A stretch of 64,000 nucleotides of DNA from Dietzia timorensis (GTDB taxonomy: Bacteria; Actinomycetota; Actinomycetes; Mycobacteriales; Mycobacteriaceae), in assembly GCF_001659785.1 (NCBI RefSeq), contig NZ_CP015961.1, forward strand, positions 248,001 to 312,000, written 5' to 3'. The notes under the pieces are model-generated. The model searched no databases. It was not told the origin of the DNA and saw nothing but the letters and a program-made list of their open reading frames with translations. Position numbers and translations under genes: made by a program. Shown here one piece after another: positions 1 to 64,000 of this stretch (positions within the stretch are counted from its first letter, which is position 1; each line of letters begins with the position of its first letter).

Positions 1-342
1 CTGCAGCCGACGAATGGTCAGGGCATGGAGATCTCGCTGCAGGGCGCCTCGGGGCTCACCGAGCTCATCGCCGACGCGACAATGACGGGCCCGCGACCGG
101 CCGGCTTCGGCGCACTCACCGAACAGACCGCCTCGCTGTGCGCGGGACCCGATCTGATCTGCAACGCGCCGATGGACGCGGCCGGCGGGGCGGCGAGGCT
201 TTCCGAATTCCTCAACAACAACGCCGTCCACGCCGAATACGACACGAATCCGAATGTCGTCGAGGGCACCACGGCCACCGAGTGGAGCAGGCAGCATCTG
301 CAGTCGCTCATCGACTCGGCCGAGGAAGTTCCGCACTCCTAG
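1..342 (+). CDS. Culp6-like cutinase family enzyme, 3' fragment
   Basis: The reading frame is open to the left window edge, so only the last 113 codons are present. The fragment has the C-terminal half of the cutinase serine-esterase fold: two cysteines (codons 47 and 54) bracketing the catalytic Asp (codon 51, in GPDLIC), and the catalytic His (codon 77, in AVHAEY) 26 residues later. The nucleophile Ser would lie upstream of the window. In mycobacteria a cutinase-like phospholipase/thioesterase (Rv3802c, Culp6) sits directly before fadD32, and the same neighbour is found here. The assignment to Culp6 rather than another cutinase therefore rests mainly on synteny. The enzyme is expected in the cell envelope, where Culp6 is linked to mycolate metabolism. 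Confidence 0.75.
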   Translation: MQPTNGQGMEISLQGASGLTELIADATMTGPRPAGFGALTEQTASLCAGPDLICNAPMDAAGGAARLSEFLNNNAVHAEYDTNPNVVEGTTATEWSRQHLQSLIDSAEEVPHS

Positions 343-676
343 CCGATACGCACGCGGCCGATGCCGGTGGCGGCGGACCGCAGCGGAGAATCTCGGGGGA
401 TATCCACTCAGCCCGGCGTCATTTGCGTGTAACCGTCCACGTGAGCAGTACGATTCCCTAGGGTGACCCTGCCTGAGCGTTGCCTGCGAATGGAAACAGG
501 GCGTGAGGTAACGGTAGAGTCTCTAGTTTTGGGGCAGATGCGGACACGTCCGCATGCCCCTTGACCGTACGAATGAGGTACTCGGGGGTTTCTCGGCAGC
601 GAGGAATTCCCGGTTGCGGCCGCATGCCGGTGGGTCGCCTGTACTAGAGCGCCGAGAAGGATGGAGCATTAGCAAC
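343..676. other. Intergenic region and leader before fadD32
   Basis: This 334-base gap between the cutinase gene and the chosen fadD32 start has no convincing gene. It holds an imperfect hairpin at 531-560 (described separately). The coding frame of fadD32 stays open upstream to an ATG at 554, but the protein segment from 554 to 676 does not resemble FadD32 N-termini, so it is read as leader. No clear promoter hexamers could be assigned. Confidence 0.5.
531..560 (+). promoter_or_regulatory. Hairpin in the fadD32 leader
   Basis: The arms GGGGCA(GA)TGCGGAC and GTCCGCATGCCCC pair over 13 positions with one two-base bulge, closing on a two-base loop. It lies about 115 bases before the fadD32 GTG. 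No T-run follows on the plus strand, so it looks more like an operator or leader structure than a terminator, although a terminator for the cutinase gene is possible. Confidence 0.35.
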
Positions 677-2620
677 GTGGAGTTCGATGCGTACCGCAAC
701 GAGTCTGGGGCGATAGCCCTACCCGAGGACGCCACGTTGGTGGACTTCGTGGAGGAGAACGTATCGCGCGCCAATGCCGATCCCGAAGCGGATACTCTCG
801 TCTTCCGTTTCAATGACTACTCGAAGTCGCGCCAGGGCGAGCAGCAGGACCTGTCGTGGTCGGGCTTCGGCGCCCGGCTACACGCCATCGCCGCGCGGCT
901 CCAGCAGGTCGCCTCGCCGGGCGATCGCGTCGCGATCCTCGCGCCTCAGGGCCTCGACTACGTCGTGTCGTTCTTTGCCGCGATCCACGCCGGACTCATC
1001 TCCGTCCCGCTGTTCGATCCCGACGAGCCGGGCCACAAGGATCGCCTGCACGCGGTCCTGGGGGACTGTAAGCCCGCCGTCATCCTCACTTCTTCCCAGT
1101 CGGCCGCCGGTGTGCGCCAGCTGTTCCGCGAGGTCCCGGCCCGCGAGAGGCCGCGCGTCGTCGCCGTCGACGCGATCCCGAGCGAGCTCGGTAGCTCCTG
1201 GCAGAAGCCCGACCTGCACGGCTCCGACATCGCCTACCTGCAGTACACCTCGGGTTCCACGCGCACGCCGGCCGGCGTCGAGATCACCCACACCGGCGTG
1301 TGCACCAACGTGCTGCAGCTGATGTTCGGGCTCGGACTCACCGACCGTTCCAAGGGCGTCACCTGGCTTCCGCTGTTCCACGACATGGGCCTGCTGTGCG
1401 TGATCCTCCCGGCGATGGCCGGTGCGTTCACCTCGATCATGTCGCCGCGCGCGTTCGTGCAGCGCCCGGGACGCTGGGTGCGCGAGCTCGCCGCCTATCC
1501 CGAGGCCGAGGGCATTTTCGCAGCGGCCCCGAACTTCGCCTTCGAGCACGCCGCGCGCCGCGGACTGCCCGCCGAGGGGGAAGAGCTAGACCTGTCGCAC
1601 GTCACCTCCATCATCAACGGTTCGGAACCCGTCACCCCGACGTCGATCCGCGCCTTCCAGGAGGCATTCACCCCGTACGGTCTCTCCGACACGGTGGTCA
1701 AGCCCTCGTACGGCATGGCGGAAGCGACGCTGTTCGTCTCCTCTCCGGAGCAGCACGCCGCACCAGTGATCGTGCACGTCGACCGCAACAGCCTGAACGA
1801 GGGCCGCTTCGAGATCATCGATGCCGCCGACGTCGAGGGCAATTCCGAGGCCATCCCGCAGGTGGCGTGCGGCTACATCGCGCCGTCCCAGTGGGCTGTC
1901 ATCGTCGACCCCGAGCTGGATGACGACGGGGAGCACACCGGCAATGGCCGTGAGCTGCCCGACGGGTCCGTCGGCGAGATCTGGCTGCACGGCGCAAATA
2001 TCGGCCAGGCCTACTGGAAGCGCCCGGACGAGTCGCGTGCCACTTTCGACAACCGTCTCGTCTCCCGGCTGAGCGAGAATTCCCATGCCGAGCGCGAGTT
2101 CGGAGACGTTCCCGCAGACGCAGGTTGGCTCCGTACTGGAGACTTCGGTGTCTATCACGACGGGCAGATCTACATCACCGGCCGCGTCAAGGACCTCGTG
2201 ATCGTCGACGGGCGAAACCACTACCCGCAGGATCTCGAGGCCACGGCGCAGCTCGCCTCCGAGGCGCTGCGGCCGAACTTCGTTGCCGCCTTCTCCGTGC
2301 CCGCGAACCAGCTCCCGCCCGAGGCGCGCAACGGGCTCGACGTCGACCCCGGCGACGGCTCGGAGACGCTCGTGCTCGTCGCCGAGCGCGCACCGGGAGC
2401 AGGCAAGGCGGACCCGGCCCCGGTGGCCGACGCCGTGCGGAAGGCCATCTCCGAGGCGCACGGCGTCCACGCGCAGGACGTGCTCCTCGTGCCCGCCGGC
2501 TCCATCCCGCGTACCTCCTCGGGCAAGATCGCCCGCCGTGCAACCCGCCAGGAATACATCACGGGCACGCTGCGTGGCGGATACCAGCAAACCGCATTTC
2601 CGGACCTGGACGAGGGCTAA
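677..2620 (+). CDS. fadD32: Long-chain fatty-acyl-AMP ligase FadD32
   Basis: FadD32 adenylates the long meromycolic chain and loads it onto the N-terminal ACP of Pks13, an essential cytoplasmic step of mycolic acid synthesis. The 647-residue product follows M. tuberculosis FadD32 end to end: the adenylation signature YTSGSTRTPAG (about residues 190-200), FHDMG, the GEIW and RTGD motifs, the hinge GRVKDLVIVDGRNHYPQDLE, and the C-terminal IPRTSSGK with catalytic Lys617. The GTG at 677 is preferred over the ATG at 554 because GGAG lies 10 bases upstream and the N-terminus then matches the family register, with 21 residues before the conserved Leu. Unusually, pks13 does not follow directly but lies about 7.8 kb downstream. 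Confidence 0.95.
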   Translation: MEFDAYRNESGAIALPEDATLVDFVEENVSRANADPEADTLVFRFNDYSKSRQGEQQDLSWSGFGARLHAIAARLQQVASPGDRVAILAPQGLDYVVSFFAAIHAGLISVPLFDPDEPGHKDRLHAVLGDCKPAVILTSSQSAAGVRQLFREVPARERPRVVAVDAIPSELGSSWQKPDLHGSDIAYLQYTSGSTRTPAGVEITHTGVCTNVLQLMFGLGLTDRSKGVTWLPLFHDMGLLCVILPAMAGAFTSIMSPRAFVQRPGRWVRELAAYPEAEGIFAAAPNFAFEHAARRGLPAEGEELDLSHVTSIINGSEPVTPTSIRAFQEAFTPYGLSDTVVKPSYGMAEATLFVSSPEQHAAPVIVHVDRNSLNEGRFEIIDAADVEGNSEAIPQVACGYIAPSQWAVIVDPELDDDGEHTGNGRELPDGSVGEIWLHGANIGQAYWKRPDESRATFDNRLVSRLSENSHAEREFGDVPADAGWLRTGDFGVYHDGQIYITGRVKDLVIVDGRNHYPQDLEATAQLASEALRPNFVAAFSVPANQLPPEARNGLDVDPGDGSETLVLVAERAPGAGKADPAPVADAVRKAISEAHGVHAQDVLLVPAGSIPRTSSGKIARRATRQEYITGTLRGGYQQTAFPDLDEG

Positions 2621-2623
2621 CGG

Positions 2624-2650
2624 CCATCCGAGACCTTTCCCGCTCCGAAC
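2624..2650 (+). promoter_or_regulatory. SigK-type promoter of sigK-rskA
   Basis: The sequence reads CCATCC, 16 bases, CGAAC (or CCGAAC with a 15-base spacer). This matches the mycobacterial SigK consensus, CCATCC then about 16-17 bases then CCGAAT. It lies about 110 bases before sigK, which implies positive autoregulation. The same element with the same spacing occurs twice more at 5020-5121. Confidence 0.75.
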
Positions 2651-2759
2651 CACACAGTGCAAGGACGCTCCGGGACGACCGACCGGCGTGTCGAGGAAAA
2701 CGCGGCCAGACCGGGTGCGCGTGGTTAGCTGCCGGGCAGCGCCGCATAGACTTCTGCGC

Positions 2760-3380
2760 ATGAGCGACGACGGACCTCAAGGAGGCGAGAGAGGCGATGG
2801 CGGTGCGACCGCATCGCCATCGCCCTCGTCTCTGGCTGCCCTGGTCCGTGGGTCGGCGAGTGGTGACAGAGGTGCTTTTGCGCAGCTCTTCGACCTGACC
2901 TCGCCTCGGCTTTACGGACTGATCGTCCGGATTGTCGGCGACCGTGGCTATGCGGAGGAGATACTGCAGGAGTCGTACCTGCAGATATGGGAAAGTGCCG
3001 ATCGCTACGAAGAGAAATTCGGATCGGCACTGAGCTGGATGCTCACCATCGCACATCGACGTGCAGTGGACCGGGTGCGCAGCGAACAGTCGGCACGGCG
3101 GCGAGAGGAGGCAGACGCAATGCACTCTCCGGCCGAACAGGTTGACATCGCCGAAGGCGTGGCAGAGTCGATGGCGTCGCGTGAACTTGCGACCGACGTG
3201 CGGCGTTGCGTCGACGACCTCTCCTCGGTGCAGAGGCAGGCGATCGAGCTCGCATACTTCGGTGGGCTGACATACCGCGATGTCGCCGAACGGCTCGGCG
3301 CCGCATTGCCGACGGTGAAATCCCGGATCAGAGACGGTCTGCGAAACCTGAAAAAGTGCCTGGGGGGTGAGCCGAGATGA
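2760..3380 (+). CDS. sigK: ECF RNA polymerase sigma factor SigK
   Basis: This 206-residue ECF sigma factor has a region 2 (about residues 35-105: LFDLTSPRLYGLIVRIVGD, AEEILQESYLQIWE, LTIAHRRAVDRVR) and a region 4 (about residues 148-200: LSSVQRQAIELAYFGGLTY, LPTVKSRIRDGLRNLKK) as in the SigK/SigL group. The assignment to SigK rests on the overlapping RskA-type anti-sigma gene (ATGA overlap at 3377-3380), the SigK-type promoter upstream, and the neighbouring fasciclin lipoprotein, the family controlled by SigK in M. tuberculosis (mpt70/mpt83). It is about 20 residues longer than the mycobacterial protein, owing to a low-complexity N-terminus. The ATG at 2760 is chosen because upstream sequence in frame carries the promoter and overlaps fadD32. 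Confidence 0.85.
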   Translation: MSDDGPQGGERGDGGATASPSPSSLAALVRGSASGDRGAFAQLFDLTSPRLYGLIVRIVGDRGYAEEILQESYLQIWESADRYEEKFGSALSWMLTIAHRRAVDRVRSEQSARRREEADAMHSPAEQVDIAEGVAESMASRELATDVRRCVDDLSSVQRQAIELAYFGGLTYRDVAERLGAALPTVKSRIRDGLRNLKKCLGGEPR

Positions 3381-4192
3381 GCGCGTTTCCGTCGATCGAT
3401 GACGGCGATTTCGAGCTCTACGCCCTCGGAGCGCTCGGCACCGAGGAAAGCCGACGTGTCCGGCAAGCCTTGGAGGGCGCCGAACCCGCGCAACGGGAGG
3501 CGATGCTGCGCCGAATCGCCGAAGCGCGGGAGGCCGCGGCTGCGCTGGTGGAGGCGGCCGATCTCGACGAGGCACCGCCGGCGCGGGCCAGGGCCGAGCT
3601 ACTCGAAGCGATCGATCGGGGGCAACCGGCGGATCGCTCCACGAGCGGCGGCGACGTCATAGATGCACGGTCCAGGTTCCGCCCCGCAACCCTCGCGGCC
3701 GCAGCAGCGGTAGTCCTACTCCTTGGTGCCGGAGTGGTCGCTATCGCAGTGCGTTCCGGCGACAACACGGCAGAGATCGCCGGGCCCGAGAGTTCGACGG
3801 CGCAGACGTCCGAGCCGGGTGTCGACGACGGCCCCACGGGCATGGTCGACCAGATCATGGCGGCCCCCGACGCGAATATCGTCAATGCCTCACTGGATTC
3901 CGGCGCGACGGCGAAGGTCATGGAATCGGAGCAACTCGACATGGCCGTGTTGGAGATCTCGGGCATGCCCGAAGCCTCCGAGGGGATGCACTACCAGCTC
4001 TGGCTCAACGGCTTCGGGCCCAACCCGATCGCCGGTGGAGCCATGTCGGTCGGCGCCGACGGCAGCACCCTGATGGGTGGCATCGAGGAGCTGGCGAGGA
4101 CGAGTGGCGTCGCCGTGACGCAGGAGCCGAACTCCGATCCGCGTCCACCCGCCCCGACCGGGGAAGTGCTCATGGAAATGGACATGGCCTAG
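3377..4192 (+). CDS. rskA: Anti-sigma-K factor RskA
   Basis: RskA is a single-pass membrane protein that sequesters SigK; regulated proteolysis of RskA releases the sigma factor. The 271-residue product has an N-terminal cytosolic domain (about 1-95, starting DDGDFELYALGAL as in RskA proteins), one transmembrane helix (about 100-122, Ala/Val-rich) and an extracytoplasmic C-terminal domain with the family motif YQLWLNGFGPNPIAGG. No zinc-binding HxxxCxxC motif is visible, in keeping with the RskA class. Its start codon overlaps the sigK stop, so the two are translationally coupled. A strong terminator-like hairpin follows at 4225-4264. Confidence 0.9.
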   Translation: MSAFPSIDDGDFELYALGALGTEESRRVRQALEGAEPAQREAMLRRIAEAREAAAALVEAADLDEAPPARARAELLEAIDRGQPADRSTSGGDVIDARSRFRPATLAAAAAVVLLLGAGVVAIAVRSGDNTAEIAGPESSTAQTSEPGVDDGPTGMVDQIMAAPDANIVNASLDSGATAKVMESEQLDMAVLEISGMPEASEGMHYQLWLNGFGPNPIAGGAMSVGADGSTLMGGIEELARTSGVAVTQEPNSDPRPPAPTGEVLMEMDMA

Positions 4193-4224
4193 CGGACCGG
4201 TTCTTCGTCGGCCGAGCAAGGGAA

Positions 4225-4264
4225 GGCGCCCCCGAGCCCTTCGTGTGAGGAGCTCGGGGGCGCC
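4225..4264. terminator. Bidirectional terminator between rskA and fasciclin gene
   Basis: Perfect 13-base arms GGCGCCCCCGAGC and GCTCGGGGGCGCC flank a 14-base loop. The hairpin lies between the convergent ends of rskA and the fasciclin lipoprotein gene. It has no long T-run, which is common for actinobacterial terminators. Confidence 0.75.
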
Positions 4265-4286
4265 ATGCCTTGCCCGCGTGGGGCCG

Positions 4287-4982
4287 CTACATCTTCGGCA
4301 TGAGGACGCCGTCGATCAGATACACCACGGCGTTGGCGGTTTGCACTCCGCCACAAACTACCTGTGCTTCGCCGACCGCGAGATCGTCGCCTTCTCCGGT
4401 GACCTCGATCTCGTCTCCGGCGAGCGTAGTGTGCGTGCCGGCGATGTCATCGGGGTTGATCTTGCCTTCGACGACGTGATGGCTGAGCACGTTGGTGAGG
4501 AGATCCGCATCCGTGCCAAGGGTGTCCATCGTGGCGTCGTCCACGGCATCGAATGCCTCGTCCACCGGTGCGAACACGGTGAGCTCGCCGCCGTTGAGCG
4601 TGTCCACGAGATTGACGTCGGGGTTCACTTCGCCGGACACCGCGGCCGTGAGGGTGGTGAGCATGGGGTTGCTCGAGGCGGCGGTGGCGACAGGTTCTTG
4701 TGCCATGCCGTCGACCGACGCGGGTCCGTCGGGATTCTGCTCCGCGTATGCGCTGCAGCCGCTGCCGACAAGATTAGCCATGGGATCTGCATCTTCGGCG
4801 CCGTTTGCCGGGCTGGTCATCGACATGTCGCTCGATTCGGACATCGGCGCCGAGGACGACATCTCATCTCCCGACCCCATACTGTTCATTTCCTCTGGCT
4901 CTTCGGTTCCGCAGGCTCCGACGGCCAGTGCGGCGGCCGCTGCGATCGCAAGACCGCCTCTGCGAATGGTGCTCGTCTTCAT
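4287..4982 (-). CDS. Fasciclin-domain lipoprotein (MPT83/MPT70-like)
   Basis: The 231-residue product has a lipoprotein signal peptide ending in LAVGAC (lipidated Cys at about residue 24), a Ser/Met/Glu-rich linker (about 25-70), and one fasciclin (FAS1) domain over about 75-231 with the motifs [14 protein letters not shown] and [14 protein letters not shown]. This is the architecture of mycobacterial MPT83, an exported cell-surface protein under SigK control. A SigK-type promoter (CCATCC-16-CGAAC) lies directly upstream and would give a leader of about 30 bases. The Met-rich linker (several SMG, EMS and DMSM segments) is notable and could bind metal, but that is inference. The gene is convergent with sigK-rskA and divergent from the molybdopterin oxidoreductase. 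Confidence 0.88.
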
Positions 4983-5019
4983 GGTGTCCTCCTTAATGGA
5001 TGTGCACGTTCACCATGTG

Positions 5020-5046
5020 GTTCGGATCACCGGGCTACTCGGATGG
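5020..5046 (-). promoter_or_regulatory. SigK-type promoter of the fasciclin gene
   Basis: Read on the minus strand: CCATCC at 5046-5041, a 16-base spacer, then CGAAC at 5024-5020. The predicted transcription start is about 30 bases from the ATG at 4982. The element has the same sequence and spacing as the sigK promoter at 2624-2650. Confidence 0.75.
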
Positions 5047-5094
5047 GTGACCGAAGAAATTGACCGGAAACCGACGGGTTTCGCAGTCTCACAC

Positions 5095-5121
5095 CCATCC
5101 GGAGAATGCGTTCCTACGAAT
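5095..5121 (+). promoter_or_regulatory. SigK-type promoter of the molybdopterin oxidoreductase
   Basis: CCATCC at 5095-5100 is followed after 16 bases by CGAAT at 5117-5121, the closest of the three local copies to the mycobacterial SigK consensus. Its -35 lies about 50 bases from the divergent fasciclin promoter, so the two genes share one intergenic control region. Confidence 0.75.
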
Positions 5122-5160
5122 TCCGTACGCAGGCGATAGCGGGAGACAGAGGGAGCGGGA

Positions 5161-6750
5161 ATGAGTAACGAGACAGGCGGCCTGTCCTCTGGCGGCAACC
5201 GCGGTGCACGCGTGGGTCGACACGTTCGGAGGGCGAGTGTCGGACTACTTGCGGCAATGATGGTGGCTGCCCTGGGTCACCTTTTATCGTTCCTCATCGC
5301 AGCCGGTTCCTCGCCGGTCGCAGCGGTCGCCGATGCCATCGTCGCGCAGGCTCCCTCTGCCATGCGCGAGTTCGCGATCAGTACTTTCGGAACGGCCGAC
5401 AAGCCCGCGCTTGTCGTCGGGATCATCGGTGCGATCACGGTGTTGGCCGTAGCTGCCGGTGTGGCAGAACGTGTGGCCCGCCCATGGGGCTCCCTCTTGC
5501 TCGGTGTCCTGGCGTTGGCCGGCGTCGTCGCAGCCGTGAGCCGGCCAACGGCCACCTGGGCGTGGGCGATTCCCTCCATCGTGGGCGGTGCGGCGGGGAT
5601 CGCCGTTCTTCGTTTCGGAATCCGATTGACCGATGCTCGGTCGCCCGTCCCGAAGGGAGGAGACCCCTCCGGGCCTAGTAGGCGTACGTTTCTCGCCTTT
5701 GTCGGCGGGGTCGCCGGACTGACGGTGGCGATCGGCGGTCTCGGGGTCGGGCTCGCCAGAAAAGCGAGTGACCTCGCCGCCGAACGATTGCGCATTGCGC
5801 TTCCTTCAGTCGCCGCGAAGCTACAGGCCCCTCGCCCGGGCCCCGAGGTCGAGGCGCCCGTGTCAGACGGCACTGCGTTTATCACCCCGAACGAGGACTT
5901 CTACCGGATCGACACCGCGTTGCAGCTGCCCGCGATCAGCGTGGAGGAGTGGAGCCTGCGCATCCACGGAATGGTAGACCGCGAAATCGAACTGAGCTGG
6001 CAGGATCTCAACGACCGGATGGCGATGGAACGCATCATTACGTTGACATGCGTGTCCAACGAAATCGGCGGAAGCCTAGCGGGTAACGCGACATGGACGG
6101 GTTTTCCCATCCGCGACCTCCTGGACGAGGTCGGTGTCCGGCCGGGTGCGGACATGCTGTTGTCCACCTCCGCGGACGGGTGGACCAGCGGAACCCCGAT
6201 TGCGGCGTTGACCGATGGCCGTGACGCGATGCTGGCCGTGGGCATGAATGGAGAGCCCCTTCCAATCGAGCACGGGTACCCGGTCCGGCAGGTCGTGCCC
6301 GGACTGTACGGATACGTGTCGGCGACCAAGTGGGTGGTCGACTGGGAAATCACCCGCTTCGACCAGGCGAGCGCCTACTGGACCGATAGAGGTTGGGGCG
6401 AGAAGGGGCCGATCAAGACCGCTTCGAGAATCGACCGACCGGCGCCGTTGGCCGAACTCACCGCCGGCGTCAACGTCATCGCGGGGACCGCATGGGCTCA
6501 GCACAGGGGGATCTCGAAGGTTGAGGTCAGGGTCGATCAGGGGCCATGGCGGGAAGCGCAGACCGCTGCTGCGTACTCGGTGGACACCTGGCAAATGTGG
6601 TCCTGGGAATGGGATGCGACCCCGGGAATCCACACCGTCGTCGTTCGCGCGACCGATAACGACGGCGAGCTGCAGACAGAACGCCGACAAGGCACCGTGC
6701 CCGACGGGGCGACCGGTTGGCACAGCAGGACCTTCCGAGTTGTCGGCTAG
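5161..6750 (+). CDS. Membrane molybdopterin oxidoreductase, sulfite-oxidase family
   Basis: The 529-residue product has an N-terminal block of about four membrane helices (about residues 28-155), then an internal twin-arginine motif SRRTFLAFVGG (Arg174-Arg175) before a fifth hydrophobic segment, then a sulfite-oxidase-type molybdopterin domain (about 230-420, with the Mo-ligand Cys in LTCVSNEIGG and the motif GYPVRQVVPGLYGY) and an Ig-like dimerisation domain (about 430-529). The catalytic part is therefore probably moved across the membrane folded by the Tat system. The substrate is unknown; family members act on sulfite or on oxidised sulfur in proteins. A SigK-type promoter at 5095-5121 puts it in the SigK regulon. 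A good RBS (GGGAGCGGGA) precedes the ATG. Confidence 0.85.
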   Translation: MSNETGGLSSGGNRGARVGRHVRRASVGLLAAMMVAALGHLLSFLIAAGSSPVAAVADAIVAQAPSAMREFAISTFGTADKPALVVGIIGAITVLAVAAGVAERVARPWGSLLLGVLALAGVVAAVSRPTATWAWAIPSIVGGAAGIAVLRFGIRLTDARSPVPKGGDPSGPSRRTFLAFVGGVAGLTVAIGGLGVGLARKASDLAAERLRIALPSVAAKLQAPRPGPEVEAPVSDGTAFITPNEDFYRIDTALQLPAISVEEWSLRIHGMVDREIELSWQDLNDRMAMERIITLTCVSNEIGGSLAGNATWTGFPIRDLLDEVGVRPGADMLLSTSADGWTSGTPIAALTDGRDAMLAVGMNGEPLPIEHGYPVRQVVPGLYGYVSATKWVVDWEITRFDQASAYWTDRGWGEKGPIKTASRIDRPAPLAELTAGVNVIAGTAWAQHRGISKVEVRVDQGPWREAQTAAAYSVDTWQMWSWEWDATPGIHTVVVRATDNDGELQTERRQGTVPDGATGWHSRTFRVVG

Positions 6751-6767
6751 GGACGAGCTGGCAAAAG

Positions 6768-6783
6768 TAGACAGACTTGTCTA
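6768..6783. promoter_or_regulatory. TAGACA-N4-TGTCTA inverted repeat
   Basis: A perfect six-base inverted repeat with a four-base spacer lies just after the molybdopterin gene and about 210 bases upstream of fprA. Its size fits a small dimeric repressor operator. The cognate regulator is not identified. Confidence 0.35.
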
Positions 6784-6838
6784 TATTTAGACGTACACAA
6801 AACGAACACGCAGGTAGTTAGTGATGCACGTCACCACG

Positions 6839-6870
6839 AAAGCAAATTGAAACAAGTTTCAATTTGCTTT
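6839..6870. promoter_or_regulatory. AT-rich 15-bp-arm palindrome upstream of fprA
   Basis: The arms AAAGCAAATTGAAAC and GTTTCAATTTGCTTT are perfectly complementary, separated by AA, and pairing extends three more bases beyond a one-base bulge. It is strikingly AT-rich for this genome. It could be an operator for fprA or a terminator (TTTT follows the 3' arm on the plus strand) after the molybdopterin gene. Confidence 0.5.
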
Positions 6871-6990
6871 TCGTCGTGTTAGCTTAGCCTGCACATACTT
6901 GATAAATTGGGCTTGGGAAGCGAACCCGCTCGGCAGGTGCTCGACAAGCGTGACACGTCTGGATCGAAGGAATTAAAGGAGGCGAAGGAG

Positions 6991-8391
6991 TTGCAGGACA
7001 TTTCTAGCTCCGAACGACCAATGCGGGTAGCCGTGATCGGCTCCGGCCCCGCCGGTATTTACGCCGCCGACGCGCTGATGAAGTCCGATGTCGCCAAGGA
7101 GCGTGGCGTCAGCATCGACGTGTTCGAGCGCCTCCCAGCACCTTTCGGTCTCATTCGATATGGCGTCGCGCCGGACCATCCCCGCATCAAGGGCATCATC
7201 AAGGCGCTGCACAAGGTCCTGGACAAGCCGCAGGTGCGGCTGTTCGGAAACGTCAACTACGGCTCCGACGTCACTCTCGAGGACCTGAAGCGGCACTACG
7301 ACGCCGCCATTTTCGCCACCGGCGCGACCGACGACCGGGGCCTCAAGATTCCGGGCATCGATCTCGAAGGCAGCTACGGCGCAGGACAGTTCGTCGCCTG
7401 GTACGACGGGCATCCGGATTTCCCGCGGACGTGGCCGCTGGATGCGGAGAAGGTCGCAGTGATCGGCGTGGGCAACGTGGCGCTCGACGTCGCGCGCGTG
7501 CTCGCGAAGACGGGCGACGAGCTGCTGCCGACCGAGATTCCGGCGAACGTGTACGAGGGCCTCAAGCAGAACAAGGCCGTCGAGGTGCACGTCTTCGGGC
7601 GACGAGGCCCGGCACAGGCCAAGTTCACCCCGCTCGAGCTTCGCGAGCTCGACCACTCGCCGAATATCGAGGTCATCGTCGATCCGCGCGACATCGAATA
7701 CGACGAGGGCTCGGCCACCGCCCGCCGCACGGTGAAGATGGTGGACCAGGTCTCCTCGATCATCGAGGACTACGCGATTCGCGAGGGCAAGCCCGGCGCG
7801 ATCCACAAGCTCTTCCTGCACTTCTTCGAGAATCCCACCGAGATCCTCGGTGAGGACGGCAAGGTTGTCGGCCTGCGTACCGAGCGCACCGAGCTCGACG
7901 GCACCGGAAACGTGAAGCCGACCGGCGAGACCACCGACTGGGAGGTCGGAGCCGTCTACCGCGCCGTCGGCTACTACTCCGACAACCTGCCGGACGTGCC
8001 CTTTGATGACCAGGGTGGCGTGATCCCGAACGAGGCCGGCCGCGTCCTCGAGGGCGGTAACCACATTCCGGGCGTGTTTACCACCGGCTGGATCAAGCGC
8101 GGGCCGGTCGGCCTGATCGGCCACACCAAGGGCGACGCGAACGAGACCGTCGAGTGCATCGTCCAGGACCTCGCCAACGGCGCGCTCAATACGCCGTCCG
8201 CGCCGGAGGAAGGCGAAATCGAGGCCCTCCTCGAGTCGCGATCGATCGCGTACACCACGTGGGATGGCTGGTACCGACTCGATGAGCACGAGCGCAGCCT
8301 CGGAGAGGCCGAGGGGCGCGAGCGCGTCAAGGTCGTTGAGCGCGACGACATGCTCAACGCCTCGGTGAACGAGCGCGAGCACGCCTCCTGA
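6991..8391 (+). CDS. fprA: NADPH-ferredoxin reductase FprA
   Basis: FprA is an adrenodoxin-reductase-like flavoenzyme that passes electrons from NADPH through FAD to ferredoxin, for example for P450s or iron-sulfur cluster assembly. The 466-residue product has the FAD-binding motif VIGSGPAGIYAADAL (about residues 15-29), the NADP-binding motif VIGVGNVALDVARVL (about 155-170) and the C-terminal GWIKRGPVGLIGHTK typical of FprA; length matches the family. The TTG at 6991 is chosen because AAAGGAGG lies eight bases upstream; the ATG at 7021 is an alternative start. It is monocistronic, bounded by the palindromes upstream and a convergent terminator downstream. FprA of M. tuberculosis is the closest known relative by motif. 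Confidence 0.93.
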   Translation: MQDISSSERPMRVAVIGSGPAGIYAADALMKSDVAKERGVSIDVFERLPAPFGLIRYGVAPDHPRIKGIIKALHKVLDKPQVRLFGNVNYGSDVTLEDLKRHYDAAIFATGATDDRGLKIPGIDLEGSYGAGQFVAWYDGHPDFPRTWPLDAEKVAVIGVGNVALDVARVLAKTGDELLPTEIPANVYEGLKQNKAVEVHVFGRRGPAQAKFTPLELRELDHSPNIEVIVDPRDIEYDEGSATARRTVKMVDQVSSIIEDYAIREGKPGAIHKLFLHFFENPTEILGEDGKVVGLRTERTELDGTGNVKPTGETTDWEVGAVYRAVGYYSDNLPDVPFDDQGGVIPNEAGRVLEGGNHIPGVFTTGWIKRGPVGLIGHTKGDANETVECIVQDLANGALNTPSAPEEGEIEALLESRSIAYTTWDGWYRLDEHERSLGEAEGRERVKVVERDDMLNASVNEREHAS

Positions 8392-8407
8392 TCCTGCATG
8401 GCTCCGG

Positions 8408-8449
8408 ACGCCGGGGTGGACCTCGTCATACCGAGGACCGCCCCGGCGT
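8408..8449. terminator. Convergent terminator after fprA and SDR gene
   Basis: An 18-position stem with one mismatch and one G-T pair (ACGCCGGGG... to ...CCCCGGCGT) has a six-base loop. It overlaps the last codons of the minus-strand SDR gene and could stop transcription from both sides. Confidence 0.65.
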
Positions 8450-9415
8450 TGCCGTGTCCGCCGCCGCGAGGGTTGCCCGCACCGCGTCCTCCCAGTCGGT
8501 CGGCTCGAGCCCAAATTCGGTGGTGAGGATTCCCGGCTCCAGCGAGCAGGGCCGGTACCAGAGATCGGAGATCGCCGAGAGCTCGCGCATCGTGCGGTCG
8601 GCGAGGCCGAGGCAGCGAAGGATGACGCGGGGGATCGCGATCACCTTGTAGCGCTTGGCGTCGAGCGCGGTCGTGGCGAACTCGACCAACTCTGCGAAGG
8701 TGCGGGCGACGTCGGTGGGGGCATGCACGACACCGTCCTGTTCGTCTGCGGCCAACGCCTCGGCGTTGTCGGCCGCGACGAGCATCGCGCGGGCGAGGTC
8801 CGGGGTGAAGGTGAGCGCATGGGGGACATTCGGATCGCCCGGGATGAACGGCCGCGAGCCGGCGGCGAGGGGCTGCAAAACGGTCGCGCAGGCGACTGCC
8901 GCGCCGCCGGTCATTCCCGTCGGGCCGATGAGGTCCGAGGCGACGACGCTGACCGTGCGCGCCGGGTGCGCCCGGCGGGCCTCGATGAGCTCCTGCCGGA
9001 TGCGGCCCTTGTCCTCCCGCGGGCTGAACTCCGCGCCCTCGCGTAGGTCCTGGGCCGAGCCGATGAAGCCGTACATCGACTCCGGGAACACGACGGGGAT
9101 GCCCGTCCGCGCCGCCGCGTCGAGTACGGAACGCTCGCGCCGGGGAAGGTCGCGGCGCCACGCGCGGGAGTCGTATTCGGTGTGGAAGCACGCGAGGATC
9201 GCGTCGGTGCTTGCCGCGGCGCTTGCTACCGCGCTTGAGTCCGCGACGTCGCCCGCGATGCGCGTGATCGATTCCGCGCCGGCGCCGTAGCGGGCGCGGC
9301 TCGCGGATTCGTCGAAGGCCGAGCGCCGGAAGATGGTGATGGTGTCGCCGCGCTCCAGCGCGGCGGAGACGATTTCGCGGCCGATCTGGCCTTCTCCGAT
9401 GACGAGGTAATGCAT
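8426..9415 (-). CDS. NAD(P)-dependent epimerase/dehydratase-like protein
   Basis: This 329-residue protein has a Rossmann fold of the extended or atypical SDR group, with the dinucleotide-binding motif VIGEGQIGREIV at residues 5-16 and later segments (PESMYGFIG, VVASDLIGP) typical of NmrA/epimerase-like proteins. No catalytic YxxxK is evident; MYGF occupies the place where it is expected, so activity and substrate cannot be stated. The gene diverges from a TetR regulator and carries one copy of a repeated operator in its promoter region, so induction by a small ligand sensed by that regulator is likely. Confidence 0.7.
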   Translation of the reverse strand: MHYLVIGEGQIGREIVSAALERGDTITIFRRSAFDESASRARYGAGAESITRIAGDVADSSAVASAAASTDAILACFHTEYDSRAWRRDLPRRERSVLDAAARTGIPVVFPESMYGFIGSAQDLREGAEFSPREDKGRIRQELIEARRAHPARTVSVVASDLIGPTGMTGGAAVACATVLQPLAAGSRPFIPGDPNVPHALTFTPDLARAMLVAADNAEALAADEQDGVVHAPTDVARTFAELVEFATTALDAKRYKVIAIPRVILRCLGLADRTMRELSAISDLWYRPCSLEPGILTTEFGLEPTDWEDAVRATLAAADTATPGRSSV

Positions 9416-9449
9416 GATGAACGGCTCCGATCCAGTGGGAGAGAAAACG

Positions 9450-9464
9450 AGAGCAGTGCTCTCT
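9450..9464. promoter_or_regulatory. TetR operator copy 1
   Basis: The 15-base sequence AGAGCAGTGCTCTCT contains the perfect palindrome AGAGCA-G-TGCTCT. It lies 35 bases upstream of the SDR start and is an exact copy of the site at 9500-9514. Confidence 0.75.
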
Positions 9465-9499
9465 AAAGTTGAGTAAACACCCGAGTCTGCTAAATTGCA

Positions 9500-9514
9500 A
9501 GAGCAGTGCTCTCT
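9500..9514. promoter_or_regulatory. TetR operator copy 2
   Basis: This second exact copy of AGAGCAGTGCTCTCT has its centre 50 bases (about five helical turns) from copy 1. It sits directly before the probable GTG start of the TetR gene, as expected for autoregulation. Confidence 0.75.
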
Positions 9515-9537
9515 ATTTTCGGAAGGCGGTGTCGCCA

Positions 9538-10230
9538 GTGGTCGAGAAGGCCGGAAAGCGCGCGGCGGCGCGCGAGGAGATGATGCGGCGCATTCTCGAG
9601 GCCGGCCGTGCTCAGCTCGACCGCGACGGCGTCGAGTCGCTGAGTCTGCGCGAGGTATCCCGGGAGATCGGGGTCGTGTCGTCTGCGGTGTACCGGTACG
9701 TGGCCAGTCGCGATGACCTGCTCACTCTGCTGGTGGTGGACTGCTATAACGACGTCGGCGATGCCGTGGACGCCGACGACCAGGCGTCGGCGGGCGAGAG
9801 CGCGAAACGGCGATATATCGAGATTGCGGCACGCATGCGCCGGTGGGCGGCTGCGCACCCAGAAAGGTGGACGCTGCTCTACGGCACTCCTGTACGTGGC
9901 TACGCCGCGCCGTCCGAGCAGACGAACGAGCCCGGGACAAGGGTGCTCTCGCGATTTATGGAGATCGCGGGCCAGGCCGCGGGGGAGCCGAGTGGCCGCG
10001 GGCTCGAGGTCGACGAGGGGCTCGAACGATTTCTCGTCACCGAACAGGAACAATTCGGCACTTCGCTATCCCCCGGCGCGATGGTGGTGGCGGCGTCGCT
10101 GTGGTCCGGGACCGTCGGCGCGATAACCGCCGAGCTGTTCGGCCAATGGGGCCCCATGGACGCCGAGATCCGTGAACCGATGTTCGCCGCTCAGGTTCGC
10201 GCGCTGTCGACCATTCTCGACGTCGGGTGA
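9538..10230 (+). CDS. TetR/AcrR family transcriptional regulator
   Basis: The 230-residue protein has an N-terminal TetR helix-turn-helix (about residues 20-66: LSLREVSREIGVVSSAVYRY then VASRDDLLTLLV) and a variable C-terminal ligand domain of the TetR_C type with about 160 residues. The GTG at 9538 is preferred because an earlier in-frame TTG at 9469 would place operator copy 2 inside the coding region, and GGAAGG lies about 11 bases upstream of 9538; a GTG at 9529 is also possible. It probably represses itself and the divergent SDR gene through the two identical palindromes at 9450 and 9500. The inducer is unknown. Confidence 0.85.
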   Translation: MVEKAGKRAAAREEMMRRILEAGRAQLDRDGVESLSLREVSREIGVVSSAVYRYVASRDDLLTLLVVDCYNDVGDAVDADDQASAGESAKRRYIEIAARMRRWAAAHPERWTLLYGTPVRGYAAPSEQTNEPGTRVLSRFMEIAGQAAGEPSGRGLEVDEGLERFLVTEQEQFGTSLSPGAMVVAASLWSGTVGAITAELFGQWGPMDAEIREPMFAAQVRALSTILDVG

Positions 10231-10470
10231 AAGTGGGGGCGAGACACTTTGCGTGACTCCGACGTCATATGTGGAAGTGCCCCGCAGGTCGGCAGAGGGT
10301 AACGTCGGGAAGGTTACGAGACGATAAACTCGAGGCCGTATCGAGGCTCGGTGCGCCGTGCCGGGCGTCACGTTTAACGCGTGCGGCTAAATTGAGACGA
10401 GTACGACGGTTCGGCCGGGTCACCGCCCGAATGCATGCACCCAACGGGGAAGTTTGGAGGCCGCCACATA

Positions 10471-13400
10471 ATGGCAGAGCACGAGATGACCGTCGCACAG
10501 GTGCGCGACTGGCTGCGTAAATGGGTCGCCGACGCGACCGGCCAAGACGTCGCGAGCATCAACGACGATTCCGCGCTCGAAAGCTATGGCCTGTCCTCCC
10601 GCGACGCGGTGACGCTGTCCGGCGAGCTCGAGGAGCTGCTCGGGCGCACGCTCGACGCCACCGTCGCCTACAAGTACCCATCGATCTCGACGCTGGCCGA
10701 GTACCTCGTCGAGGGGCCGGGCGCCGAGGATGCCGTCGCGCCCGTTGCCGCCTCGATCTCCGTCGGTGTGACCGGTGCGCCGGAGGACCGCGAGATCGCG
10801 ATCGTCGGCATCGCCGCGCGCTTCCCCGGCGGCGTGGGCGATCCGCAGTCCATGTGGGACCTGCTCGCCGCCGGCGAGGACGGCACCTCCGAGCGCCCCG
10901 CCGAGCGGTGGCAGGAGTGGTCCGCGGACGCGCACGTGCAAAAGATCCTCTCCGAGGCGCCCAGCCGGGCGGGGTGGCTCGCCGAGGACCAGGTCAAGGA
11001 CTTCGACGCCGAGTTCTTCGGGATGAGCCCCCGCGAGGCTGAGATGGTCGACCCGCAGCAGCGCCTCGCGCTCGAACTCACCTGGGAGGCGCTGGAGAAC
11101 GCGCACATCCCGGCGAACGAGCTCAAGGGAGAGCAGGTCGGCGTGTTCGTCGGCTCCTCCTCGGCCGACTTCCAGTCGATGATCGCCGCCGATTCCGAGG
11201 CCGCGACCCCGTACGCGGTGACGGGCTCGCAGAGCTCGATCATCTCCGGCCGCGTGTCCTACACCTACGACTTCCGCGGGCCGTCGCTCACCCTCGACAC
11301 CGCGTGCTCGTCGGCGCTCGTCGCGGTGCACGAAGCCGTGCAGTCGCTGCGCGCCGGGCAGTCCGATGTCGCCGTCGCCGGTGGCGTGAACATGATGATC
11401 GCCCCCGCCGCGACGATGGGCTTCGCCAAGACCGGCGCCGCGCTGTCCCCGGACGGAAGGATCAAGGCGTTCTCCTCGGACGCCGATGGCATCTGCCGCG
11501 CCGAGGGCGGCGGCCTCCTCGTGCTCAAGCGCCGCGGCGATGCGGAGCGCGACGGGGACCCGATCCTCGCCGTCATCAACGGTTCGGCGGTCAATTCCGA
11601 CGGTCGCTCCAACGGCATGACCGCCCCGAACCCAGAGGCACAGGCGCAGGTACTCGCCAACGCGTACGCCGACGCCGGCATCGATCCGACCACGGTCGAC
11701 TACGTCGAGGCGCACGGCACGGGCACGATCCTCGGCGACCCGATCGAGGCGAACGCACTCGGCGCGGTCCTCGGCAACGGCCGCTCCGGCCAGGCCCCGA
11801 CGCTGCTCGGCTCGGCCAAGACCAACTTCGGACACCTCGAGTCCGCCGCGGGCGCCGCCGGGCTGCTCAAGGTCGTGCTCTCGATGCAGCACGACGAGCT
11901 GCCGCCGACCATCAACTTCGCCGGCCCCAACCCCTACATCGACTTCGACGCCGCGCGCCTGTCGGTCGTGTCCGAGAAGGCGGCGTGGCCGCGCTACTCG
12001 GGCTCCGCGATCGCCGGCGTGTCCGGCTTCGGCTTCGGCGGCACCAACGCGCACGTCGTGCTCTCGGAGTACACCGCGCCCGCCGACACCGAAAGTTCTT
12101 CCGATGACGGCGGAGATGCCGAAACCGGCACGGCGACCGCTGCATCGGGCTCGATTGCCGAGTCCATGAAGGCCGACGCGGGCGCGCGTTTCGAGGACAT
12201 CGCCGAGCCCGCCTCTATTTTCGTAGTGTCCGGCTCGCTGCCCTCGCGCCGCCGCAAGGCCGCGACGCGGCTCGCCGACTGGCTCGAAACCCAGGGCGAC
12301 GACCTCGACCTCGCCGCGGTGTCCCGCACGCTCGCACGGCGAAACCACGCCCGCTCGCGCGGCGCGGTGCTCGCACGCACGCGCACCGAGCTCGTCGAGG
12401 GGCTGCGCGCGCTGGCCAAGGGCATCGAGGCGCCCGGGGTGCTGTCCGCGGACGCGCCGGCCTCCAGCGGCGCGGTGTGGGTGTTCTCGGGCTTCGGCGC
12501 CCAGCACCGCAAGATGGCCAAGCAGCTGTACTCGGCGAACCCGATGTTCCGCCGGCACCTCGATGAGGTCGACCAGCTCATCGACTTCGAGGCCGGCTAC
12601 TCGATCGTGGAAATGGTGCTCGACGATTCGCAGACCTACGAGGTCGAGAACTCGCAGGTGGGCATCTTCGCGATCCAGGTCGCGCTGATCAACACCTTCC
12701 GCGACCTCGGTGTCGCCCCCGGCGCGGTGATCGGCCACTCGATGGGCGAGGTCGCCGCGGCGTACGCCTCGGGTGGGCTGCCGCTCGAGGAGGCCGTCCG
12801 CGTGATCTGCGTGCGCTCGCGCCTCATGGGCGAGGCCGAGTCGGCGGTGTCCGACGAGGACGCCGGCGCGATGGCGCTCGTCGAATACTCGGCGGAGGAT
12901 GTCGCGAAGATCATCGACGAGCACCCCGAGTTCGCCTCGATCGAGCCCGCCGTCTACGCGGCGCCGACCCACACAACGGTCGGCGGACGCGCCAAGCCCG
13001 TCGCCGAATTCGTCGCGTGGGTCGAGGAACAGGGCAAGTTCGCCCGTCAGCTGCAGGTGCGCGGCGCCGGCCACACCTCGGACACCGACATGCTCCTCGG
13101 CGATCTCGCCGCAGAGCTCGCGGGCCTCGACGCGCGCCCGCTCGAGGTCGGCCTGTTCTCCTCGGTCGACAAGGAGACCTTCTACCCGGCCGGCCACGAG
13201 CCCGTCCACGCGACCGATTACTGGGTCAAGGGCATGCGGCACTCGGTGTGGTTCACCCAGGCCGTGCGCACCGCCGTCGAGGCGGGATACACGACATTCG
13301 CCGAGTTCAACGCGAACCCGGTGGCCGGGATGAGCGTCCTGGCGACCGTGTTCGATGCCGGCCTCACCGAGCCCGCGCTGGTGCACACCCTCAAGCGCAA

Positions 13401-15489
13401 AGAATCCGAGGTCGACTCGTTCCTCGCCGCGCTCGCCACGCACTACGTCCACGGCCACCCCATCGACATGGGCGCCGTCGTCGACATGATCTTCGGGCCC
13501 GCCTCTGCGGCGCCCGACGCCGCGATTCCCGCCGCACGCGGGTACGCCCCGGTCCCGGGCACCCGCTTCGAGCGCAAGCGCTTGTGGCCGAAGGTCACCA
13601 TCGGCGGCGGATCGAGCGAGGGCGCGATGCCGGGTGCGCACGTCGCGCTTCCCGACGGGCGCCACGCCTGGCAGGTGCAGGCGCACGTTGTGCCCAGCGT
13701 AGATGCGCTCATCGGGCTGGCCGCGGCCGTCGTCGCGCCCGGGGCGCACATCACCGCGATCAACCGGCCCGGCGTGCTGCCGCCGTCCGGCGTCGTCACC
13801 ACGACCCTGACCCCGCATCCGGGCGGCGCGAGCCTCCAGGTGCACGCGCACGGCGCGGCCGGGTTCGAGCTGCTCGCCGAGGCCGCGGTCGCGGGCCCGG
13901 TCGACGACGGCCAAGGCGCCGAGGCGCCGGAGGTCGCAGGTCTCGCCGGCGCCGAATCCACGGGCAACGACGGCACGGACGTCCTCGCCGACGACGGTGT
14001 CGTCGACATGTCGTCGAAGTGGGACCCGAATTCGGGCGAGCCCGCCTCCGAGCGCCTCGCCGCGATCATCGCGAACTCGATGGGCTACGACCCCTCGGAC
14101 CTGCCGCGCGAACTCCCGCTCATCGAGCTGGGCCTCGACTCGCTCATGGCGGTGCGCATCAAGAACCGCGTCGAGCACACGTTCTCGATCCCGCCGCTTG
14201 AGCTTCAGGCGATGCGCGATGCGTCGTTCGACGACGTGAACCGGATGGTCGACTACGCGATCAACAACCGCGACGAGCTCGACAAGCTCGCAGGCGACCA
14301 GGCCACGGGCGGGGCGCCGCTCGACGTCGCCGCGCTCGACGAGGCGAGCAAGAACGAGTCCGGCGCGCCCACCGATACCTCCGGCGAGGCGGACGTCGCA
14401 CCGCGCGACGACACCGAGCGCATGGCGTTCGGGGCGTGGGCGATGGTCACCGGCAAGGCCGCGCCCGGCGTTCTCGGCGCCGTGGGCGAGGTCGACCCAG
14501 GCCACGCATCGGCGCTGGCCGAGCGGCTGAGCGAGCGCACCGGCGGGGAGATCTCGGCGTCCGACGTCATGGGCGTGGGTAATGTCGCCGAACTCGCCGA
14601 CCTGCTTCGCCCCTACACCGAGGCCGAGCTCGACGGATTCGTCCGGGTGCTGCGCAAGTCCGACACCACCGCCGATGACGGCGGGCAGCCGCATACGCCG
14701 GTCTTCTTGTTCCACGCGGCGGGTGGATCGTCTCTGGTGTACGAGCCGCTCGTGGCGCGACTGCCGAAGAGCACTCCGGTGTACGGCATCGAGCGCCTCG
14801 AAGGCTCGCTCGCCGAACGTGCCGCTGAGTACGTTCCGGTGCTGCGCGAGATCGCGGGCGACGGGCCCTTTGTGCTCGGCGGCTGGTCCTTCGGCGGCGC
14901 GCTTGCGCTCGAGGTCGGGCGCCAACTGCGCGAGGCAGGCGCGAGTGTCGGCCTGGTCGCGCTGCTCGACACGGTGCAGCCGTCGGAGCCGATCCCGGAC
15001 ACCGACGATGAGCTCGTGGCCAAGTGGCGCCGCTACGCCGAGTTCGCGCGTAAGACCTACGGCCTCGACATCGAGGTGCCCGAGGACTACCTGCGTGAGC
15101 ACGGCGAGGAGGGGCTGTTCGAGATGATGCTCGGCTCGCTCGGCGGCGCGGCGAACTCGATGGGCGGCGGTGTGATCGAGCACCAGCGCGCATCCTTCGT
15201 GGACAACCAGATCCTCGCCGGCCTCGACAAAGCCGACTTCGCCGACATGGGCTCCAATGTCCCGTTCGTGCTCTACCGCGCCGAGCGGATGCACGAGGGC
15301 GCGATCGAGCTGGAGCCGCGGTACGCGAAGGTCGATCCCGACGGCGGCTGGGGCGAGTATGTTTCGGATCTGGAGGTAGTCCAGTGCCGAGGGGATCACT
15401 TGGCTATCGTGGACGAACCGGAGGTCGCCACGATCGGCAAACACCTCTCCCAGCGTCTTGCCGCGCTCGACGCGCCACAGGAGAACTAA
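10471..15489 (+). CDS. pks13: Polyketide synthase Pks13, mycolic acid condensase
   Basis: Pks13 performs the Claisen condensation of the meromycoloyl chain (loaded by FadD32) with a carboxylated fatty acyl unit, giving the alpha-alkyl beta-ketoester, and its thioesterase transfers the product to trehalose. The 1672-residue product has the full domain order: ACP1 (phosphopantetheine Ser43 in YGLSSRDAV), KS (Cys279 in DTACSSA, His in EAHGTGT, GHLESAAG), AT (Ser757 in GHSMGEV), ACP2 (Ser1224 in LGLDSLMAV) and TE (Ser1473 in GGWSFGGAL). Compared with the roughly 1730-residue M. tuberculosis protein it is slightly shorter, mostly in linkers. The ATG at 10471 follows TTGGAGG by ten bases. accD4 follows 70 bases later. 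Confidence 0.97.
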   Translation: MAEHEMTVAQVRDWLRKWVADATGQDVASINDDSALESYGLSSRDAVTLSGELEELLGRTLDATVAYKYPSISTLAEYLVEGPGAEDAVAPVAASISVGVTGAPEDREIAIVGIAARFPGGVGDPQSMWDLLAAGEDGTSERPAERWQEWSADAHVQKILSEAPSRAGWLAEDQVKDFDAEFFGMSPREAEMVDPQQRLALELTWEALENAHIPANELKGEQVGVFVGSSSADFQSMIAADSEAATPYAVTGSQSSIISGRVSYTYDFRGPSLTLDTACSSALVAVHEAVQSLRAGQSDVAVAGGVNMMIAPAATMGFAKTGAALSPDGRIKAFSSDADGICRAEGGGLLVLKRRGDAERDGDPILAVINGSAVNSDGRSNGMTAPNPEAQAQVLANAYADAGIDPTTVDYVEAHGTGTILGDPIEANALGAVLGNGRSGQAPTLLGSAKTNFGHLESAAGAAGLLKVVLSMQHDELPPTINFAGPNPYIDFDAARLSVVSEKAAWPRYSGSAIAGVSGFGFGGTNAHVVLSEYTAPADTESSSDDGGDAETGTATAASGSIAESMKADAGARFEDIAEPASIFVVSGSLPSRRRKAATRLADWLETQGDDLDLAAVSRTLARRNHARSRGAVLARTRTELVEGLRALAKGIEAPGVLSADAPASSGAVWVFSGFGAQHRKMAKQLYSANPMFRRHLDEVDQLIDFEAGYSIVEMVLDDSQTYEVENSQVGIFAIQVALINTFRDLGVAPGAVIGHSMGEVAAAYASGGLPLEEAVRVICVRSRLMGEAESAVSDEDAGAMALVEYSAEDVAKIIDEHPEFASIEPAVYAAPTHTTVGGRAKPVAEFVAWVEEQGKFARQLQVRGAGHTSDTDMLLGDLAAELAGLDARPLEVGLFSSVDKETFYPAGHEPVHATDYWVKGMRHSVWFTQAVRTAVEAGYTTFAEFNANPVAGMSVLATVFDAGLTEPALVHTLKRKESEVDSFLAALATHYVHGHPIDMGAVVDMIFGPASAAPDAAIPAARGYAPVPGTRFERKRLWPKVTIGGGSSEGAMPGAHVALPDGRHAWQVQAHVVPSVDALIGLAAAVVAPGAHITAINRPGVLPPSGVVTTTLTPHPGGASLQVHAHGAAGFELLAEAAVAGPVDDGQGAEAPEVAGLAGAESTGNDGTDVLADDGVVDMSSKWDPNSGEPASERLAAIIANSMGYDPSDLPRELPLIELGLDSLMAVRIKNRVEHTFSIPPLELQAMRDASFDDVNRMVDYAINNRDELDKLAGDQATGGAPLDVAALDEASKNESGAPTDTSGEADVAPRDDTERMAFGAWAMVTGKAAPGVLGAVGEVDPGHASALAERLSERTGGEISASDVMGVGNVAELADLLRPYTEAELDGFVRVLRKSDTTADDGGQPHTPVFLFHAAGGSSLVYEPLVARLPKSTPVYGIERLEGSLAERAAEYVPVLREIAGDGPFVLGGWSFGGALALEVGRQLREAGASVGLVALLDTVQPSEPIPDTDDELVAKWRRYAEFARKTYGLDIEVPEDYLREHGEEGLFEMMLGSLGGAANSMGGGVIEHQRASFVDNQILAGLDKADFADMGSNVPFVLYRAERMHEGAIELEPRYAKVDPDGGWGEYVSDLEVVQCRGDHLAIVDEPEVATIGKHLSQRLAALDAPQEN

Positions 15490-15559
15490 CAGGCCGCCCG
15501 TCGCCACGAGCGACGGAAGGCCCGAGGGCTCAGCACTATCAATCGAGGAGAAACCTTAA

Positions 15560-17116
15560 GTGACGGCAGCGAGAACCACCGCCGAAAAGCTTGCGGACCT
15601 GGGTGAGCGCACGCGCATCGCCATGGATCCGGGCAGCGAGCGCGCGAAGGCGCGCCGCGACGCCGCGGGCAAGGCGTCCCCGCGCGACCGCATCAACGCG
15701 CTGCTCGACCCTGGCTCGTTCGTTGAGATCGGGCTCATGGTCAAGTCGCCCGGTAATCCCTCGAACCCGCCGACCGACGGCGTGGTGACGGGACGCGGCA
15801 CGATCTACGGCCGCCCCGTGGTCGTCTTCGCGCACGACGTCACCGTGTTCGGTGGTTCACTCGGCGAGGGCTTCGGCCGCAAGGTGTGCGCGATTATGGA
15901 GCTCGGCATCAAGACCGGCGCCCCGATCATCGGCATCAACGACTCCGGCGGCGCGCGCGTGCAGGATGCGGTCACCTCGCTCGCGTACTACTCGGAGATC
16001 GGCAAGCGGCAGTACCAGGCCTCCGGTGTGGTCCCGCAGATCTCTGTGATGCTCGGCAAATGCGCCGGTGGCGCCGTGTATTCGCCGGTGTGCTCGGACT
16101 TCGTCGTCGCCGACCGTGAGCAGGCATACATGTTCATCACCGGCCCCGACATCATCAAGGCGGTGACCGGCGAGGACATCTCCATCGAGGAGCTCGGCAA
16201 CGCGATGGCGCAAGCCCACGCGGGCAACGTCACCCATGTCGCCGAGAACGAGGCGGCGGCGCTCGAGTGGACGCGCGAGCTGCTGCAGTTCCTGCCGTCG
16301 ACCTCGCACGAGGAGGCGCCGCGTATCAACGCCGGGATCGAGCCCGAGCGCACCGAGTCCGATCTGTCGCTCAACGCGATCATCCCGGACTCCGATAACG
16401 CCGCCTACGACATGCACGACGTGCTGCTCGGTATGTTCGATGACGGCGACGTGTTCGAGCTGTCCTCGGACTTCGCGCCGAACATCATCACCGCGTTCGC
16501 GCGCGTCGATGGACGCCCGGTCGGCATCATCGCGAACCAGCCGATGCATCTGTCCGGCTGCCTCGATGTCGACTCCTCGGAAAAAGCCGCCCGTTTCGCG
16601 CAGATCTGCGACGCCTACAGCCTGCCGATCGTCTGCGTCGTCGACATCCCCGGCTATCTGCCGGGCGTCGAACAGGAGCGCATGGGCATCATCCACCGTG
16701 GCGCGAAGTTCCTCTACGCGATCGTCGACGCCTCGGTGCCGAAGGTCACGGTCATCGTGCGCAAGGCCTACGGCGGTGGTTATGCCGTGATGGGATCGAA
16801 GAACCTCGGTGGCGGCGACATCAACTTCGCCTGGCCGACCGCACGCATCGCCGTCATGGGTGCAGAAGGTGCGGTGGACTTGCTCCAGCGCCGCCAGATC
16901 GAGGAGGCAGGCGAGGACGGGCCCAAGCTGCGCCAGGACCTGATCAACATGTACAACGAGTTCGTCGCGACCCCGTACACGGCCGCCGAGCGCGGGTACA
17001 TCGATGCCGTAATCGAGCCCGCCGATACTCGCCTCCACCTGCGGAAGGCGCTCGCGCAGCTCAAGGACAAGGAGCGCCTCGACATGCCGCGCAAGCATCC
17101 GGTCATGCCGCTGTAA
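15560..17116 (+). CDS. accD4: Acyl-CoA carboxylase beta subunit AccD4
   Basis: AccD4 is the carboxyltransferase subunit of the long-chain acyl-CoA carboxylase that makes the carboxylated alpha-branch substrate of Pks13; it works with a biotinylated alpha subunit (AccA3) encoded elsewhere. The 518-residue product has the crotonase-fold carboxyltransferase hallmarks GINDSGGARVQDAV, VMLGKCAGGAVYSP, DIPGYLPGVEQE and RKAYGGGYAVMGSK. Length matches mycobacterial AccD4 (about 520). The GTG at 15560 has GAGGAGA about eight bases upstream. The pks13-accD4 pairing is the usual one in mycolate producers and is kept here although fadD32 is displaced. Confidence 0.95.
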   Translation: MTAARTTAEKLADLGERTRIAMDPGSERAKARRDAAGKASPRDRINALLDPGSFVEIGLMVKSPGNPSNPPTDGVVTGRGTIYGRPVVVFAHDVTVFGGSLGEGFGRKVCAIMELGIKTGAPIIGINDSGGARVQDAVTSLAYYSEIGKRQYQASGVVPQISVMLGKCAGGAVYSPVCSDFVVADREQAYMFITGPDIIKAVTGEDISIEELGNAMAQAHAGNVTHVAENEAAALEWTRELLQFLPSTSHEEAPRINAGIEPERTESDLSLNAIIPDSDNAAYDMHDVLLGMFDDGDVFELSSDFAPNIITAFARVDGRPVGIIANQPMHLSGCLDVDSSEKAARFAQICDAYSLPIVCVVDIPGYLPGVEQERMGIIHRGAKFLYAIVDASVPKVTVIVRKAYGGGYAVMGSKNLGGGDINFAWPTARIAVMGAEGAVDLLQRRQIEEAGEDGPKLRQDLINMYNEFVATPYTAAERGYIDAVIEPADTRLHLRKALAQLKDKERLDMPRKHPVMPL

Positions 17117-17151
17117 TCCTCGGTGCCTCCTCGCGGGCCGAGGCCGCCGAA

Positions 17152-17182
17152 TTGACCTCAAGCGCGCTTGAAGTCCTAGTGT
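17152..17182 (+). promoter_or_regulatory. MerR/SoxR-type promoter of the flavin reductase gene
   Basis: A -35 box TTGACC (17152-17157) and a -10 TAGTGT (17177-17182) are separated by 19 bases, the stretched spacing typical of promoters activated by MerR-family regulators. The spacer is centred on an inverted repeat (CTCAAGC/GCTTGAAG) resembling SoxR boxes. The same layout recurs before sodA. Confidence 0.65.
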
Positions 17183-17259
17183 CGGGGTGTCGGAAGTAGC
17201 CAGCGAGCACACCGTCGCACCACGCGGCGGCGGAGCCACAATGTGCGAAGGATCTGTGT

Positions 17260-17751
17260 ATGTCAGCCACGATGGAAGATTTCCGCGCCGCCTTCAGGAC
17301 CCACCCGGCGGGGGTCGCCCTGATCACCGCCACGGTGGACGGAGAGCCCGTGGGATTAACGCTGTCGAGTCTGACGTCGCTCTCCCTTGATCCGCTCGCC
17401 GTCGCGTTCTCGTTCAGTCGCACGACGGGATCGGCGGGAAAGGTGATCTCCGCGCCGAGCTACGTCATCCACCTACTCGGCGAATCACATGCCGAGTTGG
17501 CGAAGGCATTCGCGCACTCGGACGGTCGGCGGTTCACCGAGGACCAGGAATGGGACCGACTTCCGTCGGGCGAGCCGTACCTGCGTTCGGCCCCGCACGC
17601 GTTCCGCGCACGGACTCTCGAGTCCGTGGCGGTCGGGGATTCGCGGATGATCGCCGCCGAGATACTGGACTCCATTCCCGGCCCCGCCGAGGGGCGGCTC
17701 GTCTATCAGGACCGCACGTTCTTCAGCACCGCGGGCGCGCGCATTCTCTGA
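17260..17751 (+). CDS. Flavin reductase-like domain protein
   Basis: The 163-residue product belongs to the flavin-reductase-like (HpaC/split-barrel FMN-binding) family: an N-terminal FRAAFRTHPAGVALITA segment, the LTLSSLTSLSLDPLAVAFS stretch that contacts the flavin, and the GDSRMIAAEI region. Members use NAD(P)H to reduce FMN or FAD for a partner monooxygenase or act on other substrates; no partner monooxygenase lies next to it. GAAGGAT precedes the ATG by eight bases. The SoxR-type promoter suggests induction by redox-cycling compounds together with sodA, which follows in the same direction with its own promoter. Confidence 0.8.
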   Translation: MSATMEDFRAAFRTHPAGVALITATVDGEPVGLTLSSLTSLSLDPLAVAFSFSRTTGSAGKVISAPSYVIHLLGESHAELAKAFAHSDGRRFTEDQEWDRLPSGEPYLRSAPHAFRARTLESVAVGDSRMIAAEILDSIPGPAEGRLVYQDRTFFSTAGARIL

Positions 17752-17791
17752 GCCACCCCGGACGGCATAAGTGATATAACTCACAATTCCT

Positions 17792-17822
17792 TTGACTTCA
17801 AGCGTGGTTGAAGTCCTACCTT
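17792..17822 (+). promoter_or_regulatory. MerR/SoxR-type promoter of sodA
   Basis: TTGACT (17792-17797), a 19-base spacer containing ACTTCAAGC/GTTGAAGT dyad symmetry, and TACCTT (17817-17822). Spacing and dyad match the flavin reductase promoter 640 bases upstream, so one MerR-type activator, most likely SoxR-like, probably controls both. Confidence 0.65.
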
Positions 17823-17900
17823 GGGGGATGTCGGCCGAGGGATTCGGCCACCACGCGGAACCTCCTTCGGCTCCCGCGACATCGACGAAAGGATTAGATT

Positions 17901-18503
17901 ATGGCTGAGTACACGCTTCCGGATCTTGATTACGATTACGGCGCTCTGGAGCCGGCTATTTCCGGTGAGATCATGGAGTTGCACCACTCCAAGCACCACG
18001 CGACCTATGTCAAGGGCGCTAATGATGCTCTCGCGCAGCTCGAGGAGGCCCGTGAGGATGGGTCGATCTCGTCGAAGGCCCCGCTGCTGTCGAAGAACCT
18101 CGCGTTCCACCTCGGTGGGCACACGAACCACTCGATCTTCTGGAAGAACCTGTCCCCCAATGGTGGCGGAGAGCCGACCGGCGAGCTCGCCGAGGCGATC
18201 GGCCGGGACTTCGGGTCGTTCGAGAAGTTCAAGTCCCACTTCAACGCTGCCGCGCTGACGCTGCAGGGCTCGGGCTGGGCCGTGCTGGGCTACGATCACA
18301 TCGGTGGCCGCCTGGTCATCCAGCAGCTCACCGATCAGCAGGGCAACATCTCGGTCAACCTGACCCCGCTGCTCATGCTCGATATGTGGGAGCACGCGTT
18401 CTACCTGCAGTACAAGAACGTCAAGGCCGACTACGTCAACGCCGTGTGGGACGTATTCAACTGGGACGACGTCGCTGCCCGCTACGCCGCGGCCAAGGCA
18501 TAA
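17901..18503 (+). CDS. sodA: Manganese/iron superoxide dismutase
   Basis: This 200-residue Mn/Fe superoxide dismutase converts superoxide to hydrogen peroxide and oxygen. The metal ligands are visible: His28 in MELHHSKHH, the His in [10 protein letters not shown], and the Asp and His in [14 protein letters not shown]. Length and motifs fit the actinobacterial SodA group. No signal peptide is seen, so it is cytosolic or exported without a cleaved signal, as for mycobacterial SodA. AAAGGA lies before the ATG. Control by a SoxR-type promoter would fit its role; a strong hairpin terminator follows at 18554-18592. Confidence 0.95.
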
Positions 18504-18553
18504 CCACACCCCGCCCCGCTCGCCCTGGTCAGGGCAAGCACACAGCGGAACAC

Positions 18554-18592
18554 GCTGCGCCCTCCAGCACCACAGGTGCCGGAGGGCGCAGC
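18554..18592. terminator. Terminator between sodA and VOC gene
   Basis: An 18-base stem with one mismatch (GCTGCGCCCTCC... to ...GGAGGGCGCAGC) and a three-base loop lies between the convergent ends of sodA and the VOC gene and probably serves both. Confidence 0.75.
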
Positions 18593-18610
18593 CGTGTCTG
18601 CGGGTTGGAG

Positions 18611-18949
18611 CTACGCGTCCTGCACCAGGGATACGCGGTTGCCGTCCGGGTCGGAAAGGTCGAGAACCCGAACGAATCCGTAGTCGGCGATCTCCCCGGT
18701 CGTGATCCCCTTCTCATCGACCTCCCGGCGCGCCGCCTCGATATCGTCGACCTGGAGGATGACGTTGGATCCGCCCGCTCGTTCGAGTTCTTCCGACACC
18801 TGCACCCAGGCATTGTCCGCGATCTTCCATTCGGCCACCCCTTCCATCGGGGTGAGATCCGGATCCCCCAGAAGCGACCGGTACCACGGCAGCGCGGTGT
18901 TTAGCTCGCGGACGATCATGACGGCGACAACGCTCGAAAAAGCACTCAT
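18611..18949 (-). CDS. VOC superfamily (glyoxalase-like) protein
   Basis: The 112-residue protein has one vicinal-oxygen-chelate module pair: an N-terminal beta-alpha-beta segment (VAVMIVRELNTALPWYRSLLG) and a C-terminal one ending in RVLDLSDPDGNRVSLVQ, the common signature of glyoxalase/bleomycin-resistance/dioxygenase relatives. A conserved C-terminal metal-ligand Glu is replaced (NRVSLVQ), so metal binding and catalysis are uncertain. No operon partner; hairpins lie on both sides. Confidence 0.75.
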   Translation of the reverse strand: MSAFSSVVAVMIVRELNTALPWYRSLLGDPDLTPMEGVAEWKIADNAWVQVSEELERAGGSNVILQVDDIEAARREVDEKGITTGEIADYGFVRVLDLSDPDGNRVSLVQDA

Positions 18950-18991
18950 GCGTACGAGACTACGGATCGAAAGTGACGCCGATCACGAATC

Positions 18992-19024
18992 GGGGTGAGG
19001 TGCGCCTGACGCGCACCTCACCCC
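18992..19024. terminator. Terminator after emb1
   Basis: Perfect 14-base arms GGGGTGAGGTGCGC and GCGCACCTCACCCC are separated by five bases. It lies 22 bases beyond the emb1 stop on the minus strand and insulates the VOC gene. Confidence 0.75.
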
Positions 19025-19045
19025 CGGGATGAACTTCGGCGACCG

Positions 19046-22000
19046 CTACTGCGGGTCCGTCACGAAGATCTTCGCCTCGGGCTCCCACCAGCCCCAGCGC
19101 TGTTGCGTGGTGGTGTCGACCTCGGCAGGCACCGGCTGTCCGGCGTAGGTGCCGTACGGGGTGTACCGCTCTAGCGATCCCCAATCGCGGTCCCAATTAT
19201 GATTGAGATATGTCGGGACCGACTCGGCCTCGAGCCCCATCGTCGCCCAACCCAGCGGGCCGCCGGCCTTGTAGTCCTGCCAGGTGCCCGTCGCGGTCAC
19301 CGCGAGCGGACGGTCGGGCAGGATGCGGAACTTCGGCACCTCGGCGACGCCCGCAGAATGGCCGAACGGGCGCTGGCACGGGAACTGCAGCCCGACTGCC
19401 CAGTCGAGGAGCACCGGGTCCTCGGATCCGACGTAGTTCTGCAACGTGTCGAGCTGCGCCATGCGCGGCGGTGTGATGGCGACCCACTGGTCCGGGTTGA
19501 GATCGCCGTCGCGGATCGAGATCCGCACGCTGTCGGCGCCCTCGGGGAACTCCGAACGCGGGACGCGTAGGTTGCGCCACGACGGGTTCGGCCCGATGTC
19601 CTTGGGAAGGACGTTCTCGCCGACCTGGGCTACCGATCCATCAGGCTGGGTCTGCCCGAACTGGAAGACCATGTCCTGGCCGTAGGTGAAGGAACCGACG
19701 ACGTCGAGGTGTGCCACGCGCCCCGCGGCAGTGACGACGAGGAGCGGCGAATCGTCATCGTCCGGGATCGAGTACCAGCCGGTCTCGAGGTTCGCCTCCT
19801 GCTGTGGGCCGCTGCGGTACGAACCGAGCACGGGAGTGGCGGCCGGGTCGAGGCCGAAGGGGAGCGCGACCGTGGAGCCGTTGATGCCCTCGGAGCCCTC
19901 GCCGCCGCTCGTCCCTGCGCCCTGGCCCTCGTGCTCCTCGGGCCCGGAATCGGGGTCCTCGGTGGATCCGGCCGTGCCGACGCTGCCGGTGATCGAGTCC
20001 GCCGTGAGGTCGGGAGCCACGCCGTCAGGGTCGAAGCCGTTCGAGGTGCGGCCCTCGAGCGCCTCCGACGCCGACATGTCCGGGTCGACCGGGGCGAGCA
20101 TTCCTGCGTTCGAATCGGGCTCGACGAGAACCTGCTCGGCGAGCATGCACGGCTCGCCCGCCAGCGATTTCGCATTGCCGAGGCCCACAGAGTAACCCGG
20201 GTACTGTGCCTGTGCGCCCTTGGCCAGCGAGGCGACATTGAATACCACGAGCAATCCGGCGATGACGGCGACGGGCGCAGCCGCGAAGGAACGCATGCGG
20301 TTACGGCCGGCGCTGGTCTGCGGGGTCGTCTGCCTGGTGTAGTCCGCCCGCAGGTGCTGGAACGCGGCGAGCGCGAACGTCGCGACGGACAGGACCAGGA
20401 GCACCGTCGAGGCCTGGATCCCGCGGAATGACGGCGGGCGGTCCCACCACGGGATACCGAAGCTCGAGACGTACCACCAGCCGTTGGTGCCGGCGGCGGC
20501 GACCGCGAGCACGAGCAGCGACACCGCAAGGAAGAGCGTCCGGTTGCGGGAGGAATTGAGCGCGACCCTGTAGATCGCCAGCGACGCGAGGGCGGCGATC
20601 GCGGCGCCGATGGACGCGTACACGCCGAAGTGGTGCGTCCACTTGGTCGGCGAGAACATCATGAAGAACATCGTTCCCACGACGACGATGACCAGGCGCG
20701 TGGTCGGGCCCTTGGCGGCGCCCGGAATTCGGCCGCGGCTGAGGACGAGACCGATGACCACCGCGAGGCACAGCAACGCGAGCAGCATCGGCAACCGGCG
20801 CGGCAACGACCCGTCGACCGTCTGGATGAGCAGGTAGTAATACCGGATGAATTCCTGGTACCAGTGCAGGTTCGGGCCGATCTCGCCGCGGACGCGGATG
20901 GCTTCGCGCACCGAGGCGGCGGTCTGGTCGCCGAACACGGCGACGAGCACCATCGTTCCGGCCGCGAGGATCGGCAACACCAGCGGCAGCACGCCGCGGA
21001 CGATCCCGCCGCCGAGGATGCGGGCGCGCACGACGATCGCGGCGATGACCGGGCGCGTGCCCGCGAGCAGCGCGGCGACGGCCATCAGTCCCGTCGGCCC
21101 GGCGGCCAGCGAGAATGCGGCGATAATGCAGGCGATCGCCGCCGGGAGAAGGCGCCTGGTCGCCACCGCCCGCTCGATCGAGCACCAGGTGAGCAGAGCG
21201 CCGAACGCGATGATCGGCTCCGGGCGCAGTCCGTTGTTGAAGGCGGTCCAGAAGGCGAGGAACACCGCTGCCGCCGTCCAGTGCACGACGGGTGTCGTGC
21301 GTGCGGCCCGGCCGAGGCGCGGGATCACTTCCTTCGACAGCAGCAGCCAGCACAGAATTCCCGCGATGAGGGCGGGCAGGCGCATCCACAGGGAGTTGGT
21401 CGACACGTGCGAGATCAACGCGAGCATGTCGTAATAGGGCGAGCCGAATGGGGACTCGGGGACCCCGTACCAGCGGTAGTAATTCGCCATGTAGTCGGCG
21501 TCCGAGGCCACCCGCGCCATCGACAGGATGTAGCCGTCGTCGGAGGTGTTCGCGCCGATGAAGTGCCACACCACGAGGACACCCGCGACCACGCCGTCGA
21601 CAAGCCGGAAACGGAACAGGCGGGAGGGCAGGAACCGGCGGCTCGAGCGGCCGTCGAGTTTATCGAGTTGGTGCAGTGCCCACAGGGCGATGAGCGTGGC
21701 GAGAACGCCGACCGCCATGACCGTCCACTTGATGATCGACGGGTTCGAGGTGAAGCGGGAATCGACGTCGACATGCACCGACATGCCCTCGGGGGAGGTG
21801 GTCGTGGGCAGATCTGTGTAGATGCCCACGAGCGTCGGGCGCAGGCCGAACGCATCGTCGACGGTGCGCGACGCGTTCGGCGCGTCGGTCATCCCGACGA
21901 ACTCGCCGGTGATCGTGTCGGCGCGCACGGCGACCGTGATCTCCGAGCAGTCCCCGGCCTCCACGCGGTCGCGCTCGGCGTTCGCGATGATGCGGCCGCG

Positions 22001-22417
22001 CGAGGCGATCTCGACGTTGTCCTCCGTCGCGCGGACGAACAGTGCGCGCAGTGAGGTGTCCTCGCCCTGGCCCGGCGCGGTGGACACGAGGATCCCGCCG
22101 TCGTCCGGCAGGTCGGCGACGAGCCCGCAGGGCATCGCGATGTCGATGGACTGCGGCGTGTAGCTCATCTGCGGTGCGATCACCGAGTTGACCTCGCCGT
22201 CCTGCGGCCAGTTGAGGGAACTCTCGGTCTGCTCGACTGGAAGGAACGGGGTCACCAAGAAGCACAGGACGCCGAGGAGGCCTGCCACCGCGGCAATGAC
22301 GGCATGACGTCGGGCGCGCGAGTGGCGCTCGGCCGTGCCGGGAGCGCCCTGCGGCGCGGGCTTCTCGCCCGACCGGTCGTTCTTCTTAGGCGAGGGCTCT
22401 GGAGAGGGGTTCTGCAC
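19046..22417 (-). CDS. Arabinosyltransferase of the Emb family (copy 1)
   Basis: Emb proteins are polytopic GT-C enzymes that transfer arabinofuranose from decaprenyl-phosphoryl-arabinose to arabinogalactan or lipoarabinomannan outside the cytoplasmic membrane; they are the ethambutol target. The 1123-residue product has the expected order: cytosolic N-terminus, TM1 (about residues 38-60), extracytoplasmic domain (about 65-230), the catalytic loop motif GANTSDDGYILSM with Met300 at the position of the EmbB residue linked to ethambutol resistance, a TM-rich core to about residue 660, and a C-terminal carbohydrate-binding region ending in QRWGWWEPEAKIF. Whether it is EmbA, B or C-like cannot be settled by eye. 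It is separated from emb2 by an oppositely oriented mycolyltransferase gene. Confidence 0.9.
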   Translation of the reverse strand: MQNPSPEPSPKKNDRSGEKPAPQGAPGTAERHSRARRHAVIAAVAGLLGVLCFLVTPFLPVEQTESSLNWPQDGEVNSVIAPQMSYTPQSIDIAMPCGLVADLPDDGGILVSTAPGQGEDTSLRALFVRATEDNVEIASRGRIIANAERDRVEAGDCSEITVAVRADTITGEFVGMTDAPNASRTVDDAFGLRPTLVGIYTDLPTTTSPEGMSVHVDVDSRFTSNPSIIKWTVMAVGVLATLIALWALHQLDKLDGRSSRRFLPSRLFRFRLVDGVVAGVLVVWHFIGANTSDDGYILSMARVASDADYMANYYRWYGVPESPFGSPYYDMLALISHVSTNSLWMRLPALIAGILCWLLLSKEVIPRLGRAARTTPVVHWTAAAVFLAFWTAFNNGLRPEPIIAFGALLTWCSIERAVATRRLLPAAIACIIAAFSLAAGPTGLMAVAALLAGTRPVIAAIVVRARILGGGIVRGVLPLVLPILAAGTMVLVAVFGDQTAASVREAIRVRGEIGPNLHWYQEFIRYYYLLIQTVDGSLPRRLPMLLALLCLAVVIGLVLSRGRIPGAAKGPTTRLVIVVVGTMFFMMFSPTKWTHHFGVYASIGAAIAALASLAIYRVALNSSRNRTLFLAVSLLVLAVAAAGTNGWWYVSSFGIPWWDRPPSFRGIQASTVLLVLSVATFALAAFQHLRADYTRQTTPQTSAGRNRMRSFAAAPVAVIAGLLVVFNVASLAKGAQAQYPGYSVGLGNAKSLAGEPCMLAEQVLVEPDSNAGMLAPVDPDMSASEALEGRTSNGFDPDGVAPDLTADSITGSVGTAGSTEDPDSGPEEHEGQGAGTSGGEGSEGINGSTVALPFGLDPAATPVLGSYRSGPQQEANLETGWYSIPDDDDSPLLVVTAAGRVAHLDVVGSFTYGQDMVFQFGQTQPDGSVAQVGENVLPKDIGPNPSWRNLRVPRSEFPEGADSVRISIRDGDLNPDQWVAITPPRMAQLDTLQNYVGSEDPVLLDWAVGLQFPCQRPFGHSAGVAEVPKFRILPDRPLAVTATGTWQDYKAGGPLGWATMGLEAESVPTYLNHNWDRDWGSLERYTPYGTYAGQPVPAEVDTTTQQRWGWWEPEAKIFVTDPQ

Positions 22418-22564
22418 GAGAAGTCATTTTAGGCCACGTGCGCACCGCACATGTGCTTTGCCATGTACTTCACCTGTAGCCGAAATCGCTTGTCGCCACT
22501 AAGTAACCATGATAAACAAAAGTAGATTCCCGATCTCACATTCTTCAAGGAACGAGGCTCGGCC

Positions 22565-23602
22565 ATGGCCCGACTCACATCCGCAGGGGCTCTCGCGGCC
22601 GCCGTTGCCCTTCTCGCCTCCACAGCCTTCTCCTCGGCACCGATTGCCTCGGCGCAATCGGAGCTGCCGACCCCGGCGCAGGGAAATAACCAGCCGTGGC
22701 TCGGCGACCAGGCGCACATCGTCAAGTCCGAGAACCTCGGCGGAAACTTCCACCGCGTCCACGTGTGGTCGCCGGCTAACCGCGAGGTCGTGGTCAACGA
22801 GGTGATCTCGGCGCCCGGCGGGCAGGCCCGCCCGACCTTCTACCTGTTGCCGGGAATCAAGGGCAGCGCGATCCCCTCGGACTTCTCGTGGTCCAAGCAC
22901 ACGGACGTGCGCTCGTTCTTCGCTGATAAGAACGTCAACGTCGTCATGCCTATCGGTGGGCCGCACTCTGCGTGGACCGACTGGGACTTTCCCGATCCGG
23001 TGCTGGGCGTGAACAAGTGGAATACCTACATGGAGTCCGAGCTTCCCGGGCTCATCGACGGCGCCTTCAACGGCACGGGGCGTGACGCCATCGGCGGCCT
23101 GTCCTCGACCGGCGGCGCGGCACTCGATATCGCGGCCCATGCGCCCCAGCGTTTCCGCGCGGCCGCGTCGTATTCGGGCTGCCCGATCCGTTCCGGCGCC
23201 GCCGGGATCTTCTCGTCCGGGGCGATTATGGCGTCGGGCGGGGGGAACCCGTTCAATGCGTGGGGTCAGCCGTTCTCCCAGTCCTGGCCCGATCACGATC
23301 CGAACGCCAATCCGGGTCGGCTGCGCGACGTCAAGGTGTTCGTCTCCTCGGGGTCCGGGGTGCCCGGCCCGATCGACGAGCCGCAGAACCAGCCGTATGG
23401 CGGGCTCAACCTGTGGACCGGTCCTGCCGTGGTCGAGGCCGGTGTCAACGGGTGCACCGAGGTGTTCGCGAACAACGCACGTGCGGCGGGCGTGGACGTC
23501 AACCGCTACTACATGCCGCAGGGTTCGCACTCGTTCCCGCTGTTCGGGCATTCGATGCGCACGAGCTGGAACCAGACGATCGCCGGGGCCATCGGCGCCT
23601 GA
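22565..23602 (+). CDS. Secreted mycolyltransferase (Ag85/Cmt family)
   Basis: Ag85-type enzymes transfer mycolic acid from trehalose monomycolate to arabinogalactan or to another trehalose monomycolate in the envelope. The 345-residue product has an N-terminal Sec signal (about residues 1-30, ending SAPIASAQ), the esterase-D fold motifs FYLLPGI and MPIGGPHSAWTDWD, the nucleophile elbow GGLSSTGGAALDIA, and a C-terminal catalytic His in QGSHSFPLF. The length fits single-domain mycolyltransferases without the extra C-terminal region of corynebacterial CmtA. It is alone on the plus strand between two minus-strand emb genes, so its promoter must lie in the 147-base gap after emb1. Confidence 0.9.
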   Translation: MARLTSAGALAAAVALLASTAFSSAPIASAQSELPTPAQGNNQPWLGDQAHIVKSENLGGNFHRVHVWSPANREVVVNEVISAPGGQARPTFYLLPGIKGSAIPSDFSWSKHTDVRSFFADKNVNVVMPIGGPHSAWTDWDFPDPVLGVNKWNTYMESELPGLIDGAFNGTGRDAIGGLSSTGGAALDIAAHAPQRFRAAASYSGCPIRSGAAGIFSSGAIMASGGGNPFNAWGQPFSQSWPDHDPNANPGRLRDVKVFVSSGSGVPGPIDEPQNQPYGGLNLWTGPAVVEAGVNGCTEVFANNARAAGVDVNRYYMPQGSHSFPLFGHSMRTSWNQTIAGAIGA

Positions 23603-23647
23603 TCTTCGTTCGCCCCTCCGCCGTCATGGGCGGATTGAACGGTGGGG

Positions 23648-26600
23648 TCAGCCGACCATTTCGCCCGGCGACCACAGGCCGGAACGCAGGCTCTGGCTGC
23701 GGTCGATCTGCGCGGGCACGGCATTCGGATCGAGTGGGTCGAGCCGTTGCAACGAGCCCCAGTCCCGTCCCCAATCGTGGTTGAGATACGTGGGGATGGT
23801 GACCGGCTTGGTGGTCTGCTCGATCCACAGCAGCGGGCCGCCGGCTTTCGCCGACTGCCACCAGTTCGCCATGGTCGAGGACTCGCGATCGGCGAGAATG
23901 CGGTAGCGCGGGATCTCGGCGATGCCGTCGTTGTGTACGAACGGGCGCTGGCACGGGAAGGCGAGCGCCACGATCCAGTCGGCGAGCACCGGGGTATCGC
24001 TGCCGACGATGTCCTGCAGGGTGCGCAGCGTCGGGTTTCGTGGCGGCGTGACCGCCATCCACCAATCGGGAGCGAGGTTGTTGTCGCGGGCGACGATGCG
24101 CACGACCTCGGCGTCGTCGGGAATCGACTCGAGAGGTACGCGCAGGTTGCGCCACGTCGGAGCCGGTCCGACGTCGATGAGCGGTAGCGAACCCTCGACT
24201 TCGAAGTTGGTCGGTCCCTCCGTTCCGACCTGCCCGGCGCGGCCGTACTGCACCTCGAGGTCACCTGCGGAGATCCAGCCGGCTGCCGCGACGACGAGAA
24301 GCGGGCGCAGGGGCGTGCGGCCGGGGAGTTCGTACCAGCCCGATTGGAGCCTTGCCTGCGACTGCGGACCGCGACGGTAGGAGCCGAGGACGGGAGTCTC
24401 GTCCGGATCGAGGTCGAAAGGCAGCGAGGCGGTGGAACCGTTGATCGTTTCCTCGCCCTGGCCGCCGGTCGTGCCCGCATCGACCCCGGGATCGCCGGTG
24501 GCGTCGGCTTCGAATCCACCAAGCGTAGAGCCCGAGTCGGTGTCGGTGGTGTCCACGGGGATCTCCTCGGGGATGCCGTTCGGGGCGAAGCCCGTCCGCT
24601 CGCCGGCGCCGAGGGAATTCGCCACCGAGGTGCCGACGGGCTGCAACACGCCGTCGTTCGAGTTCTCTTCGACGAGCACGGCGTCTGCGAGGGAGCACGG
24701 ATTGCCCACGAGTGCCCGTGCATTGGAGCGGCCGACGGTGTAGCCGGGCGAGCGGTCGAACACGGCGACGAGCGCGGAGGCGAGGTTGGTGGCGACGAGG
24801 AGGAACGCGATCGCGGTGAACGCCGTCGCGGGGATGCCCATCCGCCGCGGGTGCGCGCGGTCGAGTGCGTTCTTCTCCGCGCCTTCGTCGGGCTGCGCGT
24901 CCGTCTTCGCGGCGGTGGAGCCGTCCGGCATGGCGACGCCGAACCACGCGGCGATCCGGCGTGCGAACCCGGGCAGGTGCAGCCACGTCGGCTTCTTCGT
25001 CGGGCGCATCCATGCGGGCCATGACTCCCGCGGCGGCAGGATCCCTGTGTGCGTGAGCAGCGCCATGATCAGGCAGATCAGCGTGATACCGAATGCGAGA
25101 TAGTTGATCTGCACTCCGCCGATCGCGGGGAAGGACTCGCCGAACGGCATGCCGTAATTCGAGACGTACCACCACACGTTGTCCGTCGCGGTCGCAAGAG
25201 CTGTGACGGCGGAGATCGCGGCACCCACGAGCCATGCGTTGCGCGCCCCTCCGACGACCTTCGGCCGCAGCGACAGTACGGCGGCGACGGCCACGGCCGC
25301 GCCGATGCCCGCGAAGATGCCGAAATGGTGCGTCCACTTGGTCGGGGTGAACGCGAGCATGCCGAGCGAGCCGAGGACGATGCCGACGAGGCGGCGCGCA
25401 GGTCCCGCGGCGACTTCGGGGATCCGGCGGTGGCGCAGGAGTGCGAGCCCGACGATGCCGACCGACAGCAGCATGAGCAGCATGGGGAAGCGCCGCGACA
25501 TGCCGCCGTCCTCGCCCACCGAGAGCAGCGACACCCAGCGTTCCTTCTCGCCGTACCAGGGCAGCGAGGGGCCGAGCTCGGTGCGGATCCGCGAGGCGGT
25601 CGCGACCGAGGCGAGGGTCTGGTCCGCGAACACCGTGAACAGGAGTAGGAACCCGGCGGCGAAGAACGGGCCGAGGACGGGCGCCCAGCCGAACGTCGCG
25701 GCGCGCTCGCGCATCGTCTTGAACACGATGCGGGTGCCGGCGAGGAGGATGGCGACACAGATGAGCGCCGTGGGCCCGGTGCCGATGGAGAACGCGGCGA
25801 CGACCACCGCGAGATAGGCGGGTAATAGGCGTCTGGTCGCGATCGACCGCTCGATGAGGATGAACGTGACGAGCGCGCCGAGCGCGATGACGGGCTCGGG
25901 GCGCAGACCGTTGTTGAACGCCATCCAGAATGCGAGGAACACCGCCGCGCCCGCCCACTCGGGCACAGGCCACGTGCGGGCAAGGCGGCCGAAACGCGGG
26001 ATCACCTCGCGGGTGAGGATCCACCATGTCGCCAGCCCGCACAGCAGCGTGGGCAGCCGCATCCACACGCTCGCGGTGGACACGTGTGTCATCAGCTTGA
26101 GGATTTCGTAGTACCAGCCGACCGGGGATTCGGGCGAGCCGAGCCAGCGGAAATAGTTCGCCATGTAGCCGCTCGGCCCGGCGCTTCGCGCCATGGTGAG
26201 CAGATAGCCGTCGTCCGAGGTATTCGCGCCGACGAGATGCCAGATACCTAGCACGCCGGCGACGATTCCGTCGAGCGGGGTGATGCCACGCCGCTGTCGC
26301 GGCATGATGCGCACGTGGTGGCGGCCGTCCTGGAGATCCAATTGGCGCAGGTAGTAGAGGGAACCGATCGTTGCGGCGACGCCCACGATCATCGCCAGCA
26401 GCTTGATGAAGGTGGGGGAGGACGAGTACCTCGAGTCGACGGTGACGTGCGCCGTCATGCTCGATAAGCCTTCGGGAGCGGTCGAGGGCGTCAGGTCGGT
26501 GAACAGGCCGACGACCTGCGGTCGCATGTCCCCGCCGAAGCGGCCCGTGATCGGCTCGCCCGCCGATTCCCCGGAGGTGGACGTGGCCTCGCCCGCATCG

Positions 26601-27088
26601 CCGACGACGCCGTCGGGGGTTGCGGATATGTGTACGGTGTCGCAGGACTCGGAGCGCAGCGCGTCGACGGGCACCGAGAGAAGTGTGAGGTTGCGGACGA
26701 TGACCTCGAGACTCGATTGGCCGTCCGCATTGCGGCCGCGCACGACCATGAGTCCGTCCGCGGAGCGGCCCGGGGAGGACTCGGGCAATGTCGAGAGCAG
26801 GACCGTGTCCTCATCGGCCTCCGCGGCCGCGGCGCAGGGAATGTGGATGTCGAGATCGAGCGCGCGACCGGAGACCAGCGGCGCGGTGACTGAAGTGAAG
26901 TCCTCGCCTGGCGCCCAGTTGATCTCCGCGTTGTTCTGGTGCACCGGCAGCAGGCCGGAGATGAGCGCGAGGCCGGCGCCGAGGAAACCGAGCACTGCCG
27001 CGAGGACGCGCGCGTTGTACCAGCGCCCGCGTGGTGCGGTGCTGGTGGAGCGGGTTTCCGAGTCCTCGGAGCTGGCGGTGGAGCTCAT
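23648..27088 (-). CDS. Arabinosyltransferase of the Emb family (copy 2, EmbC-like position)
   Basis: This 1146-residue paralogue of emb1 has the same architecture: TM1 near residues 28-48, an extracytoplasmic domain, the motif GANTSDDGYLLTMARSAG (Met299 at the ethambutol-linked position), a polytopic core, and a C-terminal lectin-like region with GWYELPGRTPLR and LNHDWGRDWGS. It begins 47 bases after aftA on the same strand, the aftA-emb order of mycobacteria, where embC follows aftA. The name EmbC is therefore a synteny-based guess. The ATG at 27088 is preferred over the TTG two codons earlier. A cytosolic insertion of about 40 residues (MPDGSTAAKTDAQPDEGAEK region) is absent from copy 1. 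Confidence 0.9.
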   Translation of the reverse strand: MSSTASSEDSETRSTSTAPRGRWYNARVLAAVLGFLGAGLALISGLLPVHQNNAEINWAPGEDFTSVTAPLVSGRALDLDIHIPCAAAAEADEDTVLLSTLPESSPGRSADGLMVVRGRNADGQSSLEVIVRNLTLLSVPVDALRSESCDTVHISATPDGVVGDAGEATSTSGESAGEPITGRFGGDMRPQVVGLFTDLTPSTAPEGLSSMTAHVTVDSRYSSSPTFIKLLAMIVGVAATIGSLYYLRQLDLQDGRHHVRIMPRQRRGITPLDGIVAGVLGIWHLVGANTSDDGYLLTMARSAGPSGYMANYFRWLGSPESPVGWYYEILKLMTHVSTASVWMRLPTLLCGLATWWILTREVIPRFGRLARTWPVPEWAGAAVFLAFWMAFNNGLRPEPVIALGALVTFILIERSIATRRLLPAYLAVVVAAFSIGTGPTALICVAILLAGTRIVFKTMRERAATFGWAPVLGPFFAAGFLLLFTVFADQTLASVATASRIRTELGPSLPWYGEKERWVSLLSVGEDGGMSRRFPMLLMLLSVGIVGLALLRHRRIPEVAAGPARRLVGIVLGSLGMLAFTPTKWTHHFGIFAGIGAAVAVAAVLSLRPKVVGGARNAWLVGAAISAVTALATATDNVWWYVSNYGMPFGESFPAIGGVQINYLAFGITLICLIMALLTHTGILPPRESWPAWMRPTKKPTWLHLPGFARRIAAWFGVAMPDGSTAAKTDAQPDEGAEKNALDRAHPRRMGIPATAFTAIAFLLVATNLASALVAVFDRSPGYTVGRSNARALVGNPCSLADAVLVEENSNDGVLQPVGTSVANSLGAGERTGFAPNGIPEEIPVDTTDTDSGSTLGGFEADATGDPGVDAGTTGGQGEETINGSTASLPFDLDPDETPVLGSYRRGPQSQARLQSGWYELPGRTPLRPLLVVAAAGWISAGDLEVQYGRAGQVGTEGPTNFEVEGSLPLIDVGPAPTWRNLRVPLESIPDDAEVVRIVARDNNLAPDWWMAVTPPRNPTLRTLQDIVGSDTPVLADWIVALAFPCQRPFVHNDGIAEIPRYRILADRESSTMANWWQSAKAGGPLLWIEQTTKPVTIPTYLNHDWGRDWGSLQRLDPLDPNAVPAQIDRSQSLRSGLWSPGEMVG

Positions 27089-27135
27089 TGGCAAAATCTA
27101 TCTCACTTTGCTGCGCGGCCTGCCGTTTTGGGCAG

Positions 27136-29148
27136 CTAGTTCACTTCGATCACCGTAAATGGGCCGATATCGGTCGTGGTGAACTGGTCGCCGTCGACAG
27201 CCTCGGCTTCGATGGTCACCGTAAAGAACTCTACGTTCGGATCGCTCGGGAAGACATCGCGCGAGAGTCGCAGGGTGTAATCGTTGCCCTTGCGTTCGGC
27301 GACGAGCGCGTCCGGCGCGCGCCACTCGGTGTCGGTGATCGCCGCGTGGAGCTCTTCCGGCGTCTCGGCATCCGCCCACGATTCGATGACGGCAGAGCGC
27401 TCGCCGAAGTGGGCGAGAGGGTTCGCGTAGTGCGTCGTCACCGCCTGGTAGGCGAGGTAGTCGGTGACGGCGAAGAAGCCGGGCGCCCCCGATTCGACGA
27501 CGATGTCCTCGGGCGCTTGGCCGAGCTCGCTCTGCAGGAATTCGTCGATCTCGGGGTAGTAGCGGGCCTTGTCGGCATCTTGGCGGTCGCCGCGCTCGCC
27601 ATTTCCGTCGGTGTCCTCGTAGGCGTGGGTGAGCTCGGGTTCGAGCTGGGTGGGGATGTGTTGGGCGTAGGCGACGGCGCCGATCGCGGAGACGGCCGCG
27701 AGCGCCGCGACGGCGCGGACTCCGGGGGTGGAACCGATGCGGAGCTTCGAAAGCGCGCCGGCCAGCTCGAACGCGCCGAAGACGCCGGCCACCGCAAGCA
27801 GCATCGAGATGATCAGGTCCATGCGGAAGCTGAGCAGTGTGGTGCCGACGACGGAGGCGAGCAGCGAGAGGCCGACCCACGCATAGGCGCCGGCGAGGCC
27901 GAGCCCGAGGGCTGCGGCGCGGCGGGAGGTGCCCGCGCGCAGCGCAAGCCACACGACCCCCGCGAGGCACAGCAGGCCGGCGGGATCGGTGTCGAGCATG
28001 GGCAGCGGGAATTGTGCGCCCTCGGGCGGCAGGTAGTGGTTCGCCAGGCCGGAAGCGGCCGTCGATCCGGTGAGTGCGGCCCACAGATACGGCGCCCACG
28101 CGAGTAGCGCGACGATCATCGAGCCGACTCCGATGATGACGAGGCGCACGATGGGAAGGCCGGCGCCGTAGCCGCGAGGGGTGCGCCCCCAGCGCGCGAG
28201 ACCAGCGCTGACGAGCGCCATGAGCACCACCGTGAGCGCGGCCCAACCGGTGTAGAGGGTGTAGAAGCACGCGGAGATGCCGAGGAACACCAGCGTTGCG
28301 GCGACGGCGAAGCGCCCCGCGCCTCCGGCGTCATGGGTGGGGGCTTGTGCGCCGGAGGCGCTGCGCGCTCCCTGTGTAGGAGCGACGGCGTGCCAGGCGA
28401 GCAGAAGCATCGGCGGCGCGAGCAGCGCGACGACGGCGCCGTACGGCTCGTGGGAGCCGTGCGTGAGCATGATCAGCGTGGTGACGGTTGCCGCGGCCGC
28501 GCCGATGTCGGTGCGCAACAGCCGCGTCCACAGGACCATCGCGAGCGCCGCGGCCACCGCGAGCGAGACGATCGCCCACGGCTTGTACGCCTCCCAGCCG
28601 TCCATGCCGAGCACGTTCGCGAAGCGCCCGCCGAGCCAGAACCAGCCCGAGGGGTAGAACGACGGCATGTCCGCATACGCCATGTCGGGCAGGCCGGCGC
28701 TCGTCGCCGAGCGGCCGAGGAATTGCGAGCGAAACTCCTGGTCGACGCTCACGCCCATGAGGTAGAGGCGCGTCGCGGACAGCGGGATCGCGAGCGTCGC
28801 GGCCACCAGGAGCGCATTGGCGGCGGGCAGGAGCAGCTTGCCCACTCGTGTTGACGCCGCCGGTCCCATTTTTCCCAGCGCCGTGCCGCTCTCGCCCCTG
28901 CGCGCGAGCCATGCGCCGGCCACGATCGCCGCGAGGGCCGCTACCTGCGCGACGACGGTGATCGCGAACAAGACGTTGGAGCTCGTGAACGCGGGGAAAT
29001 CGACTCGGCCGAACACGAAGATCACGGCGAGTGCGATGATCGCCGCTACGACGACAGAGGCGACGGCGAGGGCCGCGGGCGCGAGGAGGCGGCTTCGCAC
29101 GGCGGGCGTGCTCGCGGGCGTGGGGGTGGGAGTCTTGCGGGAAGTCAC
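27136..29148 (-). CDS. aftA: Galactan 5-O-arabinofuranosyltransferase AftA
   Basis: AftA adds the first arabinofuranose to the galactan chain, using decaprenyl-phosphoryl-arabinose, at the outer face of the membrane. The 670-residue product has about 11-13 predicted membrane helices, the periplasmic acceptor-side motif YADMPSFYPSGWFWLGGR (about residues 155-172) and a soluble C-terminal domain (about 490-670), as in mycobacterial AftA (643 residues). The GTG at 29148 is chosen because longer in-frame sequence overlaps the tetR gene and reads as low-complexity noise. emb2 follows 47 bases downstream, forming an arabinan operon. Confidence 0.88.
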   Translation of the reverse strand: MTSRKTPTPTPASTPAVRSRLLAPAALAVASVVVAAIIALAVIFVFGRVDFPAFTSSNVLFAITVVAQVAALAAIVAGAWLARRGESGTALGKMGPAASTRVGKLLLPAANALLVAATLAIPLSATRLYLMGVSVDQEFRSQFLGRSATSAGLPDMAYADMPSFYPSGWFWLGGRFANVLGMDGWEAYKPWAIVSLAVAAALAMVLWTRLLRTDIGAAAATVTTLIMLTHGSHEPYGAVVALLAPPMLLLAWHAVAPTQGARSASGAQAPTHDAGGAGRFAVAATLVFLGISACFYTLYTGWAALTVVLMALVSAGLARWGRTPRGYGAGLPIVRLVIIGVGSMIVALLAWAPYLWAALTGSTAASGLANHYLPPEGAQFPLPMLDTDPAGLLCLAGVVWLALRAGTSRRAAALGLGLAGAYAWVGLSLLASVVGTTLLSFRMDLIISMLLAVAGVFGAFELAGALSKLRIGSTPGVRAVAALAAVSAIGAVAYAQHIPTQLEPELTHAYEDTDGNGERGDRQDADKARYYPEIDEFLQSELGQAPEDIVVESGAPGFFAVTDYLAYQAVTTHYANPLAHFGERSAVIESWADAETPEELHAAITDTEWRAPDALVAERKGNDYTLRLSRDVFPSDPNVEFFTVTIEAEAVDGDQFTTTDIGPFTVIEVN

Positions 29149-29251
29149 ACAGTAGAACCTATCGGTTGAGGTGTCGGACACGCGCGAAGCGACGGTATTA
29201 CGAGCAATTTGGCGGGCCGCAGCAGTGTGCCGGGCCGTTCCACGCAGAGGT

Positions 29252-29866
29252 CTACGCCTGCTCGTTCGCAGCGCGTGTGGGCTCGGACGCCGCCGCGTCG
29301 AGGAGGATGGCCGCCGCGGTCCGGGACTGGGCGACCGCCTCGGTGATATCGGAAATCGAGCGGAGGACCGTGGCTCCCTCGAGGAGGCACACAAGTTGAG
29401 TGGCAACGGCATCGGGCTGGGCGTACCCCTGCGCTTCTGCGAGTTCGACGAACAGTCGCAGAATCCAACGCTTTTCCGCCCGGATCACGGCGTGTGCCGG
29501 ATGGTCGGGGACGGCGAGTAGCTCCCCGTGAGCGTGGACGAATGCGCAGCCTTTGGGACTGCGCTTTCGCATCCACGTATCGAGCGCGTCGAACACCGCG
29601 AGGATTCTGTCCGTGCCCGTGTGTTTTTCGATTTCCTTGCGCAACCACGCGTAGTAATCGTGGTCCCGTTCGGTCAGGTATTCGGCGACGAGGTTCGCCT
29701 TGGAGCCGTACTGGTCGTAGAGCGTTTTCTTCGTGACGCCGGCGCGTTCGGCGATGGCATCGACGCCCACGGCGTTGATGCCCTTCTCGTAGAACAACCA
29801 CGCAGCGGACTCGAGAACGGCCTGCGCGGCCGGAGTTCTGGAAGGGTCTTGCTTTTTCCTAACCAT
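29252..29866 (-). CDS. TetR/AcrR family regulator, palindrome-associated
   Basis: The 204-residue protein has a TetR helix-turn-helix (about residues 10-60: YEKGINAVGVDAIAERAG, VTKKTLYDQYGSKANLVAEYL) and an alpha-helical C-terminal effector domain of the TetR_C_33-like type (SPKGCAFVHAHGEL). The ATG at 29866 is chosen: seven bases upstream lies TATACT, so transcription probably starts at the ATG itself (leaderless). The 20-base perfect palindrome at 29884-29903 overlaps the expected -35 region and is its likely operator. It is transcribed away from a small open reading frame at 30067 and toward aftA, with a gap of about 100 bases; a link to aftA is not evident. Confidence 0.85.
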   Translation of the reverse strand: MVRKKQDPSRTPAAQAVLESAAWLFYEKGINAVGVDAIAERAGVTKKTLYDQYGSKANLVAEYLTERDHDYYAWLRKEIEKHTGTDRILAVFDALDTWMRKRSPKGCAFVHAHGELLAVPDHPAHAVIRAEKRWILRLFVELAEAQGYAQPDAVATQLVCLLEGATVLRSISDITEAVAQSRTAAAILLDAAASEPTRAANEQA

Positions 29867-29873
29867 ACAGGTC

Positions 29874-29903
29874 AGTATAGAGGTGTAAACCGATCGGTTT
29901 ACA
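29874..29903 (-). promoter_or_regulatory. Palindromic operator and -10 of the tetR gene
   Basis: TGTAAACCGATCGGTTTACA at 29884-29903 is a perfect 20-base palindrome. On the minus strand TATACT (29879-29874) lies just downstream, seven bases before the ATG. Repressor bound at the palindrome would cover the -35 and spacer. Confidence 0.8.
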
Positions 29904-30066
29904 AAGCTGTTCATCAGTTGTCCGAACTGGCTCGTCACGAGCATGTTCGGCCGGACCGCATCGCCGAAGCCGCGGCGGTGCGCAGGCGGACAACCGGAGC
30001 GTCCCGGTTGTCATTCGGTGGGGCGTGGACTATCCGTCCCGCCGGCGTTCAGAAAGGGAGATCACG

Positions 30067-30219
30067 ATGCTCAAGGCAACGTGGAACGTCATCATGGAAG
30101 CTGTCCGGGGAATCGACATGGCTCACGCGATCTTCCATCGCGCCGAGGCCAGCCCACGCACCTCCGCAGCGGTGCGGACGTCCGAAGAAGGTGGAGCACG
30201 GCCTGCGGCGATCGCCTAA
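30067..30219 (+). CDS. Possible small protein, 50 residues
   Basis: A 50-codon frame starts with ATG nine bases after a clear RBS (AAAGGGAG). The product (begins MLKATWNVIMEAVRGIDMAH) has an amphipathic N-terminal half with several aromatic and Met residues and a low-complexity C-terminus. No family is recognised. It diverges from the TetR gene and could be the second target of the palindromic operator at 29884. Support is limited to the RBS, position and plausible composition. Confidence 0.4.
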   Translation: MLKATWNVIMEAVRGIDMAHAIFHRAEASPRTSAAVRTSEEGGARPAAIA

Positions 30220-30521
30220 TTCCGCTTCCGAGGGGCGCGAAGAGGTCACGCCCCTAGGGGGTCATTAGGTCCGAGTTCGATCCGGGTACGACACCGGTGT
30301 GGGCCGGGGCCTTCTGCGGTGATTGCAATTCACTGCGCTTGGGCGGAAAACCATAGGCAGGCCTACGTGTTTCCCGCCGCGCGCGGTGTTTCGTCGGGCG
30401 GACTGCACATTTCCGGCGGATGTCATAGGAATTAGGCAGGATCGGACAAAAGCGTACATCCCGGAGGCCCGAGAATGGTGCCAGATCGACTTGTCGAAAT
30501 TCGCACCAGAAAGGCCCCGTG
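30220..30521. other. Intergenic region without a recognised gene
   Basis: About 300 bases. A short GC hairpin (GGGGCG ... CGCCCC, about 30233-30254) may terminate the small ORF. The stretch around 30270-30290 with a GTTCGAT core looks T-loop-like, but no tRNA folds around it. Nothing else was recognised; the promoter of the ABM gene should lie near the right end. Confidence 0.4.
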
Positions 30522-30791
30522 ATGATCATCGTTGCCGGCCACATCACCGTCGACCCCGCAGGCCGCGAGTCCTACCTCGCCGGCTGCGTCACCATCGTCG
30601 AGCAGGGCCGCGCCGCAGCGGGCTGCCTCGACTTCGCGCTCTCCGCCGACATCGTCGACCCTGCGCGTATCAACATCTACGAGCGCTGGGACAACTGGGA
30701 CAACCTGCAGGCCTTCCGCGGCTCGGGCCCCGAAGACGACCAAAGCCAACACATTCTGACGGCGGACGTCGCCGAATTCGAGACCGCCTAG
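30522..30791 (+). CDS. ABM-domain (antibiotic biosynthesis monooxygenase-like) protein
   Basis: The 89-residue protein is a single dimeric alpha-beta-barrel ABM domain: IIVAGHITVDPAGRESYLAG at the N-terminus, the core RAAAGCLDFALSAD and the INIYERWDNWDNLQAF strand-helix unit. Members act as small cofactor-free monooxygenases or haem-degrading or detoxifying enzymes; substrate unknown. The ATG at 30522 with AGAAAGG seven bases upstream is preferred over the GTG one codon earlier. Its stop overlaps the stop of the convergent membrane protein gene (shared CTAG). Confidence 0.8.
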   Translation: MIIVAGHITVDPAGRESYLAGCVTIVEQGRAAAGCLDFALSADIVDPARINIYERWDNWDNLQAFRGSGPEDDQSQHILTADVAEFETA

Positions 30792-31411
30792 GAGCGAGTC
30801 CGGCGTCGACGAAATGCCGACCGAAAGCCGCCGGACACCGCGAATCCGAGCAGCATGAAGATCGGGATTCCGACAATGCCCGCCACGGTTCCGTACATGG
30901 CTCCCCAGAATGCGGCCGAGGGGAGACTGACGGCCAGTTCGAGCAGAGCCTCTTCACCTATCAGGCCGTTGGCGAACACCGCTACAAAGCCGTAGATGCA
31001 GAGGTAGTACCAGGTGAGCGGGCCGACGACCAAGGTCCACACGAGGGTCCGCGTTGAACTTGAGCGCTTCGGCCGTGCCGATTCCACCGCAGTCCGCCCC
31101 GCGAAACGCGCCCGCAACTTCGACAGCACCAGACTCAACAGCGCGGCCGGTGGGCCGTAGAAAATGGCGAACATCGTGCCATTCATCAGCGCCGACTGGG
31201 AATCACCCAAGCGCTCCCAGAACGAGATCGTATCCGGAAGTGATGTGAGGAGCAGAGCGTCTAGGAGTACGGACACGATCCACCACGCGCCGAGCCAGAA
31301 GATCATGCCGATCCCGGCGTGCGCGGGGGCTTCGCGGCCTCCTGCGGAAGGCGAACTCTGGGGTGCGACTACAAAATTCTCATCCGGGCCGTTCGCCATT
31401 GGTGTCTCCAT
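30788..31411 (-). CDS. Uncharacterised four-helix membrane protein
   Basis: The 207-residue product has a soluble Pro/Ser-rich N-terminus of about 30 residues and four predicted membrane helices (about residues 34-56, 74-97, 124-150 and 163-190), with an Arg-rich cytosolic loop and C-terminal tail (FRRRRTRS). No family is recognised. The ATG at 31411 is chosen over an upstream in-frame start because AAGTAGG lies just before it. No operon partner is apparent; it lies between ABM and dprE2. Confidence 0.6.
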   Translation of the reverse strand: METPMANGPDENFVVAPQSSPSAGGREAPAHAGIGMIFWLGAWWIVSVLLDALLLTSLPDTISFWERLGDSQSALMNGTMFAIFYGPPAALLSLVLSKLRARFAGRTAVESARPKRSSSTRTLVWTLVVGPLTWYYLCIYGFVAVFANGLIGEEALLELAVSLPSAAFWGAMYGTVAGIVGIPIFMLLGFAVSGGFRSAFRRRRTRS

Positions 31412-31516
31412 GCCTACTTCGCGTTTCCCATTGGGATTGCACCCCTGGGAGACGACAACACCCACCGAAGTTCCCGGAGCGGGGAAATACGGTGGGCGCG
31501 GTGGTACGCGAGATGC

Positions 31517-32287
31517 TTAGATCGGCAGCTTGTCGAAGATGGGGCGGGGGATCGAACGCAGCGCCATCATCACCAGCTGGAAGGCCGGCGGCGCCCAGAT
31601 CAGGTCCTTGCCCTTGTCGACGGCCTGCACGACGAGGCGCCCGACGTCTTCCTTGTTCACCGTCAGCGGGGCCTCGTCGACGCCGGCGGACATGCGCGTG
31701 CGCACCTGCCCCGGCCGAACGACGAGCACCTTCGCGCCGTACTCCTTGAGCGCCACACCGAGCTTGAGGTAGAAGCCGTCGAGCCCGGCCTTCGTCGAGC
31801 CGTAGACGAAGTTCGAGCGCCGCACGCGCTCACCGGCCGCCGAGGACATGGCCACGATCTGGCCGTACCCCTGCGCCTTGAACTTCTGCCCGAGCAGCAC
31901 GCCGACGGACACTGCCGCCGTGTAGTTGAGCTCGGCCGCCGTCACCGCGAGCTTCTGGTCCTGCCACAGCGTCTCGGCGTCCCCGAGCATGCCGAACGCG
32001 ACGATCGCGACATCGATATCGCCTCCCACGCCCGCCGCGAAGCACTTATCGATGACGTCGGAGTGGCTGTCGAAATCCAGGGCGTCGAAGTCGACGAGCT
32101 CGACATCGGTGGCGCCGGCCGCCTTCATCTGGGCGACGGCGTCCTCACGCAGCGGGTCGTTCGGCAGAGCGGCGAGCACGATCTTCATCGGGCCCTTCTG
32201 CAGGAATTCCTCGCAGATGGCGAGACCGATCTCGGAGGTACCACCGAGGACGAGGAGGGTTTGCGGGTTTCCGACGGCGTTGATCAC
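31517..32287 (-). CDS. dprE2: Decaprenylphosphoryl-2-keto-ribose reductase DprE2
   Basis: DprE2 reduces the 2-keto intermediate produced by DprE1 with NADH, completing the epimerisation of decaprenyl-phosphoryl-ribose to -arabinose, the only arabinose donor for the wall. The 256-residue SDR has the Rossmann motif [19 protein letters not shown] (about residues 10-29), NNAA-equivalent AFGMLG, Ser in MSSAAGERV and the active-site Tyr/Lys in [12 protein letters not shown]. It begins 68 bases after dprE1 on the same strand, the conserved pair order. The start is GTG. Confidence 0.93.
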
Positions 32288-32355
32288 GAAGCTTCACGTG
32301 CCTTTCGAATGGGGTGACGGCGTGGGTGCGGGCGGTGCGGGACGGGGCGAGCCGG

Positions 32356-33837
32356 TCAGACGAGTTCGAGGCGGCGACCCATGTCGGACATGAACACGCC
32401 GTTCGGGTCGACGCGGCGGCGGACAGAGATCCAGTTGTCGACCTCGGGGTACATCTTGTGGAAAGTGGCGGCGGGCACGCGCGAATCCTTCGCGGTGTAA
32501 AGGCGCCCGCCCATGTCCATGACGCGACGGTCGAGGTGCGTGACGAACTCGTTGAGCCGGGAGTTGATGGGGAAGTCCACGCACACGTTCCAGCCCTCCA
32601 TCGGGAACGACAGCGGCGCCTTGTTTCCCTTGCCGAAGAGCTTGAACACGTTGAGGAACGAGTAGTGCCCCGAGGACTGGATGTCGCGGATGATGTCCTT
32701 GAACCCGTCGACCTCGCCCGGCGGGACGATGAACTGGTATTGCAGGAAACCGTTGGATCCGTATGCCCTGTTCCACTCGGAGAACAAGTCGAGCATGTGG
32801 TAGAACTGCTGCAACGTTTTGATCTTGTTTCTGCTGGTCCCGCCCATGCGGTAGTAGACCTCGCCGATCGGCCCGAAGGTGTACTTGTTCGCCAGGCCGT
32901 TGGGGAAGATGTCGGGGAAGGTGATGAGCGGCTTCGCGTTCATCGCCAGCGGATCCTTCGCGAGTTTCGGCGCGAACTCCTCGAGCTGCGCGAGCGTGGC
33001 GAGGTTGCCACGCGAGATCGCCGCGCGACCGAGCTTCGGCGGGGCTGAGATCGCGTCGAACCACGCCGAGGAGTAGGTGTAGCGGTCCTCGGAGCCGTCG
33101 GTGTGCAGCGCGATCGTCTCATCGAGCGTGCTCGTCTGATCGTCGTCGGCGAGGAAGAACGCCGTCTCCGTGCGCGTCATCGCGATGGTCGCCTTGAGCA
33201 CGATGCCGGTGAGTCCGTTACCGCCGACCGTCGCCCAGAAGATCGAACCGTCCGGATCGTCCGAGGTGCCCTCCGGCTCGAGCGTGAGCACCTTGCCCGA
33301 GGCGGTGAGCAGCTCCATGCGGGTGACGTGATTGCCGAAGGAGCCCGCCGAGTGATGGTTCTTGCCGTGGATGTCGTGGCCGATGGCGCCGCCGACCGTC
33401 ACCTGCCGGGTGCCCGGCAGGACCGGAACCCACAGGCCGGACGGTAGCGCGGCGCGCATGAGCTGGTCGAGGTTCACGCCCGCGTCCACGACGACCTCGG
33501 CGCGCTCGGCGTCAATGAGATGAATCTTGTTGAAACGGCTGAGGTCGAGCACGACGCCGCCGGAGTTCTGGGCGCTGTCGCCGTAGGAGCGCCCCAGTCC
33601 GCGTGCGAGCACGCCGCGCGGTGCGTGGCTCAGCCCCGTCTCGCCGCCCGAGACCGCATCGGCGACCTTCTCGACGACTGCGGCGATCTCTTCGGTGCTG
33701 CGCGGAGTGAGCACGTCGCTGCGCGCCGGCGAGGTGCGCCCCCAGCCGGTAAGCCTGCGGAGTTCGCCGAGTAGAACTCCGTCGGAAGGGCCCTGCGGAG
33801 CCTGGGCGTTCGAGTGGTGGGGCGTGTTCGTAGTCAT
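32356..33837 (-). CDS. dprE1: Decaprenylphosphoryl-ribose 2'-oxidase DprE1
   Basis: DprE1 is a FAD enzyme of the VAO family that oxidises decaprenyl-phosphoryl-ribose at C2; it acts at the periplasmic face or membrane and is the target of benzothiazinones. The 493-residue product has the FAD-binding segments [13 protein letters not shown] and [20 protein letters not shown] and the substrate-region motif [10 protein letters not shown]. The Cys in that motif (Cys419) corresponds to Cys387 of M. tuberculosis, the residue attacked by benzothiazinones, so sensitivity is expected. The N-terminus is about 30 residues longer than in mycobacteria. dprE2 follows. Confidence 0.95.
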
Positions 33838-33885
33838 CGCTGAGCGATTTTACGCGCAAAAGCCCCGCCGGTCGTGGATCCCTCG

Positions 33886-35322
33886 CTAGTTACAGCTCGC
33901 CTCGAGAGGCAGATCACGCATCCGTGCGTCGATCCACTCGTACGCGGGGTCTGCTCCGGTGCCTGCCGAGACCAGGTGCTCGCCGGGCACTGGCTGATAC
34001 TGCGTCTGCACCCCGGCCTCGCACCAGTTCGACACCATGCGCTTGACCGCCCAGGTCGGCACCCAGTAGTCGCCGATCGCGATCGAGGTGTTCGGCACTA
34101 TCGGGGCATCGGTATCGCCCTGCCACACCTGCATCGGCTGGGTCGGGATTTCCTCAGGACGCTCCGGATTCGGACCCATGGCGTTATCGACGAGGATCTG
34201 GCGCACGTCCGCATCGCCGAGCACGTGCTTATCCATCGTCAGGTCGTCGATGGGCAGCGGGATCGCGCCCTGCCAGTGCAGCTCCTCCGAGCATGCGTTG
34301 CGCGAGGTGTAGGCGAACACGTCGCCGGCCGGGTTGAGCAGTCGGTAGAGCGCCGGGTATTCGCGGGCGACGCCGAGCACGGCGGCGCGGAAGATGCCGG
34401 CCGGTCCGAGGTAGCCGTTCATCGTCGTCATGAGCGCGCCGAAGTCGGCGGGAACGCCGCCGATCGAAGTGCCGACGAAGACGTCCTCGAGCTCCGGGGC
34501 GTAGGTTGGCTGGATTTGCGCGGCCCAGCCGGCCGCGATGGCGCCGCCGGAGAAGCCCAGCTGCGCGACCTTCGAGTCCTTCAGCGGCGCCTCATCGCCG
34601 TTCGGCGGCACGAAGGAGCGGGCGGCGCGGATCGAATCGAGCACGACGTGTCCGGCCTGCCGCCCCGCAGCGTAGGCGGCCTTCGGGCCCTGGTGGTCGG
34701 GTATGACCAAGGCGTAGCCCTGATCGAGGAATCGGGGGTCGAGCTGGGCATTCGGTGCCGTCGGCGCGATGCCCTTCGGCAGGGTCCGGCTCGGCTGGCA
34801 GGCCAGTCCGAGCGAGTCTGTTGCATAGTTGCTCGCGACGAGCGGACGCGGACCCTCGCCCTTCCATTCGGCCTTCGGTAGAACGATCGTCGCCACGGCG
34901 ACCTGTGCATCCCCGTTGGTGTCGTTGCTACGGATGAGCACCTGCCACGAGGACGCGATGCGATGCAGGCCCATCGACGGAAGCTCGACCGGCCGCACAT
35001 CGAGGATCGTGCCTGGCTCAGCGTCTTCATCGAATTCCAGGTCGCGGTCGTACCAGGGGTCGCCCGAGGGGTCGGGCAGGTAGCGTTCCGGGACACGTTC
35101 GGGGGCGCCGGCCGGCGTCCATGCCTCGATCGATCCCTCGTTGGCCGACCCATGCCCGACGGAACCCTCTTCGCCGGACATCGTGTTGATCGCCGACTGT
35201 GCATTCGCCGTAGCGGGAACCGCGAGCGTTCCGACAGCCACGACGGCCGCGGCACCTATCGAGAACGCGGAGCGTGTCCACCTCCTGCTGCGCGCGGATG
35301 TGTTCACGAACCGATCAGACAT
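33886..35322 (-). CDS. Secreted lipase (LIP family)
   Basis: The 478-residue product has a Sec signal peptide (about residues 1-42, ending VPATANAQ) and an alpha/beta-hydrolase of the secretory-lipase type (PF03583): the nucleophile elbow QLGFSGGAIAAGW, the core VASNYATDSLGLACQ and a C-terminal Asp/His region (WQGDTDAPIVP and PGEHLVSAG). Several cysteines suggest disulfides. Members hydrolyse triacylglycerols or other esters outside the cell. It lies just upstream of dprE1 on the same strand with a gap of 48 bases, so the two may be co-transcribed, although a metabolic link is not obvious. Confidence 0.88.
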   Translation of the reverse strand: MSDRFVNTSARSRRWTRSAFSIGAAAVVAVGTLAVPATANAQSAINTMSGEEGSVGHGSANEGSIEAWTPAGAPERVPERYLPDPSGDPWYDRDLEFDEDAEPGTILDVRPVELPSMGLHRIASSWQVLIRSNDTNGDAQVAVATIVLPKAEWKGEGPRPLVASNYATDSLGLACQPSRTLPKGIAPTAPNAQLDPRFLDQGYALVIPDHQGPKAAYAAGRQAGHVVLDSIRAARSFVPPNGDEAPLKDSKVAQLGFSGGAIAAGWAAQIQPTYAPELEDVFVGTSIGGVPADFGALMTTMNGYLGPAGIFRAAVLGVAREYPALYRLLNPAGDVFAYTSRNACSEELHWQGAIPLPIDDLTMDKHVLGDADVRQILVDNAMGPNPERPEEIPTQPMQVWQGDTDAPIVPNTSIAIGDYWVPTWAVKRMVSNWCEAGVQTQYQPVPGEHLVSAGTGADPAYEWIDARMRDLPLEASCN

Positions 35323-35504
35323 AGATGCCCCTAGAACCCTGGCGACGGAAAACGACGAATCTCTGGGAACAAGGCTAACCCAGCTGTGCTAAAGCTGAAA
35401 AGCATGTATGTGCGAACTCACGTACCCATTGAATTCGCCGAGCCGAGCCCCGAAGCGGCCCGGCCGAGGCGAACCGCGCGTCGAGCTGTGGCACTGTATT
35501 CAGC

Positions 35505-36011
35505 GTGAGTAGTACCAACGACAAGCCTGCGGACGACCGAGTCCGCGACTCGAAGATCCGCGAGATCTCGGTGCGCGAGGGCGAGCACATCAGCGTCGAC
35601 GACCTTCCCGCGCCGCTCGGTCTGGGGGACCAGCTCATCCGGTTCGTGCTCGTCGGCGGTGTCTCGGCGGTCGTCGACTTCGGTATCTACCAGTTGCTCA
35701 TGCATCTGTTCGGGGTGTCGTATCCGGTGGCCAAGGCGATATCCTTCGTTTTCGGCACACTCACCGCCTACGCCCTCAACAGGCGGTACACATTCCGCGC
35801 CGAACCCTCGTGGCGCAAGTTCGCGATCACCATGTCGGTGTACGGGATCATGTTCATCGTGCAGTGGGGCCTGGCCACGCTCGTCACCAAGGTGCTCCTC
35901 GACCAGGATTTGTCCTTGTGGCTCGCCACGTCCATCGGCTTCGTCATCGGCCAGGGCGTCGCGACGATCACGAACTTTATCGTGCAGCGCGCGTTCATCT
36001 TCCGTAGCTAG
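35505..36011 (+). CDS. GtrA family membrane protein (Rv3789-like)
   Basis: The 168-residue protein has an acidic cytosolic N-terminus (about 1-40) and a four-helix GtrA domain (about 45-168; RFVLVGGVSAVVDFGIYQLL, FVFGTLTAYALNRRYTFRA, TNFIVQRAFIF). In M. tuberculosis the GtrA protein Rv3789 lies next to dprE1 and has been linked to arabinan assembly, possibly by recruiting AftA. Here it lies on the opposite strand from dprE1, separated by the lipase gene, and just before glfT2. The GTG start lacks a strong RBS. Confidence 0.85.
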   Translation: MSSTNDKPADDRVRDSKIREISVREGEHISVDDLPAPLGLGDQLIRFVLVGGVSAVVDFGIYQLLMHLFGVSYPVAKAISFVFGTLTAYALNRRYTFRAEPSWRKFAITMSVYGIMFIVQWGLATLVTKVLLDQDLSLWLATSIGFVIGQGVATITNFIVQRAFIFRS

Positions 36012-36132
36012 ATCGGCGCTGCGTAGTAGCCTGTTCGTGCACGTAGACCATGAGCTTCGCGTGCCGCGGTGCCACTTTTAGGCCCCCGTGGCGTGGCACG
36101 GGCGGGCGCGGAACGAGGAGTAACGACTCAAG

Positions 36133-38010
36133 GTGCAGGACACACAGTCGCAGAACGAGACCGGCACGGCGGAAGGCGCCGAGCGTGGCCCCCGAGACGT
36201 GCTCATCCAGCGCACGTTCTTCGCCGGCACCCGCTCCTGGGTCAACGACCAGCTCTACACCCGCGAACACGCCGGCCGCGTCCGCCGCACCCGAGACACT
36301 CTGCACCTGGGCGCCGGCGCGCGCGTCGACACGAACACCTACTTCGGCCGTTTCGAGGCGAGCTACTGGCAGCGCTGGACCGAGCTCGATTCCGTTCGCG
36401 TCGAGGTCGCCATCGAGACCGAATCCGGCGGCGAGGTCGACGTTCTCGTGCGCGCCTCCGACATCGGCTCCCACGTCCGCACCGTCGACTTCACCCGTCA
36501 CCTCGGCCCGGGCACCGCTTCGCTCACCGTTCCCGTCCCCTCGTTCTATGACGGCGGAGGCATGTGGCTCGACCTGCGCGCCTTCGACCACGACGCACGG
36601 ATCACGAGCATTCGCTGGTACGCCACCACCACCCGGCCCCGCCGCCAGACCGCGATCGCCATCTGCACCTTCAACCGTGCCGACGATTGCGCCGCCACGG
36701 TCGCCGCGCTCGCCGAGGACCCAGAGGTCGTGGACCTCGTCGGCACCGTCTACCTCACCGATCAGGGCACCGATCTCGTCGAGACACGGGAGAATTTCCA
36801 CCAGGCGAAAACCATCTTCGGCGACAAGCTGCGCTACATCCGCCAGGCCAACCTCGGAGGCGCGGGCGGATTCTCGCGCGGCCTGTTCGAGGCCACCAGC
36901 GCCGATTCCCTCGCCCGTGGCCCCGTCGACACGCTGCTCATGGACGACGACGTTCGCGTCGAGCCCGAATCCGTCCTTCGCCTGTTCGCCTTTGCCCAGC
37001 TCACCCGCTCGCCGATCCTCGTCGGCGCGCAGATGCTCTACCTGTTCAATCCGGACTACCTCCTCGTCTCCGGCGAGCGTTCGGACCTGTCGCAGCTCAA
37101 GGCGGGCCTCGATTCGGATGAGTGGGCGGTCCGTGACGAATCGGTCATCGACAACATCCAGGAGCGCCGCATCGATGCGGAGTACAACGCCTGGTGGTCG
37201 TGCCTCGTGCCCAGCGAGGTCACTGGCGATATCGGCCTGCCCATGCCGTATTTCTTCCAGTGGGACGACATCGAGTACGGCATCCGCGCGCGCCAGGCCG
37301 GGTATCCGACAGCGACACTCCAGGGTGCCGCGGTATGGCATGCGGACTTCTACTGGAAGGACGCCGACGACTTCGGCCAGTTCTTCTACCAGCGCAATTC
37401 GCTCATCACCGCGACGATCCGTCGCGGCATCACCCGCAAGCAGGCCATCGCCCGCCTGCGTCGCACCATCGGCCAAACCATCGCGTCGATGAGCTACGGC
37501 CTCGCCATCACGCGGATCCGCGGCATCGAGGCGTTCCTCGAAGGGCCAAGCACGCTGGATGACGGCGGGCAGCGCGCCCTCCAAGCCGTCCGCGCCGAGC
37601 GCGAGAATTATCCCGAAACCAAGAAGTTGCCGGTCGACGCCATGCCTGCCGGGGTCACCGTCGCCCGCCGTGAGGGCACTCCCGAGGACAGCGCGGAAGA
37701 CAAGATCCTCGGTAAGCGGGCGGTGCAGGCGCTGCTCGGGCGCAAGCGCCCGGGGCCGGTGTCGATCCCGTTCGAGGACGCCAAATGGTGGCATGTCTCG
37801 CTGTTCGCGGACGCCTACGTCACCGACGCCTCCCAGACCGGCGTGCGACACCGCACCTTCGACAAGCAGCGTGCGATCGCGATCACCAAGGAACTCGAGG
37901 CGGTGCTGCGCCGCCTGAATTCGGAATTCGACGAGGTTGCCGACAGCTGGCGCGCCGCGCAGCCCGAACTTGCCGGACGCGAGAATTGGGAGCGCCTCTA
38001 CAACAGCTGA
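36133..38010 (+). CDS. glfT2: Galactofuranosyltransferase GlfT2
   Basis: GlfT2 is the processive cytoplasmic-face galactofuranosyltransferase that elongates the galactan with alternating beta-1,5 and beta-1,6 linkages from UDP-galactofuranose. The 625-residue product has an N-terminal beta-sandwich (about 1-165), the GT-A domain starting AIAICTFNRADD, the metal-binding DDD at 271-273 (LLMDDDVRVEPE), the acceptor-site WDD at 377-379 and His403 in VWHADFYWKD, matching the catalytic residues of the M. tuberculosis enzyme. The GTG start has GAGGAG about 12 bases upstream. It stands alone here, apart from glf and glfT1. Confidence 0.95.
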   Translation: MQDTQSQNETGTAEGAERGPRDVLIQRTFFAGTRSWVNDQLYTREHAGRVRRTRDTLHLGAGARVDTNTYFGRFEASYWQRWTELDSVRVEVAIETESGGEVDVLVRASDIGSHVRTVDFTRHLGPGTASLTVPVPSFYDGGGMWLDLRAFDHDARITSIRWYATTTRPRRQTAIAICTFNRADDCAATVAALAEDPEVVDLVGTVYLTDQGTDLVETRENFHQAKTIFGDKLRYIRQANLGGAGGFSRGLFEATSADSLARGPVDTLLMDDDVRVEPESVLRLFAFAQLTRSPILVGAQMLYLFNPDYLLVSGERSDLSQLKAGLDSDEWAVRDESVIDNIQERRIDAEYNAWWSCLVPSEVTGDIGLPMPYFFQWDDIEYGIRARQAGYPTATLQGAAVWHADFYWKDADDFGQFFYQRNSLITATIRRGITRKQAIARLRRTIGQTIASMSYGLAITRIRGIEAFLEGPSTLDDGGQRALQAVRAERENYPETKKLPVDAMPAGVTVARREGTPEDSAEDKILGKRAVQALLGRKRPGPVSIPFEDAKWWHVSLFADAYVTDASQTGVRHRTFDKQRAIAITKELEAVLRRLNSEFDEVADSWRAAQPELAGRENWERLYNS

Positions 38011-38057
38011 GCGCCGTAGGAGTTCAGCTCGGCCAGGGCGCCAGGAAAGGGCGAAGG

Positions 38058-38552
38058 ATGGGTACGAACCAGAGATCCGAGATCGAGATGAGCGCGCCGG
38101 AGATCGACGAGTTCGTCGGCTCCCAGCGCACCGCCACACTCGCCACCCTAGGCCCCGGCGGCCAGCCGCACCTGGTCGCCATGTGGTTCGGCTACCTCGA
38201 CGGATACCTGTGGTTCGAAACGAAATCGAAGTCGCAGAAGGCCGTCAATATGCGCCGCGATCCGCGCGTCAGCGTGCTCATCGAGGATGGGCTCACCTAC
38301 GACACCCTGCGCGGCGTCGCCTTCGAGGGGCGCGCGGAAATCACCACCGACGCCGGCGCGCTCCAGCGGCTCGGCGTCAACATCTGGGAGCGCTACTACG
38401 GCGAGTACACCGCCGAAGCGGAACCCATGGTCGCCGCGATGCTCCACAAACGCATAGCCGTGCGGGTTGACGTCGAGCGGGCGCGTTCGTGGGACCACCG
38501 CAAGCTCGGCCTGCCGCCGATGGAACCCGGCGGCAGCACCGCAGTCGGATAG
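38058..38552 (+). CDS. PPOX-class flavin/F420-binding oxidoreductase
   Basis: The 164-residue protein is a split-barrel pyridoxamine-5'-phosphate-oxidase-like protein, with the core RTATLATLGPGGQPHLVAMWF and the strand-turn KSKSQKAVNMRRDPRVSVLIE that binds the cofactor phosphate. In Mycobacteriales such proteins often use F420 rather than FMN, which cannot be decided here. It follows glfT2 with 47 bases between, on the same strand, and may be co-transcribed by read-through. Confidence 0.78.
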   Translation: MGTNQRSEIEMSAPEIDEFVGSQRTATLATLGPGGQPHLVAMWFGYLDGYLWFETKSKSQKAVNMRRDPRVSVLIEDGLTYDTLRGVAFEGRAEITTDAGALQRLGVNIWERYYGEYTAEAEPMVAAMLHKRIAVRVDVERARSWDHRKLGLPPMEPGGSTAVG

Positions 38553-38566
38553 CCGCGGGTAGGGCC

Positions 38567-39739
38567 TTACTTCCTGCGCGGGGTGATCGTGCCGTAGTCG
38601 ATACCGCCGTGGCAGTACGTGGGCACGACCGGCCAGAAACGCTTCCACGGTGCGAGTTCGGTGGAGGGGAGGATCTGCAGCCAGCGCGGGTCATCCTTGC
38701 ACGGGTCCGCCATGGTCTTTTCCTTGATCATCGAGTCGTACTGATCGAGCGAGTCCTCGAGCGTGTTGGCGTTGGGGCAGATCTCGCGGCCGTAGTCCTC
38801 GTGGTACTTGCGAACCCCGGGGATCTTCGAGAGCTCGGGCTGCCAATTGTCCAGGGAAATGCCGTTTTCGGAGGAGACCCACACCCCGTCCTCGGTGTTG
38901 ATCACGAGAGAGTGATTGCCGTCGGTGTGGCCCGGGGTCCACAGCAGAGCGATGCCGGGGCCGAGTTCGATATCACCATCGAACAGCGCGAACTTGGACA
39001 TGTCGACGCCTTCGAGGCTGCCCTCGACGTACCATGCCCACTGCATGGGGTGCAGCGACTGGAGGGTGGCCAGCTCCTTGCGGTGCACGAGCATCTTCGC
39101 GTTGCCGAACAGCGCCTCGCGTGGTTCGCTCTCGCCCTCGATCGGCGTGGATGAGCCGAGGATCATCCGCGGATCCTGCACGTGAAGGTGGTCAAATGTA
39201 CAGAAATCGACGTCGTCGGGAGTCAGGCCGACCTTCGACAGCGCCTCGTCGGGCTCGTAGTAGTACTTGAGCACGAAGTTCTCTATAAGCTTTCCGCCGG
39301 GGATCCTGTCGATCATCTTTTGCAAGTTGTCGTAGAACGGCGCCTCGGCGGACCCCTCGGGCATCGTCGGCTCGAAGATGAGGGTGCGCGGTTCACCGTT
39401 CCAATCCTCGTACTGGACGACGACCATGCGGTTGATCATCGTGATGAGCGGAATGTACGGCGGACGCACGGCATCGTTGAAGGCGTAATTCACCGGGTAC
39501 GGGGCGCCGGCGACGTCCACCGACTTCACCGCCGTGACGGTGCCCTGTTCCTTGAAACGCTTCTTGTACTTCTCCGCGGCGTCGCGCACAGCCGTCAGTC
39601 GATCGCCGCGCGGCCAGATGTCGTGGACCCCGTCGAATTCGGGAATGGTGCGGGCGCCGATAGCCTCGAGCGTTCCGTCGGCGCTCGTGGTGGTGGTCGC
39701 ATTGGTGGCGGTCGTGGCGTGTTCAGTTGCTTGGGGCAC
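38567..39739 (-). CDS. Metallo-beta-lactamase-like hydrolase with altered metal motif
   Basis: The 390-residue product has a metallo-beta-lactamase-like core. In place of the usual HxHxDH motif it reads FDHLHVQD (HxHxxD without the following His), later TPGHTDGNHS supplies a His, and SENGISLDNW is in the region of the bridging acidic residue. This could be an active variant or a degenerate fold. The N-terminal about 30 residues are Thr/Ala-rich linker. An AraC regulator lies directly upstream on the same strand. Function unknown; the family has been seen with P450 or monooxygenase operons, which are not adjacent here. Confidence 0.6.
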   Translation of the reverse strand: MPQATEHATTATNATTTTSADGTLEAIGARTIPEFDGVHDIWPRGDRLTAVRDAAEKYKKRFKEQGTVTAVKSVDVAGAPYPVNYAFNDAVRPPYIPLITMINRMVVVQYEDWNGEPRTLIFEPTMPEGSAEAPFYDNLQKMIDRIPGGKLIENFVLKYYYEPDEALSKVGLTPDDVDFCTFDHLHVQDPRMILGSSTPIEGESEPREALFGNAKMLVHRKELATLQSLHPMQWAWYVEGSLEGVDMSKFALFDGDIELGPGIALLWTPGHTDGNHSLVINTEDGVWVSSENGISLDNWQPELSKIPGVRKYHEDYGREICPNANTLEDSLDQYDSMIKEKTMADPCKDDPRWLQILPSTELAPWKRFWPVVPTYCHGGIDYGTITPRRK

Positions 39740-39856
39740 GTGGTGACTCCTTCGTGGGCAGGACGTTATTTACCTCAACCATGCTCCCGGGATAGCCGAA
39801 AAACTTGTTCGGTGACGACAAGTTCATGTGGCGATCCCGCGGAGACGGCTTCGTTC

Positions 39857-40936
39857 TTACCCTGGGCCGATGCTGGTTCCCGCACCCGTGACGCCGCCGC
39901 GCAGCTCTCGCGGGGAGATGCCGTACCAGCGACGAACGGCATGGCTGAGCGCAGACTGCTCGCGGAAGCCGACGAGCGAGGCGACCTGACCGAGCGGAAG
40001 GTCGGTGGTCGTGAGGTAGCGGTAGGCGGTGTCTCTGCGCACCTCATCGAGGATGACGGCGTAGCTTGTGTCCTCCCCGGCGAGCTGGCGCTGCAGGGTT
40101 CTCGGGTGTTGCGCGAGGAGCGAGGCAACCGTGGACAGGGCGGGAGCACCCGCGTGGAGATGTTCGGCGATCGCCAGGCGGGTGCGGTGGGCAGCCGAGT
40201 GGTTCGGGTTTGAGTAGCGCGCGGAAAGGTAGTCGACCGCGGCGCTGCGGACGGAGTCGTCGGCGGTGGCAAAGGAGGTCTCGAGTACCCGGCGATCGAC
40301 GCGCAGCGCAGCCGTCGGCCGGTTGAATTTGACGTCGGTGCCGAAGAACTCGGTGTAGCGGGAGACCGGAGCCATCGGTGAATGCGGGATCTCCACGGAG
40401 TGGAAGCCGGGCGCGCCCGCGAGCAACGACTCCCCGACGTGGAAGAAAACGCCGAGGCCGAGCTCGATGGCCTGTGGGGAGTACGGCGACTGCAGAACGT
40501 CCTTGCGATAGGTCAGCGCGACGACACCGCGCTGGTGCCACGGGTCCGGAGAGATCTCGACCGCGAGCACCGGGCTGTGGACGAACATGAACTCCGCCGC
40601 GTGGCGAAGCGCTTCGGCGCCGTTGGACGATGCGGCGACGGCGACGGCGATGGGGCCGAGGATGTCCAGATCCTGGTGTTCGGCGAGCCGCAGCCCGAGG
40701 TCCGGGCACTCGAGCTCTGCCGCAGCCGCATCGAGCATGAGGTCGTGTGCGGTGATGGACACGAGCCCGTCGTCGCGATCCAGCGCACCCCGGGGGATGC
40801 CGAAGCGATCGAGAAACGAACCCGGGTCCCCGCCGAGAGCGGTGATGAGTGGAGCGAACCCGCGCAGGCTGGCGGAGCGAATCAGGGGTTCCAAGGCGAC
40901 GACCGTTCTCGCGGCATTTCTGACAACTGCTGCCAA
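39857..40936 (-). CDS. AraC family transcriptional regulator
   Basis: The 359-residue protein has an N-terminal arabinose-binding-like regulatory domain (PF12625 type; about residues 20-215) and a C-terminal AraC helix-turn-helix pair (about 265-350; AQHPRTLQRQLAGEDTSYAV and GQVASLVGFREQSALSHAVR). It is transcribed toward the MBL-like gene, with a gap of 117 bases, and probably controls it. The start is uncertain: the longest frame begins with TTG, and a TTG 14 codons later (40894) is an alternative. Confidence 0.85.
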   Translation of the reverse strand: MAAVVRNAARTVVALEPLIRSASLRGFAPLITALGGDPGSFLDRFGIPRGALDRDDGLVSITAHDLMLDAAAAELECPDLGLRLAEHQDLDILGPIAVAVAASSNGAEALRHAAEFMFVHSPVLAVEISPDPWHQRGVVALTYRKDVLQSPYSPQAIELGLGVFFHVGESLLAGAPGFHSVEIPHSPMAPVSRYTEFFGTDVKFNRPTAALRVDRRVLETSFATADDSVRSAAVDYLSARYSNPNHSAAHRTRLAIAEHLHAGAPALSTVASLLAQHPRTLQRQLAGEDTSYAVILDEVRRDTAYRYLTTTDLPLGQVASLVGFREQSALSHAVRRWYGISPRELRGGVTGAGTSIGPG

Positions 40937-41025
40937 CGATTTTACCGGCGCCGCGACAGGGTGGCGGACAGGAAAGAGGAATGTAGCGGTCCCACGACGG
41001 TCCCCGGGCGGGTGATGATCAGGGT

Positions 41026-41943
41026 ATGGGTAACGAGTATCCGCGGGGTCCGGTGCTGGGCACGGAGCTCCGACGTCATTTCTCCAGGTCCACGGTCGAT
41101 AAGTACTACCGGCAGATATGGCCGGGCATGCACCTGCGCCGCGATGTGCGGCCGACCTTCGCCGTGCGCACGCGGGCGCTCGCGGTGCAGTATCCGGGGG
41201 CGGTGCTCGTCGGCTGGTCGGCGGCGTTGTTGTGGCGGCATCCGTGGATACCCGCCGGCGTGGTGCCGCACGCCGCTTCGGCGATGGCGCGGCGCTCGCT
41301 TCCTGGGCGCAGACATACGCGCCTGGTGCCCGCGGACTCGCGCATCCGTGAGGAGGGCGGGATGCGGATCGCCGATCCGGTGGCGACGGCCGCGGAGCTG
41401 TGCCGGACGGAGTCGTTCGTGGAGTCGATCATCGCGCTGGACGGTCTCGAGCGGGCGCAACCGGGCACGTGCACGGAGCTTGTCGGGTGCGCCGAGGAGT
41501 TCCCTCGAGCGAGATTCATCCGGCGCGTCGTCGAGGTCGTTGATGCCGCGAGCCCCTCGAGGGACGCGTCGTGGCTGCGGGCGCAGTTGCTGCAGGCCGG
41601 GATCTGCGGATTCAGGCCCGGCGAGGTGGTCAAGCTATCGCCGCCCGGTGGGAAACAGGTCGAGTGGTCGCCGTTGCTGCTGCACCGGGCATTGCGCGCG
41701 GCGATCGTCGAGGGCACCGCGCCCCGCGTGCCCGGCTGGCGGATTATTTCGGTGCCCCCGGGTTATGCGCGATGCGAGGCCGCAGCGGTCGTCGCCCGCG
41801 TGGACGAGGTGCTCTGTTCGGAGGCGCGTCCTCCGCTCAGGGCCGCCGCGGCAGTCGGGGCGATGGCGGGAAAAGACCCGCGCATCGCGCCCGCCACCGG
41901 CAGCCGTGCTGCGACGCTCGAGTCGAGCTTCTGGCTCGACTAG
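41026..41943 (+). CDS. AbiEi-like protein with degenerate endonuclease-like C-terminus
   Basis: The 305-residue product resembles the actinobacterial AbiEi-antitoxin-like group: the N-terminal stretch RSTVDKYYRQIWPGMHLRRD then LVGWSAALLWRHPWIP is typical of their winged-helix/AbiEi region. Relatives often carry a C-terminal Vsr/DUF559-type nuclease fold with a catalytic (D/E)xDG motif; here the equivalent segment (around residue 225-265, GWRIISVPPG) keeps the end of the fold but no obvious catalytic acids. It may thus be a non-catalytic remnant. Divergent from the AraC gene; convergent with terC. The family call is tentative. Confidence 0.45.
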   Translation: MGNEYPRGPVLGTELRRHFSRSTVDKYYRQIWPGMHLRRDVRPTFAVRTRALAVQYPGAVLVGWSAALLWRHPWIPAGVVPHAASAMARRSLPGRRHTRLVPADSRIREEGGMRIADPVATAAELCRTESFVESIIALDGLERAQPGTCTELVGCAEEFPRARFIRRVVEVVDAASPSRDASWLRAQLLQAGICGFRPGEVVKLSPPGGKQVEWSPLLLHRALRAAIVEGTAPRVPGWRIISVPPGYARCEAAAVVARVDEVLCSEARPPLRAAAAVGAMAGKDPRIAPATGSRAATLESSFWLD

Positions 41944-41957
41944 GCCTACTGGGCTTA

Positions 41958-43118
41958 CTAGGCCTCGGCTTCCTTCGGGTTCTCGCCGTACTTCATCCGG
42001 TAGGCGACGTGATCCATGTAGGTGCGGATCTCCTCGGTCTCCTCGCCCTCGTGGAGCTTTTCGTGAGCCTCCCGCATGAGCTTCTCGTGCGTGTGCGCGG
42101 CCTCTTCGTCGCCCTCGTCGTGGAGCACTTCCTTGGCGTGCTTGAGCACCGAGTTCTGGCGCGTCTTGCGCTGCCCGACAGGGGTGTACAGCGAGGTCAC
42201 CACGACGATGACGATGACGAGAACGATGACTGCGAGCGACAGCTCCGTCGGGATCTCCCATACGTCCACGTGCTCGCCGCCGTTGATGAACGGCAGGTTG
42301 TTCTCGTGCAGAGCGTGGATGATGAGCTTGACGCCGATGAACGCGAGGATGACCGAGAGCCCGTAGGACAGGAACACGAGGCGGTCGAGGAGGCCGTCGA
42401 GAAGGAAGTACAGCTGGCGAAGGCCGAGAAGCGAGAAGGTGACGGCGGTGAAGACGATGAACACGTCCTGGGTGATGCCGAAGATCGCCGGGATCGAGTC
42501 AAAGGCGAACATGATGTCCGTACCGCCGATGGCCACCATGACGAGTAGCATCGGAGTCATGACCCGCTTGCCATTTTCGACGGTGAACAGCCTGTCGCCG
42601 TCGTAATGGTCCGTCGAGGGGATGACCTTCTTGGCCACGCGCACGGCGATATTGTCCGCATCGTCGTCGCTGTCATCGGTGATGAGCCGGCCCGCGGTCC
42701 AGATGAGGAACAGGCCGAAGATGTAGAACAGCACGGCGAAGCGTTCGAGCGCTGCGGCGCCGATGAAGATGAAGGCCGTGCGCGCGATGAGGGAGAAGAC
42801 GATGCCGAACAGCAGCACTTTCTGCTGATCCGCGCGCGGAACCTTGAAGCTGGCGATGACCAGTAGGAAGACGAAGAGATTATCGACGCTCAGCGCCTTC
42901 TCGGTGAGGTAGCCCGCGAAGTATTCGACGCCCATCTGCTGGCCGCCGAAGATCCACACGACCACGCCGAACAAAATGGCGATTCCCACGTAGATCGACG
43001 ACCACACCGCCGCTTCCTTGAGCGTGGGAATGTGGGCCTTCCGGACATGGAAGAAATAGTCGAACAAGAGTAGGCCCACGATCAGGGCTACCGTCAGAAT
43101 CCAAACAGTGGTGGACAT
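41958..43118 (-). CDS. TerC family integral membrane protein
   Basis: This 386-residue TerC/Alx-type protein has nine predicted membrane helices and the acidic intramembrane motifs of the family: ALSVDNLFVFLL, GGTDIMFAFDSIPAIFGIT and a long cytosolic loop between them (about residues 155-190, DDSDDDADN). A charged C-terminal tail of about 75 residues (EEAAHTHEKLMREAH) is predicted to be coiled. Family members export manganese or act in tellurite resistance. No yybP-ykoY element was found in its 220-base upstream region; a hairpin CTCTCA/TGAGAG lies directly before the RBS. Confidence 0.88.
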   Translation of the reverse strand: MSTTVWILTVALIVGLLLFDYFFHVRKAHIPTLKEAAVWSSIYVGIAILFGVVVWIFGGQQMGVEYFAGYLTEKALSVDNLFVFLLVIASFKVPRADQQKVLLFGIVFSLIARTAFIFIGAAALERFAVLFYIFGLFLIWTAGRLITDDSDDDADNIAVRVAKKVIPSTDHYDGDRLFTVENGKRVMTPMLLVMVAIGGTDIMFAFDSIPAIFGITQDVFIVFTAVTFSLLGLRQLYFLLDGLLDRLVFLSYGLSVILAFIGVKLIIHALHENNLPFINGGEHVDVWEIPTELSLAVIVLVIVIVVVTSLYTPVGQRKTRQNSVLKHAKEVLHDEGDEEAAHTHEKLMREAHEKLHEGEETEEIRTYMDHVAYRMKYGENPKEAEA

Positions 43119-43124
43119 CGAATC

Positions 43125-43142
43125 CTCTCAAACACGTGAGAG
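43125..43142 (-). promoter_or_regulatory. Short hairpin in the terC leader
   Basis: CTCTCA (43125-43130) and TGAGAG (43137-43142) form a six-base stem that begins seven bases before the terC ATG. It would mask the ribosome-binding site in the mRNA. It is small and could be coincidence. Confidence 0.3.
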
Positions 43143-43232
43143 CACATTTTATCGGACGCAACAGAATTGGTGTGTTTGCCCAGCGTCGGTTCGCCAAACG
43201 CGGTTTCGGAGGCGGTTCCCGTGCATCGGCGC

Positions 43233-43272
43233 GGCGTGAACTTCACGCCGGGAAAACCCGACGTGCCATAAT
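43233..43272 (+). promoter_or_regulatory. Operator-like palindrome and putative -10 of the mevalonate operon
   Basis: GGCGTGAA-C-TTCACGCC (43233-43249) is a perfect eight-base inverted repeat around one base. A CATAAT at 43267-43272 would be a -10, which puts the palindrome over the -35. The arrangement fits repression of mvk by an unknown regulator. Confidence 0.45.
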
Positions 43273-43340
43273 GAACCGAATACGAAGAACGCCCCGGACC
43301 ATGCGTTCACATTGATCCGCCACGGGGGAGAGGACGTGGA

Positions 43341-44342
43341 ATGAGCGAAGTTCAGCTGAGCGCTGCTCGTTCCCGCGCCGCCTCCGTCGGCGACGGGGGT
43401 AGCTCGCCGGAGACCGACTACGCCGGATCCGGATACGCCCATTCGAAGGCGATCCTGCTGGGGGAACATTCTGTCGTCTACGGCGCCCCCGCGATCGCGA
43501 TCCCGGTCGAGGCTCTCGGCGTGCAGGCGTGGGTCAACCCGCGCGCTGAGGGGCTGTACCTCGAAAGCGATCTGTACACCGGCGACCAGTGCGACACCGA
43601 GCACCAGACCGGCCCCGTTCGCGCGGCGGTCGCCGCGGCGCTCGAGGCGACCGGACAGCCCGGCGCGGGCCTGAGCGTGCGTCTGCACTCCACGATCCCG
43701 TTCGCCCGCGGGCTCGGTTCCAGCGCGGCGGTCGGCGCGGCGATCGGGCGCGCGATCGGCTCGATGGCCGGGCGCACACTAGACCCGGAACAGCTCAATA
43801 CGATCATCCAGGCGGCCGAGACAGTGGCGCACGGCAAACCGAGTGGGCTCGACGCGCGCACCGTGGTCGCCGATAGCCCGATCCGCTTCCAGAGTGGGGA
43901 GGTTTCGGCGATCTCCGTCGGCGGCGAGTTCGACTTCGTCATCGCCGATACCGGGGTCACCGGCAGCACCGCGGAGGCCGTGGATTCGGTGCGCGTGCAG
44001 CGCGAGGCGGAACGCGGTCGGGTCGAGGGCATCCTCGCGCAGCTCGCCGAGCACGCCGATGCCGCGGTCGCGGACCTCGCCTCCGGCGCGAAAAGCGCGC
44101 TGGGGGAGAAAATGTCCACCGTGCACGGGCTCCTCGCGTCGATCCGGGTGAGCTCCCCGCTACTCGATTCCCTCGTCGCAGAAGCCAACGCTGCCGGCGC
44201 GCTGGGGGCGAAGCTCACCGGTGGCGGGCTCGGCGGGTGCATCATGGCGCTCGCGTCGTCCGGAGCCCACGCGCAGCAGATCCGCGACGCCCTGTACCGT
44301 GCGGGCGCCGTACACACGTGGCATACGAAGGTGGTTCCGTAG
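43341..44342 (+). CDS. mvk: Mevalonate kinase
   Basis: This is the first gene of a six-gene mevalonate cluster; the kinase phosphorylates mevalonate with ATP. The 333-residue GHMP kinase has motif 1 in ILLGEHSVVYGAPAIAIP (about residues 38-55), motif 2 PFARGLGSSAAVGAAIG (about 120-136), the catalytic-Asp region GKPSGLDARTVVA and motif 3 KLTGGGLGGCIMAL. The GGGGGAGAGG before the ATG is a strong RBS. The next gene begins immediately after its stop. Confidence 0.93.
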   Translation: MSEVQLSAARSRAASVGDGGSSPETDYAGSGYAHSKAILLGEHSVVYGAPAIAIPVEALGVQAWVNPRAEGLYLESDLYTGDQCDTEHQTGPVRAAVAAALEATGQPGAGLSVRLHSTIPFARGLGSSAAVGAAIGRAIGSMAGRTLDPEQLNTIIQAAETVAHGKPSGLDARTVVADSPIRFQSGEVSAISVGGEFDFVIADTGVTGSTAEAVDSVRVQREAERGRVEGILAQLAEHADAAVADLASGAKSALGEKMSTVHGLLASIRVSSPLLDSLVAEANAAGALGAKLTGGGLGGCIMALASSGAHAQQIRDALYRAGAVHTWHTKVVP

Positions 44343-45350
44343 ATGAGTAACGGCGTCGGCATCGCTCGCGCATATCCGAACATGGCCCTGGTCAAGTACT
44401 GGGGCAAGCGCGACGAGGCGATGATGCTGCCCGCCGCGGGCAGTATCTCGATGACCTTCGACACCTACGCCACCACGACGCGCGTAGAACTCGACCCAAC
44501 CGCGCAATCGGACACCGTGGAGCTCAACGGGCAGGTCGCCGGCGGCGACGCCGCGGCGCGAGTGGTCGCTTTTCTCGACATCGTGCGTGAGATGGCCGGC
44601 TCGCAGTCCCGGGCGCACACCGTCACGGTCAACGAGGCGCCTACCGCTGCGGGGCTCGCGTCCTCCGCGTCCGGGTTCTCCGCGCTGGCCGTTGCCGCCT
44701 CGCGTGCCTACGGACTCGATCTCGACCAGGCCGCGCTGAGCCGGCTTGCGCGGCGCGGTTCGGGCTCCGCCGCCCGTTCGGTGGTCGATGGCATGGCCAT
44801 CTGGCACGCCGGTGACACCGACGTCGAGTCCTTCGCCGAGCCCATCGACGCCCCCGATATGCGGCTCGTCATCGTCACCGTAAACGCAGCGCAGAAGGCG
44901 GTCTCGAGCCGCGAGGCGATGCGTCGCACCGCCGCGACCTCCCCGTTCTACGGCGAATGGGTCACGTGCACCGAGGAAACCCTCGAACGCATGGTCGCCG
45001 CGTGCGCCTCGGGCGGGGTCGACGAGATCGGCCGCATCGCCGAGACCCACGCCCTGCGTATGCACGCCGTGATCCAGTCGTGCGACCCGCCGATCCGCTA
45101 CCTGTCCCCGCGCAGCCACGAGATCTTCGACGCCGTCGCCGCGCTCCGCGACGCCGGGACCACCGCGTGGGCGACCGCCGATGCCGGCCCCAACGTCGCC
45201 GTGCTCACGACCCCGGCCGAGGCCGACGCGGTCGCGGGCGCGCTCGCCGATCTCGGGACGGTCCGCGTCGTCGGGCCCGGCCACGGCGCCCGTGCCATCG
45301 ACGAAGAGACGGCGCGCGCCGCCTTCGACGCCGCCCGCAGCGGGACATGA
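44343..45350 (+). CDS. mvaD: Diphosphomevalonate decarboxylase
   Basis: This enzyme uses ATP to decarboxylate mevalonate diphosphate to isopentenyl diphosphate. The 335-residue GHMP-fold product has the N-terminal NMALVKYWGKRDE, the ATP loop ASSASGFSALAVAASRAYG and the GSGSAARSV segment with Ser and Arg residues conserved in the family, plus DAGPNVAVL near the C-terminus. Its ATG directly abuts the mvk stop, and its stop overlaps the next start by four bases, so the three kinases/decarboxylase are translationally coupled. Confidence 0.93.
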   Translation: MSNGVGIARAYPNMALVKYWGKRDEAMMLPAAGSISMTFDTYATTTRVELDPTAQSDTVELNGQVAGGDAAARVVAFLDIVREMAGSQSRAHTVTVNEAPTAAGLASSASGFSALAVAASRAYGLDLDQAALSRLARRGSGSAARSVVDGMAIWHAGDTDVESFAEPIDAPDMRLVIVTVNAAQKAVSSREAMRRTAATSPFYGEWVTCTEETLERMVAACASGGVDEIGRIAETHALRMHAVIQSCDPPIRYLSPRSHEIFDAVAALRDAGTTAWATADAGPNVAVLTTPAEADAVAGALADLGTVRVVGPGHGARAIDEETARAAFDAARSGT

Positions 45351-46453
45351 GCCAGGTCGCAGCCTCTGCGCCCGGCAAGCTCTACATCGCCGGCGAGTAC
45401 GCCGTGGTCGAGCCCGGCCATCCGGCGATCCTCGTCGCCGTCGACCGCTTCGTCACCGTCTCCGTCGACTTCGCACCCCAACTACACCCCGCCGATGACG
45501 CCGGAGGCCGCATCTTCTCGGACCGCTACCCCTCGGGTTCCAGGGACTATGCGCGAGCATCGGGCCGTATCGTCCCGGAGAATGGCGAGCTCGACTACGT
45601 GATCAGTGCGCTGGCCACAGTCGACGAGCTCCGCGCGGCCGAAGGCATAGATCCGCGCGCGTTCGACCTCCACATCACCAGCACGCTCGACGAGGCCGAC
45701 GGTCGCAAGTACGGCCTCGGGTCCTCGGGTGCCGTCGCCGTAGCGACGGTCGACGCGGCGGCGCAGGCCTGCGGGCTGGAGCTGGACCGCCGCGACATTT
45801 TCCAGGCCGCTCTGCTCGCGACGATCGCGGTGTCCCCGAACGCCTCGGGCGGCGATATCGCCGCGTCGACGTACGGCGGCTGGGTGCGGTACGTCTCGCC
45901 GGATCGCGCGGTCCTCCGTCAGCAAGCGGCCGAACACGGGGCGGCGTGGACGCTGCGACATGGCGAGTGGGGGAGCTGCGAGGTGCTCCCGCTCGGGGCG
46001 CCCGCGGGACTGGACTTGCACGTCGGCTGGACGGGCGCGCCCGCATCGACGAACGCGCTGGTCGCGCACGTGCGGCGCGGTGATTCGCGGGCGGCGGACG
46101 AGTACGCGCGGTTCCTGGCGGCGAACTCTACGTCGGTCGAAGCGCTCACCGCCGCGTGGACCCGGGACCCCGGCCGCGTGTGCGAGGGGATCGGCGAGGT
46201 GCGGCGGCAGCTCCGGCGCCTCGGAGAGGCGGCCGGCGCGGAACTGGAGACCCCGTTGCTGGCGACGCTGTGCGAGGTCGCCGAGGAGCACGGCGCGGCT
46301 GCCAAGTTCGCGGGCGCGGGCGGCGGCGACTGCGGGGTCGCGCTCGCCGGCCCGGGCGTAGACGCCGCGGCGATGCGCTCCGCGTGGGAACGTGCCGGCG
46401 TGCGCGCGCTGGACCTCCGGCCGACAGAACCGACGACGACAGGTGGTGTGTAG
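45347..46453 (+). CDS. Phosphomevalonate kinase
   Basis: The 368-residue GHMP kinase converts phosphomevalonate to mevalonate diphosphate. Evidence: APGKLYIAGEYAVVEPGHPAI at the N-terminus, the ATP-binding YGLGSSGAVAVATVDAA (about residues 125-142), the segment GGDIAASTYGGWV and the C-terminal KFAGAGGGDCGVAL. The ATG at 45347 overlaps the mvaD stop (ATGA) and is far more plausible than a longer in-frame reading that overlaps mvaD by 390 bases. The product resembles the actinobacterial and Gram-positive PMK group. Confidence 0.9.
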   Translation: MSQVAASAPGKLYIAGEYAVVEPGHPAILVAVDRFVTVSVDFAPQLHPADDAGGRIFSDRYPSGSRDYARASGRIVPENGELDYVISALATVDELRAAEGIDPRAFDLHITSTLDEADGRKYGLGSSGAVAVATVDAAAQACGLELDRRDIFQAALLATIAVSPNASGGDIAASTYGGWVRYVSPDRAVLRQQAAEHGAAWTLRHGEWGSCEVLPLGAPAGLDLHVGWTGAPASTNALVAHVRRGDSRAADEYARFLAANSTSVEALTAAWTRDPGRVCEGIGEVRRQLRRLGEAAGAELETPLLATLCEVAEEHGAAAKFAGAGGGDCGVALAGPGVDAAAMRSAWERAGVRALDLRPTEPTTTGGV

Positions 46454-46456
46454 GCG

Positions 46457-47596
46457 ATGGCGGATCAACACTCCGGCAAGCATCAGGTAGACGGGCCCGA
46501 GCCGCGGCGCGAGCGCAAGGACGACCACCTGCGCCTCGCCGCCGAGCAGTGGACCGGACCGGGCGCAGGCGGCGCACGGCGCAACGAGTTCGACGACCTC
46601 GAATTCGTCCACGACGCCCTCGGCGGCGTCTCCACCTCGGACGTGAACCTCGCCGCTCGCGTCGGAGAGTGGACGTGGGCCACGCCGTTCTACATCAACG
46701 GGATGACAGGCGGCACCGACCGCTCGACGGAGATCAACACCCAACTCGCCATCGCGGCGCGCGAGACGGGGCTCACCATGGCGTGCGGATCGATGTCGAT
46801 CGCGCTCGAAGACGAGGAGGCGGCGCGCGGCTTCGCCGTGCTGCGCCGCGAGAACCCGGACGGCTTCCTGCTCGCCAACATCGGCGCCGGGCGGAGCGCG
46901 GACGACGCCGCGCGCGTTGTCGACCTGATCTCCGCCGACGCGCTTCAGCTGCACGTCAACGCCGTGCAGGAGACCGTGATGCCCGAAGGTTCGCGCGATT
47001 TCTCGACGTGGCTGAGCGGTGTCGCCGAGATCGTGCGGCGCAGCGAGGTACCTGTCGTGGTCAAGGAGGTCGGGTTCGGGCTGTCGCGCCGGGCGTTGGC
47101 GCGGCTCGCCGAGGTCGGCGTGGAGATCGCTGACGTCGGAGGCCGCGGCGGCACCGACTTCCTCGCCATCGAGAACGCCAGACGATCCGCCCGCGACTAC
47201 GCCTTCCTCACCGGGTTCGGGCAGTCGGCGGCAGCCTGTCTGCTCGACGCCGGGGTGGCCGGCGCCGCTACGGGCGTAGAGTCCGCGCGGCCGGCGACGA
47301 TCCTGGCGTCCGGGGGCGTGCGTAACCCGCTGGACGTCGCGAAGGCGTTGGCGCTGGGAGCGAGCGCGGTGGGCGTTGCCGGGGTCTTCCTCGACGCGAT
47401 CCTCGAGGGCGGCGAAGACGCGCTCTCCGACGTCATAAAGCGGTGGCAGGCGCAGTTGCGGGAGCTGTGTGGGCTACTGGGTGCCGCAGACATCGGCGCG
47501 CTGCGCGATGCGGACGTTCTCGTGCGCGGGCGGCTGCGAGAGCACTGCGAGCTTCGCGGCGTAGACGCCGCCGCGCTGGCCAGACGTAGCGGTTAA
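46457..47596 (+). CDS. fni: Type II isopentenyl-diphosphate delta-isomerase
   Basis: This FMN- and NADPH-dependent isomerase interconverts IPP and DMAPP. The 379-residue TIM-barrel product has PFYINGMTGGTDRSTEIN, the segment LQLHVNAVQETVMPEG, VVVKEVGFGLS and the phosphate/flavin-binding DVGGRGGTDFLAIEN and LASGGVRNPLDVAKAL. It begins three bases after the pmk stop. A C-terminal extension of about 25 residues (RLREHCELRGVDAAALARR) is present. A gap of 149 bases separates it from mvaA, which may have a further promoter. Confidence 0.92.
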   Translation: MADQHSGKHQVDGPEPRRERKDDHLRLAAEQWTGPGAGGARRNEFDDLEFVHDALGGVSTSDVNLAARVGEWTWATPFYINGMTGGTDRSTEINTQLAIAARETGLTMACGSMSIALEDEEAARGFAVLRRENPDGFLLANIGAGRSADDAARVVDLISADALQLHVNAVQETVMPEGSRDFSTWLSGVAEIVRRSEVPVVVKEVGFGLSRRALARLAEVGVEIADVGGRGGTDFLAIENARRSARDYAFLTGFGQSAAACLLDAGVAGAATGVESARPATILASGGVRNPLDVAKALALGASAVGVAGVFLDAILEGGEDALSDVIKRWQAQLRELCGLLGAADIGALRDADVLVRGRLREHCELRGVDAAALARRSG

Positions 47597-47745
47597 CGTC
47601 GGCGCGCGACGCGGCGCGGGCGGCGGTGGGTCGGGCAAACCCCGGGCGAGGTCGGTCCGCATGAGGGAAAATGAGTTACCTGAATTTTCATTGGCTAACC
47701 GCAGTGGGACTATGGATCGAAGCGACAACCGAGCAGGAGTAGTTA

Positions 47746-48801
47746 GTGAGCACTGAGCGAGAAGTGTCTGTCACCGGCGTGCCCACCCAATGGGTCGGGC
47801 CGATCCGCGTGAGCGGCAACGCTGTGACGGGCGAAATCGAGGTGCCCTTGGCGACCTACGAGTCGCCGCTCTGGCCGTCGGTCGGTCGCGGGGCGAAGAT
47901 CTCCCGCATGGTCGAAGGCGGCATCCGGGCGACCGTGGTCGGCGAACGAATGTCGCGCTCGGTACTGTTCGTCGCGCGCGATGGCGCGGCCGCGTTTACC
48001 GCCTCGCAGCAGATTCTCGCACGTTTGGACGAGCTGCATGCGGTCGTCGGTTCCGGCAGTCGGCACGCGAAGCTGGTCGATGTGCACCCGGAGATCGTCG
48101 GCAATCTCCTCTACCTCCGCTTCGCCCTGCAGACCGGCGACGCCTCGGGCCACAACATGGTGACCCACGCTGCCGACCAGCTGATGACCGAGATCCTCGG
48201 CTGGAACCTCGGCCTCGAGTACGGCTCGATCTCGGGCAACTTCTGTACGGACAAGAAAGCCACCGGGGTCAACGGGATCCTCGGGCGCGGCCGCAACGTC
48301 GTCGCCGACATCGTCATCCCGCACGAGATCGTCCGCGACAACCTGCGCACCGACGCCGACGAGTTCGTCGACCTGGTGATGCGGAAGAACTACGTCGGCT
48401 CCACGATCGCCGGGGCGCTGCGCTCGGCGAACGCGCACTTTGCGAACATGTTGCTCGCCATCTACCTGGCCACCGGGCAGGACGCGGCCAATATCGTCGA
48501 GGGCTCCCAGGGATTTGCCTACGCGGAGTCCCGGGACGAAGGACTATACTTCTCCTGTACGCTCCCGCATCTGATCGTCGGTACCGTTGGCAATGGCAAG
48601 GACCTTCCGGATGTGGAGAACGCGCTCCAGCGGCTCGGTTGCCGAGAGGAGCGCGAGCCCGGAGGCAATGCGCGTCGTTTGGCGTCGTTGGTGGCTGCCA
48701 CGGTTCTTTGCGGTGAGCTTTCGCTGTTGGCCGCCCAGACGAATCAGGGCGAGCTGATGGCCACACACAGACAATTCGAACGCGCTAAGGGGCAGAACTG
48801 A
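47746..48801 (+). CDS. mvaA: Hydroxymethylglutaryl-CoA reductase, class I-like
   Basis: This enzyme reduces HMG-CoA to mevalonate with two NAD(P)H, the committed step. The 351-residue product has the catalytic Glu region ATYESPLWPSVGRG, the dinucleotide motif TGDASGHNMVTHA (class I enzymes: GDAMGMN), the catalytic Lys in NFCTDKKATGVN (class I: DKKPAAIN), VGTVGNGKDLP and the C-terminal catalytic His in LMATHRQFERA. These features and lack of a membrane anchor match the soluble class I-type enzyme of Streptomyces. Start is GTG with AGGAG upstream. Confidence 0.92.
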   Translation: MSTEREVSVTGVPTQWVGPIRVSGNAVTGEIEVPLATYESPLWPSVGRGAKISRMVEGGIRATVVGERMSRSVLFVARDGAAAFTASQQILARLDELHAVVGSGSRHAKLVDVHPEIVGNLLYLRFALQTGDASGHNMVTHAADQLMTEILGWNLGLEYGSISGNFCTDKKATGVNGILGRGRNVVADIVIPHEIVRDNLRTDADEFVDLVMRKNYVGSTIAGALRSANAHFANMLLAIYLATGQDAANIVEGSQGFAYAESRDEGLYFSCTLPHLIVGTVGNGKDLPDVENALQRLGCREEREPGGNARRLASLVAATVLCGELSLLAAQTNQGELMATHRQFERAKGQN

Positions 48802-49955
48802 TGACGGCGATTGGCATTCACGACATCGAGTTGGCCACGGCCCATCACGTCGTCGACCTCGCGGATCTCGCCGAGGCGCGCGGCGTGGATCCGGCCAAGT
48901 TCCAGAAGGGCCTTGGGCAGGACGAGTTCAGCTTCCCGGCTCCCGACGAGGATGTGGTGACGATGGGCGCGACTGCCGCGCATCGCCTCCTCGAGCGCAC
49001 CGGCACCGAGGGCGTCCGCACGCTGATGTTCGCGACCGAGACCGGTGTGGACCAGTCGAAGTCGACCGCCGTGTACGTGCACAAGCTTCTCGATCTTCCC
49101 GGCGAGGTGCGCTCCTTCGAACTCAAGCAGGCCTGCTATTCGGGGACCGGCGCGCTGCAGGCCGCGATCGGCATCGTCGCCCGCAACCCCGAGGAGCGGG
49201 TGCTCGTTATTTCCGCCGATGTCGCGCGGTACGAGATGAACTCCCCGGGCGAACCGACACAGGGCGCGGGCGCTGTGGCGATGCTCGTCGCCGCAGATCC
49301 GGCGCTCGTCGAGATCGATCCGGCCTCCGGGGTGTACTCGGAGGACGTGGACGATTTCTGGCGACCGAACGATTCCACTACCGCCGTCGTCGACGGCGGT
49401 CTGTCGATCACCGCGTACCTCAAGTCGGTCGAGAAGGCGTGGAAGGATCTCGAGCAGCACGGCGGCCCGTCGATCTCGGACATCAAGGCGTTCGTCTACC
49501 ACCAGCCGTTCACGAAGATGGCGCGCAAGGCGCAGGCACACCTCGCGCAGGTCACCGGCGCCGAACTCAACGACGGCGCGCTCGACACCGGTTCGGTGTA
49601 CAACCGGCGCATGGGCAACTCGTACACGGCCTCGCTGTACAGCGCGCTCACCTCGCTGCTGCACCACGAGGACGACCTCACCGGTAAGCGAGTCGGACTC
49701 GTGTCCTACGGTTCGGGCAGCGTCGCCGAGATGCTCACCGGCATCGTCAAGGCCGACGAGGACACCCGTCGCCGCGTCCGCGACAAGGTTCTCGGGATGC
49801 TCGACGGCCGCGTTCGCCTCTCCGTTCCCGACTACGAGGGGCTGCACGAGAAGACGATGCCCAGCGCCGACGACACCGACACCCCGCGGGTGACGGGCAG
49901 TCCGTTCCGCTTCGCCGGTATCCGCGGCCGCGCTCGTCACTACGAGCGGGTCTAA
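48801..49955 (+). CDS. mvaS: Hydroxymethylglutaryl-CoA synthase
   Basis: It condenses acetyl-CoA and acetoacetyl-CoA into HMG-CoA. The 384-residue thiolase-superfamily product has the acid residue region FATETGVDQSKSTAVY, the nucleophile Cys in LKQACYSGTGALQAAIG and the His in YHQPFTKMARKA, all conserved in HMGS. Its ATG shares one base with the mvaA stop. It ends the cluster; the order mvk-mvaD-pmk-fni-mvaA-mvaS is the one described for Streptomyces sp. CL190. Acetoacetyl-CoA must be supplied from elsewhere. Confidence 0.93.
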   Translation: MTAIGIHDIELATAHHVVDLADLAEARGVDPAKFQKGLGQDEFSFPAPDEDVVTMGATAAHRLLERTGTEGVRTLMFATETGVDQSKSTAVYVHKLLDLPGEVRSFELKQACYSGTGALQAAIGIVARNPEERVLVISADVARYEMNSPGEPTQGAGAVAMLVAADPALVEIDPASGVYSEDVDDFWRPNDSTTAVVDGGLSITAYLKSVEKAWKDLEQHGGPSISDIKAFVYHQPFTKMARKAQAHLAQVTGAELNDGALDTGSVYNRRMGNSYTASLYSALTSLLHHEDDLTGKRVGLVSYGSGSVAEMLTGIVKADEDTRRRVRDKVLGMLDGRVRLSVPDYEGLHEKTMPSADDTDTPRVTGSPFRFAGIRGRARHYERV

Positions 49956-50059
49956 CGTCGCTGCCGGGAACCTCCTCGAGCGGGACCGGGACCTGGCTCC
50001 ACCTCGACCGGGAACCTGGCGCCATTGGAACGCCGCCGTCGAAATCATGTACTTAATGC

Positions 50060-50461
50060 ATGACGAATTCACCAGCATCACGCCCGGCCCGTTCCACGGT
50101 CCTACTCTTTCTCGGCTGCCTTTCGGTGACCGGCGTTCTCGTGTCCGCATGCGGCACCGAATTCTCCGGTGACAACGCCTACCGCGCCGAGTCCTTCCGG
50201 TTCGACGGGCCCGAATTGCGCGTGAACAGCGACTTCTCCAAGGTCGATGTCCGGGAGGGCGGCGCAGGCGAAGTCACCGTCGCCGAAGATCGCACCGTCA
50301 TCGGCACGGGCGCCGACTCCCCGCAGTGGACGCTCATGGGCAATGTCCTCGACCTCGGCAAGCCGTGCGGCGGTAAGTCCGTCACCGTCGGTCTGTGCGA
50401 GATCACCTACACCGTGACCGTGCCCGCTGGCACGCACGTCGACGTGCAGACTTCGGACTGA
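50060..50461 (+). CDS. Small lipoprotein, possibly truncated DUF4097-like
   Basis: The 133-residue product has a lipoprotein signal with lipobox VSAC (Cys at about residue 31) and then a beta-rich segment. The final YTVTVPAGTHVDVQTSD looks like the beginning of the repeated unit of DUF4097/adhesin-like beta-helix proteins, which usually continue for another 80-100 residues with VDVxTSxGxV repeats, so a premature stop is possible. Convergent with the response regulator gene; it may belong with the two-component system. Confidence 0.6.
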   Translation: MTNSPASRPARSTVLLFLGCLSVTGVLVSACGTEFSGDNAYRAESFRFDGPELRVNSDFSKVDVREGGAGEVTVAEDRTVIGTGADSPQWTLMGNVLDLGKPCGGKSVTVGLCEITYTVTVPAGTHVDVQTSD

Positions 50462-50470
50462 CGGACTGAC

Positions 50471-51130
50471 CTAGCCGCTTTGTCCCGGCGCGTGCCGCAG
50501 CCACTCGAGAACCGCGCGCACGCGCCGGTTCTCGTCATCGGGTGCGAAGCCGAGTTTCCTGAACACCGCCGCCACGTGCTTACTCACCGCGCCGGCACTG
50601 AGAAACAGCCGCTCCGAGATCTGCGAGTTACTCAGTCCCTCGGCCATCAACGCGAGTACCTCTTGCTCGCGCGCGGTCAGCGCGGCGACCCCGCTCGTCC
50701 GATTGCGCAGCAGCGTCTTCACCACGTCCGGGTCGACGACGGTCTCCCCACGCGCCACCGCCTCGAGCGACGCCAAAAAGTCCCGCACATCGCCCACGCG
50801 TTCCTTGAGTAGATACCCGAAGCTGCCGTGTTCGAGCAGCGTGTCCAGGTATGCCGCCGCAACGTATTGGGAGAGTATGACGGCGGGCAGTGCATCCTCC
50901 CCGGACGCCGAACGCTCGCGGCGGATCGTGTGGACTGCGGCGAGCCCGTCATCTGCCATGTTCGGAGGCATGCGCACGTCCGAGACGATGAGATCCGGGG
51001 AGTGCTCGGCGCACGCCGCGATGAGTTCCGGGGCGTCGGAGACCGCGACGACCACGTGTCCGGCAGCCTCGAGGAGTTGGGCAAGGCCGGCGCGCAACAG
51101 CGCGGAATCCTCGGCGAGAACGATCCTCAT
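50471..51130 (-). CDS. NarL/LuxR-type response regulator
   Basis: The 219-residue regulator has a receiver domain (about 1-120; acidic pocket Glu7-Asp8, phosphoacceptor Asp51 in DLIVSDVRMP, Lys in GYLLKERVG) and a C-terminal LuxR-type helix-turn-helix (about 150-215; ALTAREQEVLALMAEGLSN). Its ATG at 51130 overlaps the stop of the sensor kinase gene (ATGA). Longer in-frame starts overlap the kinase and are rejected. It likely acts on the divergent ABC transporter genes. Confidence 0.92.
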   Translation of the reverse strand: MRIVLAEDSALLRAGLAQLLEAAGHVVVAVSDAPELIAACAEHSPDLIVSDVRMPPNMADDGLAAVHTIRRERSASGEDALPAVILSQYVAAAYLDTLLEHGSFGYLLKERVGDVRDFLASLEAVARGETVVDPDVVKTLLRNRTSGVAALTAREQEVLALMAEGLSNSQISERLFLSAGAVSKHVAAVFRKLGFAPDDENRRVRAVLEWLRHAPGQSG

Positions 51131-52416
51131 TCGGCCTCCTCCAAGCGGTGAACGTCCACGGCCGTCCCGGAGCCAGAGTACGTAGTACCCGCCTCGCCCC
51201 GCAGCTCCCGCGATGCAGGCAGTTCCAACCTCAGGCGCGCGCCGCCGAGTCTCGAGGACCATTCCAGCGCCGCGTTCCCGCCAAGTGCGGAGGCCCGTTC
51301 CCGGAGGCCTGCGACTCCGGTCCCGGAATTTGCATCTAGCGAGGCCTCGGAAAGTCCAGCCCCGTCGTCGTCAACACGGATACCCACCGTCGACCGCGAG
51401 AACCGCACCGCGATATCCACGCGCTCGGCGCCGCCGTGGCGGACGGCGTTGGTGAGTCCTTCGGCGGCGCAGTGGTACAGCAACAGCGCCGGGGTCGCGC
51501 TGATCGCGGTGCCGGAGCCGGGTTCTATGTCCGTGTGGAGTTCGCCGTCGACCCCGCTGTGCGCAAGCAATTCACCAAGAGCCTCCACGAGTCCTCTGTC
51601 CGCAAGAACTTGCGGGTAGATTCCTCGAATCACCTGGCGCAACGCCTCGAGAGCACTACGGGCGTTGAGTTTGGCTTGTTCGAGGGGTTCGGCGAGTTCC
51701 GGCGCGTCCGCCGCCTTGAGCTCGGCCGTGGCGATGTTGAGCTGCAGCGCGCTGAGGTACTGCTGCACGCCGTCGTGGAGTTCGCGTTCGATGCGGCTGC
51801 GCTCTCCTGTGAAGGCGTCGATGAGTACCGCGCGTGATTCTTCGAGGCGCAACAGATCCTCGCGCGTCGGCGCGTTCGTTGCCGACGTGGAATAGACCGC
51901 GGCGCCGGCGATGAGCCAGGACAGGTACGCGAGCGCGAAAAGGAACACGATCGCGAATCCCCAGCCCGCGGCAAGAACGCCGGGAAACCACGACGTGGTC
52001 CACCAGCCGAGAGTGAACTCGAGATCCGAGCGAAACAGGGAAATGACCGGAATGACCAGCAGCGAGACCACAGCGGTCGCGCCGATCGCCTCGATGACGA
52101 ACGCGAGGAGCGAGAGTACGAGCTGGCATGCGAGGTGGACGAATTTCTGCCAGTCGAACCACCTGCCGGCGCGGCGACGTCGAATCGGCACGCCCATCCA
52201 CCTAGCCCCGGTGGCGCCGAGTTCGTCGGCGATACGCGCGACGAGCGGTAGCCACGGCAAGAGCACGATCGACGCGATGAGCAGCGGGAGCGCGATCACG
52301 GCGAGGACGAACGTCCACGCCATCGCGCGCCACGTCGCTGCGGCGAGGATGAACCGTAGCGGGTTGTGGCGAAAGCCCCTCGGCCAGCGTGCGCGGTGTT
52401 CGGGCGGACGGTCCAT
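51127..52416 (-). CDS. Membrane sensor histidine kinase (HisKA_3)
   Basis: The 429-residue kinase has an N-terminal putative-sensor domain with about four to five membrane helices (about residues 28-190; ATWRAMAWTFVLAVIALPLL, then a pair near 115-170), the HisKA_3 phosphoacceptor box ERELHDGVQQYLSAL (about 218-232), and a C-terminal HATPase domain (LTNAVRHGG, RVDDDGAGLS, GLRERASALGG). It is of the NarX/DesK group that pairs with LuxR-type regulators, as here. The ATG at 52416 gives the usual N-terminus; upstream in-frame sequence overlaps the divergent promoter. The signal sensed is unknown; linked ABC genes suggest envelope stress or antibiotic efflux. Confidence 0.9.
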   Translation of the reverse strand: MDRPPEHRARWPRGFRHNPLRFILAAATWRAMAWTFVLAVIALPLLIASIVLLPWLPLVARIADELGATGARWMGVPIRRRRAGRWFDWQKFVHLACQLVLSLLAFVIEAIGATAVVSLLVIPVISLFRSDLEFTLGWWTTSWFPGVLAAGWGFAIVFLFALAYLSWLIAGAAVYSTSATNAPTREDLLRLEESRAVLIDAFTGERSRIERELHDGVQQYLSALQLNIATAELKAADAPELAEPLEQAKLNARSALEALRQVIRGIYPQVLADRGLVEALGELLAHSGVDGELHTDIEPGSGTAISATPALLLYHCAAEGLTNAVRHGGAERVDIAVRFSRSTVGIRVDDDGAGLSEASLDANSGTGVAGLRERASALGGNAALEWSSRLGGARLRLELPASRELRGEAGTTYSGSGTAVDVHRLEEAE

Positions 52417-52526
52417 GGGCACCGAGCTTAACGGCTCAGGAAGCCCGACACAGTAGAGCTGGCTCCACCTCGGCACGGAACTCCGCGCCATATCGCGGAC
52501 GTATGACATGAGATGAACTCGAGGAC

Positions 52527-53201
52527 ATGAACACAACAACGCGACAGGCCGGGCCATTCGAGCCACGGCAACAACCGAGTGCGCACCAGATGTCCGCAGC
52601 GTCGTCTCCCTCGATCATCGCCGAGAACCTCGGGATGCGATACGGAACCACAACGGTTTTCGAAGGACTGAATCTGAAGGTGCTTCCGGGACGGATTCTG
52701 GTACTCGCCGGACCTTCGGGGGCCGGCAAGACAACGCTGCTCAACCTCTTGTCGGGGTTGGACTCGGCGACTGCGGGCAGGGTGAACGCTCCCGGCCGGA
52801 CCCAGCGCGGTTTCGTGTTCCAGGACTATAACCTGCTGGAATCGCTGTCCGCCTGGGATAATGCACTGCTGTCGGGGAGGCTGCTGGGGAAGCGGGTGAA
52901 CAAGGCGGCGGCGCGCGCGACGTTCGCGGAACTGGGACTCGACGGCCTCGAGCGTCGGCTCCCGCACGAACTTTCCGGCGGGCAGCAGCAACGCGTCGCC
53001 GTGGCTCGGGTGCTGATTGCGCGGGTGCCCTTCATCTTCGCCGACGAGCCGACCGGCGCGCTCGACGCGCGGAGCGCGGACATCGTCCTCCGCAACCTGC
53101 GCGGCGCGGCCGACCGAGGCGCGACCGTGGTTCTCGTGTCCCATTCGCCTGAAGGATTGAGCTGTGCCGATGACATCGTGGAAATCGGAGGCGGCCGATG
53201 A
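52527..53201 (+). CDS. ABC transporter ATP-binding protein
   Basis: The 224-residue ATPase of the MacB/LolD group has Walker A (GPSGAGKTTLLNLLSG), signature LSGGQQQRVAVARVLI, Walker B with FIFADEPTGALD, and the H-loop VLVSHSPEG. An N-terminal extension of about 30 residues before SIIAENLGMRYG is Gln/Pro-rich; the ATG at 52590 is an alternative start. It overlaps the permease gene by four bases (ATGA). The two-component genes diverge from it across a gap of 110 bases, a common arrangement for antimicrobial-responsive exporters. Confidence 0.92.
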   Translation: MNTTTRQAGPFEPRQQPSAHQMSAASSPSIIAENLGMRYGTTTVFEGLNLKVLPGRILVLAGPSGAGKTTLLNLLSGLDSATAGRVNAPGRTQRGFVFQDYNLLESLSAWDNALLSGRLLGKRVNKAAARATFAELGLDGLERRLPHELSGGQQQRVAVARVLIARVPFIFADEPTGALDARSADIVLRNLRGAADRGATVVLVSHSPEGLSCADDIVEIGGGR

Positions 53202-54475
53202 ACAGCGTGGTGATGGATGTGGCGCGCAGCGATATTCGAGCCAATGCGCTCTCCTGGTTGGCGTTCGCGCTCACCTATGTCGCCGCAGGCACAGGGGTAG
53301 CGTGCGCGCTGGCCTTCCTTGTCACCGGGGGAGGGGAATCCGAGGAACTCGGCGGCACGGTTCTCGGGATGGCCCTGGTGTCTGTCTTCGCGTCGACGGC
53401 GACGCTGTCCGGGCTGATCGTCAATGAGCGCCGACGCGTGTATGCGAGCTGGAAGATGGCGGGGATGTCGGGGGCTGCGGCGTCCGCCGTCATACTTTTC
53501 CAGGTTGTGGCGGTCGCGGGGCTGAGCTCTCTGGGCGGGAGCCTGGTCGCGCCGCCGATTGTGGGTGCGATGGTTGCGAGGGTCAGGCTGGAAGGGGTCG
53601 ATGTGGGGGATCCGCGGGTGAATCTCGCCGTTATTGCGATCGCGGTGGGGATCTGCGCGTCCGGCGCTGTCGGGGGATCGCTCGGCCGGGCGGTGTCGGT
53701 GGGGTGGCGGCCCGCCGTGAAGGCCGCGCGAGGCGCCGCCGTGCCCAAGGTGCGGCGCGGCGTGTGGGCGACGGTGTTCGGGCTGACATTCGCCGGGACA
53801 GGGCTGATCCTGCCGTTCACCGGGGAGATGCGCGGGGATCCGACCGCCGGCGTAGGCATTGCGACGATCGTGCTGCTTGCGATGGTGTGCCTGATGCCGT
53901 GGTTTATTCGGCCGGTGCTGCAGTGGACGCGAGCGCTGCATGCGTGTGGAGTCACTGCACGGGTAGCGACGGGTAGCGCGCGGGCACGGACGGCGTACAC
54001 CTCGGCACAGGTCGTGCCGTGGTTCCTTCTGGCGGGAATGGTGGTGGGCGTTGGCTCGCCGATCAAGGCGCTTTCCGGGGTCGAGGAAGGGGCGGGGGTG
54101 TCGAGCCTCGGGCTGACGTTCGTGCTGCTCGCCCCCGCGCTGGTGCCGGCGCTTGTCGCGGGCGTCGGGTCGATGTGCGTGATGGCGCCGCGGACTCGGG
54201 CCGATGAACGGACGCTCGCGCGAGCGGGGGCGTCGACCAGGCAACGCAACCGCGCGCTGCTGTGGGAGGCATCCGCCGTGACCGCGACCGTGGGGATTCT
54301 GACGCTGGGCCTGGCGCTGGTCGGCGTCGCGTTGACCAACGTGACCGCCACCGGCTCCGCGTTTCCCTCCGCGTGGTGGGCGAGCATCTTGTGGTTGCCG
54401 CTGGTGGCGATCCTCTCGGCGATGTTCGCCCTGATGGCAGGGGTCAAGATGATGCTGCCGCGGGGTCGGGCCTAG
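53198..54475 (+). CDS. FtsX-like ABC transporter permease
   Basis: The 425-residue product has about ten predicted membrane helices arranged as in FtsX/MacB-type permeases: an N-terminal block (about 15-70), and repeated TM pairs through to the C-terminus (GILTLGLALVGVALTNV, WLPLVAILSAMFALMAGV), with short periplasmic loops. The absence of a long periplasmic domain distinguishes it from MacB and suggests a BceB-like or a general exporter. It is coupled to the ATPase gene and ends before a 23-base inverted repeat. Confidence 0.8.
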   Translation: MNSVVMDVARSDIRANALSWLAFALTYVAAGTGVACALAFLVTGGGESEELGGTVLGMALVSVFASTATLSGLIVNERRRVYASWKMAGMSGAAASAVILFQVVAVAGLSSLGGSLVAPPIVGAMVARVRLEGVDVGDPRVNLAVIAIAVGICASGAVGGSLGRAVSVGWRPAVKAARGAAVPKVRRGVWATVFGLTFAGTGLILPFTGEMRGDPTAGVGIATIVLLAMVCLMPWFIRPVLQWTRALHACGVTARVATGSARARTAYTSAQVVPWFLLAGMVVGVGSPIKALSGVEEGAGVSSLGLTFVLLAPALVPALVAGVGSMCVMAPRTRADERTLARAGASTRQRNRALLWEASAVTATVGILTLGLALVGVALTNVTATGSAFPSAWWASILWLPLVAILSAMFALMAGVKMMLPRGRA

Positions 54476-54543
54476 GGCGTGAGCGGTGACGGCGCGGGGA
54501 CGACTTGGTGCCGGGGCCCGATTCGCGCGTCTCTGCGTGTAAA

Positions 54544-54611
54544 CACGATCGAACGTGCCGAAACAGGCCCTAGGGAGCCCCAGAAGATCTGTTTGAGCAC
54601 GTTCGATCGTG
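54544..54611. repeat. 23-base imperfect inverted repeat after the ABC operon
   Basis: Arms of 23 bases at 54544-54566 (begins CACGATCGAACGTGC) and 54589-54611 (ends GCACGTTCGATCGTG) are complementary at 21 of 23 positions, separated by 22 bases. The arms are longer and less GC-rich than other terminators in the window and lack a T-run. They lie between the ABC permease and the small membrane protein gene (convergent). A terminator, an insertion-sequence remnant or a recognition site are all possible. Confidence 0.6.
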
Positions 54612-54657
54612 ATTGCGGCGTTGAGGGAGGCGCGCGGCAGGGCAGAGCCCGCGCGAG

Positions 54658-54927
54658 TCAGCGATCCTCGGCGTCCGTGTCGGCGCCGTGGTGGCTGTCG
54701 CCCTCGCCATCGTCGTCCTCGTCGCCATCCTTGTCGGCAGAGAACGCCACCGCCAGCGCGATTCCGATGCCCATGCCGACGGGAATGCCCAGAAGGATGT
54801 TGTCCATGGCGACGCCGATGCTGATGCCCAAGGCGACCCCGATCGCCAGGCCGATGGCCCAGCTCTCCTTGTTCGGGTAGTTCCGGGAGGACTGCGGAGA
54901 TGGCGGAGGAGATGGCGGAGGAGTCAT
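54658..54927 (-). CDS. Small glycine-zipper-like membrane protein
   Basis: The 89-residue product has a Pro/Ser-rich N-terminus (1-15), two closely spaced hydrophobic segments (about 24-40 GLAIGVALGISIGVAM and 46-64 GIPVGMGIGIALAVAF) with small-residue GxxxG spacing, and an acidic Asp/Glu/His C-terminal tail. No family is recognised. Its ATG is nine bases after the glfT1 stop on the same strand, so it is probably the last gene of the wzm-wzt-glfT1 operon. Confidence 0.7.
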   Translation of the reverse strand: MTPPPSPPPSPQSSRNYPNKESWAIGLAIGVALGISIGVAMDNILLGIPVGMGIGIALAVAFSADKDGDEDDDGEGDSHHGADTDAEDR

Positions 54928-54936
54928 GGCCTCACT

Positions 54937-55908
54937 CTAACGGCGGAAGTCCTCCGACGCGCCGCGTCGCTGCAGCCGCGCCCACTCGGCGAGGCCCTGC
55001 GGATCCTTGCGCGAGACGAGGAAGTACCAGCCGAAACGCACGATCTCCTGCGGCAGCAGCTTGCGCATGCCCGGTTGGCTGAGCAGGTAGCCACGATTGC
55101 GGTAGGTGAAGAACCGCTTCCCCTCATCGTCGGGGTACTGCGTGTGCATCCGCCCGCCGAGGATCGGCTTGAACTCGCCCGAACCGTTGGGGTGCAGGTA
55201 CGCCGCCGTCAGACACGTGCCGAAGCGCACGCCCGAACGTACGAGCCGCCGGTGGATCTCCACCTCGTCGCCGCGGATGAACAGCCGCAGATCCGGCACG
55301 CCCACGCGGAACAGGCAGTCCGCGGTGAACAGCGCGCCGTTGAACAGCGAGGCGATGCCGGGCAGCAGGTCGGAGGAATCGACATTGCCCTCGGCGTCCG
55401 GCTCGAACAGCTCCGAACGCAGCCGCCGCCACGCAAGCCCCCGGCGCAGCGGGAACGCCAGTCGATCGGGATCGTCGATGTCGGCGACCACCGGGGAGAC
55501 CTCGTCGAGGCCATGCCGCGAGGCGCAATCCAGCAGCGTTTCCAGGACCTCGGTGCTTTCGGGACGTCCGTCGTCATCGGCACACCAGACGCGGTCGGCG
55601 CCGAGTGCGAGGGCCTGGAGCATGCCGAGCGCGAAACCGCCGGCGCCGCCCAGATTGTGGCGGCTACCCACATAGGATGACGGCGCCGGAAGCGATTCCA
55701 CGAGTTCGCGAACCTCGGGCTCGTCGGCATTGTCGACGACGATGACGTGGTCCACCGGGCGGGTCTGTGAGCACACGAGCTCGAGCGAGCGGCGCAGCGG
55801 TTCGAGGCGCTTGTGGGTGACCACGACCGCGATGATCTTCTCGCCGGATGTGCCTCCGTTCGCAGGCGTTCCGGATGTGCCAGATGACGGCGGGGTGGGG
55901 GAGGTCAT
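54937..55908 (-). CDS. glfT1: Galactofuranosyltransferase GlfT1
   Basis: GlfT1 adds the first two galactofuranose residues to the decaprenyl-linked rhamnose-GlcNAc linker at the cytoplasmic face. The 323-residue GT-2 family product has the N-terminal AVVVTHKRLEPLRRSLELV, the LGGAGGFALGML segment and the metal-binding WCADDDGRPE, and a downstream GDEVEIHRRL. An N-terminal Ser/Thr/Gly-rich stretch of about 22 residues precedes the domain. The ATG at 55908 overlaps the wzt stop (ATGA). The wzm-wzt-glfT1 set matches the mycobacterial Rv3781-Rv3783 genes. Confidence 0.92.
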   Translation of the reverse strand: MTSPTPPSSGTSGTPANGGTSGEKIIAVVVTHKRLEPLRRSLELVCSQTRPVDHVIVVDNADEPEVRELVESLPAPSSYVGSRHNLGGAGGFALGMLQALALGADRVWCADDDGRPESTEVLETLLDCASRHGLDEVSPVVADIDDPDRLAFPLRRGLAWRRLRSELFEPDAEGNVDSSDLLPGIASLFNGALFTADCLFRVGVPDLRLFIRGDEVEIHRRLVRSGVRFGTCLTAAYLHPNGSGEFKPILGGRMHTQYPDDEGKRFFTYRNRGYLLSQPGMRKLLPQEIVRFGWYFLVSRKDPQGLAEWARLQRRGASEDFRR

Positions 55909-56759
55909 CGGGCCTGGCCTCCTTCGGCGGCGTTCGCGGCTGCTTTCGCCTCGGCCGCGCGATCCTTGGCGAGGCGGTCGAGCGATTCGCGCACGGCCTT
56001 TCCGGCATCGGGCCCCTCGTAGGCGGTAACGACCTCCTCGATCTCGCCGGTCTGGCGGATCTCGCCGTGGTCGATCCACATCGCCGAGTCGCAGAGCTGG
56101 GCGAGGAAGTCGTTGGAGTGCGAGGCGAAGACGAGGATGCCCGAGCGCTCGACGAGCTTCTCGAGGCGGATGCGCGCCTTCTTCATGAACTCGGCGTCGA
56201 CCGCGCCGATGCCCTCGTCGAGGAGGAGAATCTCCGGATCGATGGAGGTGACTACGCCCATCGCCAGGCGCACGCGCATGCCCGTGGAGTAGGTGCGCAG
56301 CGGCATGGACAGGTAATCGCCGAGTTCGGTGAAGTCTGCGATCTCGTCCATCTTCTGCTGCATCTGCTTGCGGGTCTGGCCGAGGAAGAGCCCGCGGATG
56401 ATGATGTTCTCGAAGCCGGAGATCTCCGGGTCCATGCCGACGCCGAGGTCGAAGACCGGGGCGACGCGGCCGCGGATCTGCGCGGCCCCGCGCGTGGGTT
56501 CGTAGATGCCCGAGAGCAGGCGGAGCAGCGTCGACTTGCCGGCGCCGTTGTGGCCGACGAGGCCGATGCGGTCGCCCTCCTTGAGGTTGAGGTTGATGTT
56601 CTTGAGCGCCTCGACGACGACCACGTTGGAGTCGGTCTTGCCGATCGCGCCGCCTGCCGAGCCGAGGACGGCCTTCTTCAGCGAGCGGGACTTGGCGTCG
56701 AAGATCGGAAAGTCGACGCAGGCGTTCTCGCACGTGATCGAGACTTTTGAGCGAGCCAT
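55905..56759 (-). CDS. wzt: Galactan exporter ATPase Wzt
   Basis: The 284-residue ATPase drives export of the lipid-linked galactan with Wzm. It has Walker A GHNGAGKSTLLRLLSGI (about residues 69-85), the O-antigen-exporter-type segment GRVAPVFDLGVGMDPE, signature YSTGMRVRLAMGV, Walker B EILLLDEGIGAVD and H-loop FASHSNDF. It lacks a C-terminal carbohydrate-binding domain, as in the mycobacterial protein; only an Ala/Arg-rich tail is present. It begins 18 bases after wzm and overlaps glfT1 by four bases. Confidence 0.92.
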   Translation of the reverse strand: MARSKVSITCENACVDFPIFDAKSRSLKKAVLGSAGGAIGKTDSNVVVVEALKNINLNLKEGDRIGLVGHNGAGKSTLLRLLSGIYEPTRGAAQIRGRVAPVFDLGVGMDPEISGFENIIIRGLFLGQTRKQMQQKMDEIADFTELGDYLSMPLRTYSTGMRVRLAMGVVTSIDPEILLLDEGIGAVDAEFMKKARIRLEKLVERSGILVFASHSNDFLAQLCDSAMWIDHGEIRQTGEIEEVVTAYEGPDAGKAVRESLDRLAKDRAAEAKAAANAAEGGQAR

Positions 56760-56777
56760 GGTGTGTGCGTTCCTTTC

Positions 56778-57659
56778 CTAAACCCAGTACGGGACGCGCG
56801 AGCGGTACTGGCGCATGATGACGAGCGCGAGCAGCAGGCCCGCCGCAGTGCAGCCGAGGACGATCCACCAGTGGTAGGCGTCGATCGGCTCGCCGATCAT
56901 GGGCGCGCGGATGATCTCGAGGTAGTGATACAGCGGGTTGATCTGTGCGAGCTTGGCGCGCTCGGCGACGTCGCCGCCCTGCTGCTCGAGGGTGGCGGTC
57001 GTCCAGACGATCGGGGTCATGTAGAACGCGAGCTGGACGAGAGAATCGAGCAGCGGCGCGACATCGCGGAAGCGGGTGGCGATGATGCCGAAAAGCAGCG
57101 TGACCCATACGCCGTTGACGACGAGCAGCGCGAGCGCGGGCAGGGCCAGCAGGAGTTCCCAGCCGAGCGGTCTGGGGAACACGATCATCAAAATGACCCA
57201 GATGATGATGTTGTGCGCGAGGAAGAGGAGTTGCTTCCACACGAGCCTGTAGATATGTACCGACAGCGCGCTCGGCAGCTGTTTGATGAGGCCCTCGTTA
57301 TAGATGAAGACTTCGGAGCCCTCCTTGATGCAGCCGGAGATGAAGTTCCAGATGATCAGGCCCACGGCGACGTGGGGGAGGAACTCGGCGAGATCCATCT
57401 GGAACAGCACCGAATACAGCAGGCCCAGAGCCAGGGCCATCACGCCCGTGGCGACTGTGATCCAGATCGGGCCGAGGGTGGAGCGCCGGTAGCGCTGTTT
57501 GATGTCCTGCCAGCCAAGCTGTAGCCACAGCTGGCGCTGGCTGAAGCCGCGGGTCAGATCCTCGAAGGCGCGCTTGAACGTGCGTGAGTCGCTGACCAGC
57601 GGAGCCGAGCTGGTCTGCGGCTCTGGCTGCGCGGTTTCGGTACTTGAATCGTTGCTCAC
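56778..57659 (-). CDS. wzm: Galactan exporter permease Wzm
   Basis: The 293-residue permease has an ABC-2-type six-helix core (about 60-290) with the conserved RQLWLQLGWQDIKQRYRRS just before TM1, VGLIIWNFISGCIKEGSEVF, and the LINPLYHYLEIIRAPMIG-like segment AQINPLYHYLEIIRAP. It partners Wzt for flipping the galactan. The GTG at 57659 gives the expected N-terminus; upstream in-frame sequence reads as noise. It is the first gene of the operon, with a gap of about 160 bases to the divergent YcaQ-like gene. Confidence 0.9.
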   Translation of the reverse strand: MSNDSSTETAQPEPQTSSAPLVSDSRTFKRAFEDLTRGFSQRQLWLQLGWQDIKQRYRRSTLGPIWITVATGVMALALGLLYSVLFQMDLAEFLPHVAVGLIIWNFISGCIKEGSEVFIYNEGLIKQLPSALSVHIYRLVWKQLLFLAHNIIIWVILMIVFPRPLGWELLLALPALALLVVNGVWVTLLFGIIATRFRDVAPLLDSLVQLAFYMTPIVWTTATLEQQGGDVAERAKLAQINPLYHYLEIIRAPMIGEPIDAYHWWIVLGCTAAGLLLALVIMRQYRSRVPYWV

Positions 57660-57821
57660 GTGGGCAAACCTTACCCGTTGGGAATGAGAAAGCCGTGTCG
57701 CGAGGACGGAGGCGTCCGCAATGAGGAGATCATCGGCGACCAGGCCGGGAGGGACGCTCTGGCCACGCACCTGGCAGCGTTGCGGGCCATCGCCGACGGA
57801 TAGTCGGAGGCGTCGCCTACG

Positions 57822-59006
57822 GTGTGGGGCATGGGAAACCGCCACTCGCCGGAGGCGAGTTTGTCCGCCGACGAGGCGCGGCGTATTGCGCTGCGCGCCC
57901 AGGGCTTTATCGGCGCCCCGGACCGGAAGGCGGGCGTGCGCGGGGTGCTGCGCAGCCTCGGGACGGTGCAGCTCGACACGATTTCGGTGCTAGCCCGCTC
58001 GCATGAGCTCGTCGCGTATGCGCGCCTCGGCGCGGTGGGTCGGGAGCGAGTGGACCGCGCCTACTGGAGCGATGCGCACTCCTTCGAGTACTGGTCGCAT
58101 GCCGCGTGCATCCTGCCGATCGAGGAATGGCCGCTGTTCGCGTTCCGGCGCCGCGCGCACCGCGAGCGGACGATGTGGGGCAAGGGAGTGTCCGAGCGCA
58201 CCTACCGCGACATGCTCGCACAGCTGCGCGAGCGCGGGCCGCTCACCTCGACCGAGCTCGGCGGCGCGAAGAAGACTGCGGACTGGTGGGACTGGAGCGA
58301 GACGAAGATCGCCGTCGAGGCGGCGCTCGCCAAGGGGGACGTGGTGTGCACGACGCGCCGCGGCTGGAAGCGCGTGTACGACCTCGCCGAGCGCGCAGTT
58401 CCCGCCGAGCTTCGGGAGCAGGACCTCAGCGACGCCGAATGCCATCGCCGGCTCGTCCGACAGGCCGGCATCGCGATGGGCGTGGCCACGCGCTCCGATC
58501 TCGCCGATTACCACCGCATCCGCGGCGCCGACGTCGATGCGGTCATCGGGGATACCGGACTCGTTCGGGTTGACGTCGCCGGCTGGAAAGACCCGGCCTG
58601 GGCTGATCCCGCGGCGCTGGAACAGCTGCCGCGCGGCCGCCATCGCACCACTTTGCTGTCGCCCTTCGATTCGCTGATCTGGCATCGCCCGCGCACCGAC
58701 CGCATCTTCGACTTCACCCACCGACTCGAGGCGTACGTGCCCAGGCCGAAGCGAATCCACGGCTACTTCGCGATGCCGATTCTCGCCGGCGGAAAGCTCA
58801 TCGGTCGGGTCGATCCTGGCCGCGACGGCGGGGCGCTCGTGGCCAGGCAGATCTCGTTGTTCGACGTCAGACATGCTCCGCAGGCTGCCTCTGCGCTGCG
58901 CGAGGCGGCGACGTGGGTGGGCGCCGAGGAGGTGCGCATCGACCGCTGCGACGAGCCGGCGGTCGCGGATTCGCTTCGTTCCGAACTCTCGGGGCACGCC
59001 AGCTGA
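57822..59006 (+). CDS. YcaQ/AlkX-like DNA interstrand-crosslink glycosylase
   Basis: The 394-residue product belongs to the HTH_42 (winged-helix) family that includes E. coli YcaQ, a glycosylase that unhooks DNA interstrand crosslinks. It has the catalytic QxD signature in GTVQLDTISVLARSHE (about residues 46-61) and the downstream LLSPFDSLIWHRPRTDRIF and YFAMPILAGGKLIGRVD segments found in the family. The GTG at 57822 with GGAGG eleven bases upstream is preferred; the ATG at 57831 is an alternative. It is alone between the wzm operon and the MerR gene. Confidence 0.82.
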   Translation: MWGMGNRHSPEASLSADEARRIALRAQGFIGAPDRKAGVRGVLRSLGTVQLDTISVLARSHELVAYARLGAVGRERVDRAYWSDAHSFEYWSHAACILPIEEWPLFAFRRRAHRERTMWGKGVSERTYRDMLAQLRERGPLTSTELGGAKKTADWWDWSETKIAVEAALAKGDVVCTTRRGWKRVYDLAERAVPAELREQDLSDAECHRRLVRQAGIAMGVATRSDLADYHRIRGADVDAVIGDTGLVRVDVAGWKDPAWADPAALEQLPRGRHRTTLLSPFDSLIWHRPRTDRIFDFTHRLEAYVPRPKRIHGYFAMPILAGGKLIGRVDPGRDGGALVARQISLFDVRHAPQAASALREAATWVGAEEVRIDRCDEPAVADSLRSELSGHAS

Positions 59007-59019
59007 TCGTCGGGCCCAA

Positions 59020-59496
59020 CTATGCTGTCGGGCCGTCCGGATCCCGCCGCACGCCGAACTGCTCGAAGTCGGGCGTATGCCCGGGCTCCTCGGCGACCTG
59101 GCCGACGATATCGGCGAACCTGGGGCAGCGGCTGATGTCGTGATTGCGGCAGCGCAGCGCATGCTCGGTCATCGCGCGGGACAGCGCGATCTCGCGGGAT
59201 AGCTGATCGAGCTTGTCGAGGTGCGCCTCGAGGATCCGGTGCCGGTCGGCGTTGTCCATGTCGAGCATCGCCTTGATCTCCGGCAACGCCATCCCCGCGC
59301 GCTGATTGTGCTGGATCGCGAGGATCCGGACCAGGTCGTCGAGCCGGTAGCGGCGGTATCCGGCCGCCGTCCTCTCGGGGTGTAGCAGTCCCTCGTCCTC
59401 CCAGTGGCGCAGCACGTGCGTCGCCACGCCGACTCGCTCGGCCATCTCGCCCACGGTCCAGGTGGTTGCGGCCTGGTTCGCGGTGTTCTCGGTCAT
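59020..59496 (-). CDS. MerR family regulator with C-terminal cysteines
   Basis: The 158-residue regulator has an N-terminal MerR winged helix (about 13-80; WTVGEMAERVGVATHVLRHW, RYRLDDLVRILAIQ), a dimerisation helix (about 85-118) and a C-terminal segment ALRCRNHDISRCPRF with two cysteines and a His, which may sense a thiol- or metal-type signal. No SoxR-type four-cysteine cluster is present. The ATG at 59496 has a GGGGGAAAG RBS. It probably activates the divergent flavoprotein gene through the site at 59514-59544. Confidence 0.88.
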   Translation of the reverse strand: MTENTANQAATTWTVGEMAERVGVATHVLRHWEDEGLLHPERTAAGYRRYRLDDLVRILAIQHNQRAGMALPEIKAMLDMDNADRHRILEAHLDKLDQLSREIALSRAMTEHALRCRNHDISRCPRFADIVGQVAEEPGHTPDFEQFGVRRDPDGPTA

Positions 59497-59513
59497 ATAC
59501 TTTCCCCCAACGC

Positions 59514-59544
59514 TTGCCTTCAGGTCGGCCTGAAGGTGAATGCT
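59514..59544 (+). promoter_or_regulatory. MerR-type promoter of the dithiol-oxidase-like gene
   Basis: TTGCCT (59514-59519) and AATGCT (59539-59544) are separated by 19 bases that contain part of the perfect dyad CCTTCAGG-TCGG-CCTGAAGG (59517-59536). This is the classical layout for MerR activation. The -10 ends six bases before the ATG at 59551, so the transcript would be leaderless. Confidence 0.75.
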
Positions 59545-59550
59545 TCGAGT

Positions 59551-60510
59551 ATGACGCAGCAACAGAACCAAGAAAAGTCTCACAACGACATGCCCCACTT
59601 CGACGCCGTCGTTATCGGCGGCGGGCCCGCCGGCCTGCAGGCCGCGCTCACCGCCGGCCGCGTGCACCGCTCCGTCCTGCAGCTCGACTCCGGCGACTAC
59701 CGCAATGCCACCGTCACCGAGATGCACAACCTCATCGGCCGCGACGGCACGGCGCCGGCGGATCTCCGGGCCGCGGCGCGCGAGGAACTCTCCCGCTACG
59801 ACACGATCACCAGCCGCACGACATCCGTAGAGTCCATTGCGCGCGCCGCTGAGGTCGACGGTCGTCCACGATTCACCGTGCACCTCGCAGACGGGGAGGA
59901 GGTGAGCACCTCCGCCGTCATACTTGCCACTGGGATTCGCGACGAACTCCCTAACGTCGATGGGATAGCCGAGTCGTGGGGCGGGCGCATCGCGAACTGC
60001 CCGTTCTGCCACGGGCACGAATTCTCGGGGCAGCGCGTCGGGATTCTCGGGGCCATGCTGGCCACGCACCAGGCGCTCATGCTCGGCCCGATCGCGTCCG
60101 AACTCGTGGTGTTCACCCAGGGGGAGGATGTGCACGATTCGCTGCGCGCCGAGAGGATCGAGTTGGTGGATGGGGCCGTCGAACGGGTTGCCGAGTATGA
60201 CGGCGGGCTCACGATCAGCTGCGCGGGCGGCCGTGATGTCGAGGTCTCCGGTCTCTTCGTGATGCCGAAGATGCACCAGCGCGCCGAGTTCGTCGCCGAC
60301 CTCGAACGCGACATGGGGCTGGAGATTTCCGAGGGCGGGTTCGTGCGTGTCGATGAGCGCGGACGGACCTCGGTGCCCGGTATCTACGCTGCCGGCGATA
60401 TGGCCGTGGGGCCGAATCTGCCGATGCCGATGTTCAGTGTCGGCAACGCGATCGGCGGCGGCTTGGCGGCCGGAGCGACGAGTGTCGCGGACGCGATCAT
60501 GCCGCGGTAA
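59551..60510 (+). CDS. Thioredoxin-reductase-like FAD disulfide oxidoreductase
   Basis: The 319-residue flavoprotein has the N-terminal FAD motif AVVIGGGPAGLQAALTAG (about residues 18-35), the redox-active disulfide motif NCPFCHGHEF (Cys150, Cys153), an NADP-like Rossmann segment (RVGILGAMLATHQALML) and the C-terminal FAD-binding GIYAAGDMAVGPNLPMPM. The CPxCHG form of the disulfide is that of dithiol oxidases (HlmI/GliT type) rather than of thioredoxin reductases (CATCDG), and the NADP motif is weak; the function is therefore likely small-molecule dithiol oxidation or a related oxidase, not thioredoxin reduction. Divergent from the MerR gene. The ATG at 59551 is favoured by the leaderless promoter layout. 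Confidence 0.82.
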   Translation: MTQQQNQEKSHNDMPHFDAVVIGGGPAGLQAALTAGRVHRSVLQLDSGDYRNATVTEMHNLIGRDGTAPADLRAAAREELSRYDTITSRTTSVESIARAAEVDGRPRFTVHLADGEEVSTSAVILATGIRDELPNVDGIAESWGGRIANCPFCHGHEFSGQRVGILGAMLATHQALMLGPIASELVVFTQGEDVHDSLRAERIELVDGAVERVAEYDGGLTISCAGGRDVEVSGLFVMPKMHQRAEFVADLERDMGLEISEGGFVRVDERGRTSVPGIYAAGDMAVGPNLPMPMFSVGNAIGGGLAAGATSVADAIMPR

Positions 60511-60586
60511 AGCCCCGGCGCACACGACATTTCGATCTGGCAACGAGCCGTGTAGGCCGCACGGAATTGTGGAAACATCGCGGGCG

Positions 60587-61162
60587 ATGACTTCAGATGC
60601 TCGCCTGATCGACCGCTTCCGCGTGGGGCTCTACGCCTTGCCCCTGCCTGCGTTCGCGCTCTTGGCGTTCGTGATCGTCGTCCCGCTGATGCGTATCGTG
60701 GGCCTCGCAACCAGGAAATGGGATCCAGGTTTCGAACTTTCGCAGCAGGGGAGCGTCGCGTTCACGGCAATCTTCGGTGCGGCTGTGGTGGTCGGAATTA
60801 CGGTGGGCGAGCATTCTCGCCGGAAGAGGTTCGACGGCGCCCAGGATCGAGCTGCGTACCAGCACGCTGTCGACCGCGAAGTCCTGCCTGACTCTGGCAT
60901 TCCGATGCACTGGCGCGAGCAGCTGCTCACCGAAATCGCGGACCGTTCAGGGTCACTTTTCGGCGCAATCGCTTTCGCGGTCGCATTCGGATTCGTGATC
61001 GCCGCGATGATCGTGCGCGGCGGTGAATGGCCGTTGGTAGTGGCGGCAATCGCGGCGTACGGAGTAATGGTGACCGTACTCCTTTTGCAGGTGCGGCGTT
61101 CCAAGAAGGTCGAAAGAATGTATGCGGCGAGCAGCCCCCGGCGCATGGAGGGAGCGCAGTGA
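60587..61162 (+). CDS. Tandem membrane protein A, 191 residues
   Basis: Uncharacterised. Predicted topology: two helices (about residues 14-36 and 52-72), a cytosolic segment of about 45 residues, then two more helices (about 122-143 and 148-168). The cytosolic segment has the pattern GE...RF..AQDRAAY and then VLPDSGIPMHWREQL, shared in outline with the two following genes. Same length (191) and organisation as its neighbours indicates tandem duplication. No homologous family is recognised; the start codon ATG at 60587 is supported by the matching N-terminal register of copies B and C. Confidence 0.7.
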   Translation: MTSDARLIDRFRVGLYALPLPAFALLAFVIVVPLMRIVGLATRKWDPGFELSQQGSVAFTAIFGAAVVVGITVGEHSRRKRFDGAQDRAAYQHAVDREVLPDSGIPMHWREQLLTEIADRSGSLFGAIAFAVAFGFVIAAMIVRGGEWPLVVAAIAAYGVMVTVLLLQVRRSKKVERMYAASSPRRMEGAQ

Positions 61163-61734
61163 CGGCGTTGAGTTCTTTGGAACTGAGGCTTCGTGGGTTT
61201 TTCTATCGCTTACCTTTGATTCTCTGCGCCGTGATTGCGGCGTTGGCAGTAGTACTAGTGATGTTCGGGCTATTCGGATCGCGAGTCGTTGCCCAGGAAT
61301 CGCAGTCGGGCGAAGGCGGGTTTCCCGTGTTTCAGGCAGGCGTCGGTTCCGTGATGGCTGCGTTCTTCATCTGGTGGGGCGAACGAAATAAGCGTGCCGA
61401 GTTTCCGGATGCGGAGGAACGCCTTCGATTCGATCGCGTTGTGCTCGACCCTACTTCCGTAGGAGAGGGCGAAGTGCTCCCCTCGGAATGGAGAAAGGAG
61501 CTTCGCTCCATCGCCGACAGCAAGGCCATGGGATTCATTGGATTTGTGCTTCTCGCGCCTGTCGCATTGATCGGCATTGTTGTCCCCGCAAGCAACGGCG
61601 AGGCGATCTGGCCGTCGGTCGTCTTCGTGTCGACGTTATTCGCACTCGTCGCGGTTGGAGCGGCACTCGGTATTCAACGCGCTCGCAATGCTGAGCTGGC
61701 ACTGGGGATCAGCCAATCGGACAAGGTCGCGTGA
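61159..61734 (+). CDS. Tandem membrane protein B, 191 residues
   Basis: Paralogue of genes A and C. Starts with GTG overlapping the stop of A (GTGA). Four predicted helices in the same arrangement (about 15-38, 52-72, 118-140, 148-170). The cytosolic loop reads GERNKRAEFPDAEERLRF and VLPSEWRKEL, the most diverged of the three but with the same residues GE, F, A, E-R and P..W. The function is unknown. The translational coupling implies equal or complex-forming products. Confidence 0.7.
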   Translation: MTALSSLELRLRGFFYRLPLILCAVIAALAVVLVMFGLFGSRVVAQESQSGEGGFPVFQAGVGSVMAAFFIWWGERNKRAEFPDAEERLRFDRVVLDPTSVGEGEVLPSEWRKELRSIADSKAMGFIGFVLLAPVALIGIVVPASNGEAIWPSVVFVSTLFALVAVGAALGIQRARNAELALGISQSDKVA

Positions 61735-62306
61735 TGCGTTCTTCGTTCCTCCCGCCGTCGCAGGTCGAAGAGCTTCGCATGCGCATGTACTCACGCTCGG
61801 TCTTCGTGTACGCGTGGGCAACCGGCGCCGGCGTGCTCGCGTGCCTGCTTATTGTGCTCGGGCTTTTCCATGCAATTGGACTATTCGAAAATTCGTCGTG
61901 GACCGAGTTGGCGAGCATCGGCGTATTCGCCGCAGTAGCTGCGGGAGTCGGCACATACGCGGGAGAGCGAAAATACCGGCGAGACTTTCATAGCGCCCGC
62001 GACCGTGCGGCCTACATGACTGCCCTCGACACCGGAAACGTCCCGCCGGAAGGTATCCCGGAGCACTGGATTAAGCGGATGCACACCGATGAAAAGAACG
62101 TCGTCGTGGTGTCGATGATGTTGTCCGTTTTGGTTGTCTTTCCGCTGGTATTCCTCGTGTTCCGCTTCGCAGCCGGTGACGCACTGCTTCCCGGCGTGCT
62201 TTTCGCGGTAGTCGTGGTCGGTTTGGCGGTGGCTGCGCTCATCCCCAGCATCCTGCGGATCGCGCGGGCTGGCCGGTTCGTGCGCAACGCGGACACCCGC
62301 CGCTAG
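61731..62306 (+). CDS. Tandem membrane protein C, 191 residues
   Basis: Third paralogue. Starts with GTG at 61731 overlapping the stop of B (GTGA); the ATG one codon later is equally possible. Four predicted helices as in A and B; loop GERKYRRDFHSARDRAAY and GIPEHWIKRM is closest to that of A. Its stop shares CTAG with the stop of the convergent quinone oxidoreductase gene. No function can be assigned. Confidence 0.7.
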   Translation: MMRSSFLPPSQVEELRMRMYSRSVFVYAWATGAGVLACLLIVLGLFHAIGLFENSSWTELASIGVFAAVAAGVGTYAGERKYRRDFHSARDRAAYMTALDTGNVPPEGIPEHWIKRMHTDEKNVVVVSMMLSVLVVFPLVFLVFRFAAGDALLPGVLFAVVVVGLAVAALIPSILRIARAGRFVRNADTRR

Positions 62307-63340
62307 ACCTCGAGCAGCAACTTCCCGCTCGACTCGCCCGACTGCAGGCGCTGCAGAGCCTGCGCGGCATCGGCCAACGCAAACCTCTCGGACACCTGGG
62401 TCTTGATCCGGCCTGCTTCGATCAGCGGCCATACGTTCTCGACCACCTGGCGGCAGATCTCGCCCTTGCCCGTCGGACCCTCGACGGGACGCTTGCGCAG
62501 GTTCGTCGCGATCACGCCGCCGCGCTTGCCGAGCAGCTCGGCGATGTTGAGCTCGCCGGAGATCCCGCCCTGCATACCGATGATGACCAATCGGCCGTCG
62601 TCGGCGAGCGCGGCGACGTTGCGGCCCAGGTACTTGGCGCCCATCACGTCGAGGATCACGTCGGCTCCGAAGTCGCCCGACTCGGCAGTGTGCTCGCGCA
62701 GCACGTCGACGAAATCGGATTCGCGGTAGTTGATCGCCAGCCCCGCCCCGAGCTCGCGGCACGCGGCGACCTTCTCGGCCGAACCCGCCGTGGCCGCCAC
62801 ATCGATATCGAAGGCGGCGGCCAGCTGGACCGCGAACGACCCGATGCCGCCGCTGCCGCCATGGACGAGGAGGCGGGGGCGCCGCCCGGGCCGGGAAAGT
62901 TTCGTCAGGTCCGCCGTCATAAAGAGGTTTGACCACACGGTGCACGCGACCTCCGGCAGGGACGCAGCCTCGGCCAATGACACGCCCGAAGGAATAGGCA
63001 TAACCTGGGCCGCCGGAACCGCGACGCGCGTGGCATAGCCGCCACCGGCGAGCAGCGCGCAGACCTCCGCGCCCGGACGCAGGTGCTCGGCGGCCCACTC
63101 GGCAGCGCCCTCGATATTCTCGCCGACTTCGACGATCTTCCCCGAACACTCCAGGCCGATCGTCGCGGGCGCGCCGGACGGCGGTGGGTATAGCCCCTGC
63201 GACTGCATCAGGTCGGCACGGTTGACGGCGGACGCCGCCACCTCGATGACGACCTCGTCCGGGCCGGGCACCGGATCGGGAACCTCCGCGAGTGCGAGCG
63301 AGGAGGGTCCAACGGATTCGTCGTGCGTGATTGCCTGCAT
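62303..63340 (-). CDS. NADPH:quinone oxidoreductase-like MDR enzyme (PIG3/QorB type)
   Basis: The 345-residue medium-chain dehydrogenase/reductase lacks the structural-zinc cysteines and has the quinone-reductase-type features: N-terminal SAVNRADLMQSQGLYPPP, TIGLECSG, the NADPH-binding LLVHGGSGGIGSFAVQLA and the C-terminal VWPLIEAGRIKTQV. It is of the TP53I3 (PIG3) group of quinone oxidoreductases, expected to reduce quinones or related electrophiles in the cytosol. No operon partner; it is convergent with the membrane-protein triplet. Confidence 0.9.
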   Translation of the reverse strand: MQAITHDESVGPSSLALAEVPDPVPGPDEVVIEVAASAVNRADLMQSQGLYPPPSGAPATIGLECSGKIVEVGENIEGAAEWAAEHLRPGAEVCALLAGGGYATRVAVPAAQVMPIPSGVSLAEAASLPEVACTVWSNLFMTADLTKLSRPGRRPRLLVHGGSGGIGSFAVQLAAAFDIDVAATAGSAEKVAACRELGAGLAINYRESDFVDVLREHTAESGDFGADVILDVMGAKYLGRNVAALADDGRLVIIGMQGGISGELNIAELLGKRGGVIATNLRKRPVEGPTGKGEICRQVVENVWPLIEAGRIKTQVSERFALADAAQALQRLQSGESSGKLLLEV

Positions 63341-63366
63341 GGCCCCAACCTACGCCGTGCGCCGGG

Positions 63367-64000
63367 TCAGTGGGCTTTCGTCGAGGCTCCGGCTGAGGCG
63401 CCGATCGTGGCGCCGTCCCCGCCGGTGATCCGGTCGTAGAACTTCCACTGTGCGTCGCCCCCGCGGTCGGCGCAGCGGCGGTAGCGCTCCGCCCCGGACA
63501 GCGCATATGCGCTGCGCGCCAGGTTGATAGGCAGTCGCATTGCCGGGTACCACGGCAGCACTAGCGCGGGCAGGCCGAGCGCGCGCATCGTGCGCGGACC
63601 GAGGAACGCGGCTGCCACCGACAGGTGTTGTGCCCGCGCGAGACGGCGGCGCACCGGCTCGAACGCGCCGAACGACCAGCGCAGCGGATCGCTCGCCATG
63701 GGCGCCGCGAGAAGCGCACTCGTCTCGTCCGGTTCCGACTGCGCCGACACGAGGTGGCACAGCAGGCGGATGGCGTCGCGGAAATCGCGCGGCAGAAACT
63801 CATCGCGCACGCCCATGAGCCAGCCGACATAACGCGTGAGATGCGCTATCGAGTCGAGCTCGCGCGGTGTGCACACCACACCCATCGTCAGCGCCCCCGC
63901 TCCCGGCGCGATGAGCGCACCGGCCAGCGTCGCGCCCATATCCGTCTGGTTGACGGGCACGCCCCAACGTGATTCGTCCCAGTCGTCCATGGCGCGTACG
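63367..64000 (-). CDS. MpaB/DUF2236 oxygenase family protein, 5' end outside window
   Basis: The frame remains open to the right window edge, so the N-terminal part is missing. The visible 207-residue segment from an internal ATG at 63990 has the core of the ER-bound/Lcp-related oxygenase MpaB family: the PVNQTDMGATLA motif, RYVGWLMGVRDEFLPRDF and the downstream helical region LRWSFGAFEPVRRRL ending in YRRCADRGG. Family members bind haem and act as latex-clearing or mycophenolic-acid-type oxygenases; most in actinomycetes are uncharacterised. It lies just upstream of the quinone oxidoreductase on the same strand with a gap of 26 bases, so the two may form an operon. Confidence 0.7.
   Translation of the reverse strand, partial: VRAMDDWDESRWGVPVNQTDMGATLAGALIAPGAGALTMGVVCTPRELDSIAHLTRYVGWLMGVRDEFLPRDFRDAIRLLCHLVSAQSEPDETSALLAAPMASDPLRWSFGAFEPVRRRLARAQHLSVAAAFLGPRTMRALGLPALVLPWYPAMRLPINLARSAYALSGAERYRRCADRGGDAQWKFYDRITGGDGATIGASAGASTKAH

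Follow-up and report, generated by a model that had tools for sequence, protein, structure and literature searches.

Streptomyces sp. CL190 reportedly keeps the MEP pathway and uses a mevalonate cluster for a terpenoid antibiotic. In the Corynebacterium kroppenstedtii complex, the mevalonate (MVA) pathway is described as complete and the MEP pathway as missing (PMC13244258). Another paper can be read as assigning both pathways to C. kroppenstedtii (PMC3848822), a reading that does not fit the absence of ispG from the Corynebacterium-like genomes discussed below. The genus Brachybacterium is given as containing MEP, MEV-only, and mixed species, mostly MEP, and the MEV-only species named are B. 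kimchii and halotolerans, the latter with its genus misprinted as Bacillus (PMC13001223). A survey names ten bifurcated genera with a species-level split between MEP and MVA, including the cases of Cellulomonas taurus and Staphylococcus; in C. taurus, an incomplete MEP set is kept and the MVA genes are found in two operons (PMC10663253). Since species-level swaps inside a genus have been published there, the exchange of MEP for MVA within a genus is already known in kind, and the Dietzia case described here is a further example. No report of a mevalonate pathway in Dietzia or D. timorensis was found by title or abstract opening; the supplementary tables of PMC13001223 and PMC10663253 may list the species.

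The window, i.e., the whole stretch of 64,000 nucleotides of D. timorensis DNA that was analyzed, contains a six-gene mevalonate cluster (Table 1). From sequence comparisons, we consider it about 90% probable that this cluster would be the sole route to IPP and DMAPP in this species, that it would be a Micrococcales-type cassette acquired horizontally, that dxr, ispD, ispF, ispG, and ispH would have been lost, and that dxs would have been kept for thiamine. The cluster encodes the same six functions as that of CL190, in the same order as far as the initial annotation gives it; the difference lies in the MEP genes, which are lost in D. timorensis and reportedly kept in CL190. The C. kroppenstedtii complex is, like D. 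timorensis, a member of the mycolata family with the same gene order and a likewise replaced pathway, but the trees place its cluster as a separate acquisition, and kroppenstedtii-type genomes have no DXS match, whereas D. timorensis has DXS. As in C. taurus and Staphylococcus, MEP and MVA are split at the species level inside one genus, but the genes of D. timorensis form one cluster instead of the two operons of C. taurus.

Such a case would be a natural, one-species replacement of a pathway that is essential for decaprenyl phosphate and menaquinone, and hence for the cell wall, in mycolic-acid bacteria. With MEP-using sister species available, it may allow a direct test of the roles of the MEP pathway beyond IPP and of the reason why dxs is kept. 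It also cautions against assuming that drugs directed at the MEP pathway, e.g., fosmidomycin, are effective in every member of the mycolata. That the organism is a mycolic acid producer, as the initial annotation assumed, agrees with its gene content, as Pks13 and DprE1 were both found above curated cut-offs within the window.

Table 1. Features of the mevalonate locus of D. timorensis and its surroundings, in window coordinates; scores are followed by the cut-off of the model.
Feature	Position	Strand	Evidence
GlfT2	36133-38010		
terC/alx membrane protein, left flank of insertion interval	41958..43118	-	TIGR03718
mvk, mevalonate kinase, 333 aa	43341..44342	+	TIGR00549 2.7e-69, 233.7 vs cut-off 163.05; GHMP kinase domains
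mvaD, diphosphomevalonate decarboxylase, 335 aa	44343..45350	+	TIGR01240 2.7e-83, 279.5 vs cut-off 171.35; MVD-like_N + MDD_C
pmk, phosphomevalonate kinase, 368 aa	45347..46453	+	TIGR01220 5.6e-103, 344.7 vs cut-off 165.7
fni, type II IPP isomerase, 379 aa	46457..47596	+	TIGR02151 3.4e-102, 341.8 vs cut-off 281.3
gap, 149 bases	47597..47745	.	sequence
mvaA, HMG-CoA reductase, 351 aa, GTG start	47746..48801	+	PF00368 (HMG-CoA_red) 1.2e-81, 275.1 vs 27 bits
mvaS, HMG-CoA synthase, 384 aa	48801..49955	+	TIGR01835 1.2e-128, 429.2 vs cut-off 360.35
glfT1, right flank; low-coordinate part of ORF 54937-57240	54937..55836	-	NF050113 2e-154
GlfT1-Wzt-Wzm	54937-57845		

The six ORFs are all open over positions 43341-49955, with start and stop codons present, and together with the family matches they bear out the initial annotation, which had recognized all six enzymes from HMG-CoA synthase to type II IPP isomerase. 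The gene order it gave, mvk-mvaD-pmk-fni-mvaA-mvaS, and the tight coupling are confirmed by the coordinates: mvk and mvaD abut, and ATGA overlaps are found at mvaD/pmk and mvaA/mvaS. The gap between fni and mvaA might contain a second promoter for mvaA-mvaS. In profile searches, five of the six genes passed the curated NCBIfam cut-offs (for pmk, the score applies to the ORF scanned from position 45341, and the frame was checked separately). The exception is mvaA, which remained below the cut-off of the HMGR model (TIGR00533, 2.6e-81, 273.6 vs. 441.8). Residues E80, C112, and H234 of MvaS, which we take to be the catalytic triad, are invariant across 13 aligned sequences, its own included. MvaD is of the diphosphomevalonate type, the phosphomevalonate decarboxylase and bisphosphomevalonate models both being far below cut-off (167.6 vs. 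475 and 59.5 vs. 560, respectively).

The gene set of the canonical phosphomevalonate pathway, i.e., HMGS, HMGR, MVK, PMK, and MDD, is completely encoded, and fni fills the role of the IPP isomerase, which is required as the MVA pathway yields IPP only. A gene for the step that forms acetoacetyl-CoA is not among the six of the cluster. If the enzymes have the activities of their families, acetoacetyl-CoA would be converted to HMG-CoA by MvaS and HMG-CoA reduced to mevalonate by MvaA, after which two phosphorylations, by Mvk and Pmk, and a decarboxylation by MvaD would yield IPP, to be isomerized to DMAPP by Fni.

The genome of D. timorensis is available as a single contig of 3,607,892 bases (99.99% complete). 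Profile searches gave no match to DXR, IspF, IspG, or IspH anywhere in it, and ispD is missing from its site as judged by synteny with one congener, G003. The search for MEP genes that the initial annotation had proposed was thus positive for dxs, the only one found of dxs, dxr, ispD, ispF, ispG, and ispH, and negative for the others. Its suggestion that the cluster may replace the MEP route agrees with this outcome, whereas its other suggestion, that the cluster may supplement that route, is contradicted by it. The missing genes are widespread among relatives. Of 151 genomes sampled from the larger set of the family, 149 have DXR, among them all ten congeners sampled; the two misses are D. 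timorensis and G033, which likewise has mvaS. Among 23 genomes of the genus, IspG is absent from D. timorensis only (22/23), and IspF and IspH are each found in 21, the misses being D. timorensis and, in either case, an incomplete assembly (64% complete for IspF and 78% for IspH). DXS is present in D. timorensis and in 19 of the 22 others; the three genomes without a match are assemblies that are 64-82% complete.

Comparison with G003 revealed four sites in three regions where the neighboring genes are conserved and dxr, ispG, ispD-ispF, and ispH are gone. In one region of G003, a protease-like gene is flanked by dxr on one side and ispG on the other; in D. timorensis, its counterpart (58% identical) and the genes farther out are conserved in position, and dxr and ispG are missing. 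The ispD-ispF pair of G003 is flanked by two genes, 87 and 73% identical to their counterparts here, which we take from gene order to be carD and cysS, respectively. The same two genes flank a single LCM-type methyltransferase gene in D. timorensis. Also at the ispH site, the surrounding genes are in place without ispH. When the G003 dxr, ispG, ispH, and ispD-ispF frames were used as tblastn queries, the best E value was 0.028 in 293 kb of D. timorensis sequence spanning these sites, whereas full-length matches were obtained in G003 as a control. The losses are clean, with no remnant found. Masked stretches of sequence, or diverged genes missed by profile searches, might in principle mimic such absences; this explanation is scarcely credible for a nearly complete genome on a single contig, with no N in the 12 stretches examined or in the window and with continuous sequence over the missing genes at all four sites.

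HMG-CoA synthase (PF08540) was detected in only one of the 23 genomes sampled from the genus, i.e., that of D. timorensis, and this restriction to a single species argues for replacement rather than for a supplementary pathway or a trait of the lineage. The initial annotation had noted that the cluster would be an ordinary trait if relatives of the genus all carried it without MEP genes; the 22 others lack mvaS and carry MEP genes. At the family level, the prokaryotic HMGS model scored above its cut-off in 21 of 401 genomes sampled, weaker matches below the cut-off not being counted. Apart from D. timorensis, these comprise 12 genomes of genus g22, six of g3, and a single genome from each of g14 and g15. 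IspG is kept in all 14 of the mevalonate-bearing genomes outside g3 other than D. timorensis and is absent from all six in g3, one of which, G033, was also checked for DXR and lacks it. Thus, mevalonate genes are additive in g22, a presumably Nocardia-like group, and substitutive in the six Corynebacterium-like g3 genomes and in D. timorensis.

The frequency of the additive state in the family could suggest that the cluster of D. timorensis also supplements the MEP pathway, e.g., for a special terpenoid or a carotenoid. With DXR, IspF, IspG, and IspH without a match in the genome, and with no terpene synthase or carotenoid gene among the subset of flanking ORFs that was scanned, we consider this very unlikely. 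Equally improbable is that the mevalonate pathway is an ordinary, ancestral trait of the genus or family and that the mycobacterial norm misled the first reading of the locus. The six Corynebacterium-like genomes that have mevalonate genes and lack ispG would fit such ancestry, but the absence of mvaS from the other genomes of the genus does not, and the clusters of these six are not sister to that of D. timorensis in the five- and two-gene trees described below (in the six-gene tree, this applies to the one that was included).

The initial annotation placed the cluster between galactan genes, and this holds at some distance, with GlfT2 on one side and GlfT1-Wzt-Wzm on the other. Its immediate neighbors are a gene for a TerC/Alx membrane protein and a two-component system. 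The TerC protein is 65-74% identical to its counterparts in five congener stretches examined, in which the interval between terC and glfT1 measures 0.8-3.3 kb vs. 11.8 kb in D. timorensis, where it contains the mevalonate cluster and the two-component system. Not all members of the genus have this interval: a DNA search found terC and glfT1 close together on one contig in seven of ten congeners (G003, G034, G102, G115, G127, G139, and G150), from which the five stretches above were taken, while in the other three (G055, G072, and G088) the best terC match is on a different contig from glfT1. No integrase or transposase was found among the subset of flanking ORFs scanned. Base composition was considered as a sign of transfer and is uninformative, as the GC content of the cluster (0.697) is near that of 229 kb of the same genome (0.664).

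For the origin of the cluster, 95 loci were compared, comprising 15 family stretches and the best 80 named loci from a wider scan, with at least two being the same genome twice. The gene order is common to 47 of these 95 loci, 80 of which are the best named matches listed. In a six-gene tree with 26 rows, the D. timorensis cluster is sister to those of Brachybacterium endophyticum and B. halotolerans, with support of 100/100, and the next neighbors are Micropruina, Ruania, Leucobacter, and Brevibacterium. The placement with Brachybacterium was also found in a five-gene tree (49 rows; SH-aLRT 99) and a two-gene tree (46 rows; 99/99). The rows of the trees were chosen by hand, and for the five-gene tree, the program warned of long branches and uneven letter composition in some rows, that of the window not being among them. 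The closest cassettes among the matches listed are thus from B. halotolerans and B. endophyticum, members of another order of bacteria, and the highest identity to another cassette among these matches is 62%.

Clusters of other mycolata were considered as a source and rejected: those of g22, of the kroppenstedtii type, and of the G362/G366/G033 type all fall outside the clade holding the D. timorensis cluster in the five- and two-gene trees, as do the g22 and kroppenstedtii types in the six-gene tree. The C. variabile type belongs to the same broad group, but in the two-gene tree it stands beside Agrococcus and is not sister. The variability of the terC-glfT1 interval and the nearest relatives on the Brachybacterium side make horizontal acquisition from outside the most likely origin, a possibility that the initial annotation had already raised. 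As identity to the nearest cassette reaches only 62%, the donor would be an unsampled one, and the transfer either old or from an unknown lineage. A six-gene cassette of a kind that occurs chiefly in Micrococcales would have entered the variable terC-glfT1 interval of one species in an MEP-using genus and, with IPP supplied by it, dxr, ispD, ispF, ispG, and ispH could have been deleted cleanly.

The DXS of D. timorensis has 604 residues, and its gene is syntenic with that of G003. Apart from one loop, it can be aligned over its full length with experimental structures of DXPS (PDB 7a9h, 8ogh, and 9hn8). The residues that we take to be the active-site motifs look kept, as judged by eye against G003. 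The loop, of 43 residues, is missing here and is kept by all 13 congeners examined. In M. tuberculosis DXPS, a loop at the same site was removed by engineering for crystallographic work, and activity reportedly changed little (PMC9068908); the loss in D. timorensis is natural and is found in an organism without DXR, IspF, IspG, and IspH. As the two deletions coincide, the loopless enzyme of D. timorensis is probably active. According to PMC13001223 (Table 1), thiamine and pyridoxal are also derived from DXP, and ThiG was found in all ten genomes queried, that of D. timorensis included. The presence of thiG suggests that dxs functions here as a thiamine gene: it may have been kept to supply the 1-deoxyxylulose 5-phosphate that thiamine still requires for its thiazole, while the disordered loop of its product was shed.

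Loop loss was considered as a mark of dedication to thiamine, and this idea was weakened by the recurrence of short forms, which makes it non-diagnostic. The stretch between the motifs measures 35 residues here, 26 in G362, and 73-78 in looped forms; short stretches are also found in three Streptomyces plasmid proteins encoded adjacent to ispG (42, 42, and 55 residues) and in Paraburkholderia (41 residues). With such forms occurring beside ispG and in Paraburkholderia, the loss of the loop proves nothing about thiamine.

Among the six g3 mevalonate genomes, a DXS match was found only in G362, where the protein is loopless and encoded about 6 kb from thiG. In the five others, thiG is present without a DXS match, so they must obtain the thiazole sugar by another route. 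DXS is likewise reported as missing from C. kroppenstedtii subsp. demodicis (PMC13244258), and a survey argues that other bacteria have evolved ways to bypass Dxs (PMC10663253). Tentatively, and with more doubt than confidence, it may be proposed that DXS, reduced to a thiamine-only role after the swap, lost its disordered loop, which lies in the first domain, and that loop loss followed by loss of dxs forms one path of decay, exposing a DXS-independent source of DXP.

It is also possible that dxs was replaced in place by a foreign copy; a DXS tree left D. timorensis, G362, Tsukamurella, and the congeners without resolved branching. The identity of the D. timorensis DXS to those of congeners is 58-62%; for G003 against each of the remaining 12, it is 81-97%. 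Faster evolution of dxs is not claimed, as thiG and a neighboring ORF are also low: the ORF beside thiG is about 53% identical vs. 84-87%, and the thiG frame 70-73% vs. 81-89%. Low values for these frames alongside dxs suggest that the species as a whole is divergent.

The DXS of D. timorensis lacks a 43-residue loop that is retained in all 13 congeners examined. Short forms of the enzyme were also found in Paraburkholderia, in the Corynebacterium-like genome G362 and on three Streptomyces plasmids, where the gene lies beside ispG. In five further Corynebacterium-like genomes with mevalonate genes (G033, G171, G230, G337, and G366), thiG is present and a profile search gave no match to DXS_N, so the DXP for the thiazole of thiamine would have to come from another source there. 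The position of ispD-ispF in G003, a congener that uses the MEP pathway, is occupied in D. timorensis by a gene for an LCM-type methyltransferase.

The mevalonate genes of three of the Corynebacterium-like relatives (G362, G366, and G033) are ordered mvk-mvaD-pmk-mvaA-mvaS, and no match to fni was found within these stretches (L066–L068). Thus, their IPP isomerase must be encoded elsewhere or be of another type. Mevalonate loci of Curtobacterium show the same five genes, likewise with no fni match.

Positions of the genes discussed
Feature	Stretch and position	Position in D. timorensis genome	Strand
DXS	L045:3459-5273	about 1933458-1935272	minus
LCM-type methyltransferase	L059:13863-14705	about 703862-704704	minus
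Weakly lactonase-like gene and AraC-type regulator	window 38591-40888		
Response regulator and histidine kinase	window 50471-52566		
thiG of G033, G171, G230, G337, G366	L097, L098, L100-L102		

Since the G003 counterpart of the lactonase-like/AraC-type pair is located at about 2.317 Mb, distant from the terC-glfT1 region, this part of the window is rearranged relative to G003. The response regulator and histidine kinase genes adjoin the mevalonate cluster, inside the interval that differs from congeners.
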